Shown piece by piece: positions 1-59,073 of a stretch of DNA of 59,073 nucleotides. The position numbers were made by a program, and so were the translations under genes. The DNA is from Clostridiales bacterium (GTDB lineage Bacteria; Bacillota; Clostridia; Christensenellales; Aristaeellaceae), in contig SVGW01000008.1 of NCBI GenBank assembly GCA_015056125.1, positions 1 to 59,073 on the forward strand, written 5' to 3'. The notes beneath the pieces were generated by a model that had not been told where the DNA came from, made no database searches, and was given only the letters and a program-made list of their open reading frames with translations. The number at the start of each line of letters is the position of its first letter. The stretch's first letter is position 1.

Positions 1-40
1 TCCTGCCTGCATCCGCCACAGGCGGCGGCAGGCTACGGCC

Positions 41-128
41 CTCGCCGCCGCACATGTCGCCGGCTGCGGATTTCAGTCGAAGGGCAGCGGCCCTTCGACG
101 CATCCCAAGGGTTTTTTGACAGTCTGAA
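41..128 (+). repeat. 88-bp repeat, left copy (inverted partner at 58949-59036)
   Basis: This segment is matched in reverse complement by 58949-59036 over 88 bp with a single mismatch, an A at about position 107 against a G in the partner. It contains a perfect internal hairpin around 77-100 (arms GTCGAAGGG and CCCTTCGAC). No coding potential is evident. It runs directly into the hairpin repeat described at 129-343. Confidence 0.85.
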
Positions 129-343
129 GAGAGAAAGCGAGCTTTCTCCTCTGTCGGGTTTTCGCGTTTTCCCGGATGCTTTGCATCCGGCCGGCGGCGT
201 TTGCCGCCGTGCCCGTGGGCGATATCGTTTCCCGGCGCTTCACCGGCACGCTGCCTGAAAATGTGGATTGCGTGACCGGAGGATGGGTCCAGGGACGACC
301 ATCCCTGGTGGGGTGGAGGGGCGAAGCCCCCATGGTTCCCCCT
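129..343 (+). repeat. Dispersed hairpin repeat, copy A
   Basis: Non-coding block related to the copies at 6341-6580 and 54745-55010. Shared modules are a GAGAAAGC/GCTTTCTC hairpin (131-148, embraced by GACAG 118-122 and CTGTC 151-155), a CCGGATGC-TTT-GCATCCGG hairpin (172-190), a GCCCGTGGGCGATA-type block near 210, a CACCGGCACG block near 241, and a GGATTGCG...CCGGAGGATGG block near 264-288. Short open frames here are not supported by ribosome sites. I see no gene in positions 1-411. Confidence 0.7.
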
Positions 344-370
344 AACATGGCATGCGGAATGGATTGAGAA

Positions 371-410
371 AAGAAAAAACCGGCAATCTTTGATGAAAGA
401 CTGTCGGTTT
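371..410 (-). terminator. Terminator of the tRNA-Ser pair
   Basis: Imperfect hairpin with arms at 377-391 and 396-410, followed on the minus strand by a T-rich tract (complement of 371-379). It begins directly after the encoded CCA of the tRNA-Ser at 412-502. Confidence 0.7.
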
Positions 411-411
411 C

Positions 412-502
412 TGGCGGAGAAGGAGAGATTTGAACTCTCGCTGCGCGTTAGCACACTACTCCCTTAGCAGGGGAGCCCCTTCGGCCTCTTGGGTACTTCT
501 CC
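412..502 (-). tRNA. tRNA-Ser (anticodon GCT)
   Basis: Read on the minus strand, the 91-nt segment folds as a class II tRNA with a long variable arm. The 5' end GGAGAAG pairs with CTTCTCC before a G discriminator and an encoded CCA (412-414). The anticodon arm is CTCCC-CTGCTAA-GGGAG, giving anticodon GCT for AGC/AGU serine codons. The T loop GTTCAAATC is intact. It lies 51 bp downstream of a second serine tRNA and probably shares its promoter. Confidence 0.95.
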
Positions 503-553
503 ATATTTACTTTTACTTGCAATGGGCCACCATGCAAGGCGCTTATGGGAAAA

Positions 554-642
554 TGGCGGAGAGAGAGGGATTCGAACCCCCGGTGCTTTTCAGCATCACT
601 GGTTTTCAAGACCAGCGCCATCAACCCCTCGGCCATCTCTCC
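554..642 (-). tRNA. tRNA-Ser (anticodon TGA)
   Basis: The minus-strand 89-nt class II tRNA has acceptor stem GGAGAGA paired with TCTCTCC, an encoded CCA at 554-556, T loop GTTCGAATC and anticodon arm CTGGT-CTTGAAA-ACCAG, giving anticodon TGA for UCN serine codons. It is the first gene of a two-tRNA unit with tRNA-Ser(GCT) and is preceded by a near-consensus promoter at 682-710. Confidence 0.96.
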
Positions 643-681
643 GCGTGATGCGACTGACGGCCCTGCCGGAAGCGCTTAATT

Positions 682-710
682 AGTATAGCATTTCCCGGAC
701 GTCTTGTCAA
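682..710 (-). promoter_or_regulatory. Sigma-A promoter of the tRNA-Ser pair
   Basis: On the minus strand a perfect TTGACA (705-710) and TATACT (682-687) are separated by exactly 17 bp. The -10 ends 40 bp before the first tRNA base. Confidence 0.85.
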
Positions 711-721
711 TCCCTTTCTGA

Positions 722-750
722 AAGAAAATTGCGGGGCCCAAAGGCCCCGC
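722..750 (-). terminator. Terminator of the Ord-like dehydrogenase gene
   Basis: Perfect 8-bp GCGGGGCC/GGCCCCGC stem (731-738 and 743-750) with a 4-nt loop, followed on the minus strand by a T-rich tract. It sits 5 bp beyond the stop codon at 756. Confidence 0.85.
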
Positions 751-755
751 GCATA

Positions 756-1802
756 TTAACATTCGCCAATGTTCAAAAACATAGGATAGGTCTGGTGTCG
801 GGGAATGGGCAGCTTATCCATGGTGAAAAAGCCGGCAGGGGCATGGAGCACGTCCGGAATGCGGTTCACGATGGTGGCGCAGGTATGGGCCACGGTATCC
901 GGCTTGGATACGGAAAAGCGGGTGTCCGGCTCCCCATGGATGGTGAATTCGCAAAGATCCCCTTCGCCCTTTTCATATACCTTGCCGATGCACTGGGTTT
1001 CCACCACGATGCCCTGATGGGTGAGGGTAGTAACCACGGCGCTCATGCCGATGGCGTTGCCCTTTTTAATCACCTGGCCCAGGGTTTCGCTTTTCACATC
1101 GTGATCCGCCAGCACGGGAATGGCCTTTTGCTGGGTCTTTTCGATGCTCCAGCCCATCTTCATGCACAATGCTTCATTGCTATTCCATACGTAGGCAGGC
1201 ATGGACAGGGAATGGGCCACCGTTTTTTCAAATTCCTCCGGGGTCAGGCCTACGCCGTGTGCCCGGGCCAGGGCGATGCCGTAATCCTCCACGTTGTAGC
1301 TGACGGCGCCCTCGATTTCGGAAATTTTGTGCACGCCGCCCGCGATCAGCGCCGGGAAGTTCACCCAGAACACATCCTGCATGCCGCTGCCCACGATGGT
1401 GCAGCCGGTGCGCTTGGCCAGGGCGTCCAATTGGTTGGTGATGGCGGGGGACGTGGTCCAGGGATAGAGGGCCTCCTCCGATGTGGTGATCACGTTGATT
1501 CCCCGGGTCACGCATTCCAAAATGGGCTTGTGCATATCGGGTAGATAGCTCTGCAGCGCCAAAATGGCAATATCCGCATCGCAGTTATCCAATACCGTTT
1601 CCTCGTGGCATTTCACTTTGATGCCGGTTTGACGGTTCAGGCCGGCAATTTCGCCGATATCATGATCGATGATGGATTCATCCGTATCAATGGCGCCCAC
1701 GATTTCAGCGCCCTTTTCCAGGAGATAGCGCATGAGGATGCGGCCCATTTTGCCGCAGCCGTACTGCACCACCCGAATCTTATCCCAGGTTCCCTGATTC
1801 AT
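756..1802 (-). CDS. DapB/Ord-like NAD(P)-dependent dehydrogenase
   Basis: A protein of about 348 aa opening with a Rossmann nucleotide-binding motif (YGCGKMGR, then acidic GAIDTDE). Overall layout resembles dihydrodipicolinate reductase and above all 2,4-diaminopentanoate dehydrogenase (Ord), which reduces NAD(P)+ while deaminating 2,4-diaminopentanoate in ornithine fermentation. The segment DVFWVNFPALIAGG and the length near 350 fit the Ord family better than true DapB (about 250 aa). I chose the ATG at 1802 because AGGAGGTG lies 6 bp upstream; an earlier in-frame ATG at 1835 has no such site. No other ornithine-fermentation genes are nearby, so the substrate is open. It is followed by its own terminator and appears monocistronic. 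Confidence 0.75.
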   Translation of the reverse strand: MNQGTWDKIRVVQYGCGKMGRILMRYLLEKGAEIVGAIDTDESIIDHDIGEIAGLNRQTGIKVKCHEETVLDNCDADIAILALQSYLPDMHKPILECVTRGINVITTSEEALYPWTTSPAITNQLDALAKRTGCTIVGSGMQDVFWVNFPALIAGGVHKISEIEGAVSYNVEDYGIALARAHGVGLTPEEFEKTVAHSLSMPAYVWNSNEALCMKMGWSIEKTQQKAIPVLADHDVKSETLGQVIKKGNAIGMSAVVTTLTHQGIVVETQCIGKVYEKGEGDLCEFTIHGEPDTRFSVSKPDTVAHTCATIVNRIPDVLHAPAGFFTMDKLPIPRHQTYPMFLNIGEC

Positions 1803-1861
1803 AAAAAAACACCTCCTGCCTACAGCATGCGCCAAGGCAGGAGGAATTATCCATGAAAATA

Positions 1862-3085
1862 TCAGCCGTTTCCGGCGGAATTAGGATCGTGGGTGAGATA
1901 CACCTGGCCGTCTTTTCCATCCAGGATCACTTCGTACCAAAGGAGGCTTTCTTTTCCTTCTGGCAGGATGGTAAGGTAATAGAAGGGGGCATCATATAAG
2001 GTGCCGTAAAGCTTATGCGGCTCAATGAAGAAGCTGGGTTCAATCATAGCGCCATCCAGCATTTCCTGGGTGAGCTGCTCAGGATATGCCTTCAGCAAAG
2101 TATCCTTGGCGATTTTTAAGGCATCTTCATAGGAAAGATCATCTTCCCCTGGCACGCCGTAGCAGGTTTGCCCATTATAAATTTCAGCGTACTGGGCCTT
2201 TTCCTCAATGCTCCATTCGCCCCAAGGCCCCAAAGTGTCCAGCAATTCCTGCACCTGCTCCTGCCGCTTCGCTTCTTCCTCCTGTATGCGGCGATCTGTA
2301 TTCTGATTTAAGATATAAATGATTTGGACAGAGGCATCCGTGATCAGATAAAAATCGGAGCACAGCTGAATCTGATCATAGGGAGCATAGGCCCAGATAT
2401 ACCATCGCCCTTCCGGATCATCCGTAAGGGGGAAGACGTCAAATTGATATTGATCCAGCATTTCCTGGGTAATATGCATTTCTTCATAAGCGCCATACAG
2501 GGAAAAGAGTAGCTTTTTGGCATCCTGGATCACCTGGGCTCTTTTTTCCCGTTCCTCTTTCGCGATGACGCTGCGTACTTCCAAGGCCTCCTGATAGACG
2601 GCCACATCGGAAGTGGCCAGCACGGCCTGGGTGTCCCGGTCGATCAAAATGCAAAAATCAGGCACCAGATCATCATGCACCCGGATTACCAGCCACAATT
2701 GACGGGAAACATCTTCCAACACATGCTCAAAAAGATAGGCTTCCGAGGCAATGGAAAAATCATTATCATTGGTGATGCCGCACAAATTCACCCAAGCTTC
2801 GTATGCTACGTCGCATACGGCGTGCTCCTCGGCCAGTTCGCCATAGTCCTGGCTGGGATGATAATTCCCTGCAAGATCATATTCATCCAGCCAATCCTGA
2901 TACCAGTTGCTTTCTTCCCAAGTGCCCAGGGAAGCGGGCAAATCCTTGGTGCGAAGGTGCGCTTCCAGCAGGGCGTCCATTTCCTTTTCGGCGGCGGTGC
3001 GCTCCGGGGCCGCAGTTTCCGCCAAGGATAGGGGGCAGGCGGCCAGCAATGCCAGGGTGAGAAAAATAGCAAGCAATCGTTTCAT
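1862..3085 (-). CDS. Exported protein of unknown function
   Basis: 407 aa. The N-terminus MKRLLAIFLTLALLAACPLS is a typical signal peptide. The stretch LLAAC could be a lipobox, giving a lipoprotein anchored at Cys16, but cleavage after SLA is also possible. The rest is acidic and soluble, rich in Asp, Glu, Tyr and Trp, without a motif I recognise. Two similar-looking blocks (around residues 165-260 and 300-400, each with YLITDAS or YLTILPE-type strands) suggest repeated PepSY-like or DUF domains, but that is only an impression. AAGGAAGGG precedes the ATG by 7 bp. No operon partner is evident: the next gene on the same strand (VanY-like) ends 113 bp upstream. Confidence 0.75.
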   Translation of the reverse strand: MKRLLAIFLTLALLAACPLSLAETAAPERTAAEKEMDALLEAHLRTKDLPASLGTWEESNWYQDWLDEYDLAGNYHPSQDYGELAEEHAVCDVAYEAWVNLCGITNDNDFSIASEAYLFEHVLEDVSRQLWLVIRVHDDLVPDFCILIDRDTQAVLATSDVAVYQEALEVRSVIAKEEREKRAQVIQDAKKLLFSLYGAYEEMHITQEMLDQYQFDVFPLTDDPEGRWYIWAYAPYDQIQLCSDFYLITDASVQIIYILNQNTDRRIQEEEAKRQEQVQELLDTLGPWGEWSIEEKAQYAEIYNGQTCYGVPGEDDLSYEDALKIAKDTLLKAYPEQLTQEMLDGAMIEPSFFIEPHKLYGTLYDAPFYYLTILPEGKESLLWYEVILDGKDGQVYLTHDPNSAGNG

Positions 3086-3198
3086 CAGAAAACCCTTCCT
3101 TTCTTATTTGGGTATATAAAAATGATAGGTCGAGAAGAAAGAATTGTCAAGGAAACAGAGGGAATTGTTACAGATGTAAAAAATACAGGAAACAATTG

Positions 3199-4167
3199 TT
3201 AAAAATGATCCTGGGCGGCTATGGACACGATGGCATAGCCCATATTATCTGAGCTGGCTTCGTAATCGGCGCCATCGGGGATGGGAAAGCTTAGGCTGCT
3301 TTCACAGGGAATGGCGTAGAGGTAGGCGTAGGGCGCCTGGGATTTGAGAAGAGTAAGGGCCTTTTCCTCCCGCAGCAGCGCCAGGTATTCCTCCATTCCT
3401 ATTCCCAGGGCATGCATGGCCGCTGCGTGTACCTTTCCCACATAGCGCAAATGAATCCCTTCGCAGCTACCATTGCTCTCCTCCTGGGGAGAAAAACGAT
3501 AAATCCATCCGAAACGCCATAGGTTTTCATTGAGCCACCGCCCCGTGGTATTGTGCAAAAGCGGATCGGCGCCCACCAGGGAAAGAGGGCCTTTCATGGA
3601 TAGATCCAGGGCATAGCCGGTTTGATGTTCGCTTTCTCCGCCCCCCGGGATTTCCTCTGTTACCCGGCTCAGCGCTTCATTAAGAGGATATACCCTGGCA
3701 TAGCGGTCAAAGGCTTCCCTGCGCCACTCCTCCTGCTGGGCATTGGAAAGGGTGCCCCGAATCAGGGAAATCCCATGCTCCAGGGGATATTCAAACTGAA
3801 TGGTGCACAGGGCATACACCGCCTCCTGGCATAGCATCACGCCCTCCTCTGCCGGAAGATAGGAGCCCACCATGGCCCGAATATCCCGCGTGTTGGGCGG
3901 GGAAAAGTCCTTGGGGAGCGGGGACTGGGGGCTCACCTGCATCAGCTTTCCCTCCAAAAGCGCCGCCCTGGAAAGATAGGTTTGGGTGCCTTGGGGTTCC
4001 GGCGCTCCTTCAAGCACCGTCCATTCACCCCGTCCGCCCAGGGCCAAGGCAGGCTCTGCCGTTTGGTGGGATAAGAAAAGAAAAATCAAGGTAAGGGCTG
4101 AAAGGGCAAACACCGCACAGGCCCCCATCCCGGCCCTCAGCATCCTTTTTTCTGGCTGAAACCGCAT
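3199..4167 (-). CDS. VanY-type D-Ala-D-Ala carboxypeptidase
   Basis: 322 aa with one N-terminal membrane anchor (about residues 12-34), so the catalytic part is extracytoplasmic. The zinc-peptidase signatures of the VanY/DacB family are present: SEHQTGYALDLS (SxHxxGxAxD, with His and Asp zinc ligands) and a later GIHLRYVGK block carrying the catalytic Glu and third-ligand His region. Such enzymes trim the terminal D-alanine from peptidoglycan stem peptides. GGAGG lies 7 bp before the ATG. It is divergent from galM and separate from the upstream secreted protein. Nothing here indicates a glycopeptide-resistance operon, so a housekeeping or sporulation role in cell-wall maturation is more likely. 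Confidence 0.85.
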   Translation of the reverse strand: MRFQPEKRMLRAGMGACAVFALSALTLIFLFLSHQTAEPALALGGRGEWTVLEGAPEPQGTQTYLSRAALLEGKLMQVSPQSPLPKDFSPPNTRDIRAMVGSYLPAEEGVMLCQEAVYALCTIQFEYPLEHGISLIRGTLSNAQQEEWRREAFDRYARVYPLNEALSRVTEEIPGGGESEHQTGYALDLSMKGPLSLVGADPLLHNTTGRWLNENLWRFGWIYRFSPQEESNGSCEGIHLRYVGKVHAAAMHALGIGMEEYLALLREEKALTLLKSQAPYAYLYAIPCESSLSFPIPDGADYEASSDNMGYAIVSIAAQDHF

Positions 4168-4218
4168 TTCATCGCCTCCTGTATGCGGTTATTTTTTCCG
4201 GCAAAAAGGAATTTATAC

Positions 4219-4247
4219 TTTTCAAGAATGAAAATTTATCATATAAT
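4219..4247 (+). promoter_or_regulatory. Likely promoter of galM
   Basis: TTTTCA (4219-4224), 17-bp spacer, perfect TATAAT (4242-4247), ending 36 bp before the galM start at 4284. Confidence 0.65.
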
Positions 4248-4283
4248 AGAACACGGACTATGGAAAAAATGGAGGAATTACGC

Positions 4284-5330
4284 ATGAGCATCACGGCAAA
4301 GCCCTTTGGAATCGACCTGATTGGCCGCCAGATGACCCTGTATACCATGACCAATAAAATCGGTGCGTCCGTATCCGTGCTGGATTTTGGCGCGCATATC
4401 GTATCCATTCAAGTGCCGGATAAAAACGGCAATCTGGCCGACGTGTGCCTGGGCTTTGATACTTTGGAGGAATATGACCAGAAGCCCAATTATCTGGGCG
4501 CCACGGTGGGCCGCTACGGCAACCGCATTGCCAAAGCCCGCTTTACTTTAAACGGCCAGGAATATACCCTGTTTCCCAATAACGGAAAGAACAACCTTCA
4601 CGGCGGTCGGGAAGGCTTTGACAAGAAATGGTGGAAGGGCCAGGGCCTGGAAGCGGATGGGGAAGATGTGGTGCTCTTTACCTATGTGGCCCACGATGGC
4701 GAAGAAGGGTTCCCCGGCAAGATGCGGGTGCAGGTGTCCTTTGCTTTTGATGATCAATGCAATCTGACCATTCGCTATCTGGCTGTTTCCGAGCAGGATA
4801 CCATCGTGAATCTGACCAACCACGCCTATTTCAACCTGGCGGGCCAGGGGGATATTCTCCATCATACCCTGCAGATTCACAGCGATTATGTGACGGATGT
4901 GGATAAAGAACTGATTCCTACCGGCGAATTTATGGCCGTGGCGGGCACGCCCTTGGATTTCAACCAGCCCATGAAGGTGGGGGATGGCGTGGCCCGGCGG
5001 AAGGAATGCCGCTTGGTGGACGAAGCCGAGGGATATGATGTAAACTACGTGATCCGGGGCGAAGGCATGCGGGAAGCCGCGGTGCTCAAGGATGCGGAAA
5101 GCGGCCGCACCATGCGGGTGCTTACCACCGAGCCAGGCTTGCAGATCTATTCCGGCCAGGGGCTGAACCTGACGGGCCACGGCGGCGCTGCCTACGGCGC
5201 TTTTGCCGGCATCGCCCTGGAAACCCAGCATTATCCCGATAGCCCCAATCAGCCCCATTTCCCTTCTACCGTATTGAAGGCGGGGGATACCTATCAGACC
5301 ACCACGGTATACGCGTTCAGCGTTGAATAA
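4284..5330 (+). CDS. galM: Aldose 1-epimerase (galactose mutarotase)
   Basis: 348 aa cytoplasmic enzyme interconverting alpha and beta anomers of aldoses, feeding the Leloir pathway. Family marks in order are GAHIVSIQVPD, the GATVGRYGNRIA block, NNLHGG, the NLTNHAYFNLAG block with the catalytic His, and a C-terminal ALETQHYPDSPN with the catalytic Glu. Length is typical. The ATG at 4284 is chosen because GGAGG (4271-4275) sits 8 bp upstream; the ATG at 4260 lies too near the -10. The next gene follows 13 bp after the stop, so the two may be co-transcribed. No gal genes flank it. Confidence 0.93.
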   Translation: MSITAKPFGIDLIGRQMTLYTMTNKIGASVSVLDFGAHIVSIQVPDKNGNLADVCLGFDTLEEYDQKPNYLGATVGRYGNRIAKARFTLNGQEYTLFPNNGKNNLHGGREGFDKKWWKGQGLEADGEDVVLFTYVAHDGEEGFPGKMRVQVSFAFDDQCNLTIRYLAVSEQDTIVNLTNHAYFNLAGQGDILHHTLQIHSDYVTDVDKELIPTGEFMAVAGTPLDFNQPMKVGDGVARRKECRLVDEAEGYDVNYVIRGEGMREAAVLKDAESGRTMRVLTTEPGLQIYSGQGLNLTGHGGAAYGAFAGIALETQHYPDSPNQPHFPSTVLKAGDTYQTTTVYAFSVE

Positions 5331-5343
5331 GGGAGTAATAGTA

Positions 5344-6213
5344 ATGAAAAAACTGCTGATTTTGATGGTGTGTCTGGCCCTCCTGCCCTTGGCGGCTCTG
5401 GGCGAGGAAACGGTGATTGTGGATAAAATCAAGGGCGAAAATACCGATTTTGCCTTTGCCGAAGATGCGAAGCTTCTGGAAATTTATTTCCCCAAGATCA
5501 ATGGCAATGACGCCGCCCTTGTGCGCTTTGGCGAATATTCCATGCTGATTGACTGCGCCGGCAGCCAGTGGCGGGAAACGGAAACGATGCTAAAAAAGCT
5601 GGGCGTGACGGAGCTTACCTACGCTGTCAATTCTCATCCAGACGCCGATCATATCGGCGGCTTCAATCATGTGCTCAAAAATTACCCCGCCAAGGAATTT
5701 TTGCTGGGCTTTCCGGAGGATTATCCGGAGGGAGACAGCGTTCGCTTTAAGGTATATTCCGATCTGCACGCCCTGGAGATTCCTTTCCGCAGAGTCGCAG
5801 ATGGGGAAAGCTTGGAATTTGGCGATGTGAAGGTGACGGTGCTTCAGCGCACGGATGAAAGCCTGAAACGGGTGAATAATAAATCTGTGATGCTGATGAT
5901 TGAATATGGTCAGCGGCGCATTTTCTTTACCGGCGATATTCAGATGGATACCCAAAAGCTGCTCATTACTGAAGGAGAAAATCTGGATATTCAGGCGGAT
6001 ATCCTCAAATATCCCCATCACGGCTATGCTAATATGCAGCCCGGCTTCCTGGATATGGTGAACCCGGAATTGGTGATCGTCACCAGCGGCCGCAGTACAG
6101 CCGAGGGCGTGGAAATCCTTAAGGAAGAAAAAATTCCTTACTATTTCTGCGAAAACGGCATCATCCGCCTGGCTACCGATGGCAATGTGTGGACGGTGGA
6201 ACGGGTGAAGTGA
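5344..6213 (+). CDS. Exported metallo-beta-lactamase-fold hydrolase (ComEC/Rec2 C-domain type)
   Basis: 290 aa with a signal peptide (MKKLLILMVCLALLPLAALG). The mature part is a metallo-beta-lactamase fold: FGEYSMLIDCAG, the metal-binding HPDADHIGG (HxDxDH), a later FTGDI aspartate and YPHHGY, in the order seen in the C-terminal domain of the competence protein ComEC and its free-standing secreted relatives. Such proteins are thought to be metal-dependent nucleases or phosphodiesterases; the substrate here is unknown. GGGAG lies 8 bp before the ATG at 5344. No ComEC membrane domain or other competence gene is near. The stop is followed at once by a repeat-rich non-coding stretch. Confidence 0.85.
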   Translation: MKKLLILMVCLALLPLAALGEETVIVDKIKGENTDFAFAEDAKLLEIYFPKINGNDAALVRFGEYSMLIDCAGSQWRETETMLKKLGVTELTYAVNSHPDADHIGGFNHVLKNYPAKEFLLGFPEDYPEGDSVRFKVYSDLHALEIPFRRVADGESLEFGDVKVTVLQRTDESLKRVNNKSVMLMIEYGQRRIFFTGDIQMDTQKLLITEGENLDIQADILKYPHHGYANMQPGFLDMVNPELVIVTSGRSTAEGVEILKEEKIPYYFCENGIIRLATDGNVWTVERVK

Positions 6214-6340
6214 AAAGGAGGCAGGGGGCTTCTCGCTCCCTGTACCCCTCGCCAGAGGAGATCCTCCTCTGGATTCCGGTATGCAACGGAGCAGACTTAA
6301 AAAGCCTTGGTTTTTCCGCAAGAAGCTTAAAAAACAAAAA

Positions 6341-6580
6341 AGCAATTTCACGGGCACAAAGAAAACGAGAAAATGCCGGGAGAGAAAGCAAGCTTTCTCC
6401 AACCGGCATTTTTTCTCGTTTTTCCGGATGCAAAGCATCCGGCTGGCGGCATATATACCAACCTGCCCGTGACAGATAACCGTTCCTTGTGTTACACCGG
6501 CACGTTGCTTGCAAATGGGAATTGCAGCATCCGGAGGAAGGGCCACGGGGCGGAGCACCCCATAGCTCCTGCCTGGGAGA
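6341..6580 (+). repeat. Dispersed hairpin repeat, copy B
   Basis: The 374 bp between the two coding regions is non-coding. Its core is a long nested hairpin at 6366-6418: outer arms CGAGAAAATGCCGG and CCGGCATTTTTTCTCG, inner arms GAGAAAGC and GCTTTCTC. It is followed by CCGGATGC-AAA-GCATCCGG (6424-6442), CTGCCCGTGACAGATAACCG, CACCGGCACG and an ATTGCAGCATCCGGAGGA block, all shared with copies A and C. In copy B the left flank CACGGGCACAAAGAAAACG is the reverse complement of what lies to the right of the hairpin in copy C. The 120 bp before it (6214-6340) holds nothing I recognise. Confidence 0.7.
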
Positions 6581-6587
6581 AACTTTT

Positions 6588-8093
6588 TTATTGATCGTTT
6601 TCCGCCGGAATCGCATCGATAATCTGATCCATCATTATGAGCGATTCCCTGGGCGGATGCACCCTGGCAGGCAGAAATTCGCTGAGAAAGAAATTGCGGT
6701 AGGTTTGGCAAAAAGCCTGCTGCCAGATCACCGCATCCATATATTCCTGGGATAGATTATAGGACGTGGTGGTGCTGCTAAAGAGCACGCCAGTATTTTC
6801 ATAGCCGCAAATTTCCAACTGGAAAGAGGTGGTTTCTTCCGAAGCAAAATAGATATTGAAGTAGGGGTTTTCCTGCATTTGATTGCGCAGATGAGAAAGA
6901 ATCTTCCTTCTTTCCTCTGGGGTGAAGGGGCGCATAGCGAAGAAATGATCCGTCTGCACCCCGGTGCGGGCAAAATCCAGCATGGTTTGGAAGGAAAAAA
7001 TCATGTGGGTTACTTTTTTCTTTTCAAAAATATTTTTCCAGCGCTGCAGCTGAATCATATACATTTCCTGCAGCATTAATTCCAAATTGGCTGCGGCAGC
7101 AAAGGGCGTGGTGGGAATGCAATCATATACGGCGGATAAAAGCAGATCCGGATGGATCACATGAAAGGGCAGATCGGGCTTGAGGGAATAAATTTCTTTA
7201 TCCCATTCCAGTTTGCGAAAAAACTGAATATATTCCACATAGCCCTGCAGCTGCTGGGTGGAAAAACGGGGCTTCACCGGCAAAAGCTTTTCATGGAATT
7301 GCATCAGCTGATCGGCATGAAAGGCATACATGGCCCGGGCGGGATATTCCACCAGCATCAGGTGATCAGGAGTATCCAATACCCCATGGTGCCACCGCTG
7401 CTTCCCTTTTTCATCCACAAAGGCGCAAAGAAATTCATTTTTCTTATACAGCGTCATGGCTTCAGGGGTAAGATAATTGGGATCGGCGATGTAAGCGGCA
7501 TAATTGGAGCGGGAGAGCAGCGGCCGAATGGAGCTTAATGCCCGGGCCAGATAAACACAGGAATCATTGCAGCAGCGCAGATAATGGGTGATGGCGGCGG
7601 GAGAGGATAGGGAAGGCGCAGCCAGCATGGCAGCCAGGGCCTCTGTGAAAGCGGGATAGCAGCAGCCTGCCACAGTTAATTCCACCTTCCTGCAGCCATG
7701 ATAGAAGGAAAAAAGCTGCTCCAGGGTATCAAAATGCGCCTGATTTGCCTCTTGATAGCAGGTAATATGAAGGGGTGAAGCAGAGTTATTCTTGATGGGG
7801 CGCAGCAATTGCCAAAGCGCCTGGTGGGCCAGGTATTCCTTCCGGCCCAGGCGCTCCATTTTGATGGCCTCCCGCAGCTCTCTTTGCTCTTCTTCCGTGA
7901 ACTGAAAAGCGGGAGTCTGGAGCAACTGCTGAAAAAAGCGCTCCAGGGTTTTCATGTTCACCTCGCCGTGGAGAATGCGTGAAAGAGAAGTGGGGCTTTT
8001 CATGTCCAGCATTTTGGATGCTTCCAGGGCGGAAAGCTCGCGGCTGTTCAGTATATTTTTCAGGCACGCGCCAAAGGAGTGGATTTCCTGCAT
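6588..8093 (-). CDS. XRE-like HTH protein with long uncharacterised C-terminal region
   Basis: About 501 aa. The first 70 residues look like a lambda-repressor type helix-turn-helix (ALEASKMLDMKSPTSLSRIL followed by GEVNMKTLERFFQ). The rest, about 430 aa, is a soluble domain without membrane segments that I cannot assign; it may be a ligand-sensing or protein-interaction region. GGAGG lies 6 bp before the ATG at 8093, so I prefer this to the in-frame ATG at 8123. The gene stands alone: a terminator separates it from the SH3 protein gene on the same strand, and repeat copy B lies beyond its 3' end. Clostridial genomes often carry many such large solitary regulators. Confidence 0.7.
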   Translation of the reverse strand: MQEIHSFGACLKNILNSRELSALEASKMLDMKSPTSLSRILHGEVNMKTLERFFQQLLQTPAFQFTEEEQRELREAIKMERLGRKEYLAHQALWQLLRPIKNNSASPLHITCYQEANQAHFDTLEQLFSFYHGCRKVELTVAGCCYPAFTEALAAMLAAPSLSSPAAITHYLRCCNDSCVYLARALSSIRPLLSRSNYAAYIADPNYLTPEAMTLYKKNEFLCAFVDEKGKQRWHHGVLDTPDHLMLVEYPARAMYAFHADQLMQFHEKLLPVKPRFSTQQLQGYVEYIQFFRKLEWDKEIYSLKPDLPFHVIHPDLLLSAVYDCIPTTPFAAAANLELMLQEMYMIQLQRWKNIFEKKKVTHMIFSFQTMLDFARTGVQTDHFFAMRPFTPEERRKILSHLRNQMQENPYFNIYFASEETTSFQLEICGYENTGVLFSSTTTSYNLSQEYMDAVIWQQAFCQTYRNFFLSEFLPARVHPPRESLIMMDQIIDAIPAENDQ

Positions 8094-8164
8094 TTGTATC
8101 CTCCAATGATTGCTTTTCTTCATTATATGATGAAAAAGCAGAAAATGTCAATGATTGACACATG

Positions 8165-8199
8165 TAAAAAGCATCCGCCGGGGAAAGGCGGATGCTTTT
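8165..8199 (-). terminator. Terminator downstream of the SH3-domain protein gene
   Basis: Perfect 13-bp stem (8167-8179 and 8187-8199) with a 7-nt loop and a T run on the minus strand, starting 3 bp after the stop codon at 8202. Confidence 0.9.
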
Positions 8200-8201
8200 G
8201 A

Positions 8202-9659
8202 TCAGTAGAGGGAAATGATAATTGTTTCCTGGGGGTGGGGCCCGTCCGGATAGACGGGGCACAGGCCAAGCAGAGTAGTTTGGAAGGGGAGTGAGGCGTC
8301 CAGCGTAAAGATGCAGGTGTAGCCGTCTTTGGTGCTCAAATCTTGATTTAAGAGAGCGGCGGATACGGGCAGATTATTGGCATAAATCTGATAGCTGAGG
8401 ATTTTGGGATCAACGCCGCCCTGCACCAGGATGGTTGCGGCCAGATTGACGTTGTCTGTAAGCTCCAGGGTGGCCTGAGCGGTGTAATTGACGCCCGTAT
8501 AAGAGGCGGCATAGCTCCTGTATTCCGGCCTTTGGGAAATGGCGCCAATCGGCACAAAGCCCCGCACGGGCTTGCCGCTTTCGCTTACTTCCACATAGGC
8601 CCATGCACCCATGGTGGCCAGCCATTTCACGCCGCTTTCTCCGGCGTTCAGGGTGCGGATCCGGGTCTGGCTTTTGAGGGGATCATCCGTAAGATAGGTG
8701 TTTTGCAGAATCACCGCTTCCGTTAAATCCAATTGCAGAGAAGAAACGGAAGCGTTCTTAGGCAGTGCGGAAGCCAGGATATAGCCAAAGCGCATCTGAT
8801 CGGAGGTGATATCATACTGGATGAGGATATAATCCCCTTCCCGGCCGAATACCTGAATCCAGTCATTGGTGGACACCATGGCTTTTCCGTTGGCGGCCCG
8901 CTCATATTCGGTGCCGGGGCCGGAATATACTTCAAATTTCTGGCCGCCGGTAAACTGGATTTGGGTGGCAGAAAGCTGGCTGCCATAGGGGATATCCGGG
9001 GGAGTGGAAAGAACCTGGCGGGCTTCCTCCAAGGTGCCGGGGAACGCAGAAAAACTTACGTAGCGGAGATTGGTTTCCACCACGCCCCAGGCATGGCCCA
9101 ATAGATCGGCCTCATTGTAATAGGCCAGATGATCGGAATACACCCGGGCGGAAGTTTGGCCCTTTTCCCGAAGCAGATAAGTGGAAAGGCTGGTCAGATG
9201 CCATTGGCCTTTATCATTGACAGAAAAGAGGGATACATAGCGGTAGTAATCCAATTCTTCTTCCAGCAGTGCAATGCACAGGGTGTCTTTTTCATAGATC
9301 CGATCGGTGTGCAGATCAAAGCCGCCCTTAGCATTGCTTAATTGATATTGCCCGGGCACCTGGGGCAGCACACCGCCGTTTTTCAGCCAATATACCCAGA
9401 CGCCGTTTTTCTTTTCAAAGCCGTAAAGGATTTGTGTGGAGCCTTTGGAGGTTACGGCAAAAGCAATGTCTCCGCCGGGTGTATCCTCGAATACAGCAAA
9501 GGAATCGGGATAAATGGTGTAGCCGTTAAAGGTGGCGGAGGAAAAGAAACGATGGATTTCCGTGGGCAGCTCCATCCGGATATCCGCGCCCTCGGCCAGG
9601 GCAGGGAAAGCGGAAAGAATCATCACAAGGCTTAGCAGCAGGGAAATGATTTTTTTCAT
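8202..9659 (-). CDS. Secreted protein with two SH3-like modules
   Basis: 485 aa with a signal peptide (MKKIISLLLSLVMILSAFPALA). Around residues 245-310 lies a bacterial SH3-type module (FEVYSGPGTEYERA...WIQVFGREGDYILIQY...FGYI), followed by a second, more diverged one (about 320-380, with WLATMGAWAYVEVSESGKP...GFVPI). Bacterial SH3 domains usually bind cell-wall peptides. The N-terminal part is beta-rich and unassigned; no catalytic domain is visible. The ATG at 9659 follows a good GGAG site at about 8 bp and begins the signal peptide; the ATG at 9668 is too close to it. The anti-sigma-like gene on the same strand ends 61 bp upstream, so the protein may belong to the regulon or operon of the ECF sigma factor. 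Confidence 0.75.
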   Translation of the reverse strand: MKKIISLLLSLVMILSAFPALAEGADIRMELPTEIHRFFSSATFNGYTIYPDSFAVFEDTPGGDIAFAVTSKGSTQILYGFEKKNGVWVYWLKNGGVLPQVPGQYQLSNAKGGFDLHTDRIYEKDTLCIALLEEELDYYRYVSLFSVNDKGQWHLTSLSTYLLREKGQTSARVYSDHLAYYNEADLLGHAWGVVETNLRYVSFSAFPGTLEEARQVLSTPPDIPYGSQLSATQIQFTGGQKFEVYSGPGTEYERAANGKAMVSTNDWIQVFGREGDYILIQYDITSDQMRFGYILASALPKNASVSSLQLDLTEAVILQNTYLTDDPLKSQTRIRTLNAGESGVKWLATMGAWAYVEVSESGKPVRGFVPIGAISQRPEYRSYAASYTGVNYTAQATLELTDNVNLAATILVQGGVDPKILSYQIYANNLPVSAALLNQDLSTKDGYTCIFTLDASLPFQTTLLGLCPVYPDGPHPQETIIISLY

Positions 9660-9720
9660 CGGGATCATGCTCCTTTCAAGTGGGTTTCAATCAGGAGACA
9701 GGGGAGAAAGCAGCAATGTT

Positions 9721-10536
9721 TCATTTATTCAAAAGTTTTTTTACGCTGAGGGCCAATTCCATCGCTTCGTTGGCGGGCGCGGTCAATATGATGGTGCGCC
9801 CATCCGCCTCCCAGCAGAGGATGATTTGATCCTCCACTGCCATTTGAAGAGCCACGTATTCATTCACCAGCACGTAGGATGCCTGAGCGGATTCGGGAAT
9901 GGGCACGGTGGTTGGCTGGAAATATTCTTCGAATATGAGGAGGCCCTCCTTCGCTTCGTAAGTGGCCCGCATCATATTCCCCCCCTGCTCCAGGGCGCTC
10001 AGCTGATAGCCGGAAGGAATGGAGGGAAAATATTCGCCGCCCCATTCATCCGGAACGGAGGAAGTGAAAGGCGTTTGCGTGGGAAGTGGCGTGAAAGTGG
10101 GAACCGGAGAAGGTGTATGGGTTGGAATAGGAGAAATAGTGGGAGAACTTGTTGGAATATTCGTTGGAATAGGGGGTTGAGTGGGAGAAGGTGCTGGGGT
10201 GTGGGTGGGAATAGGGGAAAAGGTGGGAATAGGAGAATAATACGGGGCTACGGAGGCTGTGGATACAGGGGATAGGGGCACGGGATCGGGGGATTGGTGG
10301 GTAAGAGCCAGCCATACGCCCCCAATGATGAATATCAGGCAGGCGACAGCCCGCAGCCAGGGGACGGCGCTCTTTTTGCCCTTGGATAGCATGGCCAACA
10401 CGGTTTTCCGGTGGCGCCTAAACAGCTGATCCGCCTGTTCCATGGTTTCTTCATCCAGATCGTGAAGGATCTGTTCCGCTTCCTCCATGGCAAGTTGGGT
10501 GCAAGCTTCCTTTAATAGATCCTGATGATGCTTCAT
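9721..10536 (-). CDS. Membrane-anchored sensor or anti-sigma-like protein with Pro/Thr-rich stalk (DUF4367-like)
   Basis: 271 aa. A cytoplasmic segment of about 60 residues is followed by one transmembrane helix (VACLIFIIGGVWLAL), a stalk of about 75 residues made of repeated PIPT, PTFSP and PTHTP-type units, then a C-terminal globular domain resembling DUF4367. The start ATG at 10536 overlaps the sigma-factor stop (ATGA) and has GGAGG 8 bp upstream, so the pair is translationally coupled. That arrangement, a sigma factor followed by a single-pass protein with cytoplasmic N-terminus, is typical of anti-sigma factors. I see no zinc-binding HxxxCxxC motif of the ZAS type. The low-complexity stalk DNA (about 10060-10280) is not a CRISPR or satellite array. 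Confidence 0.75.
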   Translation of the reverse strand: MKHHQDLLKEACTQLAMEEAEQILHDLDEETMEQADQLFRRHRKTVLAMLSKGKKSAVPWLRAVACLIFIIGGVWLALTHQSPDPVPLSPVSTASVAPYYSPIPTFSPIPTHTPAPSPTQPPIPTNIPTSSPTISPIPTHTPSPVPTFTPLPTQTPFTSSVPDEWGGEYFPSIPSGYQLSALEQGGNMMRATYEAKEGLLIFEEYFQPTTVPIPESAQASYVLVNEYVALQMAVEDQIILCWEADGRTIILTAPANEAMELALSVKKLLNK

Positions 10537-11081
10537 TGCCATTCCCTCCTTTCAGAAAGCAGTTGGGAAAGATGTTTCCGGGCGCGGCTTAAATGCACCC
10601 GCACGGAAACGGCGCGCAGCCCGGTTTCCTGGGCGATTTCTTCATCGGTTAACTCCCTGAAATATTTCATGAGCATAATTTCCTTTTCCCGGGCGGGAAG
10701 AGAGGCGATGGCATTCTTGATATTTTCCACCCCGGCCTGGGCAAGCAGCGCCTGATCCACGCTGCCGTTTCCGGCCAAGTCCTCAATAGCCACGCCCTCA
10801 TCAATCCGCTGGCGCTTTTTCCGGTGAAACAGGTTGATGGCGGTATGCTTCACTGTAATGACAATATAGGCCTGCAATTTGTTGCACGGAAGGGTGCGGA
10901 GCAGATCAATTTTTTTCATCAGGGCCATCATGCTATCGGATACCACGTCCTGGGCCTCTTCTCCGTTCTGGGTGATTTTCAGCGCCTGGGCATACATGAG
11001 CCTTGAATATTCCAAATAGACCGATTCTAAAAACAAGCGGTCTTCATCGTTTTCAATCCATAGAAAGAAAAGGGGAAACAA
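10533..11081 (-). CDS. ECF-type RNA polymerase sigma factor
   Basis: About 182 aa. Region 2 is seen in LFLESVYLEYSRLMYAQALK...NGEEAQDVVSDSMMALM, and region 4 in IASLPAREKEIMLMKYFRELTDEEIAQETGLRAVSVRVHLSRARKHL, a good sigma-70 region 4 helix-turn-helix. It should direct RNA polymerase to a small regulon, probably cell-envelope genes given the coupled membrane partner downstream. The start is uncertain: the open frame begins with TTG at 11081, with only a weak purine stretch upstream and no better ATG or GTG before conserved region 2. The 287 bp between this gene and kdgK holds an 8-bp inverted repeat at 11290-11307 but no clear promoter. Confidence 0.88.
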   Translation of the reverse strand: MFPLFFLWIENDEDRLFLESVYLEYSRLMYAQALKITQNGEEAQDVVSDSMMALMKKIDLLRTLPCNKLQAYIVITVKHTAINLFHRKKRQRIDEGVAIEDLAGNGSVDQALLAQAGVENIKNAIASLPAREKEIMLMKYFRELTDEEIAQETGLRAVSVRVHLSRARKHLSQLLSERREWQ

Positions 11082-11368
11082 ATGGAATCAGCTCTTTTCT
11101 GCAACGGTAAATTTGCGGTTTTCCGCATTTTTTCCCTTTCATTATAGGATAGGGCCCTGGCTTTGTCAATGAAGGGGAAATAAGAAGAAAAATGAGAAAA
11201 TATTCCTTTGACGGCAGGAAAAATAAGATAGCTGGCGTATTAGACAGTATTAGGAGAAAGAATGGCCCATAGGTTTGCCATTTTCTTCGCTGCCTGGGTC
11301 CAGGCAGAAAAATAACGGGACAAACAGCCGGGTTTGGCTGCAAAATTGTAAAAGGCGGTGCATGAACA

Positions 11369-12391
11369 ATGAAGGTAGTATGCTTTGGTGAAATCATGAT
11401 GCGTCTCAACCCCGAAGGGTATCTGCGCTTTGCGCAGGCCACCCGCTTTGAAGCCACCTATGGCGGCGGCGAAGCCAACGTGGCCGTTTCTCTGGCCAAT
11501 TACGGTCAGGAAGCTGCGTTTGTATCTGCTGTTCCTGCTCATGAAATTGGCCAGAATGCTGTGAACGCGTTGCGTCAGTTTGGCGTGGACACCAGCATGA
11601 TGCTGCGTCAGGGTCCCCGTCTGGGTATCTATTTCTGCGAAAAGGGCGCTTCTCAGCGCGGCAGCAAAGTGGTCTATGACCGCGCCGGTTCCTCCATGGC
11701 TCTGTCCAAGCGGGCGGACTATGACTGGGACAAGATCCTGGATGGCGCCGAATGGTTCCACTTCACCGGCATCACTCCCGCTTTGGGCGGCGAGCTGCCC
11801 GAAATCTGCCTGGACGCCGTGAAGGCCTGTAAGGAAAAGGGCATCATGGTTTCCTGCGACCTGAACTACCGCGGCAAACTGTGGACCCGGGAACAGGCCG
11901 GCGAAGTGATGGGCAAGCTGATGCATTATGTGGATGTGTGCATCGCCAATGAAGAAGACGCCAAGGACGTGTTCGGCATTGAAGCGGAAAACACCGATAT
12001 CAACAGCGGCAAGCTGAATAAGGAAGGCTATGTATCCGTGGCCAAGCAGCTGAAGGAACGCTTTGGCTTCAAGTATGTGGCCATCACCCTGCGCGGCTCC
12101 ATCAGCGCTTCTGACAACAACTGGAGCGGCATGCTCTACGATGGCAACGACGCCTATTTCGCCAAGAATTATCTGATCCATATCACCGACCGCGTAGGCG
12201 GCGGCGACTCCTTCGGCGGCGGCCTGATCCACGCCATGAACAAGTGGCCCGGCGACTGCCAGGCGATCATCGAATACGCCGTGGCGGCTTCCTGCCTGAA
12301 GCAGACCATCGAATACGACTTCAACCAGGCTTCCGAAAAGGAAGTGCTGGCCCTGGCTGGCGGCAACGCTTCCGGCCGCGTGCAGCGGTAA
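11369..12391 (+). CDS. kdgK: 2-keto-3-deoxygluconate kinase (PfkB family)
   Basis: 340 aa ribokinase-fold sugar kinase. N-terminal FGEIMMRLNPEGYLRFAQA and GGGEANVAVSLA are typical of KDG kinases. The PfkB C-terminal signature appears as DRVGGGDSFGGGLIHAM, with the catalytic Asp in GGGD. The enzyme phosphorylates 2-keto-3-deoxygluconate to KDPG, the last kinase step in hexuronate and pectin breakdown. Codon use is strongly biased to GC-ending codons, suggesting high expression. It is monocistronic, with a terminator at 12422-12455; KDPG aldolase and uronate genes are not in the window. Confidence 0.9.
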   Translation: MKVVCFGEIMMRLNPEGYLRFAQATRFEATYGGGEANVAVSLANYGQEAAFVSAVPAHEIGQNAVNALRQFGVDTSMMLRQGPRLGIYFCEKGASQRGSKVVYDRAGSSMALSKRADYDWDKILDGAEWFHFTGITPALGGELPEICLDAVKACKEKGIMVSCDLNYRGKLWTREQAGEVMGKLMHYVDVCIANEEDAKDVFGIEAENTDINSGKLNKEGYVSVAKQLKERFGFKYVAITLRGSISASDNNWSGMLYDGNDAYFAKNYLIHITDRVGGGDSFGGGLIHAMNKWPGDCQAIIEYAVAASCLKQTIEYDFNQASEKEVLALAGGNASGRVQR

Positions 12392-12421
12392 TCGCTTGGG
12401 CGGGGCATGCTCTCCGCATGG

Positions 12422-12455
12422 AAAAGGGACACAGCTTAGGCTGCGTCCCTTTTTT
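12422..12455 (+). terminator. Terminator of kdgK
   Basis: Stem GGGACACAGC / GCTGCGTCCC (426-435 and 440-449, one mismatch), loop TTAG, then six T residues. Confidence 0.9.
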
Positions 12456-12499
12456 ATGAAAGAAAACGGCTAAAAAAAAGAATAATTCCGTTTCCGGAG

Positions 12500-12528
12500 T
12501 TGAAATTCAGTCAAGCACACGCTATAAT
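12500..12528 (+). promoter_or_regulatory. Sigma-A promoter of hisS
   Basis: TTGAAA (12500-12505), 17-bp spacer, perfect TATAAT (12523-12528). Transcription would begin near 12535, about 20 bp before the start codon, leaving no room for a T-box leader. Confidence 0.85.
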
Positions 12529-12555
12529 TGTATCGTTATGAAAGGAGCGATCAAG

Positions 12556-13800
12556 ATGAAGATCAACCCCTTGAAGGGAATGAAGGATTATCTGCCGGAT
12601 GAAATGCGCATGCGCGATTATGTGCAGGGCAAGATTCTGGAAATATATCGGGCCAGCGGCTTTGAAAGAATTGCCACCCCCATGCTGGAGGATATGGAAA
12701 ACCTGGATAAGAGCGAGGGCGGCGATAACCTGAATCTGATTTTTAAGGTGCTCAAGCGAGGCGAAAAGCTGAATGCCGCGCTGGCGGCCGGCGATGAAAA
12801 GAGCCTATCGGATATGGGCCTGCGCTATGATTTGACTTTGCCACTCTCCCGCTATTATGCCGCCAATCGGGATCATCTGCCTGCCCCCTTCAAAGTGATC
12901 CAAACCGACCGGGTGTTCCGTGCCGAGCGCCCCCAGAAAGGCCGGATGCGCGAATTCGTGCAGTGCGACATTGATATCCTGGGGGATGAAAGTATCCGTG
13001 CTGAAATCGAATTGATCGATGTGACTGCCCGGGCGCTGCTGGCTATTGGATTTGATAATTTCACTGTCAATATCAATGATCGCCGGATGCTGCGCAGCAT
13101 GCTTTCTGCCATGGGCTTTACTCCGGATACCCTGGATAGCGTGTGCATCACCTTTGATAAGCTGGATAAGATCGGCGCGGAAGGCGTGAAGAGCGAGCTG
13201 ACCGAGAAGGAATATCCCGCTGCCGCCATTGAAGCGCTGGACAGCTTCCTCAAAGAAGGAGATTTCTCCATTGAGCATGTGGCCTCCCTTCTGGAGGATA
13301 AGAGCCTGCCGGATAATCTGCTCGCCATTATGAATACTGTGAAGGAGCTTTCCCAGGGCCGATATGGGATCGCATATATGCCTTCTCTGGTGCGCGGCCA
13401 GGGCTATTATACCGGTGTGGTGTTTGAAATCACCTGTGCAGCTTTCTCCGGCGCTGTGGCCGGCGGCGGTCGCTATGACGGCATGATTGGCAAATTCCTG
13501 GGCCAGCAGGTGCCTGCGGTGGGCTTCTCCATCGGTTTTGAGCGCATCTGCGGTATTCTCATGGAGCAGGGCTACAAGGTACCTGCCGCCCCGAAGCTGG
13601 CCTTGCTTTACCGGGATGATGCTTCCTTTGCCCAGGTGCTGCGCAAGGCGGAGGCGCTGCGCGCTCAGTACACCGTTACCGTGCTTCCTCAGCAGAAAAA
13701 ACTGGGAAAACAGCTTGGCAACCTGGAAAATGCGGGCTTCGCTGCGGTGGCTTTCTTTGATAATGATGAAATCAAAATGCTGGGCCAGCGGGCGGAATAA
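12556..13800 (+). CDS. hisS: Histidyl-tRNA synthetase (or HisRS-like protein)
   Basis: 414 aa class II synthetase core. Visible are N-terminal PLKGMKDYLPDEM, a LRYDLTLPLSRYYA block, motif 2 FRAERPQKGRMREFVQCDID, the histidine motif LVRGQGYYTGVVFE, GGGRYDGM, and motif 3 GFSIGFERI. It charges tRNA-His with histidine. The RYDLTLP form is the one shared with eukaryote-type HisRS. The anticodon-binding domain (from about residue 325) ends abruptly at FFDNDEIKMLGQRAE, roughly 20 residues earlier than usual, so a HisZ-like regulatory role cannot be fully excluded, but the substrate-binding Arg of LVRG is kept. AGGAG precedes the ATG at 12556. Not linked to other his genes. Confidence 0.85.
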   Translation: MKINPLKGMKDYLPDEMRMRDYVQGKILEIYRASGFERIATPMLEDMENLDKSEGGDNLNLIFKVLKRGEKLNAALAAGDEKSLSDMGLRYDLTLPLSRYYAANRDHLPAPFKVIQTDRVFRAERPQKGRMREFVQCDIDILGDESIRAEIELIDVTARALLAIGFDNFTVNINDRRMLRSMLSAMGFTPDTLDSVCITFDKLDKIGAEGVKSELTEKEYPAAAIEALDSFLKEGDFSIEHVASLLEDKSLPDNLLAIMNTVKELSQGRYGIAYMPSLVRGQGYYTGVVFEITCAAFSGAVAGGGRYDGMIGKFLGQQVPAVGFSIGFERICGILMEQGYKVPAAPKLALLYRDDASFAQVLRKAEALRAQYTVTVLPQQKKLGKQLGNLENAGFAAVAFFDNDEIKMLGQRAE

Positions 13801-13815
13801 GCAAAGATGAAAAAG

Positions 13816-13849
13816 CGATGCTTGGTTTGCATGCCAAGCATCGTTTTTT
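13816..13849 (+). terminator. Terminator of hisS
   Basis: Perfect 10-bp stem CGATGCTTGG/CCAAGCATCG (13816-13825 and 13834-13843) followed by six T residues. Confidence 0.93.
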
Positions 13850-13857
13850 GCATGCTT

Positions 13858-15066
13858 TTATCTGCCCACCTGGGTGTTATCCTTCTGCCTGTTGCGAAGG
13901 GCTTCGATGGGGTGGAGGGCAATTTCAAAGCGATAATCTTCTCCTGTTTTTTCAATGAGCTGAGATATTACTTGATGGGAGGGAAGGCACTCTTCCTGAG
14001 GGCACAGGCGCTGCTGATAGCGGAAAAAATCTGCTCCCTGGGGAAGCTGCCCCACGGCGGTGTAGCCCTCCCGGAGGGCTGTGATCCCCACATTTTGAAG
14101 CACGTCCCTTACATATCCCTTGTTAGGCCCCAGGCGCAGCCGATCCGGAAATTCGGGGAGGGGGATATTTTCTCCCTTTTCCTTCGCCAGCAGATCGGCA
14201 GCTTTGCGAATGTGCGAAAGCTCGTGATCCCGCTCCTCCAGATACATTTGCCGAAGCGCAGCATGATCCTCCTCCTGGGCGCAGGAATCATAGAGATATC
14301 CTTCCGTATATTGGCAAAGAAGCAGCCGTTCCAAAGGCGCTTTCGGAGCCGACAGCGATTCAAAATGCACCTGATGCTGCCCTGCGATCATGGAAAGCTC
14401 CAAATATAATCCTTGAGACAGCGGCTCCTCCGCCCGGTGGGCGGATTGAAGGAAGCATTCCTGCTGAAGGGCGCATACGGCGGCAAGCAGCGGCGGCATC
14501 ATGTCCTCCAGAATACTTTCCGGTGCACAGGGCCTGCGCACTTCATCATATGGATGGCGCTGGCAGGCCATTAAAGGGCGTCCCGGCATGATTTCCACAA
14601 ATCCGCCCGTGAGCTTCTGGGCAGATTTGTTTTTTGTGAGCATCATCAAATTAGATAGCCGATAGATTTCATCCAGGAATTCAGGCAGTGCAAAATGCAA
14701 CGCCTGGCGCATTTCTCCCTCCGGCAGCCGCTGGGCCAGCACAGCCGATAATTCCAGCGCCAGCATGGAAAGCAGGATGCCTTGATCCGGTTCATCTTCT
14801 TCGCGGGCCTTTAAGCTGCTGAAGGATGCCTCCTGCCGCATATCGATTCTCTGGATCAGCGAAAGATCCCGGCGGGCATCCTGATTGGAAATCATGGGCA
14901 GAAGAAGATTGGATAATCGCACGGAATACCGTTCCACGGCCATCATCAGCAGCGCACGCACCCGGGCATAGGGCGCATCATCAGGCAGGCTGACTGGGCT
15001 GATCAGGCGTTCCAGGGGACAAAGCCCCTGCTCCAGGGCAGGGGGAATCAAATCAAATGGATGCAT
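13858..15066 (-). CDS. Uncharacterised protein with ferritin-like helical C-terminal half
   Basis: 402 aa, soluble, all-alpha by composition, no signal peptide. The N-terminal half shows no family I know. The C-terminal half has pairs of Glu and His in helical contexts: LYLELSMIAGQHQVHFESL, then QYTEGYLYDSCAQEEDHAAL, then YLEERDHELSHIRKAADLL. The E...ExxH spacing recalls ferritin-like di-iron proteins, as in spore-coat CotJC/manganese-catalase relatives, but this is inference. AGGAGG lies 8 bp before the ATG. It is immediately downstream of spo0A on the same strand (110 bp gap). It converges with hisS, and the hisS terminator lies between their ends. Confidence 0.65.
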   Translation of the reverse strand: MHPFDLIPPALEQGLCPLERLISPVSLPDDAPYARVRALLMMAVERYSVRLSNLLLPMISNQDARRDLSLIQRIDMRQEASFSSLKAREEDEPDQGILLSMLALELSAVLAQRLPEGEMRQALHFALPEFLDEIYRLSNLMMLTKNKSAQKLTGGFVEIMPGRPLMACQRHPYDEVRRPCAPESILEDMMPPLLAAVCALQQECFLQSAHRAEEPLSQGLYLELSMIAGQHQVHFESLSAPKAPLERLLLCQYTEGYLYDSCAQEEDHAALRQMYLEERDHELSHIRKAADLLAKEKGENIPLPEFPDRLRLGPNKGYVRDVLQNVGITALREGYTAVGQLPQGADFFRYQQRLCPQEECLPSHQVISQLIEKTGEDYRFEIALHPIEALRNRQKDNTQVGR

Positions 15067-15176
15067 ACTTTTTTTCCTCCATGGATGCAGTATTCCCAGA
15101 AGCAGGAAAAATATGCAGTAGAAGCGGGCGGAATGTGCCTTTGATGATTGTCGGCATCATGGGCCCTTTTTAGTAT

Positions 15177-15947
15177 TTATGCGCTGCGCTCCATGGATAA
15201 TTTATCGGCGATCAAGGCGATGAATTCCCCGTTGGTGGGCTTTTCATCGGGCAGCGCCACGCAGCAGCCAAAGGCCTTATTCAGCGCATCGATGCGGCCG
15301 CGGCTCCAGGCCACTTCAATGGCATGGCGGATGGCGCGCTCTACTTTGCTGGAAGTGGTGCTAAAGCGCCGGGCGATAGCGGGATACAGTTCCTTGGTGA
15401 TGCCGCTGATCATGGTGGGATTTTCCATCACCAATTTAATGGCCTCCCGAAGAAATTGATAGCCTTTGATGTGAGCAGGGATACCCATGGTGAGAAACAG
15501 ATTGGATAATTTATCATCAATGGTAGTGCCGGGCGTGGAAATGGATTTGGAATCAGCTGCGTTTCCTGAACCCATCTGCGCCACATCCCGGATTCTTTCC
15601 AGCACCACGCTTTGCTCCAACGGCTTGATCATATAGTAGGATACGCCCAGGTTTACAGCCCGGCAAATAAAATCATCCCGGCTCAGGGCGGTGATAGCGA
15701 TTACTTTGGGGCGCTTTTCTGGGGAGAAACGCTGTAATTCGGCCAATACGCCGAATCCGTCCAGATTGGGCATGATCATATCCAACAGCATCACGTCCAC
15801 AGCCGTACTTTCTACCTGTTTCAGCGCATCGATGCCGTTTCCTGCTTCGCCCACTACTTCAATCCCCTGCTGATGGCGCAGAAACTCATAAAGAGATGCG
15901 CGAAGCTCTTCGTGATCGTCTACAATCAATACCCGGATACTACTCAT
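15177..15947 (-). CDS. spo0A: Sporulation master regulator Spo0A
   Basis: 256 aa. The N-terminal receiver domain carries the acidic pair in VDDHEE, the phosphoryl-acceptor Asp56 in MLLDMIMP, Thr in AITAL and Lys in YMIKPLEQ. The C-terminal Spo0A effector domain has the diagnostic recognition region SSKVERAIRHAIEVAW and the ending GEFIALIADKL. When phosphorylated it activates and represses stationary-phase and sporulation genes through TGNCGAA boxes. One such box lies 186 bp upstream (16133-16139), suggesting autoregulation. The usual neighbour spoIVB is absent; a glycosyltransferase gene lies upstream instead. Confidence 0.97.
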   Translation of the reverse strand: MSSIRVLIVDDHEELRASLYEFLRHQQGIEVVGEAGNGIDALKQVESTAVDVMLLDMIMPNLDGFGVLAELQRFSPEKRPKVIAITALSRDDFICRAVNLGVSYYMIKPLEQSVVLERIRDVAQMGSGNAADSKSISTPGTTIDDKLSNLFLTMGIPAHIKGYQFLREAIKLVMENPTMISGITKELYPAIARRFSTTSSKVERAIRHAIEVAWSRGRIDALNKAFGCCVALPDEKPTNGEFIALIADKLSMERSA

Positions 15948-16132
15948 ATGAACCTCTCATCCTCTTCGCATATATTTCCGCCAAGGAGCGCGGCTACTAT
16001 TCTTCCTCTTTCTCCAGCAGCCTGCACTCACTTTGGAAGATATAATCCAATTATATCGAAAAGCATTAAAAGCGCAATGTAATATGTACTATAAGAATTA
16101 ATGGCGTCAATTTATTTGGAAATTTGCCATTT

Positions 16133-16139
16133 TTCGACA
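16133..16139 (-). promoter_or_regulatory. Putative Spo0A box upstream of spo0A
   Basis: TGTCGAA on the minus strand matches the 0A-box consensus TGNCGAA and sits in the 287-bp space between the glycosyltransferase and spo0A. One exact 7-mer can occur by chance, so the placement is what makes it credible. Confidence 0.5.
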
Positions 16140-16234
16140 ACGGATTTGACCTAGTTCTTTTCGATTCAACAGGATTCAACTTGTTACAAAAATATGAAAA
16201 GAGAACAAATGTTTGAAAAAGATGCATGGATCGG

Positions 16235-17038
16235 TTAGTTAATCAGCGTTATGTTGAAAATATACCGCCATACCAGCCAGCGATGGCCGGCATATACCCC
16301 TTTTTTCTTGCAAAGCGCTCTAAAATGGCAAAAAAGGCGCCATTTAATATGACAACTGTGAAAAATACGGGTCAGGGCTCGCAGGCTGGTTGTGCCGGGC
16401 TTTTTCACATAGTGGTATACCGGCATATCCGTAGCCGTTGCTTTTTTCACGCTGTGGAAATACTGCATATTAAAGGCAAAATCTTCTCCCCAATGGAGGA
16501 ATGGATCAAAGCGCAGGCAACGCTCCTGAATGATGGAGGCAAGGTAAAGCTTATTCCAAAGGGCACTGTAATAAAAGGAGCCCGGCTGCTTCATTAGCGC
16601 TGCCATAAATGCTTTTTCATCCATCATCGGGCTGCCGCTGAGGATGCCGCGATCCGAGATGGTTTTGCCGATTTCCAGATAGTAATGCCCGATGGCCAAT
16701 TGACCGTCTCCTAAGGTATTGACCAATTGACGGCAGGCGCCGGGGGAGAGGAAATCATCGCTGTCCACAAAGAGCACATAATCCCCGGTGATTTTTTCCA
16801 GGGCAGCGTTTCTGGCCATGGCAACCCCGGCGTTTTCCTGGGCGATCACGCGGATTCGGTTGTCCCTGTTGGCAAATTTCCGGCACAGCTCCAGGCTTCC
16901 ATCCTTGCTTCCATCATCCACTAAAAAAATTTCAAGGGCCTCATAATCCTGGGAAAGGATGCTGTTTACGCAGGGCTCCAGCGTTTTTTCCGCATTATAT
17001 ACAGGCACTACCACGCTGATTACGCCGTTTTTCTGCAA
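16235..17038 (-). CDS. Family 2 glycosyltransferase
   Basis: About 267 aa with a GT-A fold: ISVVVPVYNAEKTLEPCVNS, IFLVDDGSKDGS, NAGVAMARNAAL and FVDSDDFL (the DxD metal/nucleotide-sugar motif). It transfers a sugar from a nucleotide donor, most likely in cell-wall or exopolysaccharide synthesis. I place the start at the TTG at 17038 because AAGGAGGG lies 6 bp upstream; longer in-frame ATG starts have no ribosome site. The C-terminus is rather short for GT2 proteins and ends in FNITLIN. It lies upstream of spo0A on the same strand but is separated by 287 bp. Confidence 0.88.
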   Translation of the reverse strand: MQKNGVISVVVPVYNAEKTLEPCVNSILSQDYEALEIFLVDDGSKDGSLELCRKFANRDNRIRVIAQENAGVAMARNAALEKITGDYVLFVDSDDFLSPGACRQLVNTLGDGQLAIGHYYLEIGKTISDRGILSGSPMMDEKAFMAALMKQPGSFYYSALWNKLYLASIIQERCLRFDPFLHWGEDFAFNMQYFHSVKKATATDMPVYHYVKKPGTTSLRALTRIFHSCHIKWRLFCHFRALCKKKGVYAGHRWLVWRYIFNITLIN

Positions 17039-17204
17039 TGCGCGCCCTCCTTTCGTTGATATGATCTTTCCATATTGTTCATCATAAAGCAAGAAGCCCA
17101 TCAAGTCAACCGGGAAAAAAGCATGAAAATATGGCTATTTTCCAATGAATGTGCTATAATGAAACCCAAGATGCACGCAAGGCATGGGATAGGGGGATTT
17201 CATC

Positions 17205-17777
17205 ATGGCGTTTGATCAGGCGCTGGCCGAGGAAAAGCTGCTTCAATGGGAAGATGGGTTGAAGGCATACCGTCTGCCGAGCTGGGAAGATTTGCCCGCC
17301 CTGCCTCTTTATATGGATCAGGTGATCTATCTGCTCAATGAATATCTGGCGCTGTTTTCTGTGGATGGCGGCGAAGACAAGCAGGTAACGCCCGCGATGG
17401 TGAATAATTATGTGAAAAGCCGCCTGCTGCCTGCGCCGGTAAAAAAGCGCTATGGAAGAATGCATCTGGCCTGCCTGATCATGATTTGCCTGCTGAAGCA
17501 ATCCATGAATACGGGGGATATTCCCCGGGTGCTGGCCTCAGATGCTTCAGAGGGGGAAATGCGGGAAGCGTATACGGCCTTTACGGCGATTTACCATAGC
17601 GCAGCCGGGGAGCATGTGAAGGCCGTTCAGGAGGCTGCAGCGCCCGTAAAAGAAGGAAAAATGCCGCTGGAGCATCTGATCTTCCGGTTGGCGGCCCAGG
17701 CCAATCTTTCCAGGCAGCTGGCTGCTAAGCTTCTTCGCTTGGAGGATGACCGGGAAGAAAAGCAGGATCACGAATGA
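17205..17777 (+). CDS. DUF1836 family protein
   Basis: 190 aa. The block LPSWEDLPALPLYMDQVIYLLNEYL, followed by VTPAMVNNYVKSRLLPAPVKKRYGRMHLACLI, is the hallmark of DUF1836, a Bacillota family whose N-terminus resembles a MerR-like winged helix and is presumed to bind DNA. GGGGG precedes the ATG, and a TATAAT (17155-17160) with a weak -35 lies upstream. The esterase gene follows 50 bp downstream and could be co-transcribed. Confidence 0.85.
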   Translation: MAFDQALAEEKLLQWEDGLKAYRLPSWEDLPALPLYMDQVIYLLNEYLALFSVDGGEDKQVTPAMVNNYVKSRLLPAPVKKRYGRMHLACLIMICLLKQSMNTGDIPRVLASDASEGEMREAYTAFTAIYHSAAGEHVKAVQEAAAPVKEGKMPLEHLIFRLAAQANLSRQLAAKLLRLEDDREEKQDHE

Positions 17778-17827
17778 AATACGGCAGCCTCAGGCTGCAC
17801 CGTAATATACGCAAGGAGGATTTTTTT

Positions 17828-18793
17828 ATGCCTGTCGTAGATATGTCGCTGGAAAAATTAAAGGTGTACCAGGGAATCAATCCCCGCCCCGCTGATTTTG
17901 ACGCCTATTGGGATGAGGCGCTGGCCGAAATGAAGGCGCTGGACGCCCAGGTGGAATTGGTGGACGCCGATTTTCAGGCCCCTGGCGTAGTATGCCAGCA
18001 TCTGTATTTTACCGGCGTTGGCGGCGCCCGCATCCACGCCAATTTTGCCCGGCCGGAAAAAATTCAGGGCCGCTGCCCCGGCATGGTGTGGTTCCATGGC
18101 TATTGCGGCTCAGCGCCTGATTTTATGCAGCTGCTGCCCTATGCCTATGCCGGCTTTGTGATCGCTTCTCTGGATGTGCGCGGCCAGGGCGGTTTATCCG
18201 AGGATAGCCAGGCCCCTGCCACTCCCACCGTATATGGCCATATCGTAAAGGGCCTGCATGATAAGGATCCCAAGAATCTCTTCTTCCGCAATGTATTCCT
18301 GGATACCGCCCAACTGGCCGGCATCGTGATGGATATGGAAGAAGTGGATGAAAAGCGGGTGGGCGCCATGGGCGGCTCCCAGGGCGGCGCGCTGACGCTG
18401 GCCTGCGCTTCTCTGGAACCCCGTATCGCCCGGGCTGTGCCCACTTATCCCTGGCTGTGCGATTATAAGCGGGTGTGGGAGATGGATTTGGATATTCACG
18501 CTTATCAGGGCCTGAAGGATTACTTCCGCCACTTTGATCCCAATCATGAGCATGAGGAAGAAGTATTTACCAAGCTGGGCTATATCGATCTTCAGTTCCT
18601 GGCGCCCAGGATTAAGGCGAAGGTGATGATGGGCACTGGCCTGATGGATAATATTTGCCCGCCCTCCACGCAATTTGCCGCCTATAATAAGATCACCTCT
18701 GAAAAGCAGGTGGTGATCTATCCCGATTTTGGCCATGAAGGATTCCCGCTGTGGGCAGAAAAAACCTTCACTTTCATGAAGGAACTGCTATAA
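17828..18793 (+). CDS. Acetyl xylan esterase / cephalosporin-C deacetylase family hydrolase
   Basis: 321 aa alpha/beta hydrolase of the AXE1 (carbohydrate esterase 7) family. Family marks are the N-terminal LEKLKVYQGINPRPADFDAYW, RPEKIQGRCPGMVWFHGYCG, the RGQGG block, the nucleophile elbow GGSQGGALTLA (catalytic Ser), and a C-terminal YPDFGHEG with the catalytic His. No signal peptide, so it acts in the cytoplasm on imported acetylated oligosaccharides. AAGGAGG lies 8 bp before the ATG. Nearby glycan genes (BNR protein, FucI-like isomerase) face the other way across a shared terminator. Confidence 0.92.
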   Translation: MPVVDMSLEKLKVYQGINPRPADFDAYWDEALAEMKALDAQVELVDADFQAPGVVCQHLYFTGVGGARIHANFARPEKIQGRCPGMVWFHGYCGSAPDFMQLLPYAYAGFVIASLDVRGQGGLSEDSQAPATPTVYGHIVKGLHDKDPKNLFFRNVFLDTAQLAGIVMDMEEVDEKRVGAMGGSQGGALTLACASLEPRIARAVPTYPWLCDYKRVWEMDLDIHAYQGLKDYFRHFDPNHEHEEEVFTKLGYIDLQFLAPRIKAKVMMGTGLMDNICPPSTQFAAYNKITSEKQVVIYPDFGHEGFPLWAEKTFTFMKELL

Positions 18794-18796
18794 ATG

Positions 18797-18832
18797 AAAA
18801 AGGATTTCCGGATATCCGGAAATCCTTTTTTT
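18797..18832. terminator. Bidirectional terminator between convergent genes
   Basis: Near-perfect palindrome: AAAAAGGATTTCCGG and CCGGAAATCCTTTTTT around a short centre. A and T runs flank it on both sides, so it can end both the esterase transcript and the opposing BNR-protein transcript. Confidence 0.9.
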
Positions 18833-18839
18833 GATTTGG

Positions 18840-20141
18840 TTAATCGTCGTATTCCACCAGCATCACGGTATCGCAGTCCCAGCCGCCGGTATGGCTGGTA
18901 TAGTGCCCTTCGTGCCAATAGACGGGCATGTTGCCTTGCGCCCGGGTGGGCACAATGGGGCGCCAGATTTTGATGCCAAGCTCCTTGGGAATGGAGCGGA
19001 TGACCTGCTCTAACAGATAGCTGTCACCGGCGTCGTGGGATACATAGCTTTCCAGCAGCCAATTTTTTTCATCACAGCGGGCCAGATAGAGGCGGTTGGA
19101 GTGGGTGACACCGGTCCACCAGTTGAAGCCGGCCTCGCCTACGCCCCAATAATAGGCCATACCGCCCACATAGGTGGAGGAGCCCAGATCGCCCTGGCCA
19201 TAGCCGTGCTGGAGAAATTCGCCGATTCCGGCAATGGGCTTGGACAGGCACCATTTGCCATCCTTGTAGGTGGCACTCAGATAATAGCCCGTTTCCGGTT
19301 TATCCAGTTCAAAGGGGCACAGGGCCACCCGGCAGGGCTCCATGGGGGATACCGCCAGCAGGCGAACGCTGGTGCCCTCTGGGGCTTCATATACAGTGAC
19401 AAGGTCGCTGAGCATCAGTTCATTGCCAGCAAAAAGGTTCTTCTCCGTACGTTCACCATCCATGGTGCAAAGATATCCTTCTGCATCAAAAATACCGCTG
19501 CGGATGGTGTGATCCTTGGAAATGCGTGGATGACCGTAGAGGGCAAAGAGCCAGCGTTCCTTGGGTCCTTTCTGGGTGCGTACCAATTGCTTGCGGATAT
19601 CAAAGTAGAATAGGCCGCCGGCATCGGAGCGCAGGAAGGTAGTAGGATCGCTCCAGGATTCGCCCTTGTCTTTGGATACCCGAAATTCCCAGGTGACGCT
19701 GCTGACCCGGGTGAAAAGCCACAGCTCTTTACGGGCGGAATTATAGGAAAGCTGGGCATAGGTGACGCTGCCGGTGTAGGGAAGATCGGTTTCCGGGCCA
19801 AAGGACATGATATCATAGGGCCGCTGGGTGACGCAGTATTTTAAGCTGTGGGTGGCGGCATGGCCGGTGTATACCACCACGATGGTACCATCATCCATCA
19901 CGCAGATGGAGGGGGCGTTGTGCTCATCGGAGTAGTCGCAGTTCAGGGTGCAAAGGCACACATCCCTGCTGATGCTGCGGGAGCATTTGGCATCCATTTC
20001 TTTGATGTGCACTTCGCCCACGTCCGTCACATAGGCGATGTAGGTGAGGCCATTGCGGCCCACCATGGATTTTTCATGAATCCACCAGTCCGTGTTTCCC
20101 CGCTTGATGCGTTTTTCCTGGGAGCGAGCCATGTTGATCAT
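18840..20141 (-). CDS. BNR-repeat (sialidase-fold) protein, possible polysaccharide lyase or glycosidase
   Basis: 433 aa, no signal peptide. Several Asp-box-like and beta-propeller strands are visible (NAPSICVMDDGTIVVVYTGH, SKDKGESWSDPTTF, SHDAGDSYLLEQV), pointing to a six- or seven-bladed propeller of the BNR_4 type found in some ulvan lyases and sialidase-like proteins. The His/Tyr-rich C-terminus YWHEGHYTSHTGGWD could hold active-site residues, but I cannot place the enzyme in a defined family. GGAGGG lies 8 bp before the ATG at 20141. The FucI-like gene is 37 bp upstream, so both are probably in one operon acting on an unusual sugar. Confidence 0.75.
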   Translation of the reverse strand: MINMARSQEKRIKRGNTDWWIHEKSMVGRNGLTYIAYVTDVGEVHIKEMDAKCSRSISRDVCLCTLNCDYSDEHNAPSICVMDDGTIVVVYTGHAATHSLKYCVTQRPYDIMSFGPETDLPYTGSVTYAQLSYNSARKELWLFTRVSSVTWEFRVSKDKGESWSDPTTFLRSDAGGLFYFDIRKQLVRTQKGPKERWLFALYGHPRISKDHTIRSGIFDAEGYLCTMDGERTEKNLFAGNELMLSDLVTVYEAPEGTSVRLLAVSPMEPCRVALCPFELDKPETGYYLSATYKDGKWCLSKPIAGIGEFLQHGYGQGDLGSSTYVGGMAYYWGVGEAGFNWWTGVTHSNRLYLARCDEKNWLLESYVSHDAGDSYLLEQVIRSIPKELGIKIWRPIVPTRAQGNMPVYWHEGHYTSHTGGWDCDTVMLVEYDD

Positions 20142-20178
20142 TGTGAAGCCCTCCTGTGATGATATGATCGATTGGATT

Positions 20179-21435
20179 TCAAAGAATTTCAAGCTTGAAA
20201 AGCGTAGCCAGATCGGTGAGCTTTTGCGTGATATCCTCATAGGCTAATATCTGATGGCAGCCAAGGGCGGTAGCCAGATAATGATCCATATCTTCCAATT
20301 TCACATGCATCTGGGTACGGCAGGCGCGCTCATAAGGCCCTTTCAGAGTGACGCCCCGGTGTAGGGTCATTTTCCGCATGTTATCCGATATCCGGCAGAG
20401 GGTGACCACCTGATTCAAGGGCATTTCAATTTGCAGGGCAGCGCCAATGCCGCTTTCGTGGTGGCTGCGGAGGCGATAGGGAAGGGGAGCACCCAAGCAG
20501 CATACAGGGCCGGTGCAATGAGAAAAGTTGATGGTTCCATCTGGCTGCAAGCCGGGATTGGCCATCCAAAGCTTGGTTTTCGTCAGCTTTTTCATCAGCA
20601 GCATGGTAACGGCGCTGTCCATATCGCATTCACAGGCAGCCACTAGATTGGTGCAATCATTCACATGGCTTACACCCAGGCAGGCTGTGGTGCCGGTTTT
20701 AAGAAGGTTAAAGCAGGCCAGGGCGCAGCCGTCTGCCCTATATTGATGGAGCAATGTGATCAGGACCCAGGCCATCCGGGCGGCGTTTTTTAGATCCGCC
20801 TGCGAAGGCTCCACACAGCCCTTGCTGTGGCTTAGAAACCATTGCAGGAAGGGCACCGCCTGCTCATCCGTAGCGCTTTCGTATAGGGCGGCTAATTCGC
20901 TTTGGGCTACCGGCACCACTTCTATGCCAAATTTCTGGGTATATATATCTGTGCTGTCTGCATTGCTGACCACCCAGGGCTCCGTTTCCCCGATTTTTAG
21001 CAGCCGCGCACCTTTCACGTGGTAATATGCATCCAGCACCAGAAGCTTATCTTGGAGCTGGGTGGCATTCAACGCCAGCATGGCCCGTTCCTTGGTGCGG
21101 CGAAGCGCCGCCCAGGTATCCATCAAGGTAGGAGCAGCATTGTAGCAGAGCATACTCTCGCAATCCTCCGGTGCAGCATTGCCCCGGATATAGGCGCCAT
21201 AGAGGATCAGGCTATCATACTGCTTGGCTGCCGCCAGCACATTTTTCTGAATAGCGCCGCTCATGGGAATGGCCACCAGGCAATCCCCTTTCGGGAGGGT
21301 CTCCGGGCCGGATTCCGTGATCAGGCAATGTTCATTTTCCCCTGCCCATGCCGAAAGCCGGGCATATGCCGCCTGCAGCTGGGCCTCATCCTTCCAATAG
21401 CGCCGGGCGGCGAAAAAAGCATAAATGGTTTTCAC
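20179..21435 (-). CDS. L-fucose/L-arabinose isomerase-like protein
   Basis: 418 aa. Domain order and the C-terminal blocks INFSHCTGP, YRLRSHHESGIGAALQIEMP and QVVTLCRI resemble the FucI/AraA C-terminal domain, with acidic and His residues that would bind the divalent metal (CECDMDSAVT region, SHHESG). It is shorter than classic FucI (about 590 aa), so it belongs to the 'fucose isomerase-like' branch whose substrates are mostly unknown. It starts with GTG at 21435, with AAAGGA 8 bp upstream. It is divergent from a LysR gene, and dyads at 21498-21537 lie between them. Confidence 0.82.
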   Translation of the reverse strand: MKTIYAFFAARRYWKDEAQLQAAYARLSAWAGENEHCLITESGPETLPKGDCLVAIPMSGAIQKNVLAAAKQYDSLILYGAYIRGNAAPEDCESMLCYNAAPTLMDTWAALRRTKERAMLALNATQLQDKLLVLDAYYHVKGARLLKIGETEPWVVSNADSTDIYTQKFGIEVVPVAQSELAALYESATDEQAVPFLQWFLSHSKGCVEPSQADLKNAARMAWVLITLLHQYRADGCALACFNLLKTGTTACLGVSHVNDCTNLVAACECDMDSAVTMLLMKKLTKTKLWMANPGLQPDGTINFSHCTGPVCCLGAPLPYRLRSHHESGIGAALQIEMPLNQVVTLCRISDNMRKMTLHRGVTLKGPYERACRTQMHVKLEDMDHYLATALGCHQILAYEDITQKLTDLATLFKLEIL

Positions 21436-21497
21436 GGTATATTTCCTTTCGTAGATAGAATGGAGGCTTTTTTATTATAGCGCAGTCAAAGCTTGCT

Positions 21498-21537
21498 TTC
21501 AATTTTGTTTTGAAGTATAATTATTCCAAAATGGAAT
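21498..21537. promoter_or_regulatory. Candidate LysR-type operator dyads
   Basis: Two inverted repeats in the divergent FucI-like/lysR gap: ATTCCA-AAA-TGGAAT (21523-21537, perfect) and TTCAA-N7-TTGAA (21498-21502 and 21510-21514). Both fit the T-N11-A pattern of LysR boxes. The first lies 17 bp before the lysR start codon, a position suited to autorepression. Confidence 0.55.
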
Positions 21538-21553
21538 GAAAGAAGGGCGCGCT

Positions 21554-22432
21554 ATGGATCAGGCATGGATCGAGGCTTTTTTGGTAGTGGTGGAAACGGG
21601 CAGCTTTTCTCAGGCGGCGGAAAAGCTGTATCTGTCTCAATCCGTGGTATCCAAGCAGATTCAGAAGCTGGAAAAGCATCTGGGCGCAGTGCTTGTGGAC
21701 AGAAGCCATCGCCAGATCGCGCTGACGGCAGCCGGGAAGCGAATGTATCCCGAGGTCCAGGCGCTTTCCCGGCAATACCGCAGAATGATGGAGGCGGCAT
21801 GCTCCGGGGGGAAAATGCATCTGGTGCTTTTGCCGGTAGCGGATCAGTATGGCATTCCTCAGTTCCTTTCGGAATTTTCAGCTACGCATCCACAGATTCA
21901 ATTGCAATTGGAGGAGCAAACCAATACTGCCGCTCATGAAATATTGCAAAGCGGGAATTGTGATGGGGCGTTTTATCGTATCGCCCCGGACCAAGCGTTT
22001 CCTGAGCGGTATATTTTATTGGCCAGGGATGAATTGGTGCTGTTGGTACCGGGCAATTGGAAAATGCCTGAAAAGGAGCGAATGCCCCTATCCTATTTCA
22101 GAGGAGAGCGTTTTCTGCTGCTGGGCAGCGGAACGGGCCTGCGGGGGATCAGCCTGGCCTTGTGCCGCCAGGCAGGCTTTGATCCTCAGATTGGCTACAG
22201 CGGCTCCTCCGGGCGTAATATTGCCCATCTGGTGCGCCAGGGTAGCGGCGTAGCGCTGCTGGCCGAGCAGGTAGCCCGGGATTTGGCAGGGGAGGAGCTT
22301 CAATTGGTGCATGTAATGCCTACCAGCGAGAGCGCTTTGATATTTGCCCCCAGCCGCCTGGGAATGCACAATCCCACGATGGCAGCGCTGATGCAGGCCC
22401 TTGAAAGAGCAAAAGAAAAAAGCCCGCTGTAA
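21554..22432 (+). CDS. LysR family transcriptional regulator
   Basis: 293 aa. N-terminal winged helix-turn-helix: IEAFLVVVETGSFSQAAEKL, then SQSVVSKQIQKLEKHLGAVLVDR. This is followed by a periplasmic-binding-protein-like effector domain with the typical VLLVPGNWK and GSGVALLAEQVA blocks. It probably controls the divergent FucI-like/BNR operon in response to a sugar or its metabolite. The ATG at 21554 has GAAGGG about 7 bp upstream; an ATG at 21536 lacks one. Confidence 0.93.
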   Translation: MDQAWIEAFLVVVETGSFSQAAEKLYLSQSVVSKQIQKLEKHLGAVLVDRSHRQIALTAAGKRMYPEVQALSRQYRRMMEAACSGGKMHLVLLPVADQYGIPQFLSEFSATHPQIQLQLEEQTNTAAHEILQSGNCDGAFYRIAPDQAFPERYILLARDELVLLVPGNWKMPEKERMPLSYFRGERFLLLGSGTGLRGISLALCRQAGFDPQIGYSGSSGRNIAHLVRQGSGVALLAEQVARDLAGEELQLVHVMPTSESALIFAPSRLGMHNPTMAALMQALERAKEKSPL

Positions 22433-22470
22433 TGGCGGGCACAAACCGTTTCCCCTCTTTGCCAACGGTC

Positions 22471-22515
22471 TGAACGTCTGCCCGCAGCATCGCAGGCAGA
22501 CGTTCATTTTATTTT
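22471..22515. terminator. Terminator between lysR and the TIM-barrel epimerase gene
   Basis: Perfect 12-bp stem TGAACGTCTGCC/GGCAGACGTTCA (22471-22482 and 22495-22506) followed by TTTTATTTTAT on the plus strand. It lies 2 bp beyond the 3' end of the opposing gene (22509), so it may serve both. Confidence 0.8.
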
Positions 22516-23258
22516 ATCCAATCCAGCAGGGTTTTTGCCGTTTCTTTCAGGGTGTCGGGGTTATTATCGTGCATAAATTCCAGCATCAGGGGCATAGAGG
22601 CATTTTTGCTCTCTGCCAGGATGGCCATGTATTCCTGCCAGCGGCCGGTATGCTGGGCCAGGGGATACTTTTCCTTGCCCTCCCAGGAGAAGGTGTGCAC
22701 CCGTTCAATGTATGGCAAAAGCGCCCGGCAAGCTTCCAGGTTTTCCTCATGGGAGATAAACTGATTGGGCTGCCAGAACATTTTAAAGTTTTCGCAGCCT
22801 ACGTCCTCAAGGAACTTCAGGGCGGATTTGTAATTGCTGGTGAGGGTGTTGTTGTGGCATTCCAGGCAGATGGTGAGGTCTGCCGCTTCCTTGCAGATGC
22901 GCTTAGCGTCCTTTACAATGGCGGCGTAGGTTTCTTCATCGATCTCGTCTGGGTTTTTATTATAGGCCCACACCCGGATATGGCTGGTGCCAAGCGCCTT
23001 GGCGCTGGATAGCACCTTGGCAAAATCCGCAGGGTCAGCCGCGCCCACGCGGTAATAGGAGCCGTATTCCGGCATGGAAAGGCCGGCTGCCCGGGTCATT
23101 TCGCCCACTTTTTCCGCTGTTTCAATATCGCCGAAGGGCACGTGCACATCGCCGCCCCATTCAATAGCGGCAAGGCCCGCTTCCTTGGCAATGCGGATGA
23201 CTTCCTCAGGGGAGAGGGGACGGAAGCTGATGGATACGAGGCCGGGGATCCATTGCAT
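22509..23258 (-). CDS. Sugar-phosphate isomerase/epimerase (xylose-isomerase-like TIM barrel)
   Basis: 249 aa. The motif order is that of the AP-endonuclease-2/xylose-isomerase-like family: LVSISFRPLSPEEVIRIAKE, AAIEWGGDVHVPFGD, VWAYNKNPDEID, LCLECHNNTLTS, MFWQPNQF and MLEFMHDN. Acidic and His residues in CLECHNN and MLEFMHD should bind the metal. Substrate unknown. AAGGAGG lies 8 bp before the ATG at 23258. A terminator separates it from rnfB upstream, so it is probably not part of the Rnf operon. Confidence 0.85.
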   Translation of the reverse strand: MQWIPGLVSISFRPLSPEEVIRIAKEAGLAAIEWGGDVHVPFGDIETAEKVGEMTRAAGLSMPEYGSYYRVGAADPADFAKVLSSAKALGTSHIRVWAYNKNPDEIDEETYAAIVKDAKRICKEAADLTICLECHNNTLTSNYKSALKFLEDVGCENFKMFWQPNQFISHEENLEACRALLPYIERVHTFSWEGKEKYPLAQHTGRWQEYMAILAESKNASMPLMLEFMHDNNPDTLKETAKTLLDWIK

Positions 23259-23271
23259 AAAAAATTCCTCC

Positions 23272-23313
23272 TTCAGAAAGAAAGGGCCGCCCGGCAAAGC
23301 GCCTGAGCGGCCC
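23272..23313 (-). terminator. Terminator of the Rnf operon
   Basis: GGGCCGC/GCGGCCC stem (23284-23290 and 23307-23313) with an inner GC-rich loop, then CTTTCTTTCT on the minus strand. It starts 10 bp after the rnfB stop. Confidence 0.75.
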
Positions 23314-23322
23314 CTGGATCGG

Positions 23323-24111
23323 TTAGTCGATGGTGATGCAGTGACAGGGGCACACCTGGGCGCAAGCGCCGCAGCGGGTGCACTTGTCAGGATCGATGCG
23401 GGCGTAGCCATTTTCCACTACGATGGCGTCGTACTGGCATTCCTTTTTGCAGCGGCCGCAGCCGATGCAGGCGTCCATGCACACGGCACGGGCCATGCGG
23501 GCGGTGTCGCTATTGCGGCAGCGCACGATCACACTCTGGGAAAGGGGCATTAGCTTGAGCACATTCCGGGGGCAGGCAGTCACGCAGGCGCCGCAGGCGG
23601 TGCACTTGGCGGCGTCCACGGCGGCAATGCCGTTTTTCATGGAGATGGCGCCAAATTTGCACTTGTCCTGACAATCGCCCAGGCCGATGCAGGCAAAGCG
23701 GCAATCCTTGGGGCCGCCGGCCAGGCCGGCCGCGATGGCGCAGCTCTGATAGCCGTCATAGATATAGCGGTCTTTGGCCACGCCGCTTTCACCCTGGCAC
23801 AAAACCCTGGCCACCATCTTTTCGGTGTCGGGTGCTTCCATGCCCATGATGCGGCTGATTTCCTTGATGCCTTTTTCGCCGGCGGGAGCGCAGCCGTTTA
23901 CCGGGGCCTTGCCTTCCACCACGGCCTGAGCGAAGGCGTCGCAGCCTGCATAGCCGCAGGCGCCGCAGTTGGCGCCGCCCAGGCAATTTTTCACCTGTTC
24001 TACCCGTTCATCTACTTCTACGTGGAATTTCTTGCTGGCAAAGGTGAGCACCAGGCCGAAGATCAGGCCCAGGATGCCCAGCAGCAATCCGGCATAGAGA
24101 ATCGTCGTCAT
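23323..24111 (-). CDS. rnfB: Rnf complex subunit B (iron-sulfur protein)
   Basis: 262 aa. One N-terminal membrane helix (about 4-26), then the RnfB-specific cluster motif NCGACGYAGCDAF with a later Cys (NGCAPAG). Two paired ferredoxin domains follow: CIGLGDCQDKC with CTACGACVTACP, and CIGCGRCKKEC with CTRCGACAQVCP. This makes room for about five [4Fe-4S] clusters. RnfB takes electrons from reduced ferredoxin on the cytoplasmic side and passes them into the membrane. It is the last gene of the operon, 14 bp after rnfA, with a terminator behind. Confidence 0.97.
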   Translation of the reverse strand: MTTILYAGLLLGILGLIFGLVLTFASKKFHVEVDERVEQVKNCLGGANCGACGYAGCDAFAQAVVEGKAPVNGCAPAGEKGIKEISRIMGMEAPDTEKMVARVLCQGESGVAKDRYIYDGYQSCAIAAGLAGGPKDCRFACIGLGDCQDKCKFGAISMKNGIAAVDAAKCTACGACVTACPRNVLKLMPLSQSVIVRCRNSDTARMARAVCMDACIGCGRCKKECQYDAIVVENGYARIDPDKCTRCGACAQVCPCHCITID

Positions 24112-24125
24112 TTCTCAATTCCTCC

Positions 24126-24710
24126 TTACACCAGGCCGCTGAAGCCCATGAAGGCCACGGCCATCAGGCCTGCAGCCACCAGGGTGATGGGGAAGCCCTT
24201 CATGCAGGCAGGGATCTTGGAGCTTTCCAGCCGCTCCCGAACGCCCGCCATCAGCACGATGGCCAGCAGGAAGCCAAGGGCAGAGAAGGTGCCGTTGAGC
24301 ACGGCGTAGAGCATATTGTAAGCGTTGTTCACATTCAGGGTGGCCACGCCCAGCACAGCGCAGTTGGTGGTGATCAGGGGCAGGTAGATGCCCAGGGCGC
24401 TGTAGAGGGTGGGGCTGCTCTTTTTTAAGAACATTTCCACAAACTGCACCAGAGCGGCAATGACCAGGATAAAGGCGATGGTGCTCATGAAGGTGAGCCC
24501 CAGGGGCACCAGCAGCCAATTATAGATCATGTAGCAGAAGAAGGAAGCGATGGTCATCACGAAGGTGACCGCCAGGCCCATGCTCACGGAAGTGCCAACC
24601 TTGCTGGATACTCCCAGGAAGGGGCAGCAGCCCAGGAACCGGGAGAAGATAAAGTTGTTGGTGAGGATACAGCTGACCATAAACAGCAGGATATTCACGA
24701 TTTCATTCAT
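24126..24710 (-). CDS. rnfA: Rnf complex subunit A
   Basis: 194 aa, six membrane helices, with the NqrE/RnfA signatures SCILTNNFIFSRFLGCCPFLG and LIITTNCAVLGV-type (ITTNCAVLGV). The conserved Cys residues in the two half-repeats bind the [2Fe-2S] cluster that lies within the membrane in the Rnf/Nqr structures. Forms the inverted-topology pair with RnfE. Start overlaps the rnfE stop (ATGA). Confidence 0.97.
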   Translation of the reverse strand: MNEIVNILLFMVSCILTNNFIFSRFLGCCPFLGVSSKVGTSVSMGLAVTFVMTIASFFCYMIYNWLLVPLGLTFMSTIAFILVIAALVQFVEMFLKKSSPTLYSALGIYLPLITTNCAVLGVATLNVNNAYNMLYAVLNGTFSALGFLLAIVLMAGVRERLESSKIPACMKGFPITLVAAGLMAVAFMGFSGLV

Positions 24711-25345
24711 GCTGCGCCCGCCTCCTTACCAGCCTTTTTGGCTTCGATTTTTTTCACAATCAGGTTGAACAGCCCCAGCAGCAGGCCATAGGTGAGGAAG
24801 CCGCCGGAGGCCAGCACGATCAAAAGCATGGGTTCGTAGGAAGCGCCCAGCACATTCATGCCAAATACTGTGCCGCCGCCGATCAACTCGCGGATGGCAC
24901 CCATGATGGTGAGGGAGAGGGTAAAACCGATGCCCATGCCCAAGCCGTCTGCTGCAGAGGATAGCGGAGCATTCTTGCTGGCAAAGGCTTCCGCACGAGC
25001 CAGGATGATGCAGTTTACCACGATCAGAGGAATGAAGATGCCCAAGGCTTCATAGAGTGCGGGCACGAAGGCCTGCATCAGCAATTGGATCATGGTAACG
25101 AAGGTGCAGATGATTACGATAAATGCGGGAATACGCACCTTATCGGGGATGAAATTGCGCAGCAGAGATACTACCACATTGGAGCACACCAGCACGAAGG
25201 TGGCCGCCGCGCCCATGCCCAGGCCGTTTAAGGCGCTGGTGGTTACAGCCAGGGTGGGACAGGTGCCCAGCACCAGGCGGAAGGTGGGGTTTTCAGGAAT
25301 GATGCCGTTAAAGAGCACCTTTCCCAGATTCTTTTTTTCGCTCAT
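24707..25345 (-). CDS. rnfE: Rnf complex subunit E
   Basis: 212 aa, six membrane helices. ENPTFRLVLGTCPTLAVTTSA and PLIVVNCIILARAEAFA are the RnfE/NqrD marks, with the two Cys residues matching those of RnfA. Together they carry electrons across the membrane. It overlaps rnfD and rnfA by 4 bp each, so the genes are translationally coupled. The Lys/Ala-rich C-terminal tail is cytoplasmic. Confidence 0.97.
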   Translation of the reverse strand: MSEKKNLGKVLFNGIIPENPTFRLVLGTCPTLAVTTSALNGLGMGAAATFVLVCSNVVVSLLRNFIPDKVRIPAFIVIICTFVTMIQLLMQAFVPALYEALGIFIPLIVVNCIILARAEAFASKNAPLSSAADGLGMGIGFTLSLTIMGAIRELIGGGTVFGMNVLGASYEPMLLIVLASGGFLTYGLLLGLFNLIVKKIEAKKAGKEAGAA

Positions 25346-26265
25346 GCCTTCTTAGCCTCCTTATGATGGCCGTAAATCTTCCGGGGCAGGAAGCGGTCGA
25401 TGAGGGGGGATACAATGTTCATCAGCAGAATACCGTAGGTGACGCCTTCGGGATAGGCACCGAACTGGCGGATCAGGGAAATGATCAGGCCAATGCCAAA
25501 GGCGTAGATCACCTGGCCCCAGGGGGTGATGGGGGACGTGACATAGTCGGTGGCCATAAAGACAGCGCCAAAGAGCACGCCGCCGGAGAGAATGGCCATT
25601 ACGGGATCAGCGCCAAAGAGCCAAGAGAAAAGGAACACGCTGCCCACCATCACAACGGGGATGCGCCAGGTGACAGTGCCGGTAACAAGGAGGAAAAGGA
25701 AGCCCAGCAGGATAGCAATCTTGCTCACTTCGCCGATGGTACCGGGCACATTGCCAAGGAACAAATCCATCAGGGCGGAGTTTTTCAGCACCAGGGGCGT
25801 GGCGGTGGCCACGGCATCGGCGCCGGAAAAGAAGGTGGGGGCCACGTAGGTGGTCATATGCACAGGCCAGGAGGCCAGCAGCACGGCGCGGGCCGCCATG
25901 GCGGGGTTCAGGAAATTATCACCCAGGCCGCCAAAGAGCTGCTTGACGATAATGATGGCAAAGGCGCTGCCGATCATGGCCATCCACCAGGGCGCGTTGG
26001 CGGGCAGATTCAGGCCCAGGATCAGGCCGGTTACCAGGGCGGAAAGATCATTCACCCGAATGGGCTGCTTGGCGATCTTCTGCCAGATGGCTTCCGCCAG
26101 CACGGCGCTGGCCATGGAAATGAGCAGCACGGTAAGGGCGGGAATGCCAAAGGCGTATACGCCAAAGGCCGCCGTGGGCAAAAGAGAAATGAGCACATAG
26201 AGCATCAGCCGCTGGGTGGTTACCGGGCTATGCACATGAGGGGCGGAGGATAATCTTAAGGTCAT
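25342..26265 (-). CDS. rnfD: Rnf complex subunit D (flavinylated membrane subunit)
   Basis: 307 aa, about nine membrane helices, with GLGDNFLNPAMAARA and the covalent-FMN motif ADAVATATPL (acceptor Thr about residue 156), which is the RnfD form of the ApbE target. Homologous to NqrB, the presumed ion-translocating subunit. Overlaps rnfC upstream and rnfE downstream by ATGA. Loaded with FMN by the ApbE encoded at the head of the same operon. Confidence 0.96.
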   Translation of the reverse strand: MTLRLSSAPHVHSPVTTQRLMLYVLISLLPTAAFGVYAFGIPALTVLLISMASAVLAEAIWQKIAKQPIRVNDLSALVTGLILGLNLPANAPWWMAMIGSAFAIIIVKQLFGGLGDNFLNPAMAARAVLLASWPVHMTTYVAPTFFSGADAVATATPLVLKNSALMDLFLGNVPGTIGEVSKIAILLGFLFLLVTGTVTWRIPVVMVGSVFLFSWLFGADPVMAILSGGVLFGAVFMATDYVTSPITPWGQVIYAFGIGLIISLIRQFGAYPEGVTYGILLMNIVSPLIDRFLPRKIYGHHKEAKKA

Positions 26266-27602
26266 TTGCTTGCGCCTCCTTTCGCCCGGGCCTGGGCGGC
26301 GAGCTTATCTTTGGCAAACTTGAAGGAAGAGGTGAGCCAGCGCCGGGAGGGGCACACATAGGCGCAGGAGCCGCAGAGCATGCAATCCTGCACATGGAGC
26401 TTATCCGCAGCCTCAAAATTGCTGGCGTCGGCCGCTACCTTGATCTGATAGGGATTCAGCCCGATGGGGCAGGCGGCTACGCAGCGGCCGCAGTGGATGC
26501 AGGGGCTTTCATCCATGCTCTTGGATTCTTTTTCATTGAAGACCACGATGCCGTTGGTGGACTTGGCCATGGGAACGGCGGTGTTGGGGAGGCAAAGGCC
26601 CGTCATGGCGCCGCCAAAGAATACCTTGCCCACGGTATCGGAGAAGCCGCCGCAGGCGCCGATGGCATCCTGGGTGACGGTGCCGATGCGCAGGCGCAGG
26701 TTACTGGGCTCCCGCACGCAGCCGGTGACGGTGGTGATGCGGCTCACCAGGGGCTTGCCGTCGATGATGGCGTCGGCGATGGCGGCGCAGGTGCCTACGT
26801 TGAGCACCACCAGGCCCACGTCAATGGGCAATCCGCGGGTGGGCACCTGGCGGCCGGTGACGGCCTCGATCAGCTGCTTTTCGCCGCCCTGGGGGTACTT
26901 GGTTTTCAGAGCCTGCACGGTCACGCCGTCCCGGCCGGCAGCGGCCTTCTGCATGGCGGCGATGGCTTCGGGCTTGTTATCTTCAATGGCGATGATGCCC
27001 TTTTCCACCTTCAGGGCGCGCATCACGGCGCGAAGGCCGTCCACAATGCGCACGCTGTTTTCCAGCATCAGCCGATAGTCGGCGGTGAGGTGGGTTTCGC
27101 ATTCGGCGCCGTTGACCAGAATGGTATCGCATACAGCGCCTTCTTTGAAGGTGAGCTTCACATGGGTGGGGAAGGAAGCGCCGCCCATGCCGGTGATGCC
27201 GGCCTGCTGGATAGCGGGGATCACCTTGGCGGGATCCACATGCTCCACGCTGCCCAGGGGCTCAAGATCGCACCAGGTATCGGTGAAATCATTTTTGATG
27301 GTGACGGCCATCACGGGTTCGCCCCCCAGATAGGGGATGGCTTCCACGGCGGTCACTTCGCCCGATACGCTGGCATGCACGGGCACGCTCATAAAGCCGT
27401 TGGCCGTGCCGATCACCTGGCCCAGCTTCACCTGATCACCCTTCTTTACGCAGGGGGTGGCAGGAGCGCCGATGTTCATGGCCATGGAGATGGTGACGAT
27501 ATCGGATACATATTCCCGGGTTTCCAGATTGCGCGTGGGCATTTTGCCTTCATGCGCATGATGCAGGGGATGAATACCCCGCCGAAAGGACTTTTTCTGC
27601 AA
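26262..27602 (-). CDS. rnfC: Rnf complex subunit C (NADH-binding iron-sulfur subunit)
   Basis: 446 aa. N-terminal RnfC barrel-sandwich (GIHPLHHAHEGK), the FMN/NADH-binding SLBB region (GITGMGGASFPTHVKL, NGAECETHLTAD), then two [4Fe-4S] motifs, CIHCGRCVAACPIGLNP and CMLCGSCAYVCPSRR. It is the NAD+-reducing cytoplasmic end of Rnf. I start it at the TTG at 27602, which has GGAGG 8 bp upstream and lies 14 bp past the rnfG stop. The longer reading back to 27704 would run 89 bp into rnfG in another frame and is unlikely. Confidence 0.96.
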   Translation of the reverse strand: MQKKSFRRGIHPLHHAHEGKMPTRNLETREYVSDIVTISMAMNIGAPATPCVKKGDQVKLGQVIGTANGFMSVPVHASVSGEVTAVEAIPYLGGEPVMAVTIKNDFTDTWCDLEPLGSVEHVDPAKVIPAIQQAGITGMGGASFPTHVKLTFKEGAVCDTILVNGAECETHLTADYRLMLENSVRIVDGLRAVMRALKVEKGIIAIEDNKPEAIAAMQKAAAGRDGVTVQALKTKYPQGGEKQLIEAVTGRQVPTRGLPIDVGLVVLNVGTCAAIADAIIDGKPLVSRITTVTGCVREPSNLRLRIGTVTQDAIGACGGFSDTVGKVFFGGAMTGLCLPNTAVPMAKSTNGIVVFNEKESKSMDESPCIHCGRCVAACPIGLNPYQIKVAADASNFEAADKLHVQDCMLCGSCAYVCPSRRWLTSSFKFAKDKLAAQARAKGGASK

Positions 27603-27615
27603 TGCCAACGCCTCC

Positions 27616-29439
27616 TTAATTTTCAGAAGTGGATTTTTCGTAGGCCTTGTTGATGGCTGACACCACGGCTTCGCTGGTAACGGTGGCGCCGGTGACGGCG
27701 TCAATATCGGAAAGGGCCAGAGGCGCCGTTTTGCCGATGAACTGATCGATAAAGGCCTCTTCCTTTACCTTGCTGCCCAGCCCGGCGGTTTCGGCAAAGC
27801 GATCATCGCCAATAACCAGGGAGGTGATCTTATTGCCATCGAAGGAAACTTCCACCCACACGGGGCCATTGTAGCCTTTGGAGGAAGCGCTGAAGGCGCC
27901 TTCCTTGCCTGCAGCGGGCGCTGCGGTGGGAGCGGGGGTAGCTTCGCTGCCGGAAGCGCCGGTGGCCTTTTCATAAGCCTTGTTGATGGCTTTCACCACG
28001 GCTTCGCTGGTGATGGTGGCGCCGGTGAGCAGGTCCACGTCGCTGTTATTCAGGGGCGCAGCCTTGCCGATAAACTGGATCATGAAAGATTCTTCCTTGG
28101 CCCGGCTGCCAAAGCCATCCGTTTCGGCGAATTTTTCATTGCCTACGGACAGATAGGTGATCTTGCCTTCGGCGTCAAAGGCTACATCCACCCACACGGG
28201 GCCGGCAAAGCCCTTGGAGGAAGCGCCATAAATGGTTTCATCTGCAGGCATGGGAGGCATGGTGGGATCGGCAGCCACTTCCGCGCCCTGGGAAGCGCTA
28301 TAAGCAGCGTTCAAAGCATCCACCACAGCCTTGCTGGTAACGGTGGCGCCGGAAGCGGCATCGATATCGGAAAGGGAAAGGGGCATCTGCTTGCCGATGA
28401 ACTGCGCCATGAATTCGGCTTCCAGCACCTGGGTGCCGATGCCGTCGGTTTCGGCAAATTCTTCATTACCGATGGAGATGTAGATGATCTTGCCTTCGGC
28501 ATCAAAGGCGGCTTCCGCATACACGGGGCTCTTGAAGCCCTTCTGGGAAGCACCGAATACGGTGGATTCATCCGCAGGCTTTTCGGGCAGGGTCACTTCG
28601 TCGCCCCGGCCATTGGGGAAGAGAATGCCTTCCACCAGATCGGCAATTTTGTTCACAGCATTGGCCACGGCATTGGAAGTGATGGTGGCGGCGGTAATGG
28701 CGTCCACTGTGTTATCCGCCGGTGTGCCGCCGGCCTTGATCACCTTGACGGGAGCAGGCTTGCCAACGAACTGGGCAGCGAAGGACGGATCCTTGGCCTT
28801 AGCGCCCAAGCCGGCCGTTTCGGAGAAATTGGAGCCGCCAACAGAGATACCGGTGATGTTCATTTCCAAATCAACGCCGGCAATCACCTCGATGGGGCCG
28901 CCAAAGCCCTGCACGGTGATCTGGGCCACATAGCCCACTGCCTGGCCGTCCTTTTCGCCTATATAGCACCAATCAACCGCAGGTGCAGGAATCTGAGCGG
29001 CGGCATTCACCGCTTCCACTACGGCATTGGTGGTTACGGTAGCGCCGGAAATGGCGTCAATATCGGAAAGGGCCAAAGGCGCAGCCTTGCCAATAAACTG
29101 GGCGGCAAAGCTTTCTTCCAGCGCTGCCGCGCCAAAACCGGGAGTTTCGGCGAATTCTTCATTGCCGATCTTCAGGGCGGCAATTTTGCCTTCGGCGTCC
29201 AGGGAAAGCTCCACATGGACGGGGCCGGCAAAGCCCTTGGCGGAAGCGGATTTAACGCTCAAATCCATTTCCGTAAAGGTATCAGCGGCAGGAAGGGCCG
29301 CTTTCCGGGCGTTTTCTGCAGCGGCGATGGCCTGCGTGTCGATGGCGTCCTTCGTCAGCGCGTAGGTGCCGCCCAGGGCAAGCCCGGCAACCAAAGTGAT
29401 GATGAGCAGTACGAGCCAGGCGGGCAGTTGTTTTTTCAC
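27616..29439 (-). CDS. rnfG: RnfG-like subunit with five tandem FMN-binding domains
   Basis: 607 aa, about three times the usual RnfG (about 180-210 aa). One N-terminal membrane helix (8-25) places the rest outside the cell. Five tandem FMN-binding domains of about 110 aa each end in the ApbE target motif Dxx[S/T]GAT: Asp128-Thr134 (DAISGAT), Asp246-Thr252 (DAITAAT, Gly replaced by Ala), Asp360-Thr366 (DAASGAT), Asp469-Thr475 (DLLTGAT) and Asp580-Thr586 (DAVTGAT). Each domain repeats the blocks KGF.GPV, IGNE.FAET.G and AQFIGK.APL. Ala/Pro/Thr linkers separate the last domains. The GTG at 29439 follows GGAGG by 10 bp; the ATG at 29463 precedes that site. The gene leads rnfCDEAB rather than sitting between D and E. 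It may act as a flavin wire to an external acceptor. Confidence 0.93.
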   Translation of the reverse strand: MKKQLPAWLVLLIITLVAGLALGGTYALTKDAIDTQAIAAAENARKAALPAADTFTEMDLSVKSASAKGFAGPVHVELSLDAEGKIAALKIGNEEFAETPGFGAAALEESFAAQFIGKAAPLALSDIDAISGATVTTNAVVEAVNAAAQIPAPAVDWCYIGEKDGQAVGYVAQITVQGFGGPIEVIAGVDLEMNITGISVGGSNFSETAGLGAKAKDPSFAAQFVGKPAPVKVIKAGGTPADNTVDAITAATITSNAVANAVNKIADLVEGILFPNGRGDEVTLPEKPADESTVFGASQKGFKSPVYAEAAFDAEGKIIYISIGNEEFAETDGIGTQVLEAEFMAQFIGKQMPLSLSDIDAASGATVTSKAVVDALNAAYSASQGAEVAADPTMPPMPADETIYGASSKGFAGPVWVDVAFDAEGKITYLSVGNEKFAETDGFGSRAKEESFMIQFIGKAAPLNNSDVDLLTGATITSEAVVKAINKAYEKATGASGSEATPAPTAAPAAGKEGAFSASSKGYNGPVWVEVSFDGNKITSLVIGDDRFAETAGLGSKVKEEAFIDQFIGKTAPLALSDIDAVTGATVTSEAVVSAINKAYEKSTSEN

Positions 29440-29528
29440 GTGGTGTTTTCCTCCTTGCTTCATTTTCCTTGGGGAAAATGCAGTTTCTTCTCCTTCTTAT
29501 CTCAAAGGGCACGTGCCCTGGAAGAAAA

Positions 29529-29927
29529 TTAGAGATCGGGCATATCGGGGGGCGGGGTTTGGTTGATAAGGGTTAATTCCGCCTCCACCCGGTTGGGCAG
29601 GCAGATCACCCGGCTGCCCATGGCCCGAAGATAATAATTATCGGACGTCACCTGGCCCTGCTGCACGCACAGTTGATTCTGGCAGGTAGAATGGGCCATG
29701 TAAAATCCGTTTTCCGTCAGATGCAAAATATTTTTTTCGCCGGTAGCTTGCTCAATTTCAATATCCCGGCTTTGACCTAAGCGCTCTTCCCGATATAGCT
29801 CGCCATTTACATAGATGCGCACTGTGCCAAGGGGCGCTGTGCCAAATCCAGCCAGATGGGAAATCAAAAATACCAGGCCAATGAGCAATACCGCCCCCAG
29901 GAGAATGATCAAATCCTTTTTTTTCAT
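29529..29927 (-). CDS. NusG domain II-containing membrane-anchored protein
   Basis: 132 aa. One N-terminal membrane helix (about 5-27), then a small extracytoplasmic beta domain of the NusG_II type with VRIYVNGELY, HLTENGFYMAHSTCQNQLCVQQG and ICLPNRVEAEL. The paired Cys residues (CQNQLC) are conserved in this family and might form a disulfide or bind a cofactor. Genes of this family often sit beside rnf and apbE in Bacillota; their role is unknown, possibly helping flavinylation or assembly. It lies 10 bp after apbE and about 90 bp before rnfG, inside the operon. Confidence 0.88.
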   Translation of the reverse strand: MKKKDLIILLGAVLLIGLVFLISHLAGFGTAPLGTVRIYVNGELYREERLGQSRDIEIEQATGEKNILHLTENGFYMAHSTCQNQLCVQQGQVTSDNYYLRAMGSRVICLPNRVEAELTLINQTPPPDMPDL

Positions 29928-29936
29928 GGTGTTTCC

Positions 29937-31004
29937 TCAGTCATACGCCGTAGCACCCAGGGATTTGGCATAGGCGCTCATGCCGCTGCTCATTTTAACG
30001 GTGCCGTCCATAAGGGACCAGAGTGCCTCTGCATCCGGAATGCTTTCAATCAGCCGGAGGCCTTCTTCATATGGCATCACAAACAGGGTAGTGGTGAGAA
30101 AATCCGCCATCAGGGAAGAGGGACATACTACCGTAACGGCCTGAATATATTCGGCAGGCATCAGGGTTTTGGAATCGATGATGTGGTGGTATTTTTTGCC
30201 GTCCACGGTGTAGTAGCGCCAGTAATCGCCGCTGGTGACCACAGACAGCTGATCTACGTATAGTACATCCAGAATATCATTGGAAAAAAGAAGATTTTCC
30301 GCATCGGGGTCCTGTACGCTCACGCCCCAGTGGCGTCGCCCATCCATGGGCGCTTCCCCGGAGAGCACATTGCCCCCCAGGCTCAGCAGGAAAGAGGGCA
30401 TTTTTGCAGAAAGATATTCCTGCAGGGCATCCGCCGCCCAGCCCTTGGCCACCGCGCCGATATCCAGGCGAAGCAGGGGATCGGCGAAATAAACGGTGCA
30501 CTTTTCTTCATCCAGGATCACATCAGCCATATCCGTATGGAGGCGGGCTTCCAGTAATTGATCCATGGGCGGCAGGACGGCATTGGCAGGATTTTCCAAA
30601 CCGGCGGTGCGGTAATCGTGCCAGATGGAAAGCACGGCGCCCATGGCGATGTTGGTTTCCTGGCGGCCGCCGTCCCACATGCCCTTGCACCAGGCAATCA
30701 GATCATAGAGGGGCTTTGGAATTTCCACCGGGGCCTGGCCAGCATAACGGTTGATATACCATAGGTTATTGAGACCGGGATAGGAATTGTAAGCGTCAAA
30801 AATCTGATTGTATTCTTTCAGTAGGGCAATCGCCTCATCCGCCACTTCGTCAAAAGCTGCCTGAGAAGTGGCATAGCCCATGATAATAATTTCCGTATCA
30901 AATACACCCAGGTATGTATTGGAATATTTCCGGTATTCAGCGGCGCAGCCAGTGCTGCAGAAGATGAGTGCCAATACCAGAAGCACAGCAAAAATTTTTT
31001 TCAT
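29937..31004 (-). CDS. apbE: FAD:protein FMN transferase (ApbE), lipoprotein
   Basis: 355 aa. The signal peptide has a lipobox (STGC, lipid-attached Cys about residue 20), so it is anchored on the outer face of the membrane. ApbE marks: VFDTEIIIMGYA, LRLDIGAVAKGWAAD (FAD-binding), SLGGNVLS, the HHIIDSKTLMPA block and a metal-site Asp/Thr in SSLMADFLTTTLFV. It transfers FMN from FAD to Thr of Dxx[S/T]GAT motifs, here surely those of RnfG (five) and RnfD (one) encoded downstream. First gene of the rnf operon. The ATG at 31004 has GGAGG 11 bp upstream, a little long. Confidence 0.95.
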   Translation of the reverse strand: MKKIFAVLLVLALIFCSTGCAAEYRKYSNTYLGVFDTEIIIMGYATSQAAFDEVADEAIALLKEYNQIFDAYNSYPGLNNLWYINRYAGQAPVEIPKPLYDLIAWCKGMWDGGRQETNIAMGAVLSIWHDYRTAGLENPANAVLPPMDQLLEARLHTDMADVILDEEKCTVYFADPLLRLDIGAVAKGWAADALQEYLSAKMPSFLLSLGGNVLSGEAPMDGRRHWGVSVQDPDAENLLFSNDILDVLYVDQLSVVTSGDYWRYYTVDGKKYHHIIDSKTLMPAEYIQAVTVVCPSSLMADFLTTTLFVMPYEEGLRLIESIPDAEALWSLMDGTVKMSSGMSAYAKSLGATAYD

Positions 31005-31071
31005 CCGGGCAGCAGCCTCCATAAAAAATGAATCCACACAAGGCTGCAATATGGACAGCCTACTTTATATA

Positions 31072-31141
31072 ATTATAGCAAAGTTCCTTTTATTCTTCTG
31101 TGATATAAGTCACAGAAAACAGGCGGCATTTGGTGTATACT
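31072..31141. promoter_or_regulatory. Shared Crp-type site with two divergent -10 boxes (rnf operon and crp-mrp operon)
   Basis: A perfect palindrome TTCTGTGA-N6-TCACAGAA (31096-31117) contains the textbook TGTGA-N6-TCACA. On the plus strand TATACT (31136-31141) and on the minus strand TATAAT (31077-31072) both begin 29.5 bp from the palindrome centre. With transcription starting about 7 bp past each -10, the site would be at -41.5 for both directions, the class II activator position. The would-be -35 hexamers (CAGAAA and CAGAAG) are poor, as expected for activator-dependent promoters. The 5' leaders are about 56 bp (crp) and 61 bp (apbE). Confidence 0.75.
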
Positions 31142-31203
31142 ATCCCCGGCTTACAGAAAGCCCTTTTAACATGAAGAATTTTTTTAAGAAGGAGGGCTGC
31201 GGC

Positions 31204-31869
31204 GTGGAAATCACAGCTTACCTAAAGCAGATTCCCTTTACTGCCCTGGCCACTGAGGAAGAATTTCAGCTGATGGCCCAGAGCGCATATATCACTACTT
31301 TCGCTAAAGGCGAAGTGGTGCATACCCGCAGCCAGACGGAGTGCCTGGGGCTGGTGCTGGTGATTTCCGGTTCCCTGTGCGCCTCTATGATTTCGGATGA
31401 GGGAAAGCAGATTCTGCTTTATCGGCTGAGCCGGGGAGAAATGTGCTTGTTTATGGCCCGGTGCGTGCTGAATCTTTTAAGCTATGATGCCGTGGTGGAG
31501 GGCGAAAAGGCGGGGAGCATGCTGGTGATTCCCAAAGCTGCCACCGAGCGGGTGATGCAGAATATTCTGGTGGAAAATGCCATGAACCGGCTGGCGCTCC
31601 AGCGCTGCTCTCAGATCATGGGCGCCCTGGAAAGGGTGCTTTTTGCCAGGGTGGACAAGCGGCTGGCCTCCTGCCTTTTGCAGGAAGCGGAAAGCCGGGG
31701 CGGCAGGGAAGTGAAGCTCACGCACGAGCAATTGGCTCGGGATATTTCATCTGCCCGGGAAGTGGTGAGCCGGGTGCTGGGGAAATTTGCCGCGGATGGG
31801 CTGATCTCCCTGCATCGAGGATTGATTGTAATTGAAGATCCCGATAGGCTGCGGGGCTTTTTGAAGTGA
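31204..31869 (+). CDS. Crp/Fnr family transcriptional regulator
   Basis: 221 aa. N-terminal cyclic-nucleotide-binding-fold domain (about 15-115), dimer helix (about 120-150), C-terminal winged helix. The recognition helix SSAREVVSRVL puts Arg185, Glu186 and Arg190 at the same spacing as Arg180, Glu181 and Arg185 of E. coli CRP, which read TGTGA. The cAMP-binding block (GE...RSA) is absent, being replaced by GEMCLFMARCVLN, so the signal is not cAMP. Six Cys (47, 59, 81, 87, 135, 157) leave room for redox or metal sensing. The start is a GTG with GGAGGG 7 bp upstream. Head of the Mrp-like operon, divergent from apbE-rnf, and beside a matching palindrome. Confidence 0.92.
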   Translation: MEITAYLKQIPFTALATEEEFQLMAQSAYITTFAKGEVVHTRSQTECLGLVLVISGSLCASMISDEGKQILLYRLSRGEMCLFMARCVLNLLSYDAVVEGEKAGSMLVIPKAATERVMQNILVENAMNRLALQRCSQIMGALERVLFARVDKRLASCLLQEAESRGGREVKLTHEQLARDISSAREVVSRVLGKFAADGLISLHRGLIVIEDPDRLRGFLK

Positions 31870-31910
31870 AGCGGTCGGGGAAATGCAAAAGAAAAAGAGG
31901 GGATTTGGAT

Positions 31911-32375
31911 ATGGCGGTACTGATGTATGTGTTCTGGGTGGTGCTCAATGGCCGTATCACATGGGAAATCGCATGGATTGGCGTGGCGGTTGTTGCATTG
32001 GCCATGTTTTTTTTGTGTGCCTGCTGTGAATGGTCGCTGAAAAAAGAATGGGGGCTGTATCGCTGCGTGCCCAGGATGATCGCTTATTCCGGGGTCATGC
32101 TCTGGGAGATTTTGAAGGCCAATTTGGCCCTGGCCAAGGTGGTGTATCACGAGAGGCCGGAGCCCATCGTACGCACGGTGCACACCAAGCTCAAAACGCG
32201 GCTTGGCCGGCTGATTCTGGCAAATTCCATCACCCTTACTCCCGGCACAATCACCCTGTCTCTCCGGGGCGATGAAATCAAAATTCACTGCCTCACCCCT
32301 GAAATGGCGGAGGGGCTGGATCACACCGTATTTGAAAAACGGCTGGAAAAAATTGAGGAGGCGCTCCATGGCTAA
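31911..32375 (+). CDS. mrpE: Mrp-type antiporter subunit E
   Basis: 154 aa. MrpE/MnhE family: two or three N-terminal membrane helices (VLMYVFWVVLNGRITWEIAWIG), then the conserved LANSITLTPGTITLSL segment. A structural subunit of multi-subunit Na+/H+ antiporters. The ATG at 31911 follows AGAGGGG by about 8 bp. 41 bp after the Crp-type regulator and overlapping mrpF by 8 bp. Confidence 0.92.
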   Translation: MAVLMYVFWVVLNGRITWEIAWIGVAVVALAMFFLCACCEWSLKKEWGLYRCVPRMIAYSGVMLWEILKANLALAKVVYHERPEPIVRTVHTKLKTRLGRLILANSITLTPGTITLSLRGDEIKIHCLTPEMAEGLDHTVFEKRLEKIEEALHG

Positions 32376-32673
32376 CGCGTATGCGATTTTGCTTCATGCA
32401 TCCCTGGCGGTGCTGGGGCTTTTGCTGTTCTTTGGATTGTATCGCTCCGTAAAAGGGCCCAACACTGCCGATCGGATCATCGCTGTGAATATGATCGGCA
32501 CCATCACGATCCTGCTGATCCTGTTGATCACCTTGATCACGGGAGAAGGATATCTGATGGATATTGCGCTGATCTATGCCATGCTCAGCTTTCTGGCGGT
32601 GGTGCTGCTGTGCAAAATTTACATTGGCATCTACCGGGCGCGCAAGGAAAAGGAGGAAAAGAAAAATGCTTGA
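32368..32673 (+). CDS. mrpF: Mrp-type antiporter subunit F
   Basis: 101 aa, three membrane helices, with the MrpF marks RSVKGPNTADRIIAVNMIGT and GYLMDIALIYAMLSFLAVV. The acidic Asp of the last block lies in the membrane and belongs to the proposed ion path. GGAGG precedes the ATG; overlaps mrpE and mrpG by 8 bp each. Confidence 0.93.
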   Translation: MANAYAILLHASLAVLGLLLFFGLYRSVKGPNTADRIIAVNMIGTITILLILLITLITGEGYLMDIALIYAMLSFLAVVLLCKIYIGIYRARKEKEEKKNA

Positions 32674-32989
32674 GTATATCCGCTTCGGTATTTTTGCTGT
32701 GCTGCTCCTTGCGGGGCTGCTTGTGGAAGTAACGGCGGTGCTGGGCGTGAGCCGCTTCCGTTATTCCTTAAACCGTATCCATGCCGCCGGCATGGGGGAT
32801 ACCATGGGGCTCCTGCTCATTGCCCTGGCCGCCATCGTGTATTTGGGGCTGAATGCTGTCACGGTAAAAATCATTTTCATCGTTGGCTTTTTCTGGCTCA
32901 CCGGCCCGGTATCCGGTCATTTGATCGGCAGGCTGGTCAGCGAAACGGACGAGCATTTTGATGCGGAGGCGAAGCTATGGAAGCGCTGA
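32666..32989 (+). CDS. mrpG: Mrp-type antiporter subunit G
   Basis: 107 aa, three membrane helices. MrpG/MnhG family signature RYSLNRIHAAGMGDTMGLLLI followed by KIIFIVGFFWLTGPVSGHLIGR. Starts inside the mrpF 3' end and overlaps the next gene by 13 bp, so the set is tightly coupled. Confidence 0.93.
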   Translation: MLEYIRFGIFAVLLLAGLLVEVTAVLGVSRFRYSLNRIHAAGMGDTMGLLLIALAAIVYLGLNAVTVKIIFIVGFFWLTGPVSGHLIGRLVSETDEHFDAEAKLWKR

Positions 32990-33249
32990 ATGTGATTTTG
33001 CTGGTATTTATTCTGGTGTGCGCCATAGCGGTGGGCAGGGCTAAGAGCCTGCTTTCCTCCGTGATCATTTTCATGTCGCAGGGGCTGGCCATGTCCATTG
33101 TGTGGATCATGCTGCGCTCTCCTGACCTGGCCATCACCGAGGCCGCCGTTGGCGCCGGTATTTCATCACTGCTCATGTTTGTCACACTCAAGAAGATCCA
33201 TGCGATCAAAGAAGAGGGGAGCCCGGAAGAGGATGCGGAAGAAGAATAA
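32977..33249 (+). CDS. MbhD/DUF4040-like subunit (detached MrpA C-terminal part)
   Basis: 90 aa, three membrane helices. The segment SPDLAITEAAVGAGISSLLMF matches the MbhD domain (DUF4040), which in Mrp antiporters is fused to the C-terminus of MrpA and in membrane-bound hydrogenases is a separate small subunit. It is separate here, as in Mbh/Mbs-type clusters. A charged tail of Glu and Asp ends the protein. Overlaps mrpG and the following gene. Confidence 0.88.
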   Translation: MEALNVILLVFILVCAIAVGRAKSLLSSVIIFMSQGLAMSIVWIMLRSPDLAITEAAVGAGISSLLMFVTLKKIHAIKEEGSPEEDAEEE

Positions 33250-34180
33250 GGCCCTGGCCCATCTTCAGGAATGGCTGGAGCATGGGGATAATGCCCTGGA
33301 AGTGGAAATGGAAGAGGAGCTGGAGGAAGAATTGCCTCCGGAAGCCCCGGAAGAAGATCATCTGGAGCGGGAGGAAAAAGAGGATCCCCGCCTCAATACC
33401 CCCAAAAAGCTGGAAAAACACCCGGCCTTTGAAAGATGGTATCGGGTGGCGGCAGTGGTGGTGTGCCTGCTGCTGGTGGGCATCCTGCTGTTTGCCGCCG
33501 TGCATATGCCCAATTTCGGTCAGGCGGATACTCTGGTGGACAGCGAGCTTTCCGCCTTCTATGTGGAGCATACCCTGGAGGAAACCGGCGCTGTCAATAT
33601 CATCACCGGCATCATCCTGGATTACCGTGGCTTTGATACCCTGGGCGAATCCCATGTGCTGTTCATCGGCGTGTGCACGGTGCTGCTGCTGCTGAGCATC
33701 AAGGGAGAAAAGGACCAGGAAAGGCGCATTTGGGAAGACGCCTACGATCGGAATTTTGAACCGCGCCACGATGAAATCCTTCAGACCTGCGCCCGAATCC
33801 TTACGCCTTTGACGCTGGTATTTGGCATTTACATTATCTTAAACGGCCATCTTTCCCCGGGCGGCGGTTTTTCCGGCGGCGCGGTGCTGGGGGCCGGGCT
33901 GATTCTGTATCAGAACGCCTTTGGCTATCAGAAAATCGAGCGCTTTTTCACCTTCCGTACATTCAAGGCGGTATCGGTGATGTCGCTTCTGCTTTATTCC
34001 TGCGCCAAGGGATATCATTTTTTTACCGGCGCCAATCATCTGGAAAGCGGCATTTCCCCCGGCGTGGCGGGGAATATCTTTTCCGCAGGCCTGCTTTTGC
34101 CCCTTAATTTTGTGGTGGGCTGCGTGGTGGCCTGCACCATGTATGCCCTGTATACCATGTTCAGAAAGGGGGATTTCTGA
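33233..34180 (+). CDS. mrpB: MbhE-MrpB fusion subunit with acidic N-terminal extension
   Basis: About 316 aa in three parts. Residues 1-70 are cytoplasmic and extremely acidic (long Glu runs, such as EMEEELEEELPPEAPEED). Residues 70-165 resemble MbhE, normally the end of MrpA (GAVNIITGIILDYRGFDTLGE). Residues 180-316 are MrpB/MnhB (LTLVFGIYIILNGHLSPGGGFSGGAVLGA). Both parts are membrane-embedded. The start is not certain: ATG 33233 overlaps the previous gene by 17 bp and has a GAGGGG 10-15 bp upstream; ATG 33200 is the alternative. The stop overlaps the mrpC start by one base (TGATG). Confidence 0.87.
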   Translation: MRKKNKALAHLQEWLEHGDNALEVEMEEELEEELPPEAPEEDHLEREEKEDPRLNTPKKLEKHPAFERWYRVAAVVVCLLLVGILLFAAVHMPNFGQADTLVDSELSAFYVEHTLEETGAVNIITGIILDYRGFDTLGESHVLFIGVCTVLLLLSIKGEKDQERRIWEDAYDRNFEPRHDEILQTCARILTPLTLVFGIYIILNGHLSPGGGFSGGAVLGAGLILYQNAFGYQKIERFFTFRTFKAVSVMSLLLYSCAKGYHFFTGANHLESGISPGVAGNIFSAGLLLPLNFVVGCVVACTMYALYTMFRKGDF

Positions 34181-34554
34181 TGCTGCAGCTGTTTTATGAG
34201 CATCTGGAGGAAGTGGTGGCCCTGGCGCTTTTCGGCATTGGCTTTATTCAGCTTCTCCTCAATAAAAACCTGATTAAGAAAATCATCGGCTTTTCCATGA
34301 TGGATAGCGGCATCTATCTCTTCCTGGCCTCCTACGGCTATCTGGAATCCCGCATTGCCCCCATTTATGTGGATGGCATCACCGATCCCAGCCTCTATGT
34401 GAATCCGCTGCCCGCCGGCTTGGTGCTCACCGGCATTGTGGTATCGGTGAGCGTGACCGGTGTAATGCTGGGGCTGACCTTGCGGCTTTATCAGCGGTAT
34501 CACACGTTGGATATTGATGAAATCGCCGAGCTTGTAAGAAGAGAGGGGAAATAA
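34180..34554 (+). CDS. mrpC: Mrp-type antiporter subunit C (NuoK-like)
   Basis: 124 aa, three membrane helices, homologous to NuoK. It keeps a membrane-buried Glu (YEHLEEVVALALFGIGF) and the LPAGLVLTGIVVSVSVTGVMLGL block. Part of the ion path between the antiporter-like subunits. Start codon overlaps the previous stop; the next gene begins 1 bp after its stop. Confidence 0.92.
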   Translation: MLQLFYEHLEEVVALALFGIGFIQLLLNKNLIKKIIGFSMMDSGIYLFLASYGYLESRIAPIYVDGITDPSLYVNPLPAGLVLTGIVVSVSVTGVMLGLTLRLYQRYHTLDIDEIAELVRREGK

Positions 34555-34555
34555 A

Positions 34556-36049
34556 ATGAAACTTTGGCAGAATCTTCCCCTTTTCCTCATCGTGCTGCCG
34601 CTGATGTGCGCGGTGATCTGCTCGGTGCTCAAGGGGAAAGCGGCCCGCGGTGTGATGACCGCATTGGCTTCCTTTGCCTGCGTGGCCATGAGCGTGATTT
34701 TGCTGATGACGGCAGGGCAGGGAAAGAGCTATATCTATGTAATGGGCGAAGTGGGCGCGCCCTTTGGGAATGAATTGAAGATCGGCGTGATTGAGGGCCT
34801 GATGGGCCTGGGCTTTTCCCTGGTGCTGCTCTTTTCGATCTTGGGCGGCTGGCGCAAGCTCACAAAAGATGTAGCCCCCCAGCGCATGAATTTGTATGCC
34901 ACCATGGTGTGCCTGCTGGTATCCGCCATGATGGCGATCACTTTTACCAACGACCTGTTCACAGCCTATGTGTTCATTGAAATTACCACCATTGCCGCCT
35001 GTGCACTGATTTGCTCCACCAATAAGGGGCGCACCTTCTTTGCGGCTACAAGGTATATGATCATGAATCTGTTGGGCAGTGGCCTTTTCCTGCTGGGCCT
35101 GAGCATTCTTTACTGCATCACAGGGCATTTGCTCTTCCCCCAATTGGAAGAAAGCGTGAAGGCGCTGATGGCGAAGGGGGAATACAAAATTCCCCTGTCC
35201 CTGGCGGCGGTGCTGATGACCTTGGGCGTGGGCGTAAAAAGCGCCCTGTATCCCTTCCATACCTGGCTGCCCAATGCATATGCCAGCGCAACGCCCACTT
35301 CCAGCGCCCTTTTGTCCTCCCTGATCTCCAAGATGTATATCTTCCTGCTGATCAAGATTTTCTTCCGGGCGGCAGGGGCGGAAATCTTCGCCCAGGGCAT
35401 TGGGGATGTATTGTTTGTATTCTCCCTGGTGGGCATCATCCTGGGCTCCGTTGACGCCATTCGGGAGCACAGCATGAGCCGCATGGTGGCCTATTCCTCC
35501 GTTTCCCAGATCGGGTATATTTTCCTGGGCATTTCCCTGGGCACGGAAGCGGGCATGGCGGCAGCGCTGTTTCATATTCTGGCCCATTCAGCAGCCAAAT
35601 CCATGCTCTTCCTTTCTGCCAATAAGCTCAGGGAAGTATCAGGCGGCAGCGACGCTTTCCGGGATATCCGCGCTTCCGGCCTCCGAGCGCCCCTGGCAGG
35701 ATTGGCATTTGGCGTTGGCGCCTGCTCATTGGTTGGCGTGCCCCTGCTGGGCGGCTTTTCCTCCAAAGTATATCTGGCCCAGGCGGGGCTTTTGCTGGGG
35801 GATTGGCGGACGACGGTGCTGCTTTTGACCCTGGCCCTTAGCACGGTGCTGAACGTAGCCTATATGCTGCGCACCACCCTTACCCTTTATCGCCCCGGCC
35901 AGCGCTACCCGCTCACCAAGAGCCCTCTGGCCAAGGACGCTCCCTTTACCGGCGCCATGATCGCCCTGGTATTGATTAATATCGTGCTGGGCGTGGGCGG
36001 CGGCCGTGTGATGGAACTGATTTACCAAGGCATTGCCATGTTTAACTGA
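34556..36049 (+). CDS. mrpD: Antiporter-like subunit 1 (MrpD/NuoN type)
   Basis: 497 aa, about 14 membrane helices. Carries the pump residues of the complex I antiporter family: Glu142 in VFIEITTIAACALI, Lys228 in GVGVKSALYPFHTWLP, Lys259 in SSLISKM, and a late Lys in HILAHSAAKSMLF. The sequence PNAYASATPTSSALLS is the MrpD form. It should move H+ against Na+ within the complex. AGGGG precedes the ATG. Confidence 0.92.
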   Translation: MKLWQNLPLFLIVLPLMCAVICSVLKGKAARGVMTALASFACVAMSVILLMTAGQGKSYIYVMGEVGAPFGNELKIGVIEGLMGLGFSLVLLFSILGGWRKLTKDVAPQRMNLYATMVCLLVSAMMAITFTNDLFTAYVFIEITTIAACALICSTNKGRTFFAATRYMIMNLLGSGLFLLGLSILYCITGHLLFPQLEESVKALMAKGEYKIPLSLAAVLMTLGVGVKSALYPFHTWLPNAYASATPTSSALLSSLISKMYIFLLIKIFFRAAGAEIFAQGIGDVLFVFSLVGIILGSVDAIREHSMSRMVAYSSVSQIGYIFLGISLGTEAGMAAALFHILAHSAAKSMLFLSANKLREVSGGSDAFRDIRASGLRAPLAGLAFGVGACSLVGVPLLGGFSSKVYLAQAGLLLGDWRTTVLLLTLALSTVLNVAYMLRTTLTLYRPGQRYPLTKSPLAKDAPFTGAMIALVLINIVLGVGGGRVMELIYQGIAMFN

Positions 36050-36081
36050 CGATACAGAAGAAGATAGAGGGGTTGAATGTC

Positions 36082-37536
36082 ATGACGATCTTGTTGCTGA
36101 TGCCTATTTTTCTTCCCATCCTGCTGGCGATCTGCTGGCGGCTGATGAAATTGGAAGGAAAGAAGCTGCACTGGGCCAGCATGGCCACCATGCTGGCATC
36201 CTCCGCCCTTGCAGTGGTGGCGGCGGTGCAGGAAAATGGCAGCCAGTTTTCCCTTGCTTGGACGAATACTTTGACCTTGACGCTGCGGGTGGATAACCTT
36301 TCTTCCATCTACCTTTTGCTCATTTCTCTGATTTGGCCCGGCGTGGGGCTGTATGCGGTGGAATATCTCCACCACGATCCCAAGCCTGCCCGGTTCTTCC
36401 TGTTTTACACTATTACCCAGGGCATTTTGAACGGCCTGGCCCTGAGCGGAAACCTGCTCACCTTCTATCTCTTCTACGAGGCCATGACGTTGCTTACCGT
36501 GCCCCTGGTGCTTCATAATATGGATCGGGAAGCGGTGGCGGCTGCTATCAAATACCTGATCTATTCCGTCATTGGCGCATCTGCCGCGCTGATTGGCATC
36601 TTCTTTGTGGGCTCTTTGGGCCAGAGCGGAGATTTTGCCAATGGCCCCATTTCTGCGCAGGCTCTGGCGGGCAAGGAAGGATTGGCCATGGGGATTTTCA
36701 TGGCCATGCTGGTGGGCTTTTCTGTGAAGGCGGGCATGTTCCCCCTCCATGGCTGGCTGCCCACGGCCCATCCTGTGGCGCCGGCCCCTGCCAGCGCCGT
36801 GCTTTCCGGCGTGATCACCAAGATGGGCGTGCTGGGCGTGATCCGCGTGCTTTATTCCGTGGCCGGCGTGGAAAGGCTGCGGGGTACCTGGGTGCAGATG
36901 GTGCTGCTGGCGCTTTCCCTGATCACGGTGCTCATGGGCTCGCTGCTGGCTTTTAAGGAAAAGCGCCTGAAAAAGCGCCTGGCCTATTCCTCTGTTTCCC
37001 AGGTTTCCTATGTGCTCTTTGGCCTGTTCACCATGACGAAGATTGGCTTTGTGGGGGCCATGCTCCATGTGATCTTCCATTCCCTGATGAAGAACACCCT
37101 GTTTATGGGTGCCGGCGCGGTGATCCATAAAACGGGCAAAACCAGCGTGGAGGAAATGGATGGCATGGGCAAGCGCATGCCCTTTACCTACGCTGCCTTT
37201 ACGATTGCTTCCCTTGGCCTGATTGGCATCCCGCCCACCGGGGGCTTTATCAGCAAGTGGAATTTGGCTCAGGGCGCTCTGGCTACCGGCATGAGCGCAA
37301 GCTGGATTGGCCCGGCGGCGCTGCTGATTTCTGCGGTGCTTACGGCGGCGTATCTGCTCACGGTGGTGATCCGCGGCTGCTTCCCTGGGGAAGAAGGGAA
37401 GATTGAAGAAAAATGCGAAGTATCCTGGAAGATGCTTTTGCCCATGGCCGTGTATGCGGCGCTGATTGTGGGGCTTGGTATTTTCTCCGGTGAAATGATT
37501 GGGGTGTTTGAAGCCCTGGCCGCTGCGCTGATGTAA
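36082..37536 (+). CDS. Antiporter-like subunit 2 (NuoM/MrpD type)
   Basis: 484 aa, about 14 membrane helices. Key residues are Glu133 (FYEAMTLLTVPLVL), Lys216 (FSVKAGMFPLHGWLP), Lys247 (SGVITKMGV) and the Lys in HSLMKNTLF. The PTAHPVAPAPASAVLSG signature is shared with subunit 4 below, as found in Mbh/Mbs and formate hydrogenlyase type complexes. The ATG at 36082 follows GAGGGG by 9 bp; the TTG at 36073 lies right against that site. Confidence 0.92.
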   Translation: MTILLLMPIFLPILLAICWRLMKLEGKKLHWASMATMLASSALAVVAAVQENGSQFSLAWTNTLTLTLRVDNLSSIYLLLISLIWPGVGLYAVEYLHHDPKPARFFLFYTITQGILNGLALSGNLLTFYLFYEAMTLLTVPLVLHNMDREAVAAAIKYLIYSVIGASAALIGIFFVGSLGQSGDFANGPISAQALAGKEGLAMGIFMAMLVGFSVKAGMFPLHGWLPTAHPVAPAPASAVLSGVITKMGVLGVIRVLYSVAGVERLRGTWVQMVLLALSLITVLMGSLLAFKEKRLKKRLAYSSVSQVSYVLFGLFTMTKIGFVGAMLHVIFHSLMKNTLFMGAGAVIHKTGKTSVEEMDGMGKRMPFTYAAFTIASLGLIGIPPTGGFISKWNLAQGALATGMSASWIGPAALLISAVLTAAYLLTVVIRGCFPGEEGKIEEKCEVSWKMLLPMAVYAALIVGLGIFSGEMIGVFEALAAALM

Positions 37537-37546
37537 GGAGGACGCT

Positions 37547-38998
37547 ATGCTGCTGTTAATCTGTGCGCTGCTGCCGGTGGTGCTGGGCGGCGCGCTTCCG
37601 CTTTTGAAAATTGAAAAGCGCGGCATCAGGATGGCCTATGTGTTTCTCACCACCCTGGCTACCTCCGTGCTGGCAGCTTTCCTGATTTTGAATCCGCAGA
37701 ATGCGTATATCGAATTCTTCCGGATTACGGATACCTTTGTGTGCGCCCTGCAGCTGGACGGCGCGGGCAAAGTATATCTGGGAATTGCGGCGCTGCTTTG
37801 GCCCTTGGCGGTGCTTTACGCCATCGAATATATGCGCCACGAAAAGCATGAGGGCAATTTTTTTGCCTGGTATATCGTTACTTACGGCGCGGCGGTACTG
37901 CTCTCTGCGGCCAAGAACCTGTTTACCCTCTATATTTTCTACGAATTCCTCACCCTGTGCACCATTCCCTTGGTATGGCATGAAAAGGATAAGGCCTCCG
38001 TCCGTGCGGTGCGCCGGTATATGATTTCCCTCTTTGGGGGCGCGGCCCTGGGCTTTGTGGCGCTGGTTGGGCTGAATTTCATGGGCGTTGGGGATTTTGT
38101 GCTGGGTGGGAAGGAAGGCTTCGTTCAGAATCACTGGCTTTTATTCCTGATGGTGCTTGGCTTTATTGGCTTTGGGGCCAAGGCGGCGGTGCTGCCCCTG
38201 TGCCGGTGGCTGCCTGCGGCATCGGTTGCTCCCACTCCGGTGACTGCGCTGCTTCATGCGGTAGCGGTAGTAAACGCCGGTGTGTTCGCTGTGCTGCGCC
38301 TTCTTTACTATGTAGCGCCCCCTGCTCTTTTGCAGGGCACCTGGGCCCAGCAGATCATGCTGGCCCTGAGCATGCTCACGATCCTTACCGGCTCCATGCT
38401 GGCCGTTCGAGAGCAGCATATGAAAAGAAGGCTGGCATGGTCCACGGTGAGCAATTTGAGCTATATGCTCTTTGGCCTGTCCCTTCTTTCTCCTCAGGGA
38501 ATGGAAGCGGGATTGGCCCACATGGTTTTTCATGGCCTGATGAAGATCATCCTTTTCTTCTGCGCCGGCGCTATGCTGGTGATGACCAATCGCACCCAGG
38601 TGCGCCAGGCCCATGGCCTGGGCCGGATGATGCCCGTTACCTTTGGGGCATATACCCTGGCCGGCGCATCCCTCATGGGCGTGCCGCCCCTGCCCGGCTT
38701 TGTGAGCAAAAATGGATTGGTGACGGCGGCCTTCCAGCAGGGCGGCTTCTGGCCCATGGCGGGCGCGGTGATTTTGCTCATTTCATCCGTGCTCACGGCC
38801 ATCTATATTTTCACGGTGGTATTCCCGGCTTTCTTTATGAAGCCGGTGCTGAAAACGGGGGAAGAAAAGCCCCGTGATCCTGGAATCTGCATGAAAACTG
38901 CGCTGATTGTGCTGTGCGTGCTGCTGGTGGCGGCGGGCACGTTTTCCGGGCAGATCATGGAAATGCTTGGCGGCATTGCCGGAGGGGGGATCGGATGA
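37547..38998 (+). CDS. Antiporter-like subunit 3 (NuoL-like signature)
   Basis: 483 aa, about 14 membrane helices. Glu133 (FYEFLTLCTIPLVW) and Lys212 (GAKAAVLPLCRWLP) are present. The next block is APTPVTALLHAVAVVNAGVF, the NuoL/MrpA form: a His (237) replaces part of the usual site and Asn243 stands where subunits 1, 2 and 4 have Lys. So this paralogue may have a different proton route. AAGGAGG lies 7 bp before the ATG. Overlaps the next start by 4 bp. Confidence 0.92.
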   Translation: MLLLICALLPVVLGGALPLLKIEKRGIRMAYVFLTTLATSVLAAFLILNPQNAYIEFFRITDTFVCALQLDGAGKVYLGIAALLWPLAVLYAIEYMRHEKHEGNFFAWYIVTYGAAVLLSAAKNLFTLYIFYEFLTLCTIPLVWHEKDKASVRAVRRYMISLFGGAALGFVALVGLNFMGVGDFVLGGKEGFVQNHWLLFLMVLGFIGFGAKAAVLPLCRWLPAASVAPTPVTALLHAVAVVNAGVFAVLRLLYYVAPPALLQGTWAQQIMLALSMLTILTGSMLAVREQHMKRRLAWSTVSNLSYMLFGLSLLSPQGMEAGLAHMVFHGLMKIILFFCAGAMLVMTNRTQVRQAHGLGRMMPVTFGAYTLAGASLMGVPPLPGFVSKNGLVTAAFQQGGFWPMAGAVILLISSVLTAIYIFTVVFPAFFMKPVLKTGEEKPRDPGICMKTALIVLCVLLVAAGTFSGQIMEMLGGIAGGGIG

Positions 38999-41079
38999 TG
39001 ATTGCTGTATTGCTGCTTTTGCCCCTGCTGGGCGCGGTGGCGGCGCCGTTGCTTGGAAAAAAGAATCCGGCCCTTCGGGACGCGGCGGTTCAATTATTTA
39101 CCCTGGCCCAGCTTGCTTTGGCAGTTTGGCTTTTTTGCCTGATCTGCAACGGTAAGGAAGCATCCCTTTTTCTGCCCGGCCTGTGCGGCATGAATCTTTC
39201 TTTCCGGGCGGATGGATTCCGGGGGCTGTATGCCATGGTGGCTGCCTTTATGTGGGCCATGGCAACGCAGTTTTCCAAGCAATATTTCAACCATGGGGAA
39301 AATCACGGCCGTTATGCCTGCTTCACCATGATCACCCTGTGCGGGGTGATGGGCGTATTTTTCTCCAATGATCTCTACACCACCTTTGTGTTCTTTGAAA
39401 TCATGTCCATCGCCTCCTATCCTTGGGTGGCCCATGAGGAAAACAAGGAAGCCATGCGGGCGGCGGCTACCTATCTTGGGGTATCCATCGCCTGCGGTAT
39501 GGTGACGCTGATGGGCATGTTCCTGGCCTATCAGGAAATGGGCGATCTTTCCTTTGCGGCGCTCCGGGCGCAGCAGGGGAATGAAAAATTGGTACTCCCC
39601 GCTTGCCTGATGCTGGTGGGCTACTGCGCCAAGGCGGGCCTGGCCCCCTTGCATATTTGGCTGCCCAAAGCCCATCCCGTGGCTCCGGCCCCTGCCAGCG
39701 CCCTTCTTTCCGGTATGCTCACCAAAACCGGCCTCTTTGGGGTGATCGCTATCGGCCTCACCCTGATGGGGGAAAACACGGTATTTGGCCAAGTAATGCT
39801 GGTGCTGGGGCTGTTTACCATGCTGCTGGGCGCGGTGCTGGCGGTGTTTTCGGTCAATTTGAAGCGAACGCTGGCCTGCTCCTCGCTTTCCCAAATCGGC
39901 TATATTACCGTGGGCCTTTCCTGCGCGGTACTGCTGGGGCATCATGGCTCTTTGGCGGCTGCGGGTGCGGTGGGGCATATGGTGAACCACTCCCTGCTCA
40001 AGCTTCTTCTGTTCCTGGTAGCGGGCGCGGTATACATGAATGCTCACACCCTGGATTTGACGAAGCTTCAGGGCTTTGGCCGGGGCAAGCCCTTGCTGCA
40101 CGGTCTGTTCCTTTTGGGCGGCCTTGGATTGGCCGGCGTGCCTATGTTTAACGGCTATGCATCCAAAACCATGATCCATGAAGGCATGGTGGAACTGATT
40201 CATGAGCACTATATCTTTGCCTATCAGATTGCCGAGTGGGTATTCCTGTTTGCGGCGGGGCTTACCACGGCGTATATGCTGAAACTGTATATTTGCCTGT
40301 TCTGGCAGAAGAACCTCGATGAAAAATTGCAGGAAAAATATGACGGCATGAAAGGCCGGTATCTATCCAAGCGCTCTGCCATTTCTCTGGTGCTGTCCGC
40401 TATTCCTGTGCTGCTTCTGGGCCTTTTCCCCAATCAGCTTCTCATGCCCCTCACTCGCCTGAGCGCTTCCTTCCTTGGCCATCATGAGCACGGGGACGTG
40501 GCTTTCCTGGCTTGGGTGAATTTGAAGGGCGGCGGCGTGAGCCTGATCATCGGCGTACTGGTGTATGTGCTGTTTGTGAGAAAGGCGCTGATGAAGAAAG
40601 GCGAGGGCTACCTGAATCTTTGGCCCCGGTGGCTGGATCTGGAGGAACTTTTCTATCGCCCGGTGTGCTGCCGCTTCCTTCCCTGGCTGGGCTGCACGGT
40701 GGCCTCCTTCCTGGATCATCTTCCTGCGGGCAAGGCTGTCACCAAGGTGATCCCCGCCATTTTGGTGGGCGTTGGCCGCGTGTTTGATGAAATGGTGGAT
40801 CATATTCTGCTCATCACCCGAGAATTGTTCCTGGTGAATCGCCAGAGCCTGCTGAAAGCCCGCAGTCACAATATCTTTACCCGGCTGGCAGCGGCAGTGG
40901 AAGAATTGTTCTATCATGTGATGCACCCGCTGCTGCCCAAGCGATTCCGCGCTCACAAATCTCCCACGGATATGCGCTATGGCAGCTATGCCACCAATGC
41001 CATTTCCTTTGGCCTTTTGCTGTGCGCTCTGGGCATTGTGGCCACGCTGATCTATGTTTTTATCCGGGTGAATAATTAA
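38995..41079 (+). CDS. mrpA: Antiporter-like subunit 4, long form (MrpA/HyfB-like)
   Basis: 695 aa. The first about 490 residues form the antiporter core, with Glu135 (VFFEIMSIASYPWV), Lys213 (GYCAKAGLAPLHIWLP), Lys244 (GMLTKTGLF) and Lys in HSLLKLLLF. The C-terminal 200 aa hold DLEELFYRPV and a final membrane helix (ISFGLLLCALGIVATLIYVFI), as in long NuoL-type subunits whose tail runs along the complex. The MbhD and MbhE domains found at the end of true MrpA are encoded as separate upstream genes. GGAGGGG precedes the ATG, which overlaps the previous stop (ATGA). Last gene of the operon; no terminator hairpin is visible behind it. Confidence 0.9.
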   Translation: MMIAVLLLLPLLGAVAAPLLGKKNPALRDAAVQLFTLAQLALAVWLFCLICNGKEASLFLPGLCGMNLSFRADGFRGLYAMVAAFMWAMATQFSKQYFNHGENHGRYACFTMITLCGVMGVFFSNDLYTTFVFFEIMSIASYPWVAHEENKEAMRAAATYLGVSIACGMVTLMGMFLAYQEMGDLSFAALRAQQGNEKLVLPACLMLVGYCAKAGLAPLHIWLPKAHPVAPAPASALLSGMLTKTGLFGVIAIGLTLMGENTVFGQVMLVLGLFTMLLGAVLAVFSVNLKRTLACSSLSQIGYITVGLSCAVLLGHHGSLAAAGAVGHMVNHSLLKLLLFLVAGAVYMNAHTLDLTKLQGFGRGKPLLHGLFLLGGLGLAGVPMFNGYASKTMIHEGMVELIHEHYIFAYQIAEWVFLFAAGLTTAYMLKLYICLFWQKNLDEKLQEKYDGMKGRYLSKRSAISLVLSAIPVLLLGLFPNQLLMPLTRLSASFLGHHEHGDVAFLAWVNLKGGGVSLIIGVLVYVLFVRKALMKKGEGYLNLWPRWLDLEELFYRPVCCRFLPWLGCTVASFLDHLPAGKAVTKVIPAILVGVGRVFDEMVDHILLITRELFLVNRQSLLKARSHNIFTRLAAAVEELFYHVMHPLLPKRFRAHKSPTDMRYGSYATNAISFGLLLCALGIVATLIYVFIRVNN

Positions 41080-41097
41080 ATTGAAAAAAATTGATTT

Positions 41098-41141
41098 TCT
41101 GTGACTAAGTCACAGATATCAGGGTATATTCATCATATAAT
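41098..41141 (+). promoter_or_regulatory. Crp-type palindrome and -10 box before the secreted protein gene
   Basis: TCTGTGACTAAGTCACAGA (41098-41116) is a perfect 9-bp inverted repeat around A41107, with the same TGTGA/TCACA halves as the site at 31096, but with N5 rather than N6. TATAAT (41136-41141) starts 29 bp from its centre, the same distance as at the rnf/crp site, and again no good -35 is present (CAGATA). It is therefore likely to be a third target of the regulator at 31204. Confidence 0.72.
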
Positions 41142-41185
41142 CATCCTCGTGATGATTCACAAACTCAACGAAGGAGAGATAAACG

Positions 41186-41716
41186 ATGATGAAGAAACTG
41201 ATTGCCCTGTCCCTGCTGCTGTGCTGTCTTACCGGCGTTGCCCTGGCCGATACTTATGGTATGGGTGTGTACACGGAAATTTCTGCGGCTGAAAGTGCCT
41301 ATGTGGAAGACGGCGACGAATACGATGGCAAATATGAAGTCTACACCCATGTGTGCCATGTGGTGCTGGATGAAGAAGGCAAGATCGTGGACGTATGGTT
41401 TGACGCTGTGCAGACCAAGCTGGGCTTCACCGCCAAGGGCGAAGTGAAGAATGAAGCGGGTTCCCTGATTACTTCTAAGTTTGATCTGAAGGAAAAGTAC
41501 GGCATGGCCGCTTACGCCCCCAACGCCGTGGGCGAATGGTACGAACAGGCCCGCGCTCTGGAACTGTACTGCATCGGCAAGACTGTGGAAGAAGTGCTGT
41601 CTGCTCCCACCACTGAAGCCGGCGCTCTGGACGTGGAAGACCTGAAGACCTCCTGCACCATCGGCGTGACCGAAATGCTCAAGGCCCTGGAAATGGCTGC
41701 TGCCAACGCCCGCTAA
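41186..41716 (+). CDS. Secreted protein, possibly related to extracellular FMN-binding (PplA-like) proteins
   Basis: 176 aa with a signal peptide (KKLIALSLLLCCLTGVALA). The mature part has HVVLDEEGKIVDVWFDAVQT, an EKYGMAAYAP...GEWYEQARALELYCIGKT block and a final TSCTIGVTEMLKALEMA. From memory of the family this order resembles extracellular FMN-binding lipoproteins such as PplA, but the flavin-acceptor Dxx[S/T]GAT is missing: DLKTSCTIGV stands at the equivalent place. So it is either a flavin-free relative or binds something else. Strong GGAGAG site and highly biased codons suggest heavy expression. It has its own Crp-type promoter and terminator. Confidence 0.7.
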   Translation: MMKKLIALSLLLCCLTGVALADTYGMGVYTEISAAESAYVEDGDEYDGKYEVYTHVCHVVLDEEGKIVDVWFDAVQTKLGFTAKGEVKNEAGSLITSKFDLKEKYGMAAYAPNAVGEWYEQARALELYCIGKTVEEVLSAPTTEAGALDVEDLKTSCTIGVTEMLKALEMAAANAR

Positions 41717-41727
41717 GCGGACCCATC

Positions 41728-41755
41728 AAGGAGCTGGAAACAGCTCCTTTTTTTG
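41728..41755 (+). terminator. Terminator of the secreted protein gene
   Basis: Perfect 9-bp stem AAGGAGCTG/CAGCTCCTT with GAAA loop (41728-41749), then a run of T residues. Confidence 0.95.
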
Positions 41756-41827
41756 TGTCAAAAAAACAGCTTGGCTTGACGCAGGATGAAAGGGAAATTA
41801 TAATAGGGGAGAAGGAGGAGAGAAGCG

Positions 41828-42466
41828 ATGAAATGGTTAAATTATCTGGAAAGAAAAATAGGCCGGCATTATATCCCCAATCTGATGAAATATCTTTGCC
41901 TGGCTATGCTGGGTGTGTTTATTCTGGATTATCTGCCCCTGGCCAGGAGCGCATCGGAGCTTTTTTACTTTAGCAGAAGCCGTATTTTCCAGGGTGAAAT
42001 CTGGCGATTGATCACTTTTACGTTCCTGCCGCCCTCAGGCAGCATTGTGTGGATTATTTTCAGCCTCTATTTTTATTATTCCTTGGGCACGGCTTTGGAA
42101 CATAGCTTTGGCAGCGCCCGGTTCAATATCTATTACGCCCTGGGTATTGTAGGCAATATCCTTTCCGGCCTGATCCTGGGCTATGCTACCAACGAATACC
42201 TGAATATGTCGCTGCTGCTGGCGTATGCAGTACTGTATCCGAATCAGGAATTTTTGCTGTTTTTCTTCCTGCCGGTGAAGGTGAAATGGCTGGGTATGTT
42301 CTGGGGCGCCTACCTGATTTATCAATTGATTATGGTGCCGTGGGTAATGAAGGGAGCACTGTTGCTCTCCATGCTTCCCTTTATTCTGTTCTTTGGTCAT
42401 TCTGCCTGGCTGCAATTACGGATGGAAGGCAGAAGGCTCATGCGCTGGATCAATATGAGAAGATAA
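41828..42466 (+). CDS. Rhomboid-like membrane protein, probably not a protease
   Basis: 212 aa with about six membrane helices. IFQGEIWRLITFTFLPPSGS and SLYFYYSLGTALEHSFGSARFNIYYALGI match the rhomboid fold (the WR motif in L1 and the helix 2-3 region). The catalytic GxSG of active rhomboids is missing: the helix after it reads YLNMSLLLAYAVLYPNQEFLLFF. I see no catalytic His either. It is therefore likely to be a derlin-like or pseudo-rhomboid membrane chaperone. AGGAGGAG lies 7 bp before the ATG. The next gene follows at 13 bp. Confidence 0.78.
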   Translation: MKWLNYLERKIGRHYIPNLMKYLCLAMLGVFILDYLPLARSASELFYFSRSRIFQGEIWRLITFTFLPPSGSIVWIIFSLYFYYSLGTALEHSFGSARFNIYYALGIVGNILSGLILGYATNEYLNMSLLLAYAVLYPNQEFLLFFFLPVKVKWLGMFWGAYLIYQLIMVPWVMKGALLLSMLPFILFFGHSAWLQLRMEGRRLMRWINMRR

Positions 42467-42479
42467 GAGGATTTTTTAG

Positions 42480-43283
42480 ATGGTCTATCGTTTCGATAGC
42501 TTCACAGAAAATAAAATCAATCCCATCACAGGCTGTGAATATGATTCTTCCTGGCAAGTGCTCATGCTGACCGAAAGTGATCAATATAAAATGCTTGTGG
42601 GGAGCAAAAACGGAGGCCCTTATTCCATCAAATTGAGCCGTGTTCAATGCAAGGAATGGATGTTTCGAGCGGGCGATTTTATTGATTTTTCTGAGAAAAA
42701 CGGGAAGAATGTTATCTTGCTGATGCCCGAAACAGACTATTTGACAATGCAAAGCGTTTATGCAGGCCATTCGTTTCAAGAGAATAGTCTTCGCTGGTAC
42801 GAACCTTCCGTTCTGATTCACAGCACCTGTATGGAGAATTGGATCAGCATTCAAAAGGATGGCATGCTGAAAAGCTGGAACAGGCTCCATGCGGAAGGCA
42901 AGATTTCAGAAGAAGCACCCATTGGATCCAAACTGGGCGATCCTGTGGATTTCAGAAATTATATCATGTTTGGAAGCGGCATCCCAGGGGAAATCGTGGT
43001 GCAATCCAAGCAAAAAGGCAAGATTGTCATGGACGCGGATGCGGAATATCTGACCGGCGCAAGATTATATTTTGATGCGGAGAAAATGGCTCGGGATGGG
43101 CTGCTGATTCGGGACGGATGCCACATCAAAGTCAAAGATATATTGCCCTTAAAGCCCTATTTGCTTTGGGCCGCTACCTGGGATCAGGTAGGGCTGGAAA
43201 GCCAAACGTCCACTCCCCGTATCTTTTCAGAAAAAGCCGATCAGATGTTTCAAGTTTACCGGCATGAAGAAGCAGGCCTGTGA
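42480..43283 (+). CDS. Uncharacterised protein, possible ADP-ribosyltransferase fold
   Basis: 267 aa, soluble. The middle part PSVLIHSTCMENWISIQKDG resembles the opening of KptA/DarT-type ADP-ribosyltransferase folds (His-x-Thr followed by a helix ending in a glycine turn). It is followed by ARLYFDAEKMARDG, a place where these folds have an aromatic or Tyr residue. A matching catalytic Glu is not clear. The assignment is tentative. It is less GC-rich than most neighbours. GAGGA lies about 9 bp before the ATG. It probably shares a transcript with the rhomboid-like gene. Confidence 0.6.
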   Translation: MVYRFDSFTENKINPITGCEYDSSWQVLMLTESDQYKMLVGSKNGGPYSIKLSRVQCKEWMFRAGDFIDFSEKNGKNVILLMPETDYLTMQSVYAGHSFQENSLRWYEPSVLIHSTCMENWISIQKDGMLKSWNRLHAEGKISEEAPIGSKLGDPVDFRNYIMFGSGIPGEIVVQSKQKGKIVMDADAEYLTGARLYFDAEKMARDGLLIRDGCHIKVKDILPLKPYLLWAATWDQVGLESQTSTPRIFSEKADQMFQVYRHEEAGL

Positions 43284-43424
43284 TTCATTCGCGGGTCTGT
43301 TTTATGGTGAAAAGCAAGATTAACAAAACAAAAACATAAATCAAAAAAAGAAAAAATATTTTTGCAGTAAGATAGCTCATGTCAAAGGGACAGCCAATAA
43401 ATGAGATTTTAGGAGGACATGAGC

Positions 43425-43673
43425 ATGACGGATTTTTTGAAGAAGGCATTCAAGGATATGAAGGAAAGTGCCAAGGCCCAGCACGAAGTGGATAAAGCGA
43501 ATTTCCAGGCGGCCAAGGCCGAAGCCAGGGCCCAGTGGGAGGAAGCCAAGGCCATGAGTAAGCCCGAAAGACGCAAAGACATTTTGCAGGCCCAGCGGGA
43601 TCAGCAGATCGAAGAAGCCAACAAGCGCAAGGAAGCGGCCCAGGCCCGGATCGATGTGGCGAAGGTCAAGTGA
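43425..43673 (+). CDS. Small charged coiled-coil protein
   Basis: 82 aa, rich in Ala, Lys, Glu and Gln with no hydrophobic segment (KAEARAQWEEAKAMSKPERR and similar), predicted as one long helix or coiled coil. Function unknown. TAGGAGG lies 8 bp before the ATG at 43425; the ATG at 43419 is too close. Monocistronic, with a strong terminator 6 bp after the stop. Confidence 0.75.
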   Translation: MTDFLKKAFKDMKESAKAQHEVDKANFQAAKAEARAQWEEAKAMSKPERRKDILQAQRDQQIEEANKRKEAAQARIDVAKVK

Positions 43674-43679
43674 TCAGGG

Positions 43680-43705
43680 GGGCACGAAGGAATTCGTGCC
43701 CTTTT
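43680..43705 (+). terminator. Terminator of the small coiled-coil gene
   Basis: Perfect 9-bp stem GGGCACGAA/TTCGTGCCC with GGAA loop, followed by TTTT. Confidence 0.9.
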
Positions 43706-43790
43706 ATATGAAAAAATGCGCACGTAAACAAAACTTTAACAAGTTTGTGGTATGATCAATATGTTAATCAATCTCGATGGGAGCATGGGC

Positions 43791-44462
43791 ATGTTTAAGA
43801 TTCTTGTGGTAGAGGATGACCGGGATTTGAACCGCACGGTGTGCGCCTATCTGAATCATTCCGGTTATGAGGCCAGGGGCTGCCTGAATGCGACGGAGGC
43901 TTATGACGCCATGTATGAAACCATGTTTGACCTGATCGTATCGGATATTATGATGCCGGGCGTAGATGGCTTTGAACTTGCGAAAAATGTGCGAGCGCTG
44001 AACGAAAATATCCCCATTCTGTTTATGACGGCCAAGGATGATATCGCCTCCAAGCAGCGGGGCTTCCGCATCGGCGTGGATGATTACATGGTGAAGCCCA
44101 TTGATCTGGACGAGCTTTTTCTTCGCATCGGCGCGCTGCTCCGAAGGGCCAAGATCGCTTCCAGCCGGAAGCTGGAGGTGGGAGCATTTGTGATGGATGC
44201 GGATGAATTTACGGTGTCCCTCAGTGGCGAAGAAATCCCCATGACGGTGCGGGAATTCAATATCCTTTATAAGCTGCTTTCCTATCCTAAGAAGACCTTC
44301 ACCCGCCAGCAGCTGATGGATGAATTTTGGGATGCGGATTCGGATACCGCGCCCCGGGCTGTGGATGTGTATATGACCAAGCTGCGGGGAAAGCTTTCTG
44401 CATGCGATGATTTTGAAATTAAAACGGTGCATGGCCTGGGGTATAAGGCGGTGATCAAGTGA
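43791..44462 (+). CDS. OmpR-family response regulator
   Basis: 224 aa. Receiver domain with VVEDDRD, phosphoryl-acceptor Asp52 (IVSDIMMPG), Thr in FMTAKDD and Lys in YMVKPIDL. The C-terminal winged helix ends with TRQQLMDEFWDADSD and VDVYMTKLRGKL...KTVHGLGYKA. It should bind promoter DNA once phosphorylated by the kinase encoded next. GGGAG lies 7 bp before the ATG. Overlaps the kinase gene (GTGA). Confidence 0.95.
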   Translation: MFKILVVEDDRDLNRTVCAYLNHSGYEARGCLNATEAYDAMYETMFDLIVSDIMMPGVDGFELAKNVRALNENIPILFMTAKDDIASKQRGFRIGVDDYMVKPIDLDELFLRIGALLRRAKIASSRKLEVGAFVMDADEFTVSLSGEEIPMTVREFNILYKLLSYPKKTFTRQQLMDEFWDADSDTAPRAVDVYMTKLRGKLSACDDFEIKTVHGLGYKAVIK

Positions 44463-45514
44463 AGCGTTTCTTCAGAGGCCTCAATCATTATCTGATGTTT
44501 TTTCTCATGGTGGCGTTTCTGGTCACCTGCTGCATCCTGCTTTTTGCCAATTCGCTGATGGAATCTCTGGATGTGGTGTTGACAGAAGAAAACTTGGCCG
44601 CTGCAGCCAAGCTGACATTTGCCAATGTGATATTATTGAGCGTGCTTTTTACATTGCTGGATGAGCTTCGCAGGAAATTGACCGTAGAGCGCACGGCCAA
44701 GCACATTGTCAAGGCGGCACAAAGGCTGGTAGCAGGAGATTTTTCCGCCCGGGTATCCCGGCCCAGCCGTTTTTCCAATGATGAAAATTTTCTTAAGATC
44801 ATTGATTGCTTTAATCAAATGGCCCAGGAGCTTTCCAGTGTGGAAACCTTGCGCACGGATTTTATTTCCAATGTGTCACACGAACTGAAAACGCCCCTGG
44901 CCGCCATGCAAAACTTTGGCACCCTGCTCCAGGCTCCGGAACTGCCAGAAGAAAAACGCATGGAATACGCCCGGGGGATCACCGATAATTCCCGTCGCCT
45001 GGCTGATATGGTGACCAATATTTTGAAGCTGAATAAGCTGGAAAATCAGCAGATCTTTCCCTGCGCCCGGGATTATGATCTGGGGGAGCAGCTTTGTGAA
45101 GCGCTTTTGCAGTATGAAAGCGTGTGGGAAAAAGAAAATATCGAAATCGACACAGAGATTGCAGAAGATGTGATCATCCATGCCGATCAGGAACTGCTGA
45201 TGCTGGTGTGGAATAATCTATTGTCCAATGCCTTTAAATTCACCCCCCAAGGCGGCAGGGTGAGCCTGTTGCTGACTGCAACGGAGGAATATGCCACTGT
45301 GCAGGTAAAGGATAATGGCTGCGGCATGTCCCCAGAGACAGGGGCGCACATCTTTGAAAAATTCTATCAGGGGGACACCTCTCGTGCCACCCGGGGCAAT
45401 GGATTGGGGCTGGCTCTGGTAAAAAGGGTGGTGGATATCGTGCATGGGGAAATCAGCGTGGAAAGCGAAATGGGAAAGGGCAGCGCTTTTACGGTGAAGA
45501 TCAGGAGAAAATGA
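44459..45514 (+). CDS. Sensor histidine kinase
   Basis: 351 aa. Two membrane helices (about 11-32 and 52-68) enclose a very short outer loop of about 20 residues. A HAMP-like linker (VKAAQRLVAGDFSARV) follows, then the phosphoacceptor His141 in SNVSHELKTPLAAMQNF and the ATPase N box (NNLLSNAFKFTP), G1 (VKDNGCGMS) and G2 (GNGLGLALVK). Such a small sensor loop points to signals in the membrane or from a partner protein, perhaps the two membrane proteins encoded downstream. Starts with GTG overlapping the regulator's stop. Confidence 0.95.
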   Translation: MKRFFRGLNHYLMFFLMVAFLVTCCILLFANSLMESLDVVLTEENLAAAAKLTFANVILLSVLFTLLDELRRKLTVERTAKHIVKAAQRLVAGDFSARVSRPSRFSNDENFLKIIDCFNQMAQELSSVETLRTDFISNVSHELKTPLAAMQNFGTLLQAPELPEEKRMEYARGITDNSRRLADMVTNILKLNKLENQQIFPCARDYDLGEQLCEALLQYESVWEKENIEIDTEIAEDVIIHADQELLMLVWNNLLSNAFKFTPQGGRVSLLLTATEEYATVQVKDNGCGMSPETGAHIFEKFYQGDTSRATRGNGLGLALVKRVVDIVHGEISVESEMGKGSAFTVKIRRK

Positions 45515-46386
45515 TGGATTTAAAAAAGATTGGGAGAAGGCTGCTGTTTCCCCATCCGGCAGTAGTGGCGCTGATATGCATCCTATCGGCAGCCGGGCTG
45601 ACGTATAGCTTTACGGCTCTTTATGATGCGCATCCTGTGAGCATTGTGGCCTATGGCATTTCCTTTTATGCGCTGGTGCTGGCGTGCGTGAGAATCCCCC
45701 AAATAATTGCGCGGGTGCATCGCTTTCAAAAGGAAAACCCGTATTATCTCCGCTGGCGGGAAGATGCGCGGCTGCGGATGAACCTGACGCTGTACGGAGC
45801 CATGGGCCTGAATGGGGCTTATGCGGCATTTCAATTCTGCCTGGGGCTGTATCATCATTCCACCTGGTTTTATGCCATGGCTGGGTATTATCTTTTGCTG
45901 GCCGTGATGCGATGGATTCTGGCGCGCTCCCTGCGGGATCGTGCTCCCGGCGAGGATGTGCGGGATGAATGGAAAAAATGCAGGCTGTGCGGTGTGCTGC
46001 TGCTTTTGATGAATATTATCCTGCTGATTTTCATTCTCTATTTTGTGTTCCGTATTCGGGTCTTTGTCCATCATGAAATCACCACCATCGCCATGGCGGC
46101 GCATACATTCACATCCCTTGCCCTGGCGATTATCCATTTGGTGCGTGCAAGAAAAAGCGGCAGCCCCGTTCTGGCCGCTGCCCGCGCCATTTCTCTGGCT
46201 GCGGCCGCGGTATCCGTGCTGGTATTGGAGAATGCACTGCTCACAGCCTACGGCCAGGAAAATACGGCATTTTTTCACCAGATCATGCTGGGGACAAGCG
46301 GCGCAGCGGTGATTTTCGCAGTGCAGGGAATCGCGCTGTATATGATCAAGCACGCACAAAGAAATTTAAAGCATAAAGAGGGATAA
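45511..46386 (+). CDS. Polytopic membrane protein encoded with the two-component system
   Basis: 291 aa with about seven membrane helices, no recognised catalytic motif. Its ATG overlaps the kinase stop (ATGA), so it is made together with the kinase. It may be an accessory sensor or transport component. Function unknown. Confidence 0.75.
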   Translation: MMDLKKIGRRLLFPHPAVVALICILSAAGLTYSFTALYDAHPVSIVAYGISFYALVLACVRIPQIIARVHRFQKENPYYLRWREDARLRMNLTLYGAMGLNGAYAAFQFCLGLYHHSTWFYAMAGYYLLLAVMRWILARSLRDRAPGEDVRDEWKKCRLCGVLLLLMNIILLIFILYFVFRIRVFVHHEITTIAMAAHTFTSLALAIIHLVRARKSGSPVLAAARAISLAAAAVSVLVLENALLTAYGQENTAFFHQIMLGTSGAAVIFAVQGIALYMIKHAQRNLKHKEG

Positions 46387-46389
46387 ACC

Positions 46390-46767
46390 ATGGAAAATAA
46401 TCAGAATAAGAATTTTCAGTATACGTATTCTGCCAAGGATCAGGATAAAATTCGGGAAATCCGCAGCAAGTATGTGCCCAGGGAAGAAAGCGAGATGGAA
46501 AGGCTTCAGCGGCTGGATGCTTCCGTTACGCAGAAGGCTTCCATGCAATCCATAATCGTGGGCGTGATCGGCGCGCTGATTCTGGGCTTTGGTATGAGCT
46601 GCTGTATGGTATTTGACAGCCAATGGTTTGTGCCGGGAATCGTGATTGGCCTGGCGGGGATGGCGGTGGTGGCTGCGGCCTATCCTTTATACAATTATGT
46701 GCTCAAAAAGGAGCGCAGGCGCATCGCCCCGGAAATATTGAAGCTGACGGAAGAATTGATGAAATAA
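46390..46767 (+). CDS. Small membrane protein, end of the two-component operon
   Basis: 125 aa. A charged N-terminal region of about 50 residues (KDQDKIREIRSKYVPREES) precedes two membrane helices (about 54-75 and 82-102) and a basic C-terminal tail. It begins 3 bp after the previous stop. Function unknown. A bidirectional terminator follows. Confidence 0.75.
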   Translation: MENNQNKNFQYTYSAKDQDKIREIRSKYVPREESEMERLQRLDASVTQKASMQSIIVGVIGALILGFGMSCCMVFDSQWFVPGIVIGLAGMAVVAAAYPLYNYVLKKERRRIAPEILKLTEELMK

Positions 46768-46771
46768 TAAA

Positions 46772-46809
46772 AATCCAAGGCACAAAATAAATGCCTTGGA
46801 TTATTTTTG
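46772..46809. terminator. Bidirectional terminator
   Basis: Perfect 11-bp stem AATCCAAGGCA/TGCCTTGGATT (46772-46782 and 46792-46802), T-rich on the plus side and AT-rich on the other. It lies between the convergent two-component and TCA operons. Confidence 0.85.
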
Positions 46810-46821
46810 TTGCATCAAGCA

Positions 46822-47946
46822 TTACAGATATTTCAGCAGCATATCGCCGTATTCCTGGCAGGTATGCCCCTCTTTGGTGCCGGTAACAGGGCAAAGGGCG
46901 GCAGCGGCCTCAATGGCCTTTTGCAGCTTTTCTGCCTTATCGGGCATGGCGATATGATTGAGCAGCATCACGGTGGCCCGAAGAATGCTTTCAGGGTTGG
47001 CGTAGTCGCCCAATCCTTCGGCGATCATCCGGGGAGCAGAGCCGTGGATGGCTTCAAACATAGCATAACGATCCCCTTGATTGGCGCTGCCCGCCGTGCC
47101 AACGCCCCCTTGCAGCTGGGCCGCTTCATCGGTTAAAATATCGCCGTAGAGATTGGGAAGCAGGAAAACCTGAAATTTTTTGCGGATGGCAGGGTTAATG
47201 AGGTTGGCGGTCATGATATCGATATAATATTCTTCCACCGTGATTTCGGGATATTCCTTGGCCATTTCGTGGCAGATAACAGAAAACATGCCGTCCGTCT
47301 TTTTCATGATATTGGATTTGGTGACGATGGAAAGATGGGTTTTGCCGGTATTGCGGGCAAATTCAAAGGCGGCTCGGGCGATGCGCTGGGTGCCCGCTAC
47401 GGTGGTCACCTTAAAATCCATGGTGAGTAATTCTGGGATTTCAATGCCCTTGCTGCCCAGGGTGTATTCCCCTTCGGTGTTTTCCCGGAAGAAGGTCCAG
47501 TCGATGCCTTCTTCGGGCACGGAAACCGGGCGCACATTGGCAAAGAGATCCAATTCCCTTCTCAGTGTCACATTGGCGCTTTCCATGGTGCCGCCGGAGG
47601 GGGTGGTGGTGGGGCCTTTTAAGAGCACGTCACAGCTTTTGATCTCGTTGAGCACGTCATCCGGCACCGCTTTCCCGCAGGCCATGCGGTTTTCCAGGGT
47701 CAGGCCCTGAATGTCTTTTAATTCCACTGTGCCCTTAGTGATTTCATCTTTGAGGATGGCTTCCAGGGCGCGCTTTGCCTGGCATGTGATGATGGGACCA
47801 ATGCCGTCCCCACCTATCAGGCCGATCACGATTTTTTCTTTCTTTTCGGGGGTGGCAGCATTTTTCATGCTTTCCGCCCGCTGCACCTGAGAAAGGAGCA
47901 ATTCTCTGTAATGGGCCACCGCCCGTTCAATGGCTTCCTGGTTCAT
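46822..47946 (-). CDS. icd: Isocitrate dehydrogenase (NAD-type family)
   Basis: 374 aa of the isocitrate/isopropylmalate dehydrogenase family. Visible are IGGDGIGPIIT, the substrate loop with NVTLRRELDLFANVRP, the phosphate-loop RENTEGEY, the catalytic Lys region IVTKSNIMKKTDG, and metal-binding NLYGDILTDEAAQLQGG. It converts isocitrate to 2-oxoglutarate. Position behind aconitase and Re-citrate synthase makes isocitrate the obvious substrate. The first 35 residues are an extra N-terminal helix. GGGAGG precedes the ATG, which overlaps the aconitase stop. Confidence 0.92.
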   Translation of the reverse strand: MNQEAIERAVAHYRELLLSQVQRAESMKNAATPEKKEKIVIGLIGGDGIGPIITCQAKRALEAILKDEITKGTVELKDIQGLTLENRMACGKAVPDDVLNEIKSCDVLLKGPTTTPSGGTMESANVTLRRELDLFANVRPVSVPEEGIDWTFFRENTEGEYTLGSKGIEIPELLTMDFKVTTVAGTQRIARAAFEFARNTGKTHLSIVTKSNIMKKTDGMFSVICHEMAKEYPEITVEEYYIDIMTANLINPAIRKKFQVFLLPNLYGDILTDEAAQLQGGVGTAGSANQGDRYAMFEAIHGSAPRMIAEGLGDYANPESILRATVMLLNHIAMPDKAEKLQKAIEAAAALCPVTGTKEGHTCQEYGDMLLKYL

Positions 47947-49874
47947 ACGCCCGCCTCCCTGGTATAATTCAGTAATCCACCGGCTTTGAGAATGCCAATC
48001 TGGCGCTGGGTGAGGGCGCAGGAAAAGGGAACCGTTTTTCCAGTGCCTTCTATGGTGGCTTCGATCCGGCCCTTTTCAAGGCCCGCATGGATATGATTCA
48101 GGCAAAGCACATCGCCCTGGGTGAGGGCGTCATAGTCCTCCGGGTTTTCCAGGGTCACGGGCAGGATACCTGCGTTGATGAGATTCGCTGCATGAATCCG
48201 GGCGAAGGATTTGGCGATCACCAGCCGCACCCCCAGATGCAAGGGGGCCAGGGCAGCATGCTCCCGGGAAGAGCCTTGGCCATAATTCACGCCGCCCAGC
48301 ACACAGCTACGGCCCATTTTCATGGCCCGCGCAGGGAAGGCTTCATCGCATACGCCAAAGCAGAATTCTGCCATTTTGGGTATATTGGAGCGATAAGGAA
48401 GCACCTTGGCGCCGGCGGGCATCACATGGTCGGTGGTGATATTATCGCCCACCTTCAGGGAAACGGGCAGCCGGATTGCATCGGGCAGCGCTTCGCCCTT
48501 GGGGAAGGGCTTGATATTGGGGCCCCGCTCCACGGAAAGGGAGACGGCTTCATCGGCCGTAGCCGGCATGAGTACGCCGCTGTCGTCAATTACAAATTCA
48601 TCGGGCAATGTGACTTCGGGATAAATTCCAAGAGACCTGGGATCGGTGATAAAGCCGGTTAAGGCGGTGGCGGCGGCCACTTCCGGGGAAGCCAGATACA
48701 CCTGAGCATCCCGGGTACCGCTGCGGCCTTCAAAGCAACGGTTAAAGGTGCGCACGGATACGCCGGCAGAGGCAGGGGAGAAGCCCATGCCGATACAGGG
48801 GCCGCAGGCACATTCCAGGATTCGGGCGCCGGCAGCGATAAGATCGGTGAGCGCGCCGCAGCTGGCTAGCATGGAAAGCACCTGGCGGGAGCCGGGGGAA
48901 ATGGACAGGCTCACGGTATCGGCAATGCGCTTGCCCTTTAGGATGGCGGCCACCCGCAGCATATCCCGCAGGGAAGAATTAGTACAGGAGCCGATGCACA
49001 CCTGGGAAACGGCCACCTGTTCCTTTTCTTTGGCCGTGGCCACGTTATCCGGGGAATGGGGGCAGGCCACCAGGGGCTGCAATTGGCTAAGATTGATATC
49101 GATGACCTTGTCATATTCGGCATCAGGGTCGCTGGCAAGGGGGATGAAATCCTTTTCCCGGCCCTGGGCCTTGAGGAAAGCGTGGGTGATTTCATCGGAG
49201 GGAAAGATGGAGGTGGTGGCGCCCAATTCTGCGCCCATATTGGTGATGGTGGCGCGCTCGGGCACGGACAGGGTTTTGATTCCTTCGCCGCCCCATTCGA
49301 TAATGGCGCCCACACCTCCTTTTACGGAAAGAATGCGCAGGATTTCCAGGCTCACATCCTTGGCGGTCACCCAGGGAGAAAGCTTGCCAGTCAGGTTTAC
49401 CTTATACATTTTGGGCATAGAGATATAATAAGCGCCGCCGCCCATGGCGACCGCCACGTCCATGCCGCCCGCGCCCATGGCCAGCATGCCAAGGCCGCCG
49501 GCAGTGGGGGTGTGGCTGTCGGAACCGATGAGGGTTTTCCCGGGCTTGCCAAAGCGCTCCAGATGCACCTGATGGCAAATGCCGTTGCCGGGCCGGGAAA
49601 AGCGCACGCCGTATTTCCGGGCCACGGATTGGATATAGCGGTGATCATCGGCGTTTTCAAAGCCACACTGGAGGGTGTTGTGGTCGATATAAGCCAGGGA
49701 TAATTCGGTTTTCACACGGGGAATGCCGATGTTTTCCAGGGCCAGGTAGGCCATGGTGCCGGTAGCGTCCTGGGTGAGGGTCTGGTCGATGCGCAGAGCG
49801 ATTTCGCTTCCCGGGGTCATATCGCCGGACAGGAGATGGGATGCGATAATCTTTTGTGCGATGGTGCGGCCCAT
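47943..49874 (-). CDS. acnA: Aconitate hydratase
   Basis: About 643 aa, the shorter clostridial/archaeal type. Marks are SDSHTPTAGGLGMLAMGAGG, the cluster-ligand Cys in IGSCTNSS and CACGPCIGMG, and the swivel domain with GVNYGQGSSREHAAL. Isomerises citrate to isocitrate with a [4Fe-4S] cluster. The ATG at 49874 has GGAGG 8 bp upstream. Begins 2 bp after the GntR stop and overlaps icd by 4 bp, so all are coupled. Confidence 0.95.
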   Translation of the reverse strand: MGRTIAQKIIASHLLSGDMTPGSEIALRIDQTLTQDATGTMAYLALENIGIPRVKTELSLAYIDHNTLQCGFENADDHRYIQSVARKYGVRFSRPGNGICHQVHLERFGKPGKTLIGSDSHTPTAGGLGMLAMGAGGMDVAVAMGGGAYYISMPKMYKVNLTGKLSPWVTAKDVSLEILRILSVKGGVGAIIEWGGEGIKTLSVPERATITNMGAELGATTSIFPSDEITHAFLKAQGREKDFIPLASDPDAEYDKVIDINLSQLQPLVACPHSPDNVATAKEKEQVAVSQVCIGSCTNSSLRDMLRVAAILKGKRIADTVSLSISPGSRQVLSMLASCGALTDLIAAGARILECACGPCIGMGFSPASAGVSVRTFNRCFEGRSGTRDAQVYLASPEVAAATALTGFITDPRSLGIYPEVTLPDEFVIDDSGVLMPATADEAVSLSVERGPNIKPFPKGEALPDAIRLPVSLKVGDNITTDHVMPAGAKVLPYRSNIPKMAEFCFGVCDEAFPARAMKMGRSCVLGGVNYGQGSSREHAALAPLHLGVRLVIAKSFARIHAANLINAGILPVTLENPEDYDALTQGDVLCLNHIHAGLEKGRIEATIEGTGKTVPFSCALTQRQIGILKAGGLLNYTREAGV

Positions 49875-49876
49875 AA

Positions 49877-50518
49877 TCAATTCCTCCCTTGCATAATGGT
49901 ATCCCGGGCGTTGGCCACATGGAGCAGCGTCAGCTCCTCAGCCCGGTCTCCGTCATGAGCGGCAATGGCCTGGAAAATGGCCCGGTGCTCATCCAGAGAA
50001 TGCTGGGCGCGGCCTGGGGAAGTATAGGATACCCGGCGGTATTTTAATAGCTTTCTATGCAAAGGCTCCAGGGTATCCCGCATGGTGGGGCTGCCGCAAA
50101 GGGCATAGATGGTTTGGTGAAACTGGGTATCGGTGTTTTTCAGGCTTTCCGCATCACCCTTGAAGGTGTAGAATTCCTGCAGTTCCAGATGCTTTTTCAG
50201 CTCCGCAATTTCTTCTTCCGTGGCGCGTTCCGCCGCCCAGCGGGCTGCCAGCCCTTCCAGGCGCAGGCGAATTTCGCAGATATCGGCGATATCGCTTAAA
50301 TTGATGCCGATCACCTTCACGCCCTTGGTGGTGAGCTCAATAATCCGCTCCTGGGCCAGGCGGCGAAGAGCCTCGCGAATGGGGGTGCGGCTCACGCCCA
50401 TGCGCTCGCTGAGCTTGATTTCGGTGAGGATTTCTCCCCGCTCATAAGCGCCGGATAGAATATCCCTTTCCAATTCATCAAATACCTGATCGGCAATGGA
50501 AATCATTTTATGTTCCAA
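49877..50518 (-). CDS. GntR family regulator (FadR/FCD subfamily)
   Basis: 213 aa. N-terminal winged helix (SGAYERGEILTEIKLSERMG, then SRTPIREALRRLAQERII) and a C-terminal all-helical FCD ligand domain with metal-site residues (DTQFHQTIY and HRAIFQAI). It lies inside the citrate operon, between Re-citrate synthase and aconitase, and so probably controls that operon in response to a di- or tricarboxylate. Starts with TTG at 50518, 6-7 bp after GGAGGG. A TGTATACA palindrome in the operon promoter (51955-51962) is a plausible operator. Confidence 0.92.
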   Translation of the reverse strand: MEHKMISIADQVFDELERDILSGAYERGEILTEIKLSERMGVSRTPIREALRRLAQERIIELTTKGVKVIGINLSDIADICEIRLRLEGLAARWAAERATEEEIAELKKHLELQEFYTFKGDAESLKNTDTQFHQTIYALCGSPTMRDTLEPLHRKLLKYRRVSYTSPGRAQHSLDEHRAIFQAIAAHDGDRAEELTLLHVANARDTIMQGRN

Positions 50519-50551
50519 GAGAATCCCTCCTGCAAAATGCTGTGCGGCTTC

Positions 50552-51928
50552 TTACAGCCGGGCTAATTGGCCGCCGGTGAGCTGCTCAATCTTTTCTTCC
50601 AGTTCATGAGTGGACATGGCGCTGACTCGCCCGGCATCAAACTGGGCATCGATCCATTTTTTCAGCTCTCCTACCAGCGGATCCTGCTTGGATACAGCCT
50701 GGGAAGCGGGAAGCTGATAATTTTCGTTGATCCAGTAGGCAATGCCGGCCAGGCCGGAGGTGTTGGAAATCATTACGGCGGCGGGGCGGTTTAGGATCTT
50801 TTTGGTGTTAAAGATATTATAGATTTCCTCGTCTTTCAGCAGTCCGTCCGCATGGATGCCGGCCCGGGTCACATTGAAATTTCTGCCCACAAAGGGGGTC
50901 ATGGGCGGGATCTGATAGCCCATTTCCCGCTTGAAGAATTCGGCAATTTCGGTGATTACAGCGGGGTTCATGCCATCCATGGATCCCCGCAGAGAGGCAT
51001 ATTCAAATACCATGGCCTCCAAAGGAATATTGCCCGTGCGCTCCCCAATGCCAAGAAGGGAGCAGTTCACCGCGCAGGCGCCGTAGAGCCAGGCCGTGGA
51101 GGCGTTGGAAACGGCCTTGTAGAAATCATTGTGGCCGTGCCATTCCAGATATTCGCTTTGCACATCGGAATAGTGCTGCAAGCCGTAAATAATTCCCGGC
51201 ACGCTCCGGGGGAGAGCTACTTCAGTGTAGGGCACGCCGTAGCCCATGGTATCGCAGGCACGGATGCGCACAGGAATGCCTGCGTCCCGGCTCATTTTCA
51301 TCAGCTCATTCACAAAGGGAACCACAAAGCCGTAAAAATCCGCCCGGGTGATATCCTCCAGATGGCACCGAGGCATAACCCCGGCTTCAAAGGCCTCCGC
51401 TACCGTATCCAGATATTTTTTCATGGCTTCGCTGCGCTTCATTTTCATCTTTTTGAAAATGTGATAATCGCTGCAGCTGACCAAAATCCCTGTTTCCCGG
51501 ATGCCCAGGTTTCTTACCAGCTTAAAATCCTCTTTGCTGGCCCGGATCCAGGTGGTGATTTCGGGAAATTTCAGCCCCAGATCCTTGCATTTTTCCACGG
51601 CTTCCCGGTCTTTTTTGCTGTAGATAAAAAATTCCGTCTGCCGGATGATGCCGTAGGGGCCGCCCAGCTTGCTCATCAGCTTATAAAGCTCCACAATCTG
51701 ATTCACCGTATAGGGATCCACCGACTGTTGGCCGTCCCGGAAAGAGGTATCCGAAATCCAGATTTCCTCCGGCATGCCCATGGGCACCCGGCGATGATTG
51801 AAGGGCACCCTGGGAACGCTCTCATAATCATAAATATCCCGGTACAGGTTGGGCTCATCCACGTCCTGCAGGGAATAGCGATAGTTTTTCTGCTCCAGAA
51901 GATTTGTTTTCGGGGAGATTTCCAGCAT
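50552..51928 (-). CDS. Re-citrate synthase (HMGL/isopropylmalate synthase family)
   Basis: 458 aa. TIM-barrel DRE-metallolyase family: WISDTSFRDGQQS (DxxFRDGxQ metal site), HLEDITRADFYGFV, RACDTMGYGVPYTE and the HxH in YLEWHGHNDFYKA. It lacks the leucine-binding regulatory domain of LeuA. The whole resembles the Clostridium kluyveri Re-citrate synthase, which condenses acetyl-CoA and oxaloacetate with Re stereochemistry. Its place before aconitase and isocitrate dehydrogenase supports this over homocitrate or isopropylmalate synthase. AGGAG precedes the ATG. First gene of the operon. Confidence 0.92.
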   Translation of the reverse strand: MLEISPKTNLLEQKNYRYSLQDVDEPNLYRDIYDYESVPRVPFNHRRVPMGMPEEIWISDTSFRDGQQSVDPYTVNQIVELYKLMSKLGGPYGIIRQTEFFIYSKKDREAVEKCKDLGLKFPEITTWIRASKEDFKLVRNLGIRETGILVSCSDYHIFKKMKMKRSEAMKKYLDTVAEAFEAGVMPRCHLEDITRADFYGFVVPFVNELMKMSRDAGIPVRIRACDTMGYGVPYTEVALPRSVPGIIYGLQHYSDVQSEYLEWHGHNDFYKAVSNASTAWLYGACAVNCSLLGIGERTGNIPLEAMVFEYASLRGSMDGMNPAVITEIAEFFKREMGYQIPPMTPFVGRNFNVTRAGIHADGLLKDEEIYNIFNTKKILNRPAAVMISNTSGLAGIAYWINENYQLPASQAVSKQDPLVGELKKWIDAQFDAGRVSAMSTHELEEKIEQLTGGQLARL

Positions 51929-51954
51929 GCTCTTCTCTCCTTTTCAAGATGGTA

Positions 51955-51990
51955 TGTATACAATTATACGCGAGTAACCTTGATTGTAAA
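51955..51990 (-). promoter_or_regulatory. Promoter and candidate GntR operator of the citrate operon
   Basis: On the minus strand TTTACA (51985-51990), a 16-bp spacer, TATAAT (51963-51968), then directly the perfect 8-bp palindrome TGTATACA (51955-51962), which covers the expected transcription start. FadR-type GntR proteins commonly bind GTATAC-like palindromes, so binding there would block initiation. Confidence 0.65.
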
Positions 51991-52019
51991 GGGATAAACA
52001 ATGGAAAAACAAATCTTTT

Positions 52020-52048
52020 TTGAATCAGTTGCGAAAAGATATTATAAT
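52020..52048 (+). promoter_or_regulatory. Promoter of the Cys-rich membrane protein gene
   Basis: TTGAAT (52020-52025), 17-bp spacer, perfect TATAAT (52043-52048). Transcription should start near 52055. Confidence 0.75.
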
Positions 52049-52093
52049 ATGTTATAATAAATAAATTTGTTCGCCAGACGGGAGGGAAAAACG

Positions 52094-52828
52094 ATTTCCA
52101 GGCTGAGAAAGATTTACATGGCGCGGCTGGTGGGACGCTGCGGCGTGCTGCTGGCGGCAGCGGTATTTTATTTTTTGAATTCCACCCAGCTTTTACCGGT
52201 GGAGCCGGGGCAATTTTTGAAAAAGCCCACGCTGTTGCATGCTCTGTGGCTGGTTTGGATGGGAGATATGATCGCCCAGCTGATTCCTGCGAAAAAAAAC
52301 CTGGCGCTGGGATCGAAAAAGCTGTTTGTGCAGTATTTTAAGGATTCCGGCATCAAAGGAAACGCCGTGGCGCTGAAAAAATATGTGCTGTCCACCACTA
52401 AGGCGGCCCATGGCATTCTCATCATCTGGGCGCTGCTAGTAGGGGCGCTGGGGCTGTGCAGGCATCAAGGATGGATTGGCAATCGGGAATTGCTGATGGT
52501 GTCCATTCTCTTTTATGTGTGTGATCTGATTTGCGTGCTGATCTGGTGCCCCTTTAGGCTGCTGCTGAAAAACCGGTGCTGCACCACCTGCCGTATCTTC
52601 AACTGGGATCATATGATGATGTTTACCCCCATGGTGTGGGTGGGCAGCTTCTTTTCCTGGAGCCTGCTGCTTGTGGCCGCGGTGGTGTGGGTGGCATGGG
52701 AACTGAGCGTATTTATGCATCCGGAGCGCTTTTTTCCCCAATCCAATCTGGCGCTGAAATGTGAAAACTGCACGGATAAGCTTTGCACGCAATACTGTCA
52801 TAAGCTGCGCAGAGCAGATAAAAACTGA
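52094..52828 (+). CDS. Conserved-looking membrane protein with Cys clusters, function unknown
   Basis: About 245 aa with about five membrane helices. The loop NRCCTTCRIFNWDHMMMFTPM and the tail CENCTDKLCTQYCHKLR contain many Cys residues and could bind metal or an iron-sulfur cluster. The first half has a basic loop (LGSKKLFVQYFKDSG). Start: GGGAGGG (52080-52086) is 7 bp before an in-frame ATT at 52094, with no ATG, GTG or TTG at that distance. The next ATG is at 52118, and an in-frame TTG at 52067 has no ribosome site. I give ATT as the best-supported start but with doubt. The terminator stem overlaps the stop codon. A ferredoxin and an FAD oxidoreductase follow. Confidence 0.65.
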   Translation: MSRLRKIYMARLVGRCGVLLAAAVFYFLNSTQLLPVEPGQFLKKPTLLHALWLVWMGDMIAQLIPAKKNLALGSKKLFVQYFKDSGIKGNAVALKKYVLSTTKAAHGILIIWALLVGALGLCRHQGWIGNRELLMVSILFYVCDLICVLIWCPFRLLLKNRCCTTCRIFNWDHMMMFTPMVWVGSFFSWSLLLVAAVVWVAWELSVFMHPERFFPQSNLALKCENCTDKLCTQYCHKLRRADKN

Positions 52829-52856
52829 CTGGTATCAAAACCGGTCAGTTTTTTTG
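52823..52856 (+). terminator. Terminator of the membrane protein gene
   Basis: Stem AACTGACTGGT/ACCGGTCAGTT with one G-T pair (52823-52833 and 52840-52850), followed by T residues. The stop codon TGA (52826-52828) lies within the stem. Confidence 0.88.
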
Positions 52857-52968
52857 TGGGAAGAAAAAATATTAATATGAGAAAATTGTGCAAATACATG
52901 AAAGGATACGATATTTTATTTTCTTTGGGAAGTGATATACTGAATGCAAACGAAAGGGGATGAGAAAC

Positions 52969-53172
52969 ATGGCTCAATCCAATTCCAAATACTATTACAG
53001 CGTGGATGGCGGCTGTGTATTATGCATGATGTGTACTTTTGAGTGCCGTTGGGATGCCATTTATATGGAAGATGGCGTATCTGCACGTATTCATGCGGAT
53101 AAATGCATGGGCTGCGGCAAATGCGCAGATAACTGCCAGGTGCAGGCCATTATTCGGCATGACCGGGTGTAA
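52969..53172 (+). CDS. Small ferredoxin (2[4Fe-4S] type)
   Basis: 67 aa. Two cluster motifs, CVLCMMCTFEC and CMGCGKCADNC, joined by a short DAIYMEDGVSARIHAD stretch. Cytoplasmic electron carrier. The first Cys set is CxxCxxCxxxC without the usual Pro. The ATG at 52969 has GGGG 9-10 bp upstream; the ATG at 52960 lies right on it. It lies 51 bp before an FAD oxidoreductase gene and may be its electron partner. Confidence 0.9.
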   Translation: MAQSNSKYYYSVDGGCVLCMMCTFECRWDAIYMEDGVSARIHADKCMGCGKCADNCQVQAIIRHDRV

Positions 53173-53223
53173 GCTAAGAATTAATTGCGCAAGAAATGTG
53201 CAAAAAAGAAAGGGTGGATTCCT

Positions 53224-54684
53224 ATGATTCCCTATGCCATCAAGGACGGTAAACTGAGCACCTGCTGCGGACCCATTGAAATCTACGGCGAATATGACGT
53301 AGTGGTAGTCGGCGGCGGTATGGCGGGCGTTGGTGCTGCATGCGCTGCGGGGCGTGCTGGCTGCAAAACCATTATTGTTGAAAATACCTCCGCCTTGGGC
53401 GGCTTGGCCACCATGGGCCTGGTGAATATCCCCCTGGATTTCTACAGCGGCCTGGGCCAGGAATTCTTTGATGAGCTCACCGCCATGAAGGGCCTTGCCA
53501 ATCGCAATTCCGATCCCGAAAAGCATAAGCTGCTCTTTGACCGGATGGTGAAAAAATACGGCTGCGATGTGCTGCTGGTTACTCCGCTTATTGATACCGT
53601 TGTGGAAGGCGATACCGTCAAGGGTATCATCATCCACACCAAGATGGGCAAGAAGGCCATCCTGGGCAAGCGCTTTGTGGACGCTTCCGGCGACAGCGAT
53701 CTGGTATTCTTTGCAGGCGGCGAAACCATGACCGGCCGTGAGGAAGATGGTATGAGCCAGGCCTGCTCCATCGAATTCATTCTGGGCGGCGTGGACTATG
53801 ATAAGTATCAGGCCAGCGATCTGCGCAAGAACGATCCCCAGTGGGTGAAGATGATCGAAAAGGCCCTGGAAGATGGCGATTTGCCCTATCCCATCGACAA
53901 TCACCTGAACTGGATGACTCATATTCCTGATCGCCCCCAGCATTGCGGCAAGGATGAAGTGAGCATTTGCTTTGCTCATTCCCGCAACTGCTATCCTACC
54001 AATCAGGATGATTTAACCCGCATGTATATCGAAGGCCGGGAGCAGGCTGCCATTCTCACCGAATTCTTCCGCAAGTGCGTGCCCGGCTTTGAAAATTGCT
54101 ACTTGAGCTGCACCGGCTCTTTGCTGGGCGTTCGGGAAAGCCGCCGCATTCTGGGCGAATACATCTTTACCGGTATGGATATCGCCTATGCCCGGAAGCA
54201 TGACGACGTGATTGCCATTTCCCTCCACGGCTTTGACCTTCACGGCTTCTCTGCACCCGGCAACCAGAAATGGTTCAAGGGTACCTTGCCGGATGGCCGG
54301 GAAGGCTATATTGCCAACTATGCTAATTTCGGCACCCTGATGCCCCCGGATGACGGGCTGCCTCGTGTGTTCGGTCGCGAGCTGATTAATCCCAATGAAA
54401 AGTTCTTCTATGATATTCCCTACCGCTGCCTGGTGCCTGTGCGGATGGAAAATGTGCTGGCCGCCGGCCGCAATATTTCTTCCGACGTGTACGGCCAGTC
54501 CGGTACCCGCCTGATCATGTGCTGCATGATGCTGGGCGAAGCGGCAGGTACCGCCGTGGCCCTGTCCCTCCAGGATGATGTGGCCCTGCGCAAGCTGGAT
54601 GTGGTGAAGTTGCAGAAGACCCTGGCATCCAACGGTGTGAATATTGGCCAGGAATACCGGGTGGTTCCCAATCTGGAAAAGTAA
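53224..54684 (+). CDS. FAD-dependent oxidoreductase (FAD_oxidored family)
   Basis: 486 aa. N-terminal dinucleotide-binding motif VVVVGGGMAGVGAACAAGRAG, GGLATMGLVN (flavin-contact loop), FVDASGDSDLVFFAGG, and C-terminal VLAAGRNISSDVYGQSGTRLI with GEAAGTAVAL, the usual layout of the PF12831-type oxidoreductases found beside ferredoxins in anaerobes. The substrate is unknown. GGGTGG precedes the ATG at 53224. Codon use is strongly biased, suggesting abundant protein. Confidence 0.9.
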   Translation: MIPYAIKDGKLSTCCGPIEIYGEYDVVVVGGGMAGVGAACAAGRAGCKTIIVENTSALGGLATMGLVNIPLDFYSGLGQEFFDELTAMKGLANRNSDPEKHKLLFDRMVKKYGCDVLLVTPLIDTVVEGDTVKGIIIHTKMGKKAILGKRFVDASGDSDLVFFAGGETMTGREEDGMSQACSIEFILGGVDYDKYQASDLRKNDPQWVKMIEKALEDGDLPYPIDNHLNWMTHIPDRPQHCGKDEVSICFAHSRNCYPTNQDDLTRMYIEGREQAAILTEFFRKCVPGFENCYLSCTGSLLGVRESRRILGEYIFTGMDIAYARKHDDVIAISLHGFDLHGFSAPGNQKWFKGTLPDGREGYIANYANFGTLMPPDDGLPRVFGRELINPNEKFFYDIPYRCLVPVRMENVLAAGRNISSDVYGQSGTRLIMCCMMLGEAAGTAVALSLQDDVALRKLDVVKLQKTLASNGVNIGQEYRVVPNLEK

Positions 54685-54744
54685 TGTGAGATGAACTCCA
54701 GGCACGCTTGTCCCTGAAGCCGGTAGCGGACACTGTCTTTCACT

Positions 54745-55010
54745 TTTACAAGCAATGTGCCGCTGATGCATGGGAATCCTTGACGCCTCACGGGGAAGGC
54801 GGCATGCTGCCGTTGGTCGGATGCTTTGCATTCGGGAAAACGCCGGAGGAGAAAGCTTGCTTTCTCCCATCCGGCGTTTTCTCGTTTTATTGTGCCCGTG
54901 GACGATAAACGTTTCCCGGCGCGGTACCGGCACATTGTTTACAAATGAGGATTGCGGCATTCGGAGAATGGGCCCAGGGGCAATGCTCCTGGCGTAGGGG
55001 TACGAGGGAC
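54745..55010 (+). repeat. Dispersed hairpin repeat, copy C, with terminal inverted repeats
   Basis: The 345-bp gap 54685-55029 is non-coding. Inverted arms TTTACAAGCAATGTGCCG (54745-54762) and CGGCACATTGTTTACAAA (54928-54945) match at 15 of 18 bases. Between them lie a CGGATGC-TTT-GCATTCG hairpin (about 54819-54834) and the nested hairpin 54836-54881 (outer arms GAAAACGCCGGA and TCCGGCGTTTTC, inner arms GGAGAAAGC and GCTTTCTCC). These are followed by TGTGCCCGTGGACGATAAACG. To the right, GAGGATTGCGGCATTCGGAGAATGG is shared with copies A and B. Confidence 0.7.
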
Positions 55011-55029
55011 GAGGAGGCTCCTGCTCCGT

Positions 55030-55812
55030 TCATTTCTCCTTCCTGTAGGCGGTGGGGGAAAGGCCGGTGGATCGATGAAATACCCGGCTGAAATAATACA
55101 GGCTTTCAAAGCCCAGTTGTCGGGCGATTTCAGTAACGGAGTAATCCTCCTCCAATAAAAGCAGCCGCGCCTGGCGCATGCGCAGGTCATTCCGGTATTC
55201 CAGGGGTGTTTTATCATAGGCTCTGCGGAACATCCGGTAAAATTGGGCAGGACTTAAAAAGCAAAGCTCCGCCAGGGCGGACGCGTCGATCTCTTCACAG
55301 TAATGGGCATGGAGATAGGAAACGGCGGGCCTTAAGCGGTGATAAGTGATGGTTTCTTTTTCTTCGATCAATTCATTGATCAGCCGATAGAAAAGAAGCT
55401 TCAGCCGCACGGCGCTTCTTCCGCTCATTTCCACCCGGCACATTTCATGCATGATATCCATGATTTTTTGCGGCGCCTGGTGAGCGATCAATCGGGGGTG
55501 AGAGCTGAAAAAGGCCGCTTCGCCTTCCTGATCCATCATCAGGAAATTGCAGCGGGTGATGGAAAAGGAGGATGTGGCCACCTGCATATCATAGTGGGAA
55601 TGAAGAGGAATGTACACCAGGGTGCCCGGGCGCAGGTGAATTTCTTCATCTTTCAGAACAAAGCTGCATTCTCCTTCCTCCATAAGAAAAAAGCCGTTCT
55701 GAAGGCTGCTATTTACTAAATGGGATCTGAATAAATGCTTTCTCTGGAAGGCGTAAATATCGCTGACCAGAAAGTCTTCATCGTTCATTTGCGGAAAATC
55801 AATCATGCGCAT
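55030..55812 (-). CDS. AraC family transcriptional regulator
   Basis: 260 aa. N-terminal cupin domain (LRPGTLVYIPLHSHYDMQV) that may bind a sugar, C-terminal double helix-turn-helix with DASALAELCFLSPAQFYRMFRRAYDKTPLEYRNDLRM and EIARQLGFESLYYFSRVFHRSTGLSPTAYR. Probably controls the divergent manA gene. GAGGGG lies 9 bp before the ATG at 55812. Confidence 0.94.
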   Translation of the reverse strand: MRMIDFPQMNDEDFLVSDIYAFQRKHLFRSHLVNSSLQNGFFLMEEGECSFVLKDEEIHLRPGTLVYIPLHSHYDMQVATSSFSITRCNFLMMDQEGEAAFFSSHPRLIAHQAPQKIMDIMHEMCRVEMSGRSAVRLKLLFYRLINELIEEKETITYHRLRPAVSYLHAHYCEEIDASALAELCFLSPAQFYRMFRRAYDKTPLEYRNDLRMRQARLLLLEEDYSVTEIARQLGFESLYYFSRVFHRSTGLSPTAYRKEK

Positions 55813-55967
55813 GGGATCAGGCCCCTCTTCCTTATTCGTATGTTTTTCTCTTTTTGATTATACATTCGAATCTTAAAAAAACAATATAAAATTGGAAAAA
55901 AGGGCAAGAAAATCACATTTATTCATGCTATAATCAAAAAAACCAGGCCGATAAGGGGGAAATCACA

Positions 55968-56996
55968 ATGAAGAAACCTATCAAAGAATTGGTGACCCGG
56001 GTGAACCGCACATACCGGGGCGGGAAAATGCTGGATGCCTATGTGGGCAACGAACAAGGGGTGGATACGTTTCAGCCCGAGGATTGGATTTCTTCCTTCG
56101 TGGAGGCGAAAAACCGGGTATATATTGAAAACGAGGGACTGACCCGAGTAATGTGGAACGGGGAAGAAAGGCTGCTTTGCGATGTGGTATCCCAAGAGGA
56201 TTTTGGTCAGGGTCGAAAGGATGCAGGGGTGCTCATCAAATTTCTGGATGCTGCCGAGCGATTGGGCATTCAGGTGCACCCCACCAAGGAATATGCCCGG
56301 AAGGTGTTTGATTCCGCTTATGGGAAAACGGAGTGCTGGCATTTCCTGGGGAGCCGGATGATCAATGGCGAGCCGCCCTGTATTTACATGGGCTTTAAGG
56401 AGCATGTAACAAAAGAACTGTGGAAGAAGTATTTTGACGAGCAGGATATTCCCGGTATGCTTTCCGCCATGCACAGGATAGAAGTGAAAGAAGGGGATAC
56501 CGTATTGGTTACCGGCGGCACGCCCCATGCCATCGGCCCGGGCTGCTTTATGCTGGAAATTCAGGAGCCTTCTGATTATACCATGCGCACAGAGAAAGTG
56601 ACTTTGGCCGGTCAGGTGTGCACCCCCAATCAAATTCATTACGGCGTGGGAGAGGAAAAGATGCTGGAATGCTTTGAATATATCCCTATGAGTGAGCAGG
56701 CAATCCGGGATGCATTTTTCCTGCCGCCAAGAAAAGATGGATCGGTTCCGGGGCTTACCCATCTGGTTACTTATGAGGATACTCCGTGCTTTAGGCTGGA
56801 TCGGGTGATCGGGCCCTACGCCCATCAATCCCCGGAATTTGTGACCCTGATTATCACCGGTGAATGCGGTATTCTTTCCTATGACGGCAAAGAAGAGCGA
56901 GTTTTTCGGGGAGAAAAATATTTTATTCCAGCCAATACGTCTTTCACACTCTCTGCCGGAGAAGGGCTGATTTGTTATCCGCCCAAGCTGCTTTGA
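55968..56996 (+). CDS. manA: Mannose-6-phosphate isomerase, class I-like
   Basis: 342 aa. Zinc-binding cupin enzyme with LGIQVHPTKEYA (Gln, His), the TECWHFLG block (Glu), and the second-cupin GTPHAIGPGCFMLEIQEPSDYTMR. Interconverts mannose-6-phosphate and fructose-6-phosphate. Shorter than E. coli ManA (391 aa) but typical of Bacillota forms. A TATAAT at 55929-55934 and a GGGGG site precede the ATG. Divergent from an AraC regulator. Confidence 0.9.
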   Translation: MKKPIKELVTRVNRTYRGGKMLDAYVGNEQGVDTFQPEDWISSFVEAKNRVYIENEGLTRVMWNGEERLLCDVVSQEDFGQGRKDAGVLIKFLDAAERLGIQVHPTKEYARKVFDSAYGKTECWHFLGSRMINGEPPCIYMGFKEHVTKELWKKYFDEQDIPGMLSAMHRIEVKEGDTVLVTGGTPHAIGPGCFMLEIQEPSDYTMRTEKVTLAGQVCTPNQIHYGVGEEKMLECFEYIPMSEQAIRDAFFLPPRKDGSVPGLTHLVTYEDTPCFRLDRVIGPYAHQSPEFVTLIITGECGILSYDGKEERVFRGEKYFIPANTSFTLSAGEGLICYPPKLL

Positions 56997-57013
56997 TGCC
57001 ATGCGGATTTTTC

Positions 57014-57042
57014 TTGCGTTTTTCGTCAAAAAATGCTATACT
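57014..57042 (+). promoter_or_regulatory. Promoter of the AAC(3)-family gene
   Basis: TTGCGT (57014-57019), 17-bp spacer, TATACT (57037-57042). The expected start of transcription is at about 57049, on the in-frame ATG at 57050; this favours the GTG at 57086 as the true start of translation. Confidence 0.65.
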
Positions 57043-57085
57043 TTTTCGCATGGAAAACGTTGATAAAAAAGGCAGGGAGATATCC

Positions 57086-57901
57086 GTGGCACACTCTTTG
57101 GCACAGTTTCAAAATGATTTGAGAGCCCTTGGCGTACAGCAGGGAGATACGCTTCTGATGCATTCGTCCTTTAAATCTCTGGGCGGGATTGAGGGGGGCG
57201 CCCAGGGCCTTTTTTGCGCGCTGATGGAGGTGCTGGGGCAGGATGGAACGCTGATTCTGCCCGCTCTTTCCTATGCCACCGTGAATGCAGAGCAGCCCAT
57301 ATTTGACCGGGCAAATACCCCCAGCTGCATTGGTTTTCTGCCCGAATTTTTCAGAACCCAGGTGCCGGGCGTGGTAAGAAGCCTCCACGCCACTCATTCC
57401 TGCTGCGCCCTTGGTAAGCGCGCCTATGAAATGACTTGCGACCACGAACTGGACGATACCCCCGTGGGCCCCCATTCGCCCTTTGCCAAATTGCCTCATG
57501 TGAACGGAAAAATCCTGATTCTGGGAAGCCATCCCGATCACAACACCTCCCTGCATGGGGTGGAGGAAACGGCGGTGCCTCCCTATCTTTTTCGAGAAGA
57601 GCGGGTGCATTATGTGCTCCGGGATGGGGAAAAGGAGATTCATCAGCAGGCCCTGCGCCATAATTTCTATGTGGATGGGGTGCACTGGGATCAGCGATAT
57701 GCCAGGATCATTGATTTGCTCAGTGAAAAAGAAGTGAAAAAAGGCAAGGTGCTTTCTGCTGATTGCGTGCTGATGGACGCCAAAGCGGTATGGGAAAAGG
57801 GGCACGCCAAATTGATGGAAGATCCCTGGTATTTCGTGGAAAAGCCCCAAGGTGTGCATACAAATGAAATGCTGGTTATTCTAAATCAGTTCGATAAATG
57901 A
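57086..57901 (+). CDS. AAC(3)-family N-acetyltransferase
   Basis: About 271 aa (283 if started at ATG 57050). Antibiotic_NAT family: LLMHSSFKSLGGIEGG, TLILPALSYA, the catalytic-region SLHATHSCCALGKRA and VGPHSPFAKLPHVNGKILILG. These enzymes move acetyl from acetyl-CoA to an amine; many chromosomal members do not act on aminoglycosides. I choose GTG 57086 because GGGAG lies 6 bp upstream and the ATG at 57050 coincides with the predicted transcription start. Own promoter at 57014-57042. Confidence 0.85.
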   Translation: MAHSLAQFQNDLRALGVQQGDTLLMHSSFKSLGGIEGGAQGLFCALMEVLGQDGTLILPALSYATVNAEQPIFDRANTPSCIGFLPEFFRTQVPGVVRSLHATHSCCALGKRAYEMTCDHELDDTPVGPHSPFAKLPHVNGKILILGSHPDHNTSLHGVEETAVPPYLFREERVHYVLRDGEKEIHQQALRHNFYVDGVHWDQRYARIIDLLSEKEVKKGKVLSADCVLMDAKAVWEKGHAKLMEDPWYFVEKPQGVHTNEMLVILNQFDK

Positions 57902-58027
57902 GAAGTTATCGCACAAGTTGATGTGGATGAAAAAAATTTATGAAGGAAGATTATTAGAGGAATTAACGTAACTTGCAGAGTTGTATCATACACGGAATTA
58001 GACAGCTTCTGAGAGGTGCCACATATA

Positions 58028-58831
58028 ATGAAAATTAGCAAAGAACGGTTCATTGATGAATTATTAAAGTCGTGTAAAGAGTGCAGAGAACATTCAATGG
58101 CCTTTTGGAAGTTGAAAACATTGGCGTTAAATGGAGATACATATTATTTACCAGAAAACGATTGTTATTATGGTGTGTATGATAAATTTATGTTTTATTG
58201 CTTTTCAAAAGACAACAAATGCTATATCCCATTGGAGGAGTTAAATGAATTCCAGTGCATATCTATGAGCAAATCAATGTACGAAGGGATTCAAAAAAAT
58301 TTAGTGGATTTCAACGCCAAGTATGGTTATAAATTACACTATGATTTTAATTTCAAAAATGTAGCAGATACGACAAATAGATACTCCATACAATCATTTG
58401 ACTTTTCAGATGATAAACATTATGCGATAGCCTCTGAAATAATAAATCAAGGCAATGGAGAGTGGATACTGCCTAATAATTTGAAAAAAATTATGAGAGA
58501 GCCAGTGTTTGATCCTTCCATGTGGTTGTTTGTAAAAGATAATAATAAAAATGAACTTATAGGTATTTCTATATCAACATATGATGAACAACTTAAAGAA
58601 ACCGATATCGAATGGTTTTATATTCGGCCTGAATATCACAGAAAAGGCGCTGGACGTTATTTGATATCCGAAATAATTAAACGTTCAGCATATCGATCCT
58701 TTGATATTCGAGTTGGTGGTACAAATGAATTTTATAAAAAATGTGGATTTATAGAATTAGAATCAAATGTGTGGGCTTCAAAGGAGGGATTCTCGTTATA
58801 TGCTCCATGCATTCAACCTAATATATTATAA
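58028..58831 (+). CDS. GNAT N-acetyltransferase, AT-rich gene
   Basis: 267 aa. The C-terminal half is a GNAT domain: WLFVKDNNKNELIGISIS, WFYIRPEYHRKGAGRYLI (the acetyl-CoA pyrophosphate loop as RKGAGR) and FYKKCGFIEL. The N-terminal 120 aa are unassigned. Base composition is far more AT-rich than any other gene here, with many AAT, ATA and TTA codons, suggesting recent transfer. GAGAGG lies about 11 bp before the ATG. It sits between the AAC(3)-family gene and the terminal repeat. Confidence 0.85.
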   Translation: MKISKERFIDELLKSCKECREHSMAFWKLKTLALNGDTYYLPENDCYYGVYDKFMFYCFSKDNKCYIPLEELNEFQCISMSKSMYEGIQKNLVDFNAKYGYKLHYDFNFKNVADTTNRYSIQSFDFSDDKHYAIASEIINQGNGEWILPNNLKKIMREPVFDPSMWLFVKDNNKNELIGISISTYDEQLKETDIEWFYIRPEYHRKGAGRYLISEIIKRSAYRSFDIRVGGTNEFYKKCGFIELESNVWASKEGFSLYAPCIQPNIL

Positions 58832-58916
58832 TGAAATTAAGGAGTATTGTGATTGAAAAGAACTTATTTGACAAACAACAATATGTCGAACAGTTAGATA
58901 AATACAAATTTATCAA

Positions 58917-58951
58917 ATAAAAACCCGACAGAACGAAAGTCTGTCGGTTTC
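58917..58951. terminator. Terminator-like hairpin next to the right-end repeat
   Basis: Stem ACCCGACAGA / TCTGTCGGTT around ACGAAAG, with A residues before and TTT after. It could end the GNAT transcript. The 85 bp between that gene and the hairpin hold no gene I can support. Confidence 0.65.
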
Positions 58952-59036
58952 AGACTGTCAAAAAACCCCTGGGATGCGTCGAAGGGCCGCTGCCCTTCGA
59001 CTGAAATCCGCAGCCGGCGACATGTGCGGCGGCGAG
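58949..59036 (-). repeat. 88-bp repeat, right copy
   Basis: Reverse complement of 41-128 with one mismatch, including the CGAAGGGC/GCCCTTCG hairpin. The last 37 bp of the window (59037-59073) are unrelated to the left end and hold a short AGCGGAA-GTA-TTCCGCT palindrome. Confidence 0.85.
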
Positions 59037-59073
59037 GAGCGGAAGTATTCCGCTTCCTATATCAATTTACGAT

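Follow-up and report, generated by a model that had tools for sequence, protein, structure and literature searches.

A single Crp-type palindrome as a putative class II activator site shared by divergent Rnf and Mrp-like operons in one clostridial genus

The window analyzed in this work (the whole stretch of 59,073 nucleotides of contig SVGW01000008.1 from the Clostridiales bacterium draft assembly GCA_015056125.1) contains two divergent gene clusters, one encoding ApbE and an Rnf complex, the other a Crp/Fnr-type regulator and an Mrp-like complex, and a single Crp-type palindrome located midway between their predicted -10 boxes. From the anatomy and spacing of this region, its conservation, the co-occurrence of the site with the regulator gene and the complementary distribution of TTG-type -35 elements, we infer that one regulator dimer on the shared palindrome would act as a class II activator of both divergent promoters, a reading to which we assign a probability of about 0.7. 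The dimer would bind at -41.5 of two sigma70-type promoters and supply the missing -35 contacts on both sides, driving the ApbE-Rnf operon one way and the regulator's own gene with the Mrp-like operon the other, with positive autoregulation via the Mrp arm. Each subunit would be promoter-proximal (sigma/alpha-NTD) for one promoter and promoter-distal (alpha-CTD) for the other, and the roles of the subunits would swap between the promoters because the site is symmetric. The arrangement would have originated in one clade of the genus, where two formerly independent -35/-10 promoters were brought to a distance of 58 bp and lost their -35 elements, and where the regulator gene took up the leading position in the Mrp operon. 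The features under discussion are as follows:

31096..31117, no strand: 22-bp palindrome TTCTGTGA-TATAAG-TCACAGAA, putative site of the adjacent Crp/Fnr-type regulator
31072..31077, minus strand: TATAAT (ATTATA on the plus strand), -10 box of the ApbE-Rnf operon, predicted start at 31065
31136..31141, plus strand: TATACT within GTGTATACT, -10 box of the regulator-Mrp operon, predicted start at 31148
31204..31869, plus strand: Crp/Fnr-family regulator (P0001), 221 aa, GTG start, first gene of the Mrp operon, putative autoregulator
29937..31004, minus strand: ApbE (FAD:protein FMN transferase-like), ATG at 31004, Pfam ApbE with 2.5e-55, first gene of the Rnf operon
23323..29927, minus strand: NusG_II protein, protein with five FMN_bind domains (RnfG-like), RnfC, RnfD, RnfE, RnfA and RnfB (Pfam)
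31911..41079, plus strand: MrpE, MrpF, MrpG, MbhD, MbhE/MnhB fusion, MrpC and four Proton_antipo_M subunits (Pfam)

Gene order and strand suggest that the ApbE-Rnf genes form one operon and that the regulator and the Mrp-like genes form another. ApbE is preceded by a Shine-Dalgarno sequence GGAGG (plus-strand CCTCC, 31016-31020) and the regulator by AGGAGGG (31190-31196). The protein at the RnfG position carries five FMN_bind stretches in one chain (27619-29463, minus strand). The Mrp-like operon includes MbhD and an MbhE-MnhB fusion (32977-34177, plus strand) as well as four Proton_antipo_M subunits, which is more than a standard Mrp antiporter has, and it could encode an Rnf-linked variant complex.

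The core of the palindrome, TGTGA-N6-TCACA (TGTGATATAAGTCACA), spans 31099-31114, and the perfect inverted repeat extends to 31096-31117. Its center (31106.5) is 29.5 bp away from the first (-12) base of either -10 box, and the two -10 hexamers are 58 bp apart; with the transcription starts predicted by taking each -10 box as -12 to -7, the site falls at -41.5 for both promoters. An earlier, sequence-only reading of this DNA had placed TGTGA-N6-TCACA midway between TATAAT and TATACT at 29.5 bp from each, which is correct to the base, and its statement that neither promoter has a usable -35 agrees with the best TTGACA-like hexamers at 16-18 bp, which match at only 2/6 positions on the minus side and 3/6 on the plus side. 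What it did not mention is that the minus-strand -10 box is of the extended type (TTTGCTATAAT). A promoter scan listed neither of the two promoters. In the source genome (G000) the frame of the regulator remains open upstream through the palindrome, giving an ORF of 329 aa; the corresponding open frames are only 234 aa in G001 and 225 aa in G022, the two other genomes that carry this regulator, and because of these shorter frames and of AGGAGGG just before the GTG at 31204 we take the palindrome to be intergenic. The features typical of class II promoters, i.e. a site around -41.5 over the -35 position, a -10 box and a poor -35, are found in both directions in all three regulator-bearing genomes, as judged from predicted starts. 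The geometry, with one palindrome, 29.5 bp to each -12 base and 58 bp between the -10 boxes, would suit a shared site of the PrfA plcA/hly type.

The regulator belongs to the Crp/Fnr family: its Pfam domains cNMP_binding, HTH_Crp_2 and Crp score above the respective cut-offs (PF00027: 28.4 bits, cut-off 27.5; PF13545: 60.6, cut-off 27; PF00325: 30.7, cut-off 21). Its residues R185, E186 and R190 align with R180, E181 and R185 of the CRP recognition helix (CRP numbering as in PMC1274295), as expected for TGTGA-type specificity. That study links R180/E181, over the Crp/Fnr proteins it compares, to G3/A6 of the binding motif (PMC1274295), and R185/E186 of the regulator accordingly fit TGTGA. R185, E186 and R190 are invariant in the three close homologs, and the same R, E and R occur in 48, 49 and 49 of 49 distant homologs, so these nearly universal residues do not set the regulator apart from the wider family. 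No enrichment of a TGTGA-type site was found upstream of the 49 distant homologs (mean best score 6.65 vs 6.75 for shuffled sequences; one of these upstream regions has 50 bases and another 269), which indicates that autoregulation through such a site is not a trait of the whole family. Two distant homologs with a REV(V/I)TR helix (loci L005 and L127) have TGTCAA-N-TTGACA palindromes about 60 bp upstream, maybe the site type of that subgroup.

CRP contacts the cAMP phosphate through Glu72, Arg82 and Ser83; the aligned residues of the regulator are F83, Y94 and D95, and the NCBIfam CRP equivalog model gives 33.3 bits against a cut-off of 266. FNR senses oxygen with an Fe-S center bound by an N-terminal cysteine cluster, while the regulator has no Cys before residue 47. 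Of the 49 distant homologs, 48 have its C47, 47 its C81 and 45 its C87, and cysteines match these three positions also in the closest solved relative by sequence, the Crp/Fnr family structure 3dv8 (E-value 2.6e-38); C59 and C135 occur in the close trio and in none of the 49. From the conserved cysteines and the lack of cAMP-phosphate contacts one might guess that the signal is a thiol, a metal or the redox state. Besides the regulator, a single Crp/Fnr protein passes the Pfam cut-off in the draft genome; its helix differs (DRSGLSAE), and a protein similar to it by eye is present in G021, a genome of the same genus that lacks the palindrome. Among 54 loci around distant homologs (mostly 1.5 kb per side, with some duplicates), none matched an Mrp gene, and there were four weak Rnf-type matches: L016 and L123, which are one place, with FMN-binding repeats, and L117 and L121 with RnfB ferredoxin-like stretches. 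Within that short flank range, no Rnf-Mrp link is seen outside the trio.

Close homologs of the regulator (63-66% identity) were found only in G001 and G022 in a search of 150 relatives and 308 genomes of the family; both belong to the same genus as the source genome, and the next-best homolog elsewhere is 41% identical. The exact 22-bp palindrome occurs once each in G000, G001 and G022 and in none of the 26 other genomes of the genus, so that the presence of the regulator and that of the exact site coincide in the identical 3 of 29 genomes. Both -10 boxes stand at identical spacing from the palindrome in all three, and the check that the sequence-only reading had proposed for relatives, whether center-to--10 distances are kept, thus came out positive in every regulator-bearing genome. 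In the 70-bp block from one -10 box to the other, all 16 arm positions and all -10 positions are invariant in the trio, compared with none of the six N6 positions and with 4/13 and 7/14 positions of the inner spacers; GTGTATACT on the plus side and the extended TGnTATAAT on the minus side are each kept in 3/3. The leaders differ in length across the trio, which implies that indels are tolerated outside the block, and none is seen inside. Between identical arms, and with flanks that are not inverted, the N6 of G022 (CTCGCA, locus L003) reads exactly as the N6 of G001 (TGCGAG, locus L002) does on the opposite strand. This relation suggests an inversion between the palindrome arms; the chance of a match of six free bases is 1 in 4096.

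The comparison with sister loci that lack the regulator is based on 29 draft genomes of the genus (completeness 65-96%), in which absence of the regulator elsewhere in the genome is weaker evidence than its absence between ApbE and MrpE. ApbE was obtained from 28 of the 29 and MrpE from 26; divergent ApbE and MrpE genes within the flank were present at 20 loci, of which 3 have the regulator gene in between and 17 do not, and the 8 other ApbE loci were excluded from the pair table and their upstream regions examined separately. The -10 boxes in relatives were found by motif (GTGTATACT and ATTATA-N-CAAA), with a looser fallback for G021, whose promoters are therefore less certain. The same -10 sequences (TATAAT with TG one base upstream, and GTGTATACT) are present in 16 of the 17 regulator-less loci, the exception being G021, and the gap between them is 115-368 bp (trio: 58 bp). 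A hexamer starting with TTG, with exactly 17 bp between it and the -10 box, is found at 17/17 minus-side and 16/17 plus-side promoters of the regulator-less loci (33/34 in total, the sole miss being the plus side of G021) and at 0/6 promoters of the trio. The separately examined ApbE upstream regions are in line with this: 7 of 8 show TTG-N3, 17 bp and an extended TATAAT, and the region of G017 yielded no such promoter candidate.

TTG occupies 2.1% of positions in this DNA, and its lack at all six places of the trio is what chance predicts (0.88); what is informative is that the regulator-less loci have it, not that the trio lacks it. The TTG criterion was also picked after the sequences had been seen. 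If TTGACA matches at 17 bp are simply counted, there is little between the two groups (plus side: 3/6 in the trio vs 3-5 in regulator-less loci, with 2 in G021; minus side: 2 vs 3-4). Fisher values (0.0009, 0.0035 and 0.0012) ignore relatedness and overstate independence, as there are only three regulator-bearing genomes, all of one clade. With these reservations, TTG-type -35 elements and the activator site are mutually exclusive, on both sides at once, across the 20 loci. A TTG-type -35 only where the regulator is missing is the prediction of a class II activator that replaces -35 recognition, and the comparison across sister genomes thereby lends support to the proposal of the sequence-only reading that one site may serve as a class II site for both operons. 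Its further claim, that Rnf and the Mrp-like complex are locked to the same signal, would follow from such an arrangement. Two recurrent sequences were seen by eye: a block similar to CACAAGA...TTCGTACAAATATTGCAAATTT upstream of the Rnf-side -10 box in many of the 17 regulator-less genomes (L076, L083, L086), possibly an UP element or the site of another regulator, and a stretch like TGTAGAAA in the plus-strand leader, both with and without the regulator gene (L066, L070, L076).

The same -35 comparison bears on repression as an alternative, in which the regulator would sit on -31 to -52 and shut off both promoters or its own alone, and RNA polymerase would need no help to start from the -10 boxes. 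The perfect extended -10 box on the minus side in all three genomes would suit such unaided starts, the palindrome does cover the -35 position of both promoters, and a possible upstream plus promoter in G022 would be blocked as well. However, absence of TTG-type -35 elements only in the company of the regulator (0/6 vs 33/34) is unexpected for a repressor, which would also have no need of a distance to the -10 boxes that is equal on both sides and never varies; we therefore consider repression unlikely. Also under shared activation, the minus promoter may be active without the activator, given its perfect extended -10 box, which may leave room for repression.

A combination of both roles is likewise conceivable, in which the regulator would activate the Rnf operon and its own downstream start and repress an extra upstream start, or its own promoter at high concentration. 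In G022 (L003/L065) a plus-directed TTGACA-18-TATGCT lies just upstream of the palindrome, with a start that would fall at the site, and TATACT occupies the same place in G001; the precedent of Cmr, which from a single site is a dual autoregulator and an activator of the divergent gene (PMC5499769), speaks for this possibility too. On the other hand, the extra promoter is absent from G000, and the upstream TATACT of G001 has no hexamer with at least 4 TTGACA matches at 16-18 bp, which makes the dual role an improbable explanation, somewhat behind repression.

A chance palindrome between two ordinary promoters has to be considered because similar sequences are not rare. With up to 1 mismatch allowed, the 2.86 Mb draft genome contains the core pattern 31 times and the reversed control 11 times, and the 22-bp pattern with up to 2 mismatches is found at 21 places in 13 of the 29 genus genomes (4 control places), 10 of these 13 being regulator-less and the places in G013 and G017 having 1 mismatch. 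With 0 mismatches, however, the core pattern is found at 2 places in the draft genome and the 22-bp form at one, and across the genus the exact form is confined to one copy per regulator-bearing genome (0/26 others). The other 30 core-like places in the genome all lie inside open frames of at least 178 aa, which is a weak test alone, as the palindrome studied here also sits in a 329-aa open frame; none is a plausible second target, with at most 3/6 -10 matches at the right positions. For near-matches in the genus 14 non-trio places were taken, 12 of which, checked at the right spot, likewise had at most 3/6 -10 matches; L053 and L062 were read at a neighboring spot, and 4 further places were outside this check. 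Given the palindrome, both -10 boxes at this one spacing are expected with about 1e-4 (the squared frequency of -10-like hexamers, 139/14070 positions in regulator-less intergenic regions), or 5e-5 if the site's own flanks are shuffled. In a sample of 396 genomes of the order, to which G022 does not belong, the palindrome flanked on either side by 21 N and then a -10 box (up to 2 mismatches in all) is found in two genomes, G000 and G001, each time at this locus, with 0 cases elsewhere and 0 for the reversed control. Together with the invariant arms around a free N6, these figures make coincidence very improbable. The most far-fetched interpretation, that the palindrome (an 8-bp perfect stem with a 6-base loop) forms a hairpin in a transcript, for instance as a bidirectional terminator, can be put aside almost completely, as it lies upstream of both predicted starts and no T run follows the stem on either strand. 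A terminator scan of 30700-31600 found none, leading us to reject the terminator reading, and Rfam at the gathering threshold reported two tRNAs and nothing else.

Activation of both operons by one dimer would have consequences for the polymerases. The predicted starts are 83 bp apart, so that by class II geometry the alpha-CTD of one polymerase would lie in the DNA of the other; simultaneous full occupancy may thus be hindered, and the operons may compete for the dimer while sharing its signal. In bidirectional E. coli promoters with a shared -10, an activator of one direction tends to repress the other (PMC12825309), a point against activation both ways; the -10 boxes are separate here, unlike in those promoters.

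That one site can serve divergent promoters is a principle already known from PrfA and Cmr. Judging by its title, a systematic plasmid study by El-Robh and Busby (2002, Biochem J 368:835) concerns divergent promoters that the global regulator CRP of E. coli activates at one target; in comparison, the present case is a natural locus with a local regulator that has no cAMP-phosphate residues. The closest parallel is PrfA of Listeria, whose boxes are centered at -41.5 in target promoters, with one box common to divergent plcA/hly, and whose gene is also expressed from the plcA promoter, which closes a positive loop (PMC3443378). The likeness comprises a Crp-like regulator type, one palindrome, a position of -41.5, predicted here, and two divergent promoters. 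The PrfA box is however tTAACanntGTtAa and not TGTGA-N6-TCACA, its targets as described there are virulence genes and prfA has two promoters of its own too, whereas the regulator studied here is the first gene of one arm, its putative targets are Rnf and Mrp, and sister species without the regulator exist in which the two promoters are independent. Cmr of M. tuberculosis (cmr-rv1676) is a Crp/Fnr-type autoregulator that activates the divergent gene from a single site independently of cAMP; it differs in being a dual regulator with more than one start of its own, and the text on it does not use "class II" or "41.5", so that a symmetric geometry is not described there under these terms (PMC5499769). 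HcpR of Desulfovibrio shares the motif type (wTGTGAnnnnnnTCACAw), an R180/E181-type helix and the lack of a canonical FNR-type cysteine motif (PMC1274295), but its main targets are hcp/frdX, while the regulator here adjoins Rnf and Mrp. One paper on the rnf operon deals with NifA sites at rnf. No report of this regulator or of one-site Rnf-Mrp co-regulation was found in a literature search with most subscription journals outside its scope.

The history of the switch depends on G021, which lacks the regulator (locus L067, contig C80, between MrpE at 8294 and ApbE at 8577) but groups with the trio in one clade in the trees of ApbE alone (support 88/82) and of MrpE alone (100/99). For the joined Rnf proteins (a set without G001, and with a truncated ApbE of G022) a regulator-bearing pair apart from G021 is rejected (p-AU 0.02) and G021+G022 is preferred. 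For the joined Mrp proteins (a set without G022, and with the last Mrp protein of G021 truncated) such a pair is not rejected (p-AU 0.15), G021+G000 is preferred and G021+G001 is rejected (p-AU 0.004). The Rnf and Mrp sets thus disagree on the position of G021, and loss of the regulator in that genome is favored but not settled by these protein trees. The regulator is missing from all 25 remaining genomes of the genus, so the simplest history has it acquired at the root of this clade and perhaps lost again in G021. The G021 promoters are unlike either state (GATAAT with TTGCCT at 17 bp on the Rnf side; TGCTATACT), and the activator may have been lost there and both promoters rebuilt. We tentatively put forward, at somewhat less than even odds, a full switch within one genus: two -35/-10 promoters would have been fused into a symmetric node through the gain of a local activator in place of both -35 elements, after which G021 would have lost activator and site and re-evolved self-sufficient promoters with new -10 boxes and TTGCCT, the node itself coupling Rnf, a ferredoxin-driven ion pump, and the Mrp-like transporter to one dedicated regulator.

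The sequence feature is well supported, and what appears to be new is an unusually clean before-and-after for one-site divergent control. The route by which a promoter comes to depend on an activator is difficult to trace when unrelated promoters are compared; the same two divergent operons with and without the activator in one genus provide a ready series of this kind, suited to the study of -35 loss, of class II activation from both faces of a dimer and of competition between two polymerases. If the proposed mechanism is true, Rnf and the Mrp-like transporter, two ion-translocating energy complexes, would be tied to one local signal.
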